From Nitrospira sp. (GTDB lineage: Bacteria > Nitrospirota > Nitrospiria > Nitrospirales > Nitrospiraceae): DNA of 20,955 nucleotides. The translations under genes and the position numbers were made by a program. Where the stretch lies: positions 1 through 20,955 of the forward strand of contig JANYAJ010000542.1 of NCBI GenBank assembly GCA_025361385.1. Reading direction: 5' to 3'. The notes beneath the pieces are model-generated. The model saw only the letters and a list, made by a program, of their open reading frames with translations. It ran no database searches and was not told where the DNA came from. Below are positions 1 through 20,955 of the stretch, piece after piece. Within the stretch, counting starts at the first letter, position 1. Each line of letters begins with the position of its first letter.

Positions 1-510
1 CTCACTGATGGGGCCCCGGGTTTCCGTGCTTACCGCGCCGGTATAGGGATCGGTTCTGACATAGGTGACCTTGCCGAACCCGATTCCCGGCGTCACACAG
101 TGGGCGGCGGTCAACACCCATTGGGGATCGACGAGCACGCCTGCGCAGCCGCCCATTCTCACGACCCAGGGAAATTGAAAGTCGGGCTCGGCGTCGCCGC
201 CCACCACGGGCAATGGACCGGTGCCTCCCGAAGAGGGGGTCGGTTGCGAGGGGGCGATCGGTGAGAGCATACGCTGATCTTGGAGTACCGAGGACTTATC
301 GATCTGCTTGGCAGGAGCCGGTGCCGGCTGAAAGATTTCCAGCTGTCGCTGATCGCGAATCACGGCGCGCTCCTGGACTTCGCCGGGATTTCCGGACGGC
401 GCCGCAGACTCCTCTGCCAGTCCCATTGGCAGGTCACCCACAAGAAGGCCCCAAATTAACAATGGTGTCGCGTACTGGATTTTGCAACAACGGCGAATGA
501 GTTGTTTCAT
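1..510 (-). CDS. Trypsin-like serine protease, 3' part beyond window edge
   Basis: Secreted chymotrypsin-fold (S1) protease; 170 residues are visible and the gene runs off the left edge. The start is an ATG with an AAGGAGG ribosome site seven bases upstream. A signal peptide (residues 1-32, ending near GLA) is followed by a proline-rich pro-region of about 65 residues holding VQERAV at 45-50. The protease domain begins at PVVGG (101-105), equivalent to the IVGG N-terminus of active trypsins. The catalytic His is in LTAAHC (His137). The catalytic Asp and Ser would lie outside the window, so activity cannot be judged. It is a close paralogue of the next gene upstream in the transcript (640-2091): the pro-region motif is at the identical position and the domain starts match almost residue for residue. 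The residue before VVGG is Pro, so classical trypsin-style activation after Arg/Lys at that bond is unlikely. Confidence 0.9.
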   Translation of the reverse strand, partial: MKQLIRRCCKIQYATPLLIWGLLVGDLPMGLAEESAAPSGNPGEVQERAVIRDQRQLEIFQPAPAPAKQIDKSSVLQDQRMLSPIAPSQPTPSSGGTGPLPVVGGDAEPDFQFPWVVRMGGCAGVLVDPQWVLTAAHCVTPGIGFGKVTYVRTDPYTGAVSTETRGPISE

Positions 511-639
511 AATGCGTCCTCCTTCTCGCTGCGTGACATGTGCCTTCCTTCGCCTTTTCGTCTGGCATGGGCCATGGCGTCGTTCATCATGGTTTTGAGG
601 AGTCAGTTGCTCCGGTTATCCCGCGATTTCTCTTCCCTT

Positions 640-2091
640 CTATCTGGTTGTCTCCTGCGCATCGAAGGGGCTTGGTTGTTCGACGGTCACCTCTCCCTCC
701 TCACCACCCTCGATCCCCCTGGTCATGATTGCGGCGTTCATTCCGGTAATCGCTCCCATGTTCGCTGTCAAAGATGTGCCGATCTGGCAGGTGAACTCAC
801 GGGAGGCGCCTGGCGGCAATGGGCCGGCAAATTGAGCCAGATTACCGACGAACGGAAGATTATCTACCCGACTGGTGCCGTCGGACATGGTGGTGCGCAT
901 GCTGAAGCCTGTGATCTGCGGCGGCCCGAATCTCGTGCCGGCTTGATTGGAATCAAGCTGGCAAATGATTCCCTGTGCCTGTCCCCCGTCGCACATGGCT
1001 CCTTCTTCGACGCCGACCACACTGAGCGGCCCGAAGTAGGGTGTGTTCGGGTTGCTGCAGCCCATCACCAGCTTGCCGCTCGCTAACACGCCGCTCCAAC
1101 GGACACGGGTATTGCCGGACAAGGTGGCGTCGCTCTTCCCCATCGTTTGCAGAATCCAATTACGAAACACGAAGACATCCGTGAATACGGCCTCGCCCGA
1201 CGGGGTCTTGCAGTCACCAATTGAACCGAGGGATGCGACACCACGTACGATCGCGCGGCCGTTCTCGACGGTCACGAACCCCGATCCGCTGTCACCGGGG
1301 CACAGCGACGCGCCCGCGGCGCTGGCCTCAACAAACAGTTTGGAGGGAGAATCGAGCTGCGCAATTGGACCGCGGAAGATGGCGATTTGCCCAGGAGGCA
1401 CCGCCCCTCCGTCCTGCCTGACATACGAGGCCACGGTCCCTACGATGCCGAAGTTGCGCGGAAAGCGAGGCAACCCGACCGTCTGTAGCGTGAAGTTGAC
1501 AGAGAATGGCTGAGCCAGCTTGATCAACGCGATGTCGTTGGCATGGTCTTGATTGGGCGCATAGTTCGGGTGAATAAACACCCCCCGGTTGTTCGCAGGC
1601 CCCGCATTGGGGTCCGGCGGGCGGGTTTCGGTCGTCACCCTGCCGTAGGAATCGGTCCGGGTATAGGTCAGCTTGCTGAATCCGATATTCGGCGTGACGC
1701 AATGGGCGGCGGTCAATACCCACTGAGGATCGATCAGCACAGCGCCGCAACCGTTCATCCGCACGACCCAGGGATATTTGTAGTCCGGGTCATTGGTACC
1801 GCCTACGACGGGCAGTGGTCCCCCTGGTCCCGTGTTAGGAGTTGACGGTGTCGGTGCAGGGGTAGCGATTCCAAAAGTTCCAGGGGCCTTCATAGCCGGT
1901 GCCGTAGTCCCGGTCATGTCCCGAATAGTGCCCATACGCGGTACTGCACGTTCCTGAACGGGTTGATCGGAAGAAGCTGGTGGAGCGGGAGACTCGTCGG
2001 CCCAGACGAATGTCGACCCGCCGCTCCCGATCGCAAAGACCAGGGCCGAGGACCAGATCATTATCGTGCGATGCATGCGCTGTGTGCTCAT
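640..2091 (-). CDS. Secreted trypsin-like serine protease with C-terminal extension
   Basis: A 483-residue exported S1-family serine protease. The reading frame is open further upstream, but the ATG at 2091 is preceded by AGGAGG and opens a clear signal peptide (residues 1-31, ending VWA), and a longer form would overlap dsbA. The order is signal peptide, pro-region with VQERAV at 45-50, then the protease domain from VVGG (95-98). The catalytic triad is visible: His130 in LTAAHC, Asp186 in NDIAL, Ser268 in PGDSGSG. The usual GDSGG is GDSGS here, a small departure. Residues from about 320 to 455 form an extra cysteine-containing beta-type region I do not recognise, ending in TRGIEG (457-462) and an acidic tail. 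It is paralogous to the partial protease at 1-510. It lies 44 bp after dsbA, so its disulfides may be made by that neighbour. Likely substrates are Arg/Lys sites, which is inferred from the family. Confidence 0.93.
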   Translation of the reverse strand: MSTQRMHRTIMIWSSALVFAIGSGGSTFVWADESPAPPASSDQPVQERAVPRMGTIRDMTGTTAPAMKAPGTFGIATPAPTPSTPNTGPGGPLPVVGGTNDPDYKYPWVVRMNGCGAVLIDPQWVLTAAHCVTPNIGFSKLTYTRTDSYGRVTTETRPPDPNAGPANNRGVFIHPNYAPNQDHANDIALIKLAQPFSVNFTLQTVGLPRFPRNFGIVGTVASYVRQDGGAVPPGQIAIFRGPIAQLDSPSKLFVEASAAGASLCPGDSGSGFVTVENGRAIVRGVASLGSIGDCKTPSGEAVFTDVFVFRNWILQTMGKSDATLSGNTRVRWSGVLASGKLVMGCSNPNTPYFGPLSVVGVEEGAMCDGGQAQGIICQLDSNQAGTRFGPPQITGFSMRTTMSDGTSRVDNLPFVGNLAQFAGPLPPGASREFTCQIGTSLTANMGAITGMNAAIMTRGIEGGEEGEVTVEQPSPFDAQETTR

Positions 2092-2095
2092 GGGG

Positions 2096-2101
2096 CCTCC
2101 T
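2096..2101 (-). promoter_or_regulatory. Ribosome binding site fixing the protease start
   Basis: AGGAGG on the minus strand, four bases before the ATG at 2091. It selects this codon over in-frame upstream starts that would extend the protein by 66 residues into the dsbA coding region and bury the signal peptide. Confidence 0.75.
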
Positions 2102-2135
2102 ATAGGATACAGGTTGAGGTTCCGAGCGTGAGCCG

Positions 2136-2912
2136 TTATTTGCCGGTTCCCGCCCGAGCGATCAGTTCCTTGAGTCCGTTTATATCCAGCGCCCCTGGCA
2201 CCAGTTCCGTTCCCACGATAAATCCAGGAGTGCCGCTGATGCCGAGATCTCTTGCCAGTGCACGATTGCGGTCGATGGCCATCTGCCATTCTGGATTTGC
2301 CATATCGATTTCCAGGCGTGTTGCATCCAGGCCGACCTCTCCGGCAATCAACAAGATCGAATCTTTCGTGATGTCACCATTAGCTGCCAAAAGCGCTTCA
2401 TGAAAGGCTTGATGTTTGCCTTGCTCCCTTGAGGCAAGGGCCGCTTTGGCCGCGAGGTCGGAGGCTTCGCCAAGGATTGGCAAGTCTTTGTAGACGACCC
2501 GTACGCGAGCATCATCTTTCTGGAGTTGTGTCACGGCGCCGGCAGCGCGTTTACAGTAGCCGCAGCGGTAGTCGAAAAACTCAACCAGGGTCACCACGCC
2601 GATTGGATTCCCGCTGACGGGGGACGATGGATCATGTAGCAAATCGTTTTGTCTGATGACCAGAGCAGCCTTCGAGCGTTGTCGCTCGTCTTCCTGCCGC
2701 TTAGCCTCCAGTGCCTGCAGCGATTGTTCAATGACTTCAGGGTGTGTGCGGATGTATTGCTCGATCATCTGGTCGAGAGACTGCTTCAAGGATGGGTCGA
2801 CAGGGGTGGCCGATTCGCCGAATGATGATAGAGGAATAAGTAGAATCAGGGCGCTTGCACTCAGGGCCAACTTCATGGATCGTCGGAGGTCACAGAGAGG
2901 ATGCGTAATCAT
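2136..2912 (-). CDS. DsbA/ScsC-like periplasmic thiol:disulfide oxidoreductase
   Basis: Periplasmic thioredoxin-fold protein expected to introduce or rearrange disulfides in exported proteins. It has 258 residues. An N-terminal signal peptide (hydrophobic core about 14-32) is followed by a helical region (40-90), rich in Glu/Gln, that resembles the N-terminal domain of ScsC-type DsbA proteins and could mediate oligomerisation. The thioredoxin fold then carries the active site CGYC (117-120) and the cis-proline loop TPG (228-230). The ATG at 2912 has TAGGAG eight bases upstream; the internal Met13 has no ribosome site, so the longer form is preferred. The gene starts 9 bp after the stop of the small protein at 2922-3392, so the two are probably co-translated. 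No DsbB or VKOR partner is in the window. Cysteine-rich neighbours (both trypsins, the PAN protein, the jacalin-like pair) are plausible clients, which is inference. Confidence 0.92.
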   Translation of the reverse strand: MITHPLCDLRRSMKLALSASALILLIPLSSFGESATPVDPSLKQSLDQMIEQYIRTHPEVIEQSLQALEAKRQEDERQRSKAALVIRQNDLLHDPSSPVSGNPIGVVTLVEFFDYRCGYCKRAAGAVTQLQKDDARVRVVYKDLPILGEASDLAAKAALASREQGKHQAFHEALLAANGDITKDSILLIAGEVGLDATRLEIDMANPEWQMAIDRNRALARDLGISGTPGFIVGTELVPGALDINGLKELIARAGTGK

Positions 2913-2921
2913 GGCTGGCTC

Positions 2922-3392
2922 CTATAGACGTGGGAAGGCTTTCTTGGCGATCGCCTTGATCTTGTCCGCCGCAAGAGGTCCCTTTGGCAGGCTTACCCGC
3001 AATGCCAGATCTCCCTTTTTGGCAAAGAGTTCGGCGGAAAAATCTTCGTAGTTCTCATTGAGGAACGCCTCTTTCGCGACCTCCGGCACGGGGACGGAAG
3101 ACTTTCCTTCGATGCTTTTATGCATCAGATCGAAGTTCCCTTCATGGAGATTGATCATGAGCCAACTCGAATCCTTCGCGACCGTATACTCGCACGACAC
3201 CTCGCCTGAGCTGGGGTCGGCGGGCTTGGGCCCCTTGCTGATCTTCCCCACAATCTCTTCCAGCTCTGCGAGCGTAATGAGCTTGCACGGGTCCGGCGCT
3301 GAACGACTCAGCGAATTGGATGGGACACCGAGCCAAAGGACTGCCCCGATGAGGCAACTGAAGACAATATGTTTTGGTGCGTCACGCTGCAT
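2922..3392 (-). CDS. Small exported protein, DUF3558-like appearance
   Basis: A 156-residue exported protein of unknown function. The frame stays open to an ATG at 3491, but the ATG at 3392 has AGGAG eight bases upstream and directly opens a signal peptide (hydrophobic 9-23), so this start is preferred. The mature part begins with DPCKLIT, then an acidic helix (AELEEIVG) and later a CEY motif (Cys36 and Cys67). This C-x-L-[IL]-[ST] / helix / C-E-[YF] layout resembles small extracytoplasmic proteins of the DUF3558 type, in which the two cysteines probably form a disulfide. The remainder alternates beta strands with a lysine-rich helical C-terminus. The stop lies 9 bp before dsbA, consistent with the protein being a Dsb client. 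The family assignment is tentative because it rests on the motif pattern only. Confidence 0.8.
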   Translation of the reverse strand: MQRDAPKHIVFSCLIGAVLWLGVPSNSLSRSAPDPCKLITLAELEEIVGKISKGPKPADPSSGEVSCEYTVAKDSSWLMINLHEGNFDLMHKSIEGKSSVPVPEVAKEAFLNENYEDFSAELFAKKGDLALRVSLPKGPLAADKIKAIAKKAFPRL

Positions 3393-3399
3393 GGGATAG

Positions 3400-3404
3400 C
3401 TCCT
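3400..3404 (-). promoter_or_regulatory. Ribosome binding site fixing the start at 3392
   Basis: AGGAG on the minus strand, seven to eight bases before the ATG at 3392. It decides in favour of the 156-residue form, whose signal peptide starts at residue 1, over the 189-residue form starting at 3491. Confidence 0.65.
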
Positions 3405-3522
3405 GCCTGTAAATGTTTTCTGCTGACCCTCCTCGGGCGATTGGTTTGATCGGTCTGCGAATTCTGGTCGAGTGATGAAATTCAATGTCATGATCCCCCG
3501 TGGCCCTTCTCGCTCATTCCTC

Positions 3523-3762
3523 TTACGGCATGAGCTGCGAATCTCGATCCTGGTTCACCTGGTAGGATCCTGCCGGCACGACGACGCTGTTTCCTTCACT
3601 TGTTGAGAAGTGGAATGAGGTCTCGATTCCAATGGTGGATAAATCGATCACTTCGCCGGGATTGGGATCAGTCAGTCCGACATTTGCCATGGCTGTTGCC
3701 GGAGCGTTGAAGGCCGTGATGCCAGTCAGCAGCCGGAAGATCGTCATGAGTGAACGAGACAT
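3523..3762 (-). CDS. Small exported protein, truncated version of the FTAPDG module
   Basis: A 79-residue protein. The frame is open further upstream, but the ATG at 3762 has GGAGG six bases before it and begins a signal peptide (MSRSLMTIF..., cleavage near residue 26). After a short acidic spacer, residues 38-79 match the first third of a module found in four neighbouring proteins: IDLSTIGIETSFHFSTSEGNS corresponds to their ...LDRxxxFTAPDGSD, and VVVPAGSYQVNQDRDSQL to V.LSPGTYxISRxDDSHL. The frame then stops at TAA, and no other frame in the next 130 bp continues the module. It is either a degraded duplicate of the gene upstream (3867-4520) or a genuine short form. The FTAPDG core is degenerate (FSTSEGN), which favours relaxed selection. 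Confidence 0.6.
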   Translation of the reverse strand: MSRSLMTIFRLLTGITAFNAPATAMANVGLTDPNPGEVIDLSTIGIETSFHFSTSEGNSVVVPAGSYQVNQDRDSQLMP

Positions 3763-3767
3763 GGATG

Positions 3768-3772
3768 CCTCC
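3768..3772 (-). promoter_or_regulatory. Ribosome binding site for the 79-residue gene
   Basis: GGAGG on the minus strand, five bases before the ATG at 3762. It supports that codon rather than the in-frame ATG at 3894, which would overlap the end of the preceding gene. Confidence 0.6.
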
Positions 3773-3866
3773 ATCGTAATCTGTTCCGCCATTTCGATAG
3801 GTAGGTCGGCAAGACCATTCATCTGGTTCATTCCATCGAGATCACATGCTCGAAATATGATGCAGG

Positions 3867-4520
3867 CTACCGAGCTTTCATACATTCCTTGCATGCTTGT
3901 CGCAAAGTTCGTCTTGCTTCCGCATCGAGCTGTATTCGGCCTTGTTCAAGCGTGACTCGTCCGGAGTGAGGCAGGGGCGCCTGAGAGCCTCCATCTGCGG
4001 GAGATGAGAGACTCTCCGGTTCTTTGAAATCCGAGTCGAGTTGAACGCGCCCCTGCTGCATCAATACACCGGCATACCGTTGCCTGGATGTGAAGGACGA
4101 AGTTGGACTGGATGCGTCGCCACGTGTTTGAATGTGGCTCACCAAACCAGCTGCATCCAGAGCCTGTCCGCCGGGAAGAAGCAACACGATATGTAGGTGA
4201 TCGTCGTGGCCTTCTTCCGTCACAGTCATGGCCATTTGCGAAACAATTGCTTCTCCGTGAGTCGTCTTCATCGCGGCAATGAGAAAATGTTGATCGTCAC
4301 GATTGACGAGGCGCAAGTGCGAATCATCAATCCGTGAAATAGGGTACGTCCCAGGGCTCAAGACCACGTCGCTACCGTCCGGAGCCATGAATTGTACGGC
4401 GCGATCGAGTGTGATGGTCGGTAGGGCAATCTGGTCGGCTGCGAACGTTGGAGACATGGCCGCGAGGCAGAATGCAGGGAGCAAGAGACAACTTCTGAGT
4501 CGCATGGAACGGTTCCTCAT
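3867..4520 (-). CDS. Exported FTAPDG-module protein with a phage-tail-like QQGRVQLD motif
   Basis: A 217-residue exported protein, function unknown. The signal peptide ends near residue 28 (TFA-AD). Two starts are possible: ATG 4520 with GGGAG, or ATG 4505 with GAGGAA; the former is reported. Residues 34-134 are the shared module (FMAPDGSDV, GTYPISR, EEGHDDHLHIVLLLPGGQALDAAG). The tail holds RYAGVLMQQGRVQLDSDFKE (148-167) and, 36 residues later, a second imperfect copy, SGRVTLEQGRIQLDAEAR (186-203). The first copy looks very like the N-terminal signature I recall from DUF6519 proteins of phage-tail-like/contractile-injection loci (VLMQQGRVQLDADWNE), which is unexpected in a short secreted protein. 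The C-terminus has a C-x2-C pair (210/213). It starts 13 bp after the frameshifted gene upstream, suggesting cotranscription. Confidence 0.85.
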   Translation of the reverse strand: MRNRSMRLRSCLLLPAFCLAAMSPTFAADQIALPTITLDRAVQFMAPDGSDVVLSPGTYPISRIDDSHLRLVNRDDQHFLIAAMKTTHGEAIVSQMAMTVTEEGHDDHLHIVLLLPGGQALDAAGLVSHIQTRGDASSPTSSFTSRQRYAGVLMQQGRVQLDSDFKEPESLSSPADGGSQAPLPHSGRVTLEQGRIQLDAEARRTLRQACKECMKAR

Positions 4521-4533
4521 CTCAATCTCCCGG

Positions 4534-5259
4534 TTACTTCTTCTTGAGTTCTACCGTGACACCCCCTTGGGCTGCGTTAAGAAAGTAATCGCGAAGCCAG
4601 GGACTGAAATTGGTTCGATCGTAGTATTGATTCGCGGTCATCGGGCCGACATGCGCATCGATCGTATCCGAGACAGCCTTGTTGGCATTAAACGTGAGTG
4701 TGGTGGTGAAGTTTCTAAATCTAAAAGGGTCTATGTCGGTACCGGGAGCGAGGTTCATCGTATCGATCCCCCACCACCAATGACCGTCATTCCACATACT
4801 GAGTTTTGCCCAAGGAATACCAAGGCTGGTACCCTCTACCACAGTATCCCCAGCTGGTTCCATGAATATGAACGTATGAAAGATACTCATCATGAAATTG
4901 ATCAGCCGTGACTGGTTGGCATAGTTCAATCGGACGAGGACGGCCTGATTGTTACCATCCTGCGACGTATGATCGACACGGAATTTCAAAATATAGATGA
5001 GCGCGGACTGCGGAGGAATGACCACGGAAAGGGGATCCATGGTCACTCCGGGAGGTAACTGAGCCGCGGTAAATGTCGCTGCGACAGGAGCGGCGGTTGC
5101 GTTATTGGTAACGACGCGTATGTCAGTCGCTTTATCGGCGATCGTCAGAATATCTCCCTGCTCGGCATAGACAATCACTCCGAAATTGATGCCTTCACAA
5201 CGGGCACGGATGGGGATCGAACGGTGCCACGAGGGCGCATTTGACCCGACCTCAAGCAT
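4534..5259 (-). CDS. C-terminal part of a frameshifted exported protein
   Basis: This frame of 241 residues continues the protein encoded at 5175-6488 after a one-base shift. It opens with ARCEGINFGV (residues 19-28), which matches ARFEGINFGV at residues 707-716 of the intact paralogue at 13204-15990. The residues before that also align (GSNAPSWHR against SPNAPVVTW). The rest is beta-rich with no cysteines beyond the first part and aromatic-rich stretches (NDGHWWWGID), resembling the C-terminal third of the paralogue in length and position but diverged in sequence. There is no signal peptide of its own and no ribosome site before the ATG at 5259. As a separate protein it would stay in the cytosol, so it is best read as the 3' part of a broken or misread gene of about 651 residues. 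Confidence 0.7.
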   Translation of the reverse strand: MLEVGSNAPSWHRSIPIRARCEGINFGVIVYAEQGDILTIADKATDIRVVTNNATAAPVAATFTAAQLPPGVTMDPLSVVIPPQSALIYILKFRVDHTSQDGNNQAVLVRLNYANQSRLINFMMSIFHTFIFMEPAGDTVVEGTSLGIPWAKLSMWNDGHWWWGIDTMNLAPGTDIDPFRFRNFTTTLTFNANKAVSDTIDAHVGPMTANQYYDRTNFSPWLRDYFLNAAQGGVTVELKKK

Positions 5260-6488
5260 TCGTAATTACCAACCGGTGGCCCGACGATGGAGTCAGGCTC
5301 AAATCCGAGAGTGAAATCGACGCGTTGTCCTGCTCTGACATTAATCGCCACAGAGCCCGCCATTGAAATATGCTTCGAAGGGTCTGACGCACTCACGCGT
5401 ATGTCATTGTAGTCGCCGCCTTTGACCGTCTGCGCGCCGACCCATTGACCATTGCTCACTTCGCCGGTATAGGTCCTCGCCTCGACAATTCGAAATCGTT
5501 GATGGGTCGCGTTCAGATCCAGCTCGGCGCGGATAAAGCCGTCGGCGGGTGCAGTGATTGTAATAGTGGTAGTCGGGTGTTGCCCGGACCAGGCGCTGCC
5601 GAGAGTGACCGGTGGCTGAATGACGTTTAGCGCTACGGCTGGAGATAAGTGGGCGGCTAGTGACAGAGCCGGAGAGCCGGCTATGCTCCCAAGATTACTC
5701 TGTGCCTTGTTGACATCTGGAATGCCGCGCATTGTCACACCGCTGGCGGCTTGCGGCTCGTTCAATCTAGCGACTTCGGAGATCCAGTTCGTTTTTAAGA
5801 GCTCATTCACCTCAGCCGGAGTACCAAGTGCGGCGAGGAATGAACGTGGTAATTTTCCAGTCTGGACATTGGCCAGTGCCGACGAGACGATCTCCGGATG
5901 ATTCATCTGAAGATAGCTCCATAAAATCCATTTTCCCTTATTCCCTGCCAACGGAGGCGGCGAGGTCGGCTGGGCCTGTGGCACGCGGACAATGGCTATC
6001 GGAGGCACTCCTTGCTGAGGGGAAGGCGTGGAGGGCTGCGGTGAAGGTTTGAACTGGTTTACCGCACTTTGAATCTGCACAGGTCGCAACGCTGACATCG
6101 CTGAACGGGATCGTATTCCACTGAATGAGCCGGTCGCATCCAGGCCCTGTCCCCCCGGCAGCAGCAATAAGAGATGCAGTTCTTCATCCTGTCCTTCTTC
6201 CATGACCGCCAACGTCAACGGGGCCGAGATGGCTTCATCATGCGGAACTTTGGTTGCTTGGATCTCGATTGCCGGCGTAGCGTCGTTGCTTAATCGAAGG
6301 CTGGATCCCCCCGCAGACTCCATGCGATAGCTGGCCGCGGACAACTGCACGTCGCTTCCGTCCGGTGCCGTGAAATGCGCAGGCCGGTCGAGTGAGACCA
6401 TTGGAGCAACATTGACTTCGGCAAGCGCGAGACTGTTACAGCACACCATGCTGACGATCAACTTCAGTAAAAAATAATGTCGCTTCAT
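5175..6488 (-). CDS. N-terminal part of a frameshifted FTAPDG-module exported protein
   Basis: This frame gives 437 residues from the ATG at 6488 (GGAAG five bases upstream); a TTG eight codons earlier is less likely. Signal peptide 1-23 (ending ALA). Module FTAPDGSDV...LLPGGQGLDATGSFSGIRSR at 30-128, then a Pro/Gln-rich linker (145-183). A helical segment follows, WSYLQMNHPEIVSSAL (190-205), with NWISEVARL (234-242) and TMRGIPD. A beta domain, LGSAWSGQ...ITAPADGFI...LNATHQRFRIV...AGQRVDFTLGFEP, covers 297-398. All but the linker align with the 928-residue protein at 13204-15990, which carries a tachylectin propeller where this one has the linker. After PPVGNYE (410) homology jumps to the overlapping frame starting at 5259. 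The last 27 residues here have no counterpart and are probably out of frame. Confidence 0.8.
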   Translation of the reverse strand: MKRHYFLLKLIVSMVCCNSLALAEVNVAPMVSLDRPAHFTAPDGSDVQLSAASYRMESAGGSSLRLSNDATPAIEIQATKVPHDEAISAPLTLAVMEEGQDEELHLLLLLPGGQGLDATGSFSGIRSRSAMSALRPVQIQSAVNQFKPSPQPSTPSPQQGVPPIAIVRVPQAQPTSPPPLAGNKGKWILWSYLQMNHPEIVSSALANVQTGKLPRSFLAALGTPAEVNELLKTNWISEVARLNEPQAASGVTMRGIPDVNKAQSNLGSIAGSPALSLAAHLSPAVALNVIQPPVTLGSAWSGQHPTTTITITAPADGFIRAELDLNATHQRFRIVEARTYTGEVSNGQWVGAQTVKGGDYNDIRVSASDPSKHISMAGSVAINVRAGQRVDFTLGFEPDSIVGPPVGNYECLRSGQMRPRGTVRSPSVPVVKASISE

Positions 6489-6576
6489 GCTCGCTTCCGG
6501 TTTCCCCTCCAATGGATCTGGGAGAGCTGTCTTTGAGTCGTCTGTTTGTCACAAATGAGCTGCTGAGTTCTCATCA

Positions 6577-8331
6577 TTACCTTCCCGGAAGCTGTGTGCC
6601 GAACGGGAGCTGGACCGATAGCACCGCTGACTTCGTATTGCTCGGGAGGCTCATCCTTCCGGCACCTACTGAACCGACCTGAGCGCTGGGTTGTGACTGA
6701 GTTGCAGCAGCTCCCATCTGCGAAGGCGGCAGGGTCATAATGGGCGACGCTGCCGCAGGCGGTGTTACCATTGCACTCTGGATTCGAGTTGACGATTTTG
6801 CCATTTGGAAGGGGGAAATCCCGCGCTCGGTCACCTCGCCTTGCCGGAGGAGCTCAGCCTCTCCACTACTCTGTTCCGTCGCTTTCGACTGGGTCGGACC
6901 GCTTTCTGGGTGCCCCTCGGTGTCCCGGCTGCTTTGATCAGGCTGCGAAGCTTCTTCAAGCCCGCGCGAGACAATCCCGCCCTGCACACTCGTGCTGAAC
7001 TTGGCTGAGATAGGGGGGAGCAGCGAAACGGTAATGGTGACGTCGCCCGCAGAGCGCGGAGCCGAATTGGGGTGCAATGTGAAAGTCCCGGTTGCGGATC
7101 CACTTGGGACAGAGATGGAAGATGGTACTGAGACAAGATTTGAATTGGATGTAAAGAGATAGATTACCCGGCCTTTCGGTGGCGCAGGCCCTTCCATGGT
7201 GACAGTCCCCATGGAAGGTGTCCCTGCTCGAACACTTTGTTGCGAAAGCGTCAGCGAGACGAGCAGATTCTGGCGAATCTCGAACGACAACTTCTTCTTC
7301 GTCGCCACAAATCCGGAGGGCTGGCCGATTCCGGAGGTTGGACTCACATCCAATTCTAACTCATAGACCGCTGCAGGTAAGCTGGTGAATGTGACAGATG
7401 AAAATGAGGATGAGTCGAACCATGACGAGGTGCAAGGCTGCGCGGCAAAGACGCAGGCGTTTTGCACCGTCGTGGGCTGGTTGCCCAAGCCAATAGTGCC
7501 ACCGCCTGGAAGCGTCGCAGATGAGTAGGAGGTATGTGTCAAGTCGTTGAGGGTCCAGCGATATTGAAGGTTGGGGGTGAGTTCCGGCTTCACGCCGGCG
7601 GCGCGCCAGCTGAGTTGAAGAGGGGTGCCTTCCGGAACTGTGATATTTGAGCCGGGGTTGAATTGTATGCGGTATCCCGCGGTATCGGCAGGAATCGACC
7701 CGCAGACGATATGCATCCGATCCACGAAAAGGCCGGTTCGTCCTTCGAGCGCTATTCCAACGGGATTCCATACCCGGGGCTCACGCTGGACATTTGTCCC
7801 GACGTGTGGTGAATCACAGTAGTCTTGAAGCACAGACACTTTGAGAGGATCGGGGTCCCCGTAATAATCGATGAGTCTGGTGCCCTCAATCGTCGCCCCG
7901 ACTCGACCGAGGCTCACTCCAATGTCGATACATCTAATGGCGATGGAACCGACAACGGGTGTGCCATCGAAGGAATTCACCGTTCCTTCGAGACCCCAAA
8001 GGGCCTGACCCACCGGACATTTCTTATTGAAAGGCTGGCCGCCAGTTCCTCCATAATGTGCTGTCTCATATGCCCCGCCGACCCAGACACCGGAGACAGG
8101 GTCGATCTTCACGCAGAGTCCCCCGATTTGATCGATGACAACCCCTGATCGCCCTGTGATTCCGATGAGCAGAGCCGACTCTCCACAGTCGAGGTGAAAC
8201 GGAGCGCCTCCTGGGCCGCCGATGCCGTCAAAAGGCGCGAGCTTCGCCGACGCGGGCGCGGTCAGCGAACCTAATCCCGCCAGGACCGGCACGAAGATCA
8301 TCATCCGAATGATGCCGGGTAGCTGTCTCAT
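6577..8331 (-). CDS. Exported cysteine-rich jacalin-like/VMO-I-like protein with Ig-like domain
   Basis: A 584-residue exported protein, paralogous along its length to 11385-13145. The start ATG has GGAGGTG upstream. Signal peptide 1-29 (ending ASA). Residues 31-210 contain three related segments, each with a glycine-rich turn or G-[IL]-x-G-R-[ST]-G-x-x-[VI]-D pattern and paired cysteines (GGPGGAPF...C49...C73; GGTGGQPF...C105...C134; C172...C210). This suggests a beta-prism sugar-binding fold of the jacalin or vitelline-outer-membrane type (tentative). Residues 220-350 are a beta domain with PEGTPLQLSWRA, and 355-450 an Ig-like domain (GTVTMEGPAPPKGRVIYL). A Ser/Pro/Gln-rich tail holds VSRGLE (454-459), VTERGI (500-505) and LPSNTKSAVLSVQ (562-574). 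The eight mature cysteines match those of the paralogue. It follows the large putative enzyme by 29 bp, so the two are probably co-translated. Confidence 0.88.
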   Translation of the reverse strand: MRQLPGIIRMMIFVPVLAGLGSLTAPASAKLAPFDGIGGPGGAPFHLDCGESALLIGITGRSGVVIDQIGGLCVKIDPVSGVWVGGAYETAHYGGTGGQPFNKKCPVGQALWGLEGTVNSFDGTPVVGSIAIRCIDIGVSLGRVGATIEGTRLIDYYGDPDPLKVSVLQDYCDSPHVGTNVQREPRVWNPVGIALEGRTGLFVDRMHIVCGSIPADTAGYRIQFNPGSNITVPEGTPLQLSWRAAGVKPELTPNLQYRWTLNDLTHTSYSSATLPGGGTIGLGNQPTTVQNACVFAAQPCTSSWFDSSSFSSVTFTSLPAAVYELELDVSPTSGIGQPSGFVATKKKLSFEIRQNLLVSLTLSQQSVRAGTPSMGTVTMEGPAPPKGRVIYLFTSNSNLVSVPSSISVPSGSATGTFTLHPNSAPRSAGDVTITVSLLPPISAKFSTSVQGGIVSRGLEEASQPDQSSRDTEGHPESGPTQSKATEQSSGEAELLRQGEVTERGISPFQMAKSSTRIQSAMVTPPAAASPIMTLPPSQMGAAATQSQPSAQVGSVGAGRMSLPSNTKSAVLSVQLPFGTQLPGR

Positions 8332-8360
8332 GGTTTTTCACCTCCAGGATCTCGAATTTT

Positions 8361-11240
8361 CTATTTGGGCACGATGCCGAGATACAGGCTGAGCCAGTAT
8401 GGCAACAAGTAGTCAACGCCGGGTCCTTCCCGGCCCGGGTCACTCCCGCAAATCATGATGTTGCCCGGCGTCGGCGGGGTCTGTTGGCAAAAAGGACGGC
8501 TGCTGTCGTGCAAATGCACTCCCACGCCGAAGGGACTTCGCTGCCAGAGAAAATCCATCCCATCGCCGATGCGTCCATGGACGGGAAGGGGAATCGTTGC
8601 CTGATAACCCTGACCTACACCTGTGTCAAGGCTGGCGGCTGTATACACGGCGATCTTCGCGGGCCAGAGACCTGCCTGATAGTTCGGATAGGCGACTCTG
8701 TTGAACGGCAATGTGCTTGGTGCGGGGATTTGCTGCCGCCGCGTCAGCCATTCAGTCAGCAGCAGCGGTATCTCTTCCCGCTGCGGGGCTGGGGGAGTCA
8801 TGCTGGCCAACGCCGATGCGGGTATCAGCCGTTGTCCTGAGGCTTCGATCAATATTCTGATGAGATCGAAGTAGGCGTTCTTATGGTGGGCGGTGGCGCG
8901 CCAGAGGAGATTGTACGCTTTCACATAGTTCCCGCGAGTAACCGGTTGATCCTCCAGGAACAATAGGGGACTGAAGAATGCCTGCGCTAAGTTGAACTTG
9001 AAATAGCTCGTAACGGGATCCAGGATCGTAATCCACGTGGGCACCCATATGACTTCGGAGGCCGGCGCGTAACGGTCATAGACCGGGCCGTACTTTTGAG
9101 GATTGATGGCCTTCCCAATCCGCAAGAACGTCAACTGCATGTCGATGTTTCCAAAGTAGGAGGTGCGGATCCTGTCATAGGGCGCGAGCAGGACGTTCCA
9201 TTGTCCAGGCCCAAGCAGGTGATCGAGTACATCCTCCATGAGACGTTGCGCGGTGTGCTTCACGTCAGGATCCTGAACCAGGAAGTAGGCGTACGTCAGC
9301 CCCATCATGGCGCCGACATATGCATCACGACTGATCGCATGGTCTGCGCCGCACCCCCATCCATACCAAACGTTTCCCACCGGCCGTACTAGCGGCAAGG
9401 CAAGCTGAGGTTGCAGCAAGCCTGGTTGGAGAGGCCGTGATGGAGCCGCAGTCTGCTTTTTCGCTAAGACCGAATTCAACGCCGCGAGGGCTCCACTATA
9501 TGTTTTAAAGTGTTGTGGCCCCTGTTCCGTGACCAGGTCCCAGCCGCCATCTGGTTTCTCGTAGTAACAGGGTTGCTGGTTCAAGCTTCCCTTCTGTCGT
9601 CCCTCGTCTGAGAAATCAATCCCGCTGCTGGCCGCTGACCAGACTGTCCGTGACAGGACTCCAGGGTACTGGCGTACCGGCATCGCCTGTCCCTGGATGA
9701 CGGCAGCGTCGCTGGTGACATCGAAAAGCAGTGAGAATCCGTGCAGGATCTGTTTCACGCGGTCGAGTGCGGCCGGGTCGCCTGTCGCGGCAGACCGAAA
9801 TGATTCGGCGGCGAGATAATGTCCAGTCCAGATCGCCGAATCGGCTTTCAGCGCATAGGACAGCGGTGGGGGAGGGGGCGCCTGACTGACGCGCGGCAGG
9901 AGGCTGTTTATGGGTTTTAGTTGATTGTGATCCAGGGACAACACAGTCCCTTCTAAAAGGTGCGACTGAATCGCCGTCTCGATTTCACCCGCGTTCTTCG
10001 CGAGATCCGACGGTGAAAGCGGGGTCGGCATCGGAAGAAGACCGGCCGGCGAGAGGGGGCCTGATGGCGTTGCACCAGCCGCTCCCTCGCCCCATACTTG
10101 AGGCGCCTGGAGCTGCATGAGCTGAAATGCCTGATTCAGTGACTCCGATGCGGGAATGACCCAGGGGACAGTCAACGTGAAGGGAATCGTCTGTCTCCCG
10201 ACTCGGTTCAACGTGATCGAGAGGTGACCCGCAAGCGCAACGGACGCCTGTTGAAGGGAGAGATCCCCGTGGATCAGGTTATGGTCCGAGACAGGGTAGT
10301 CCACCTCATAATAGATGTCATAGGTCGTCGGGAAGATCGTGATGACGAGATCGCCGGTCAACCGAGCATCGAACTCGCCCTTGAGTCCCAGGCTTAAATT
10401 GGTGATGCGTCCCTTAATCTCGATACGTCCGGGCAAGGGACTTACTTGTAGTTGAACGGGAATTGACACCGGGATGAACCCATCTCCTTCGAGCTGCAAT
10501 TGCGGCTGGACGACCACGCGTTGCAACGTCGGCCTGTCGAGTTGTGCATTGTTTAAGTCCACCGACGCAGTGAGGCGAAAATTCGTGATGCGAAGTCCAA
10601 ACGGGATGGTCGGCGACCAGTCCAGATAGGTCACCGCATCCTTCCCGGTCAGTGGATTCTTTTCCTTGACAGTCGCGTGAGCTTGTACCGTCCCTCCGAT
10701 CGAGAAGTTCCAATAGCGATCAAGGGGGGCTTCGAACGTGAACCCCTTTAATAGGGGTGACACGGCTCTGAAGCCCGGTGAGGCCGCCAAGTCTGCATGG
10801 CCGGTGGCCTGTGTGACCTGAAGCCCGAACGCCCAATGGAGATCCCCGCCTCCGTGGCTATCGGCCAAGGGTTTTGCGGTCAGACCCTGAATGTTCTGAG
10901 CGGCATCACCCATATATTGGCGCGCCAGTGCACACCAAGGAACGTTCATCAGTTCGTTGGCTGCGTCTACTCCTGGACCCAGCCCCTTGACAGGTAACGC
11001 GCATGGTGGAGGGGAAGAAACGGCGCCTGGAATGGCTGCGAGCGGGACGTCTGAGACTCCACTCGGCCGTCCTGGAACGGCCCTTTCCTGAACCTGACCG
11101 GAGGTCTCTGCGGATTGAGCCTGTTCCTGGGCCTCTTGCGCTCGCGTGTCTTGTGCGAACGTTCCCAGGCAAGCCATCACTCCACATATTATGATGAGGG
11201 CGATTGGTCGCTGGCTGAAGGTGCGGCGTTGTAATGTCAT
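8361..11240 (-). CDS. Large exported protein with putative (alpha/alpha)6-barrel enzyme domain
   Basis: A 959-residue exported protein. The start ATG has GAGGAGG upstream. The signal peptide ends near residue 34 (TRA); a Gln/Glu-rich pro-region carries VQERAV at 50-55. Residues 130-360 are beta-rich, with a run of amphipathic strands (PVSIPVQLQVSPLPGRIEI, LVITIFPTTYDIYYEVDYPV) that could be a lipid- or glycan-binding sandwich. A Pro-rich linker (380-460) precedes a helical domain from 460. It begins ADSAIWTGHYLAAESF...ATGDPAAL and later has CYYEKPDGGWDL, HAISRDAYVGAMMGLTYAYF and NVLLAPYDRIRTSYFGN. This spacing of Trp/Tyr/His-containing helices is typical of (alpha/alpha)6 toroid glycoside hydrolases and polysaccharide lyases. 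I cannot name the family or its catalytic residues. The gene is flanked by the two jacalin-like paralogues, suggesting it acts on or with a glycan. Confidence is high that the gene is real and moderate on enzyme activity. Confidence 0.9.
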   Translation of the reverse strand: MTLQRRTFSQRPIALIIICGVMACLGTFAQDTRAQEAQEQAQSAETSGQVQERAVPGRPSGVSDVPLAAIPGAVSSPPPCALPVKGLGPGVDAANELMNVPWCALARQYMGDAAQNIQGLTAKPLADSHGGGDLHWAFGLQVTQATGHADLAASPGFRAVSPLLKGFTFEAPLDRYWNFSIGGTVQAHATVKEKNPLTGKDAVTYLDWSPTIPFGLRITNFRLTASVDLNNAQLDRPTLQRVVVQPQLQLEGDGFIPVSIPVQLQVSPLPGRIEIKGRITNLSLGLKGEFDARLTGDLVITIFPTTYDIYYEVDYPVSDHNLIHGDLSLQQASVALAGHLSITLNRVGRQTIPFTLTVPWVIPASESLNQAFQLMQLQAPQVWGEGAAGATPSGPLSPAGLLPMPTPLSPSDLAKNAGEIETAIQSHLLEGTVLSLDHNQLKPINSLLPRVSQAPPPPPLSYALKADSAIWTGHYLAAESFRSAATGDPAALDRVKQILHGFSLLFDVTSDAAVIQGQAMPVRQYPGVLSRTVWSAASSGIDFSDEGRQKGSLNQQPCYYEKPDGGWDLVTEQGPQHFKTYSGALAALNSVLAKKQTAAPSRPLQPGLLQPQLALPLVRPVGNVWYGWGCGADHAISRDAYVGAMMGLTYAYFLVQDPDVKHTAQRLMEDVLDHLLGPGQWNVLLAPYDRIRTSYFGNIDMQLTFLRIGKAINPQKYGPVYDRYAPASEVIWVPTWITILDPVTSYFKFNLAQAFFSPLLFLEDQPVTRGNYVKAYNLLWRATAHHKNAYFDLIRILIEASGQRLIPASALASMTPPAPQREEIPLLLTEWLTRRQQIPAPSTLPFNRVAYPNYQAGLWPAKIAVYTAASLDTGVGQGYQATIPLPVHGRIGDGMDFLWQRSPFGVGVHLHDSSRPFCQQTPPTPGNIMICGSDPGREGPGVDYLLPYWLSLYLGIVPK

Positions 11241-11384
11241 GGACGCCTCCTCGACCGTCTTTTACTCAAGTGTCATCACGTGGGTCGCAACATGGCCTTG
11301 CAGGTTCATTTCAATCGAGACCACATGCAAGATGCTCTGCTTCCTTAACCTGGTTCTCCATTCTGAGCATAGGATAAGATTGGT

Positions 11385-13145
11385 TCATGGCGTCTGGAAA
11401 CGCTTGAGGTTCGGCTGAATGAGATTATTCTGTTGAATCTGGACATCCGGCTGAATCGTAAGAACGGCTTGTTTCGTGGCGCTGGGCAGGGTCAGTGCCT
11501 GGGAGGCGATCACTGCTGATTTGAGTTCGGACACGGCACCACTGCTGGGCGCTTTTTGAACGGGTACAGCCACCAGTGCTTGTGATGCTGGTGACAGGGT
11601 TGTGGCAGGGCGGAGGGTCAGGTTTCTGACGCCTCGTTCCTGCACCTCCTGATTCACATCGTCGGGTGTTTCCAATAGAGCCGGCACCTCAGTGGATGCC
11701 ACTGGCTCTCCGGTCGGTTCGGCCGGTTTCTCTTCTGTCAACGCAGGCTCAGACGGCTCGGTCCCTTCAAGGCCTCGGGACAGCACGCCAAGCGAATTGG
11801 CCTGTTTCATATCAGTGGCGATGACTTGTTGAGAGAAGGGAGCAAAGAGCGAGGCCGTGATGGTAGCCTGACCCGCTGATATGGGAGATCCACTCCGAAG
11901 TGCGATGGTTCCTCTCGATGTGCCTCCGGGTATGACAATGGAGGGAGGGACTGGGACGAGCGACGCATTCGAGCTTGATAGATAAATGGTTTTCCCACGT
12001 GGTGGCGTCGGCCCTTCCAAGACGACGGTTGCGGTAGATGCTTGACCAGGGCGAACGGTACCTGGATTTACCGTCACCTCGACCAACTGATTCGGAACGA
12101 TCTCAAACTTGGTGCTGGCTACTGACTGTGCGGGAGACGGCACTGTCGGGCTGACGGTCAGACGCAATTCATATAGAGCCGGCGGGAGGCTATGAAAGGT
12201 CACTTGGGAAGAAGAGGAGGAGTAGACCCAGCCGCTTTCACAGGGCTGTGCCGCGTAGGTGCAGGGATTTTGGATAGAGGTTGGTTGGGGGCCGAGCATC
12301 CCGGGCTTGGTATGGGTCAAGTCTTGCAACTCCCAAGTGTATCCCAAGTTCGGCGTGAGCTCAGGCTTTACACCAGTAGCTCGCCATTGGATGTTGAGCG
12401 GCGTGCCTTCCGGAATAGCGGTTCTGGCACTGGTTCGGAAGTCGACGCGATAGCCTTGGGTATTCTGCAGTAGTTCCCCGCATAGGAGATGCACATGATC
12501 GAGGTACAGACCTGCCCGGCCTTCCAGGGCGACGCCGACACGAGTCCATTCAACCTGTGAATGGCCGGGTTTGAGGACTGGAGGATAACAGAGGTCTTGC
12601 GACGCATCGACTGTGAGCGGATCGAAATCTCCTTGGGGACCGACCTGACGGAAACCTTTAATGACCGGAGGTTGGAACTCCGTTCTGATTTTCAATTCAG
12701 TGCAGTTGATCCCCAGCGACGCAACAACGTTGGTTCCGCTGAAGTATTTGATGGTGCCCTCAAGGCCGATGAGCGCCTGGCCGACCGGACAGGCCTTTTG
12801 AAACCGTGAGCCGCCGGTGCCGCCGGCCGATGCCGTCTCGTAGACACCTCCGACCCACGTTCCGGAGACCGGATCGATTTTCACGCAGAGACCGGCGATG
12901 CGATCGATCACCAGACCCGATTGCCCCGTGACCCCCACCAGTACCGCCGATTCACCACAATCAATGCGGTACGGCGCGCCGCCGGCTCCTCCGATTCCAT
13001 CGAAGGGAGCGAGCCTTGCCCATGCAGGGGAGACCAACGCCAGCATGCTCACAACGGCAAAGACCATTCCTAGAGTGGACCTAGTGAGAACAGGCTTCGT
13101 CTCCACCCGTTCGAAACAAATCTGATTCCAGCCTGGGATGTTCAT
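11385..13145 (-). CDS. Exported cysteine-rich jacalin-like/VMO-I-like protein (paralogue of 6577-8331)
   Basis: A 586-residue exported protein. The start ATG has GAAGGAAG upstream. The signal peptide has a long N-region (hydrophobic core 27-40, cleavage after AWA, residue 43). The mature protein opens RLAPFDGIGGAGGAPY, nearly identical to its paralogue. It has the same three cysteine-paired repeats (C63/C87, C119/C148, C186/C222), the same PEGTPL..WRATGVKPELTPNL beta domain with CTYAAQPC, and the same Ig-like domain (350-435). The tail carries LSRGLEG (455-461), an acidic Pro/Glu stretch, VQERGV (501-506), SELKSAVIAS and LPSATKQAVLTIQ (553-565), ending in a Gln/Asn-rich segment. Carbohydrate binding is inferred from the jacalin-like pattern. 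Its position between the tachylectin protein and the putative glycan enzyme fits that. Vitelline-outer-membrane-like or another beta-prism family are alternatives. Confidence 0.88.
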   Translation of the reverse strand: MNIPGWNQICFERVETKPVLTRSTLGMVFAVVSMLALVSPAWARLAPFDGIGGAGGAPYRIDCGESAVLVGVTGQSGLVIDRIAGLCVKIDPVSGTWVGGVYETASAGGTGGSRFQKACPVGQALIGLEGTIKYFSGTNVVASLGINCTELKIRTEFQPPVIKGFRQVGPQGDFDPLTVDASQDLCYPPVLKPGHSQVEWTRVGVALEGRAGLYLDHVHLLCGELLQNTQGYRVDFRTSARTAIPEGTPLNIQWRATGVKPELTPNLGYTWELQDLTHTKPGMLGPQPTSIQNPCTYAAQPCESGWVYSSSSSQVTFHSLPPALYELRLTVSPTVPSPAQSVASTKFEIVPNQLVEVTVNPGTVRPGQASTATVVLEGPTPPRGKTIYLSSSNASLVPVPPSIVIPGGTSRGTIALRSGSPISAGQATITASLFAPFSQQVIATDMKQANSLGVLSRGLEGTEPSEPALTEEKPAEPTGEPVASTEVPALLETPDDVNQEVQERGVRNLTLRPATTLSPASQALVAVPVQKAPSSGAVSELKSAVIASQALTLPSATKQAVLTIQPDVQIQQNNLIQPNLKRFQTP

Positions 13146-13203
13146 GATGCTTCCTTCTCCTCGTCGTTCACACTCAGTTCAAGGGGAGGCTCTTTGAATT
13201 CAA

Positions 13204-15990
13204 TTAAAATCCCGGAGTATGACATCTCAATCCCGCTTGGGCGCGCTCTGAGAAGAGTCTCGGGTAATTGTCTTGCACGAACGACGAATGTGTCGTGTAC
13301 CCTCCGAATTTGGTATGCACGGTGTTTTGACCGTCGCTCAAGACGCCTCTGCCGATATTCACTCCAAGCAGCAAAAATCGTAAATCCAGCTGCATTTCAG
13401 AGACGAGATTGGTGTTCCGCAAACTATAGGCAAAGCGCGTTGTCCCGTCTGGTTGGGCGTAGATATCCCAGCTGTACCGACAGGACCCAACGTCAGCCGA
13501 ATCTTTGTACCAATGGAGCAGTTTCGGGTAAAGCGTCACGCCAAATTCTGCATGTCTGACGACATCCGCATACGCATAATTCAATCGTCCCATGTATTCG
13601 ACCCCCTGCGTTGGACAGGAATCGATCTGAATTGGAATGGGAACCTGCTTGCGCTCTCCTGGAGCGAGCGACACGGTGAAGCCTTGCATATGCAAGGGAT
13701 GCGAGAGTTCGGCCGTGACCGAGATGCTTCGGGCCTGTTGCTCGGCATTGTGAAAGGTGACGCTGGCAGGAACAGGAATGAGCCGCCCACAGGGAGTCCC
13801 ATCATAAAATACCGTGATGGCGCTATCACTCATCGCACCGAGCACACCGAAGTTGATGCCTTCGAAACGCGCGAGAATCGACGCCATACGCCTCCATGTG
13901 ACCACTGGAGCGTTTGGTGAAAGAATATTGATCTCTGTACTCGTCGCTCCACTCAATTCCAGGGTAGCTTCATTGTTGCCCACCGGCGTCATTCCGAGGC
14001 CGACAGGCTCGAATGCGACCGTGAATGCGATCAGCTGGCCTTTTTTTGCCAGGATGGCGACGAACCCTGCTTTGCTGATTTGAGACGGCGGATTGGCAGG
14101 ATCCACGACCACATCCTGATACTGACCTCCCGGAATGGTCAAAGACACGGAGGGGATTCCATTCACCACTTCTCCTGTGTAAGCCTTGGCATTCACGATG
14201 CGGAAATGCCGGTTCGTGGCATTTAAGTTGAATCGGCCTTCAATATACCCATCTGCCGGGGCAGTGATGAACACGTAGGCGAAGGCGGATTGACCTGCCC
14301 ACACGCTTCCGAGGTTCCGCGGGGGGAGGTTAAGGTCAATGAGTTGGTACGCCGATGGGAGCGTCGTTTTGCCAGAAGGGATGGCCGTGACCTGGTCTGA
14401 CGCAGAGGGAAGGGTTTTCAGTATCGGCGAAAAAGGAGACTGTTGAGGAACAGCCGTGACCTGGTCCGTTAAGGACAGGCCACCAGGCAGGCCCCGTGGC
14501 GTGATTCCGGCTTGCGGCCCACTGGCCTTACCCATCGTGGCAAGCCGACTCACTTCCGCGGTCCAATCAGTTTTGAGCATGGCGTTCAGCTCCACGTCAG
14601 ACGCTAACCCAACGATAGAGGTACGCGGTTGTGTATTGGTTTGAACATCTGCCAGCGCCTGCGCCACGATCTCGGGATGGTGCATGGCGAGATAATTCCA
14701 TGTGACCCAGTTCCCGGAGCCGGAAGTCACAACGGTTTCTGGCGGTGCTATTGTGGCGGCGGCCGCTGCCGTTGGCAGGGGGGGGAGGAGGGCGACGACA
14801 GTGGGAAACCCCTGCCAGCCGGTGCCGATATCTTTTGCCCCTTCCCAGGCAAAGGTCCCGTCGCGATAGCCGAGGTGCTTGTACCACTTTAAAATGCCGT
14901 CGTTGGCGATCGCATAGATGAGGCCATTGCCTGCTCCGAAAACTTGCTTAAAGTTCTGCCACCCGGTCCCGACATCTTTCGGACCTTCCCAGGCCACCGT
15001 GCCATCCCGAAAACCCGTATGCTTATACCATTTCAATTTTCCATCACCGGCAATGGCGTAGATCACGCCATCCCCCATCCCGAACACGGTTTTAAAATTC
15101 TGCCATCCGCTGCCAACAGTCTTGGGGCCGTCCCAGGTCGCAGCGCCGTCGCGATATCCTGTGTGGTGATACCACTTCAGGGTCCCGTCCTGGGCGATGG
15201 CATATAGAATGCCTTCCGATCCTGAAAAGACCTGCTTGAAGTTCTGCCACCCGGTGCCGACATTCTTGGCCCCCTGCCAAGCCGGAGTTCCATTCATGGC
15301 GTCGTTATGGCTGTACCATTTCAAGGTGCCATCGCGAGCGATGCCGTACAGCACCGTTCCACCCCCTGGTACGACCTGGATGAAGTCTTGCCAGCCAGAT
15401 CCGACCTCGGTCGGGCCGGTCCAGGCACCGGGCGAGTTCAACCCTGCGCCGGTTGGCGCGCCGTTGTGGCGGTACCACTTCAAGGCGCCGGTCGGCGCAA
15501 TACCATAGAGCACGCTAGGCTGTGAGTCCGTGCCGCTGAATAGCCCCGTGGATTGCACCAGACTGCTGTGCAGTTGAGCTGCCGTCAATGTCCGGCTCGT
15601 GGCCCGTGACCTGATCCCACTCAACGATCCCGTTGCATCGAGACCTTGTCCGTCAGGACGTAGCAACACAAGATGGACTTCGTCTGTTTGGCCCTCTTCG
15701 GCGATCAATAACGCCAAAGGCGCCGCGACGGTTTCCTCATGCGTCATGGCGGCAGCTGTAATCTCAAAAGCTGGTTGTAGGGGATCGGCGATTAACCGGA
15801 GCTGTGCCTCTGCGGATTGTTCTACGCGATAGGTGCCTGCCGCTACCAGCACATCGGTGCCATCCGGCGCGGTGAAATGGCTGGGCCGCTCGAACAGTAG
15901 GACCGGGGATGCAGGCTCCGCCCATCCCATGGTTGTGGAGAGGAGACTGACGACGAGGCCTATGAAGAGTGAAGCGGTCGGTCTGATCAT
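13204..15990 (-). CDS. Exported multidomain protein with five-bladed tachylectin-like beta-propeller
   Basis: A 928-residue exported protein. The ATG at 15990 has a modest AAAGG upstream. Signal peptide 1-24 (ending WAE). The FTAPDGTDV module is at 30-130 (ending SGIRSR). Residues 159-400 hold five repeats with core [IL]-Y-[AG]-I-x-x-[DT]-G-x-L-K-W-Y at 161, 214, 262, 310 and 358, each closing V-G-[ST]-G-W-Q-x-F. This is the number and period of tachylectin-2, an animal lectin for N-acetyl sugars. An Ala/Pro linker leads to WNYLAMHHPEIVAQAL (431-446), TPRGLPGG, and a beta domain (559-664) with FITAPADGYI and FRIVNAKAYTGEV. The C-terminal region begins ARFEGINFGV (707) and contains a few cysteines. 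The protein at 4534-6488 shares all but the propeller. Role inferred: surface or matrix lectin binding GlcNAc/GalNAc-type glycans. Confidence 0.92.
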   Translation of the reverse strand: MIRPTASLFIGLVVSLLSTTMGWAEPASPVLLFERPSHFTAPDGTDVLVAAGTYRVEQSAEAQLRLIADPLQPAFEITAAAMTHEETVAAPLALLIAEEGQTDEVHLVLLRPDGQGLDATGSLSGIRSRATSRTLTAAQLHSSLVQSTGLFSGTDSQPSVLYGIAPTGALKWYRHNGAPTGAGLNSPGAWTGPTEVGSGWQDFIQVVPGGGTVLYGIARDGTLKWYSHNDAMNGTPAWQGAKNVGTGWQNFKQVFSGSEGILYAIAQDGTLKWYHHTGYRDGAATWDGPKTVGSGWQNFKTVFGMGDGVIYAIAGDGKLKWYKHTGFRDGTVAWEGPKDVGTGWQNFKQVFGAGNGLIYAIANDGILKWYKHLGYRDGTFAWEGAKDIGTGWQGFPTVVALLPPLPTAAAAATIAPPETVVTSGSGNWVTWNYLAMHHPEIVAQALADVQTNTQPRTSIVGLASDVELNAMLKTDWTAEVSRLATMGKASGPQAGITPRGLPGGLSLTDQVTAVPQQSPFSPILKTLPSASDQVTAIPSGKTTLPSAYQLIDLNLPPRNLGSVWAGQSAFAYVFITAPADGYIEGRFNLNATNRHFRIVNAKAYTGEVVNGIPSVSLTIPGGQYQDVVVDPANPPSQISKAGFVAILAKKGQLIAFTVAFEPVGLGMTPVGNNEATLELSGATSTEINILSPNAPVVTWRRMASILARFEGINFGVLGAMSDSAITVFYDGTPCGRLIPVPASVTFHNAEQQARSISVTAELSHPLHMQGFTVSLAPGERKQVPIPIQIDSCPTQGVEYMGRLNYAYADVVRHAEFGVTLYPKLLHWYKDSADVGSCRYSWDIYAQPDGTTRFAYSLRNTNLVSEMQLDLRFLLLGVNIGRGVLSDGQNTVHTKFGGYTTHSSFVQDNYPRLFSERAQAGLRCHTPGF
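14790..15516 (-). repeat. Five tandem tachylectin-type blade repeats (about 144 bp each)
   Basis: In-frame tandem repeats inside the 928-residue gene. The first unit is 53 codons long and the next four are spaced by exactly 48 codons. Each unit contains a KWY triplet with a following His and a GWQ(N/D/G)F close. They are protein-domain repeats rather than DNA satellites: codons vary between units while residues are kept. Confidence 0.9.
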
Positions 15991-16055
15991 GATCGGCCTT
16001 TCTATGACTCCGAGAGCGACGGTCTAGAGGATATGGTGCTCATGGTGTGGACATC

Positions 16056-16086
16056 TTCCGCCGCACGTGCGTTCAGGCCTGCGGAA
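16056..16086. repeat. Imperfect dyad with a 10-bp perfect palindrome between lipoprotein and lectin genes
   Basis: In the 129-bp gap between the PAN lipoprotein and the 928-residue gene, six-base arms (TTCCGC and GCGGAA) enclose the perfect palindrome CGCACGTGCG at 16062-16071. It lies 66-96 bp before the lectin start codon. It could be an operator or an mRNA hairpin. There is no T-tract, so a terminator is unlikely. Weak evidence. Confidence 0.3.
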
Positions 16087-16119
16087 TGTGTCGGATTGAT
16101 ATGCCAGGGTTACCTCGCA

Positions 16120-17139
16120 CTATCTGCCCATGTTTCCGATGAGTTCCTGTGCTGCACTCTTTCGCTTGGCAGAAATGCAACAGGGATTTCCACTCTGAAT
16201 CGGCACCGCTTGCTTGAGATAGCATTGTCCTGCCGAAGCGCCGGCAGGCGGTTTCACAAAGGTAAAGGCTTGGCATTTATTGTCGGCTGAGCAGGCAGCG
16301 CGACAGGCTTCCGGGCTGGCCGTGGCCCGCTGCCCGTAGTCGCTGCCAGGACGATTCGTGTTGTACTCAAGATGAAAATGCTCATTCTGCGCGGCGAAAA
16401 TATTCTGAGCGAGGCTTACAGCCAATTGTCGTTGTGACACAATCGATTGCAGGTTAATCATCTCGATTTCGGAATTCTGCGAAGAGGGTGAGGCGACGTT
16501 GTCCGCTGTTCCAGCTCCCTGACGATACGTAGTGGCCAAAGTCGACTGACCCGGGAGCGGCTGTTGACCCGTTACTCCATTGCCGAACTGCACCTGACCG
16601 GTTGCCTGATCGAGTTGGTAGGCCAATTGATAGTGGCGTCGCACGCTCACGGTGTCACGCGTTTGAACGCCGCTTAGGGAACCGCGCGCGTCTAATGCCG
16701 TGCCATCGGGCATGAGGAGGACTAGGTCACGCGCATCATCGTTCAGGGCAATGATGAGAGGAAAGGGCGTGGATACATCGAGGTCGTGCGTGCCTGTGTC
16801 TGCTGCGACGATCAAGGGTGATCCGCCATTGCTCGGTACTAGCTGAAGCTGACGGTCCGGTATCCGTTCGACCAGATATTCATTCGGTGCAACGAGCATG
16901 GGCGTCCCGTCAGGGGCTGTAAAGTGGATGCTCGTGTTGAGTTCAATCGTCTCGTTGGAGATATCGGTTGACTGGATGGCGGCTGTGTCGATGGGCCCGT
17001 GAGATGGACGTTGGGGCTCCTGAGTCGCACAGCCAACTATTGCTAAGGTGATCGCAATCCCTAAACCGACGGCCTTTCGTCTGGGCATGTGCATGCTCAC
17101 AAAGTAGCTCAAACGGGCGATTGACATCGGCCTCCCCAT
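16120..17139 (-). CDS. Lipoprotein with FTAPDG module and C-terminal PAN/Apple domain
   Basis: A 339-residue lipoprotein. A hydrophobic segment ends in a lipobox (LAIVGC, Cys37), so the protein is probably anchored in the outer membrane. The exact start is uncertain: ATG 17139 (GAGG close upstream) and ATG 17127 (GGGGAGG, only three bases away) are both possible. Residues 64-161 are the shared module (IHFTAPDGTPMLV, LVLLMPDGTALDARGSLSGVQTR). A Gln/Ser-rich linker with a helical stretch (225-250) follows. The C-terminus (253-325) is a PAN_4/Apple-type domain: NRPGSDYGQ, ASPEACRAACSADNKCQAFTF, QCYLKQAVP, NPCCIS. It has six cysteines in the expected order, which suggests disulfide formation, possibly by the DsbA-like neighbour. 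PAN domains bind proteins or carbohydrates. The module may connect it with the other module-bearing proteins. The gap before it holds a strong inverted repeat. Confidence 0.88.
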   Translation of the reverse strand: MGRPMSIARLSYFVSMHMPRRKAVGLGIAITLAIVGCATQEPQRPSHGPIDTAAIQSTDISNETIELNTSIHFTAPDGTPMLVAPNEYLVERIPDRQLQLVPSNGGSPLIVAADTGTHDLDVSTPFPLIIALNDDARDLVLLMPDGTALDARGSLSGVQTRDTVSVRRHYQLAYQLDQATGQVQFGNGVTGQQPLPGQSTLATTYRQGAGTADNVASPSSQNSEIEMINLQSIVSQRQLAVSLAQNIFAAQNEHFHLEYNTNRPGSDYGQRATASPEACRAACSADNKCQAFTFVKPPAGASAGQCYLKQAVPIQSGNPCCISAKRKSAAQELIGNMGR

Positions 17140-17152
17140 TTTCCTCGGCGGT

Positions 17153-17185
17153 CAGATGATGTGGTGCAGAGATCGACATCATCTG
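17153..17185. repeat. Perfect 10-bp inverted repeat just upstream of the PAN lipoprotein
   Basis: The arms CAGATGATGT (17153-17162) and ACATCATCTG (17176-17185) are perfectly complementary with a 13-base spacer, in the 87-bp gap between the FecR-domain gene and the PAN lipoprotein. In the minus-strand transcript the hairpin ends 13 bases before the ATG at 17139, next to the ribosome site. There is no following T-run, so it is not a standard terminator. An operator, a translation-control hairpin or an mRNA processing site are the alternatives. Confidence 0.5.
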
Positions 17186-17226
17186 CTGGTACTGAGTCGA
17201 GTGCATACTGGGAAAGGTTCAATTCT

Positions 17227-17862
17227 TCACTTCACGGGCGTCCGCAATGCCTCTGTCCAGGACTTGGCGGCTTTGGCATCTGCCGCCGCCGGCTTGGTGC
17301 ATTTCTTTCCTCGCACGCCATAGCTGATCGTGTCGGTCCGGATCGGGCAGGTGCCGAAGGGTGTACCAAAAGACACGACGCCTTCAATGACGGTGAGAAT
17401 GCTCTGCCCGTCGTCTTGGACTTTCAGGTTGAACTCGGTTTCCTTCACCGCAGCGGTGGCGACGGGGGTCTCCACTTCAAAACGCTTGGGGCCGCCATTG
17501 GTCTTGGCCCAGACTTCGCCTTGTTTTAAGCGGAGAATCCGGACGACGGGCATATCCTTTTCCCAGCGGGACAGGAGCTTGAAGCTTGTATTTTCATTAA
17601 GCGCCACGGTCACGCCGTCGACAAATTCGATCATGGCCTGGCTGCTGCCATCGGTCTTGAGGACATCGCCTTCATAGAGCGGGACGTTGCCTTTTCCCTG
17701 TAACCGCTGCTGCACACCGTCGGTGCGCACGATGACGAGTTCACCGATAGCATTTGTGGCGGTGCCGACCGGTGCGCCCTGGGCGGAAGCAAGCGCGGTG
17801 AGGCCGAGGTTTAGGCTGAGGGAAAGGATGGCGGTGATTGCTGTCAGTGTTGCTGTTGTCAT
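17227..17862 (-). CDS. Exported FecR-domain protein
   Basis: A 211-residue exported protein. The ATG at 17862 has AAGGAG seven bases upstream. Signal peptide 1-27 (ending ASA). Residues 40-170 fit the FecR domain: GELVIVRTDG, LYEGDVLKTDGSSQAMIEFVDGVTVALNENTSFKL, then RLKQGEVWAK, FEVETPVATAAVKETEFNL and VIEGVVSF. It ends in a cysteine pair (172, 188) and a Lys/Ala-rich tail. FecR proper is an anti-sigma factor with an N-terminal cytoplasmic part and a transmembrane helix. This one has only a signal peptide, so it is a free-standing periplasmic or surface version, as is common near secreted proteins, and is not predicted to regulate a sigma factor. No sigma-factor gene is adjacent. It sits 50 bp after the YVTN lipoprotein. 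Confidence 0.9.
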   Translation of the reverse strand: MTTATLTAITAILSLSLNLGLTALASAQGAPVGTATNAIGELVIVRTDGVQQRLQGKGNVPLYEGDVLKTDGSSQAMIEFVDGVTVALNENTSFKLLSRWEKDMPVVRILRLKQGEVWAKTNGGPKRFEVETPVATAAVKETEFNLKVQDDGQSILTVIEGVVSFGTPFGTCPIRTDTISYGVRGKKCTKPAAADAKAAKSWTEALRTPVK

Positions 17863-17912
17863 GTCGTGGCTCCTTCAGTCGTATGTTCTGGTCTTCTGTC
17901 GCATCCTGTTGA

Positions 17913-18953
17913 CTACCGTGAGACGACGACGCGAATGGGTTTGCGCCCAACAGGCACTGTCGCGATGGTTTGCCCCGTGCCGGTGTCGATGACGCGAATT
18001 TCGTTCCCCTTGTCGTGGGCGACAAAGAGCCTGGTCCCTTCCTGGTTGGACCAGATGCCGTTCGGACCTTCGCCGACGGCGATTTCATCGACGATCTTGA
18101 GGTTGCTCGGATCGCCTCCCAGCCCAATCACCTTGTTCAGGCTTCCGACGGTCACATAGGCGATCGATCCGCTGGTGCCTTTGAAGGCAAAGGCGATTTG
18201 CTGTGGCTTGTCGCCGACGATAAAGGTGCCGACTTTCTCATGTGTCTCCGGGTCCAAGACGTAAATGTCGTTTTGTCCTGTATTGACGCCCCATACATGC
18301 CCGTCGCGGCTCACAACCATGAAATGGGGATTGGCGCCCACGGGAATCGTCTTGATCACTTGGTGCGTGGCGGTGTCGACGACACCGACCGTCTTGTCTC
18401 CCTGGCCGCTGACGAAGGCAAACCGGCCATCGTGCGAGAAGGTCAGTCCAGTCGGTCCTTTGGCCACAGGGATGGTGCCCAGGATCCTGAACGTCTTCGT
18501 GTCGACGATCGAGATCGTATTCTCGCCGATGTTGGCGACCCAGAGCTGCGAGTCGTCGTTGCTCAAGGCGACGACGTGACAGCGTTCGCCGGTATAGATC
18601 GAGGCGATGGTTTCCCGCTTGACCGTGTCGATCACCGAAATACGACCCGATGCAAGATTCGAGGCATAGAGGCGGCGACCGTCACGGCTCACAGCCAGGT
18701 CATGAGTTGAGTGGTTCAAGGAAGGAATGGTTCCGATCGGCTGAAAGGTGGTGGCATCGATGACGCTGACGTCATTGGTGCTTTCGTTGGCCACGTAGAT
18801 CCTGGGAGATAGCGACGCCGACAGAGGCGCGTCTTGTTTCACCGCGTACGATCCAATCTTGGCCGGTTCCAGCAGGGACGCCGTTTCGGCACAACCGGCG
18901 ACCGTCAGGGCCAGGGATATGGCGAGCATATATCGATGTGGGGACTGCGTCAT
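17913..18953 (-). CDS. YVTN beta-propeller lipoprotein
   Basis: A 346-residue lipoprotein. The ATG at 18953 with GGAGGA four bases upstream is preferred to an in-frame TTG five codons earlier. The lipobox is LTVAGC (Cys21). From about residue 50, seven repeats follow with cores such as RIYVANESTNDVSVIDATT, QLWVANIGENTISIVDTKT, FAFVSGQGDKTVGVVDTAT and RLFVAHDKGNEIRVIDTGT, each followed by I[PA]VG. This is the YVTN-type seven-bladed propeller usual for surface-layer and periplasmic binding proteins of unknown ligand. No catalytic motif is seen. It lies 32 bp downstream of the caspase-like gene and upstream of the FecR-domain gene, probably cotranscribed. A scaffold or binding role is inferred. 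Confidence 0.93.
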   Translation of the reverse strand: MTQSPHRYMLAISLALTVAGCAETASLLEPAKIGSYAVKQDAPLSASLSPRIYVANESTNDVSVIDATTFQPIGTIPSLNHSTHDLAVSRDGRRLYASNLASGRISVIDTVKRETIASIYTGERCHVVALSNDDSQLWVANIGENTISIVDTKTFRILGTIPVAKGPTGLTFSHDGRFAFVSGQGDKTVGVVDTATHQVIKTIPVGANPHFMVVSRDGHVWGVNTGQNDIYVLDPETHEKVGTFIVGDKPQQIAFAFKGTSGSIAYVTVGSLNKVIGLGGDPSNLKIVDEIAVGEGPNGIWSNQEGTRLFVAHDKGNEIRVIDTGTGQTIATVPVGRKPIRVVVSR

Positions 18954-18956
18954 GAT

Positions 18957-18962
18957 TCCTCC
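18957..18962 (-). promoter_or_regulatory. Ribosome binding site fixing the YVTN lipoprotein start
   Basis: GGAGGA on the minus strand, three bases before the ATG at 18953. It overlaps the codons that would follow the alternative TTG start, which argues for the shorter form. Confidence 0.6.
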
Positions 18963-18985
18963 ATTCAATACGGTGAGCTTCGTAC

Positions 18986-20955
18986 TTAGCGGACATGGCC
19001 GAGGGCCAGTTGGCCTTCGACCTCGCCACGTTTGACGGGATGCTGATTTTGACCTGTGACTTCCGGAACTTTTTTGGAGACGTAGGCATAGACTTCGTCG
19101 ACCGTCACGATGCCGTCTCTGTCTGCGTCGGCTTTTCCCTTCAACCCTTCAAGCAGGTAATAGGTAAACACCCCGTGACCGAGATCCTCCCGTTCTTCGC
19201 TGACCTCGCTAGCTTTGCTGGCGGTGAGCACAACTCGACCTTTGCCTTTGGAGAGACGAGTCAGGAAGTTTTCCGAGACGATGGCACGCCGCGAGGCTGT
19301 TGCGAAAGTCCGGCCAGCCGTGGCGCCGCTATAGCAGGAATCGGAGATGAAAATGATGCGTTCCGGGGTGAGCCGTTGGAAGATGGTTTCGATCTCGCGC
19401 ATCGGCAATGCAGTAGTATAGAGGTCCCGTGGGTCGGCGTCGTAGGGCACGATGTATTTCTCCAGACCATCGTCGTCGCCGGCTGAGGCATCGGCCTCCG
19501 GCGCGCCATGACCGGCATAATAGACGATCACTGTATCTTTTTCTCCTGCCTTCCTCTTGAGTTCGGTGCCAAGGGTTCGTTTGAGACTCATGAGGGTGGC
19601 GTGGTCGTTGATGAGCAACGTGATCTGTTCCTTGGGAACGTCGAGATGGTGTAGCAAATAGTCGTAGAAGGCGAGGGCGTCCTTGTCGGCGTAGCGAAGC
19701 GATTGCACGCTTTTGTATTGCGAGATGCCGATGACGACTGCCCAAACCTTGCCGCGGTCGACGGTGCGCGTGACGGAAAGCGTCCGGCTGGATGAGAGGT
19801 TGTCGCGGTCAATGGCAGTCACAACGACCTGGTTCTTGCCTTCGAGGAGTGTGAGTTTCTCGGCAAACTCCATGTTCGTCGGCGTTTCGCCCCCCCCGGG
19901 CTTGACGGCGATGCCACGATTGTCACGATGCGACACCAATTGTCCGTTCAGGCGAATCTCAATTCTGGAGACGCCTTTTTCACTGGCCGCGGCGCCGGCC
20001 AGGCTGATTCGCTCCACGTTCACTTCGATGCCGTCAGACGGAGTCGCCAGCGCGATGACGGGGGGCGCATTCTGAAACAGCTTTACCACGGGCACGCCGG
20101 TGATCGCCGGAATCGGCATATCGCCTTTTACGAGTTCCTGCGTCTCTTTCACCGCGCTTTTGGCGATCCAGCCAACCTCGGTCTCGGATATGTGCACGCG
20201 ATACCACGTTCCCAGTTCACCGGATACCGCCAGCTCCTGGCCTTTCGCACCAGAGGCGATGACCGACGTTTCCTGGCCTGCCCCGCTGTGAATATTCACG
20301 GAAGGCAATTCAATGGCGACCATCTTATTGGTGGCCATAATCTGAGGCGCAACACGGTGGTCGACTGCGAGTTTCACCGTATCGTCGAGTATCTGGTTCG
20401 AACTGCGCTCTTTGATCAACAGTCGGACGGGGAGGTATTCGTCGCGGATGTCTCTGCCGACAAACAGATTCACCGTCGCATGTTTGGTCTCATCCGGTTT
20501 CAAAGAGCCGAATTCCATCAGCGTCTTGCTGAGGCGAAGGTTATGGTTTGCCGGAACGGACACATCAATGGACGTATGCTGGGCGGGTACAGTACCGACG
20601 TTCTTGACCGTCACCAGGAGGTCGACCGCTTCTCCTTTTTGAATGCGTCCGTCGCCGTTGCCCACTGAGTTGCCGCTTCCGTCGTCGATAATCTGGAGCG
20701 TGTAGGCGAAGCGAGGTCGAGGGAGGCCCTTCAATGCGAGCATGGCGGTGAGGTGATCCGGAACGAACCCGTTGTATTCCTCGAAGACAATGCGGACGGG
20801 AATCGTTCCGTCTGGCCGATCAGAGGGAACTTTAATTGTGACCGTATCTTCAGCCGTCTGTCCGCCGTCGATTTTCCCAAAATAAAACAGGTGGCCGTCG
20901 AGGGCAGGCTCGTCGCTTTTCATCCTCGCTTGGAACCGAAAAAGTGGTCCTTTCC
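18986..20955 (-). CDS. Caspase-like (C14) protein with CARDB-like, SH3 and Ig-like segments, 5' end outside window
   Basis: A cysteine protease of the caspase/metacaspase clan; 655 residues are visible and the frame stays open through the right edge. The first visible Met (20923) lies inside a domain, so the true start is upstream. Numbering from that Met: end of one beta domain (1-55); CARDB-like domain (72-185: GDGRIQKGEAVDLLVTVKNVG); SH3-type domain (205-260: VNIHSGAGQETSVIASGAKG, GTWYRVHISETEVGWI); Ig-like segment (285-385); caspase domain (393-592). The catalytic pair is intact: His472 in YYAGHG and Cys530 in ISDSCYSG. An EF-hand-like loop, DADRDGIVTVDEV (599-611), follows and suggests calcium control. 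Prokaryotic members of this clan usually cut after Arg or Lys. It heads the visible cluster, 32 bp before the YVTN lipoprotein. Export is likely from the domain types, but the signal peptide is not visible. Confidence 0.92.
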   Translation of the reverse strand, partial: KGPLFRFQARMKSDEPALDGHLFYFGKIDGGQTAEDTVTIKVPSDRPDGTIPVRIVFEEYNGFVPDHLTAMLALKGLPRPRFAYTLQIIDDGSGNSVGNGDGRIQKGEAVDLLVTVKNVGTVPAQHTSIDVSVPANHNLRLSKTLMEFGSLKPDETKHATVNLFVGRDIRDEYLPVRLLIKERSSNQILDDTVKLAVDHRVAPQIMATNKMVAIELPSVNIHSGAGQETSVIASGAKGQELAVSGELGTWYRVHISETEVGWIAKSAVKETQELVKGDMPIPAITGVPVVKLFQNAPPVIALATPSDGIEVNVERISLAGAAASEKGVSRIEIRLNGQLVSHRDNRGIAVKPGGGETPTNMEFAEKLTLLEGKNQVVVTAIDRDNLSSSRTLSVTRTVDRGKVWAVVIGISQYKSVQSLRYADKDALAFYDYLLHHLDVPKEQITLLINDHATLMSLKRTLGTELKRKAGEKDTVIVYYAGHGAPEADASAGDDDGLEKYIVPYDADPRDLYTTALPMREIETIFQRLTPERIIFISDSCYSGATAGRTFATASRRAIVSENFLTRLSKGKGRVVLTASKASEVSEEREDLGHGVFTYYLLEGLKGKADADRDGIVTVDEVYAYVSKKVPEVTGQNQHPVKRGEVEGQLALGHVR

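Follow-up and report, generated by a model that had tools for sequence, protein, structure and literature searches.

PorU of the T9SS is a clan-CD enzyme, and in the bacterial gasdermin- and Craspase-linked caspases a caspase-like enzyme is paired with neighbouring substrates; these caspases are cytoplasmic and have one or few substrates. To our knowledge, little has been learnt about what exported caspase homologues of bacteria cut in nature. In Bacteroidota, the T9SS C-terminal domain (CTD) is a conserved beta-sandwich end domain of many exported proteins that is removed by a dedicated protease, PorU, whose cutting is sequence-independent (excerpt of PMC4804311). Among characterised C14 enzymes, all but the animal caspases require Arg or Lys at P1 (excerpt of PMC5756287). 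AtMCA-IIf favours Ile or Val at P4, with a basic residue at P3 and one of Pro, Tyr and Phe at P2; its optimum served as the basis for VRPR (excerpt of PMC10896300). MALT1, assayed with the substrate LVSR and inhibited by Z-VRPR-FMK, prefers Leu at P4 (excerpt of PMC6207715). Nitrospirae are reported to be rich in caspase-homologue genes, and by the same survey just 57% of their metacaspases have the catalytic dyad (excerpt of PMC3501461).

The window, by which we mean the whole stretch of 20,955 nucleotides analysed here, encodes exported proteins that share a domain of about 100 residues, the module. A first-pass annotation had placed four copies and a remnant at 16657-16950, 15601-15903, 6105-6401, 4119-4421 and 3526-3651, and translation of the minus strand agrees with it. 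The features are as follows:

15604..15915, minus strand, module of the tachylectin protein (protein 13204-15990, 928 aa; query of the own-genome search)
6105..6413, minus strand, module of the frameshifted protein (halves 5175-6512 and 4534-5259; E 1e-31)
4122..4430, minus strand, module of the 217-residue protein (protein 3867-4520; E 5e-19)
16657..16962, minus strand, module of the PAN lipoprotein (protein 16120-17139; E 2e-16)
3526..3651, minus strand, remnant of a fifth module, first third (123-residue ORF 3523-3894; E 0.01)

Chance resemblance is excluded, since a single-copy query recovers seven other full modules of the same genome (three in the window, four on three further contigs) with E values from 3e-16 to 1e-31. 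These eight modules align over 103 columns, 13 of them invariant, with 39-55% identity to the first row. For the PAN lipoprotein, a lipobox-type Cys is invariant in a 13-row alignment. The fifth copy, described earlier as keeping its first third only, is indeed a remnant: it has two internal stops, and past the first third its frame is closed. The C-terminal domains had been called unrelated, which fails for two of the four proteins, as these have a C-terminal part in common. In genome G153, one intact relative matches both residues 426-717 of the tachylectin protein and the frameshifted protein (47% and 50%), so the two are paralogues beyond the module; both halves of the frameshifted protein align to one intact relative in that genome.

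The module is a real, previously unlisted domain family. It occurs in 38 of 235 genomes of the order, with up to 16 matches per genome, and is absent from all sampled Nitrospirota genomes outside the order; a genome-contig scan with one narrow pattern gave 370 matches with 5 relatives, all titled Nitrospirae or Nitrospira. The usual position is directly after the signal peptide or lipobox, and the recurrence at N-termini in similar Nitrospirota clusters, which the first-pass annotation had proposed as its own test, was found. A T9SS C-terminal domain was rejected as an identity for the module, since such a domain is located C-terminally and in 115 of 125 proteins (remnant counted) the module begins no later than residue 130. 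The position is not always N-terminal, as the start lies beyond residue 250 in nine of the 125, and seven proteins carry two modules. Across genomes, fusion partners comprise many unrelated domains, including lectin, PAN, CARDB and lipase, and in one protein the signal-peptide-plus-module piece and the C-terminal part have different closest relatives.

That the module belongs to no named family is borne out by the databases: no match exceeded the curated cut-off when 8 and 51 members were scanned against Pfam and 8 against NCBIfam. The best E values were 0.01 to 0.03, no family was hit by more than one member, and those scores that were given lay under the cut-off. The module sequence had no match among PDB sequences. 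The model of the tachylectin-protein module is all-beta and confident (pLDDT 93.7), and its hits among solved structures (PH domain, WDR91, lipocalins and similar) are at noise level only, so the predicted fold has no clear solved counterpart.

The most informative part of the module is its exit, where the Arg-containing sequences pointed out in the first-pass annotation are confirmed, and which sits after the last strand of the model:

15598..15615, minus strand, exit motif I-R-S-R-A of the tachylectin protein
6099..6116, minus strand, exit motif I-R-S-R-S of the frameshifted protein
4116..4133, minus strand, exit motif I-Q-T-R-G of the 217-residue protein
16651..16668, minus strand, exit motif V-Q-T-R-D of the PAN lipoprotein

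The exit Arg is present in 122 of 129 distinct modules and in all 61 database homologues (the window's own two counted). Among the 129 modules, P4 is Ile or Val in 101, P3 is Arg in 68, P2 is Ser, Pro or Thr in 108 and P1' is Gly or Ala in 97. The whole pattern fits 80 of the 129 module exits and 30 of the 61 database exits, which we count against cleavage at this point. Judged by sequence, the exit is one instance of a wider linear motif, [V/I]-x-[S/T/P/E]-R-[G/A]-[V/L/I], resembling published metacaspase and paracaspase sites. Further instances in the window, two S1-fold (chymotrypsin-fold) proteases at 1-510 and 640-2289 included, are:

361..378, minus strand, V-Q-E-R-A-V in the pro-region of S1-fold protease 1-510 (which runs off the window)
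712..729, minus strand, I-M-T-R-G-I near the C-terminus of S1-fold protease 640-2289
1942..1959, minus strand, V-Q-E-R-A-V in the pro-region of S1-fold protease 640-2289
5721..5738, minus strand, motif-like V-T-M-R-G-I in the frameshifted protein (P2 is Met, outside the strict pattern)
6817..6834, minus strand, V-T-E-R-G-I in protein 6577-8331
6958..6975, minus strand, I-V-S-R-G-L in protein 6577-8331
11076..11093, minus strand, V-Q-E-R-A-V, N-terminal in protein 8361-11240
11628..11645, minus strand, V-Q-E-R-G-V in protein 11385-13145
11769..11786, minus strand, V-L-S-R-G-L in protein 11385-13145
14488..14505, minus strand, internal I-T-P-R-G-L of the tachylectin protein

With a pattern written after the cluster proteins had been viewed and counted in the same loci that shaped it, and with genes and signal peptides called by our own simple scripts, 100 sites outside the module were found in 75 of 261 exported proteins (redundancy-reduced, module-fetched loci only), against 17.8 +/- 4.2 in shuffles of the same set and 14 for its Lys version; 66 of the 75 proteins lack the module. 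Control regions (20 stretches from three genomes) held 5 sites in 5 of 96 proteins, with 5.4 in shuffles. Over all loci, a set that includes 20 stretches fetched for caspase or module, two of them (from G011) with VQER matches already known, 86 of 317 exported proteins carry 111 sites (p 1e-6 versus controls), compared with 15 for the Lys version, and Leu at P4 is rare (4 of 111). The flanks are linker-like in the exported proteins of the clusters, and inside one variable linker the motif keeps an identity of 0.68 versus 0.31 and 0.26 in its flanks (7 sequences). Two results count against cleavage: the small excess in the 18 later-fetched stretches (caspase or module; the two G011 stretches excluded), with 7 sites among 42 exported proteins and 2.4 +/- 1.6 in shuffles, and the few sites on the caspase's far side (0 to 2 genes each in L140 and L151-L155). 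A profile drawn around every RG dipeptide of the cluster ORFs is weak, probably diluted by false ORFs. At the DNA level, VQER[AG]V gave 133 matches in 85 of the 235 genomes; with 50 matches in the 38 module genomes (reversed control 14) and 83 in the other 197 (control 99), it exceeds chance only in module genomes, and modestly.

A candidate enzyme lies at the window edge:

18986..20953, minus strand, caspase-family (Peptidase_C14) protein, truncated N-terminally at the contig end (Pfam C14 E 2e-17)

It also carries the Pfam domains SH3_3 and NPCBM_assoc, and a full-length relative combines a hydrophobic N-terminus, WD40 and C14; the hydrophobic N-termini of relatives point to export of the enzyme. 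Genomes G066 and G051 encode full-length relatives. The protein has the caspase domain with the His/Cys dyad that defines Peptidase_C14 and aligns with solved metacaspases (metacaspase-1 and -4). The Asp of its DSC and that of 'DKDA' align with Asp in metacaspase-1, in keeping with the acidic S1 of Arg/Lys-specific C14 enzymes. Through this alignment we take the two to occupy positions 95 and 211 of TbMCA2. In TbMCA2, the acidic S1 residues are Asp95 and Asp211 (excerpt of PMC4357240). Like metacaspases, MALT1 and orthocaspases, the window caspase has GHG and D-S-C motifs (YYAGHG and DSCYSG, with an Asp two before the Cys) and would be associated with a site of the VRPR/LVSR kind; the Leu preferred by MALT1 at P4 (excerpt of PMC6207715) contrasts with Ile or Val here. 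Unlike these, it belongs to a WD40-NPCBM-SH3-C14 architecture with a hydrophobic N-terminus and has candidate exported substrates marked by one motif, a kind of substrate set that the excerpts of PMC3501461 and PMC5756287 do not describe for C14.

A close orthologue of this caspase occurs in 25 of the 235 genomes, 24 of which have the module (p 6e-22), and wherever both lie on one contig (18 of 18 genomes) the distance is at most 12.3 kb; in six of the 24 (G153, G015, G484, G471, G474 and G483) the caspase stretch yielded no module. The remaining genome, G011, has six proteins of the VQER/VEER/IQER type 10-21 kb from its caspase. Counting against cleavage, 14 of the 38 module genomes lack a close orthologue, the good-quality G159 and G160 among them; other caspases are present in the fetched loci of these two. 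A second caspase type carries the strict motif within 50 residues after the catalytic Cys, in the p20/p10 linker, in 10 of 11 cases. In the window type the p20/p10 linker shows no clear site, and the sole match lies in another domain; two other GHG proteins of the loci (L112 and L146) have no Cys motif by the pattern used.

Our best reading, held with moderate confidence, is that the module caps or anchors the N-terminus until an exported caspase specific for Arg cuts at the module exit, which would free or activate the C-terminal part. Folded from about 100 residues and placed behind the signal peptide or lipid-anchored Cys, the module would end in a tail that offers a protease site, [I/V]-x-[S/T/P]-R, in most cases with G or A next. 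A C14 protease of the same clusters, exported and Arg-specific, would cut after the exit Arg, parting the module (with the lipid anchor in lipoproteins) from the C-terminal part, which would thereby be released or activated. Further substrates would be exported proteins that lack the module and have the site behind a short linker or close to the C-terminus. The occurrence of cleavage, the enzyme responsible and the resulting release or activation are all predicted. Besides the points already counted against it, this reading has to contend with the weak RG profile, the lack of a clear p20/p10 site in the window-type caspase, the six genomes whose caspase stretch yielded no module, the P4 Leu preference of MALT1, the catalytic dyad seen in just 57% of Nitrospirae metacaspases and a PAN lipoprotein model of too low quality to reveal whether the exit is exposed. 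A cut-off cap or anchor is favoured because the motif occurs in many module-less exported proteins and the caspase tracks the clusters. Of the common targeting, docking or pro-domain role suggested by the first-pass annotation, the recurrence and the many fusions fit; the wider Arg motif and the caspase had been overlooked.

That the module stays in place as a docking or surface-anchoring domain, binding for example peptidoglycan, LPS or a scaffold of the outer membrane, and that the Arg motifs bind a common partner, appears unlikely to us. It would suit the many binding domains among the fusion partners, the compact and well-folded model, and the seven two-module proteins and nine with the module far inside, as for an adhesive building block; however, the strong bias of Arg over Lys (111 versus 15), the linker-like flanks, the presence of the motif in the p20/p10 linker of one caspase type and the many module-less carriers fit proteolysis better than binding. 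Granting proteolysis, the agent could be the cluster's S1-fold proteases or a different Arg protease and not the caspase, which we judge quite improbable. Two such proteases are in the window and the thrombin site resembles [L/V]-x-P-R-G, but all eight S1-fold proteases found bear the motif and hence look like substrates themselves. Arg-specific trypsins have Asp at position 189, whereas the seven of the eight with a readable pocket (counted back from GDSG) have Ser (6) or Ala (1), which disfavours a trypsin-like Arg-specific S1 enzyme as the processing protease. Also quite improbable, finally, is ordinary lineage-specific domain shuffling, with module and motif as inherited baggage of duplicating gene families that have no common mechanism: confinement to one order among the sampled genomes and strong paralogy within clusters agree with it, while fusion to many unrelated domains, a motif kept inside a changing linker and the separate closest relatives of the two parts of one protein do not.

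Taking cleavage by the exported caspase as the working reading, we tentatively propose an undescribed extracytoplasmic maturation system, in which an exported metacaspase-like sorting or shedding protease acts on many surface proteins per genome, marked by the Arg motif and partly also by an N-terminal beta-domain that can be removed and whose fold is not recognised; bacteria may trim or release surface proteins in this way. No paper on such a system was found among the open-access papers searched. The module resembles the T9SS CTD as a conserved beta-domain at one end of many exported proteins with a putative dedicated protease, and differs in being N-terminal, in having an exit with a sequence motif and in its candidate protease, a C14 enzyme. 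Unlike the gasdermin- and Craspase-linked caspases, the candidate substrates are many and have signal peptides. If the proposal is true, relatives of nitrite oxidisers would have in this system a caspase-based counterpart to processing by sortase/T9SS. Candidate substrates, a cut-site sequence rule and candidate enzymes make the substrate question directly testable, and the domain family, with its confident model and no clear solved relative, gives a way into the many surface proteins of Nitrospira-type bacteria that lack annotation.

The model of the whole PAN lipoprotein (pLDDT 46) is too poor for use or for judging exposure of its exit. The same protein contains a short TIGR02243-like stretch, a possible link to baseplates, at E 7.5e-7 and 28 bits against a cut-off of 156.

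The module shared by exported proteins of this cluster is a domain of about 100 residues, predicted to be all-beta, with an arginine at its exit. The first-pass annotation had placed it in five proteins, and translation of the five stretches on the minus strand agrees; four hold full copies, and the fifth is a remnant interrupted by stop codons. In the source genome (562 contigs, 82% complete), a search yielded the remnant and eight full copies, of which four share the window with the remnant, two sit on contig C48, and C511 and C176 have one each. An alignment of these eight copies shows 13 invariant columns. The proteins of the window discussed here, with or without the module, are as follows:

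3867-4520, minus strand: 217-residue module protein
4534-6512, minus strand: module protein split into two ORFs
6577-8331: exported protein without a clear Pfam domain
11385-13145: its paralogue, likewise without a clear Pfam domain
13204-15990, minus strand: tachylectin protein with module
16120-17139, minus strand: PAN lipoprotein with module
18986-20953, minus strand: Peptidase_C14 (caspase-family) protein, truncated by the contig end

With a family profile built from 51 copies, the module was identified in 38 of the order's 235 genomes (good-quality genomes, 24 of 153; genera, 10 of 37), a single genome having as many as 16 matches. A phylum sample gave matches in 20 of 395 genomes, all from two families of this order. 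Database homologues mostly lack an organism name; those named are Nitrospirae or Nitrospira. The fetched regions contain 125 module-bearing proteins, remnant included, with up to six per stretch, and none occurs in the 20 control stretches from three genomes. The module starts at or before residue 130 in 115 of the 125 and beyond residue 250 in nine, and seven proteins carry two copies; our own simple script assigned an ordinary signal peptide to 71, classed 34 as lipoproteins and placed the other 20 in neither group. Among 82 of the 83 redundancy-reduced proteins scanned against Pfam (the remnant was omitted), fusion partners include PAN, tachylectin, DUF928, Tcp10_C, DM9, Peptidase_S74, DUF11, GDSL lipase, CARDB, beta-helix, Lipase_3, FG-GAP, M19 peptidase, Exo_endo_phos, collagen, TSP3 and others, each mostly limited to one to three proteins; database homologues add WSC and EGF_2.

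Arginine is the final module residue, past the last strand, in 122 of 129 distinct modules. Numbering it P1, P4 is Ile or Val in 101, P3 Arg in 68, P2 Ser, Pro or Thr in 108 and P1' Gly or Ala in 97, and 80 of the 129 carry the whole pattern. All 61 database homologues retain the arginine and 30 the whole pattern, counting the window's own two. The exit is a motif in its own right and one instance of a wider motif, [V/I]-x-[S/T/P/E]-R-[G/A]-[V/L/I].

The pattern also occurs in exported cluster proteins that lack the module, for instance as GEVQERAV following a signal peptide or VRPRGVEE close to a C-terminus. At module-fetched loci, from which the pattern was itself derived, 100 sites were counted in 75 of 261 redundancy-reduced exported proteins, 66 of the 75 lacking the module; shuffles gave 17.8 +/- 4.2 and a Lys version 14; control exported proteins gave five sites in 5 of 96, no excess over shuffles. 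Including later stretches, the count is 111 sites in 86 of 317 proteins (p 1e-6). With P1 unconstrained, Arg fills 62 places and the runner-up residue 17. The 18 later-fetched stretches (two of genome G011 excluded) held seven sites in 42 exported proteins, with 2.4 +/- 1.6 in shuffles, which points weakly in the same direction. Flanks of the motif have fewer hydrophobic and more linker residues than whole proteins, and in a seven-member family its nine columns average 0.68 identity, as against 0.31 for the 20 preceding columns and 0.26 for the 20 that follow. The 6577-8331 and 11385-13145 paralogues have two copies apiece in their C-terminal parts, and long relatives exist in genomes G153 (stretch L042) and G158 (L048). 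In two Tcp10_C-repeat exported proteins (L053:8353-11028 and L077:4960-6912), the module lies in the C-terminal half, surrounded by copies of the motif (GVIPRAVE, GVVPRGVE).

The window's Peptidase_C14 protein can be aligned with solved metacaspases at both catalytic residues and their surroundings, and also near Asp positions which we interpret as the S1 pocket. A full-length relative (L057) has WD40 repeats before the C14 part, relatives start with a hydrophobic stretch that by eye resembles a signal peptide, and GHG is present in 22 of 22 window-type ORFs, these having been found via the Cys motif. WD40-type members (L152:7907-11095 near residue 588, and relatives) show a motif-resembling F-I-K-E-R-G-like string outside the C14 domain, which may be structural. 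In 10 of 11 members of a second caspase type (740-870 residues, one ORF of 389), the strict motif is matched no more than 50 residues past the catalytic Cys; this p20/p10 linker is the autocatalytic site of animal caspases, as described in PMC5756287.

Close orthologues of the window caspase (E below 1e-150) occur in 25 of the 235 genomes, 24 of which also have the module (p 6e-22), and in only one of 197 module-less genomes, G011. Both lie on one contig in 18 of the 24 (G481, stretch L146, among them), never more than 12.3 kb apart; in the other six, a search of the caspase stretch found no module. With a looser cut-off, 29 of 38 module genomes have a C14 match versus 27 of 197 others, and by motif test a caspase is present at 24 of 59 module-fetched loci versus 1 of 20 controls (p 0.002). 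G011 was selected because caspase and VQER hits were already known there. It yielded no module, and at 10-21 kb from its caspase are six proteins of the VQER/VEER/IQER type; thus, the motif can accompany the caspase without the module. Far-side stretches of other caspases had few motif sites.

The simplest account is that the module would be an N-terminal cap or anchor removed at its exit by the putative exported Arg-specific caspase. The predicted cut would release or activate the C-terminal part, and would shed those lipoproteins in which a site separates the anchored Cys from the functional domain. Alternatively, the module could be a permanent docking domain whose motif serves binding, a reading we consider improbable but deserving of real weight. 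The cleavage account most resembles the T9SS CTD with PorU, as presented in PMC4804311; relative to that description, the module sits at the opposite protein end, has a sequence motif and has a candidate protease of another family, and we do not file it under that system.

According to PMC5756287, the C14 enzymes characterised so far, animal caspases excepted, require Arg or Lys at P1. For AtMCA-IIf, PMC10896300 gives a preference for Ile/Val at P4, a basic residue at P3 and one of Pro, Tyr and Phe at P2, an optimum that served as the basis for designing VRPR; for MALT1, PMC6207715 gives an LVSR probe, preferred P4 Leu and inhibition by Z-VRPR-FMK. Of these, the AtMCA-IIf kind of site comes closest to the module exit, [I/V]-R-[S/P]-R. 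Eight S1-fold proteases carry the motif within a variable pro-region (VQERAV in seven, VTERGI in one); because Asp189 is missing from all seven readable ones and they have their own motif copies, they look like substrates.

The 445- and 241-residue ORFs at 4534-6512 are halves of one protein with an intact relative in G153 (L042:8091-10109), and the split may be either a frameshift or an assembly error. In the tachylectin protein, the first 146 residues (signal peptide and module) are nearest to one G153 gene (64%; L040), and residues 418-928 to its neighbour (73%), a match without the tachylectin stretch; the N-terminal piece thus seems to be shuffled separately from the rest. Directly after the module exit of the PAN lipoprotein, residues 171-221 resemble TIGR02243, described as a putative baseplate assembly protein, with a score well short of the cut-off (E 7.5e-7). 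Past residue 147, the 217-residue protein contains two alike short segments, GVLMQQGRVQLDSD and RVTLEQGRIQLDAE, which are reminiscent of tail-related proteins.
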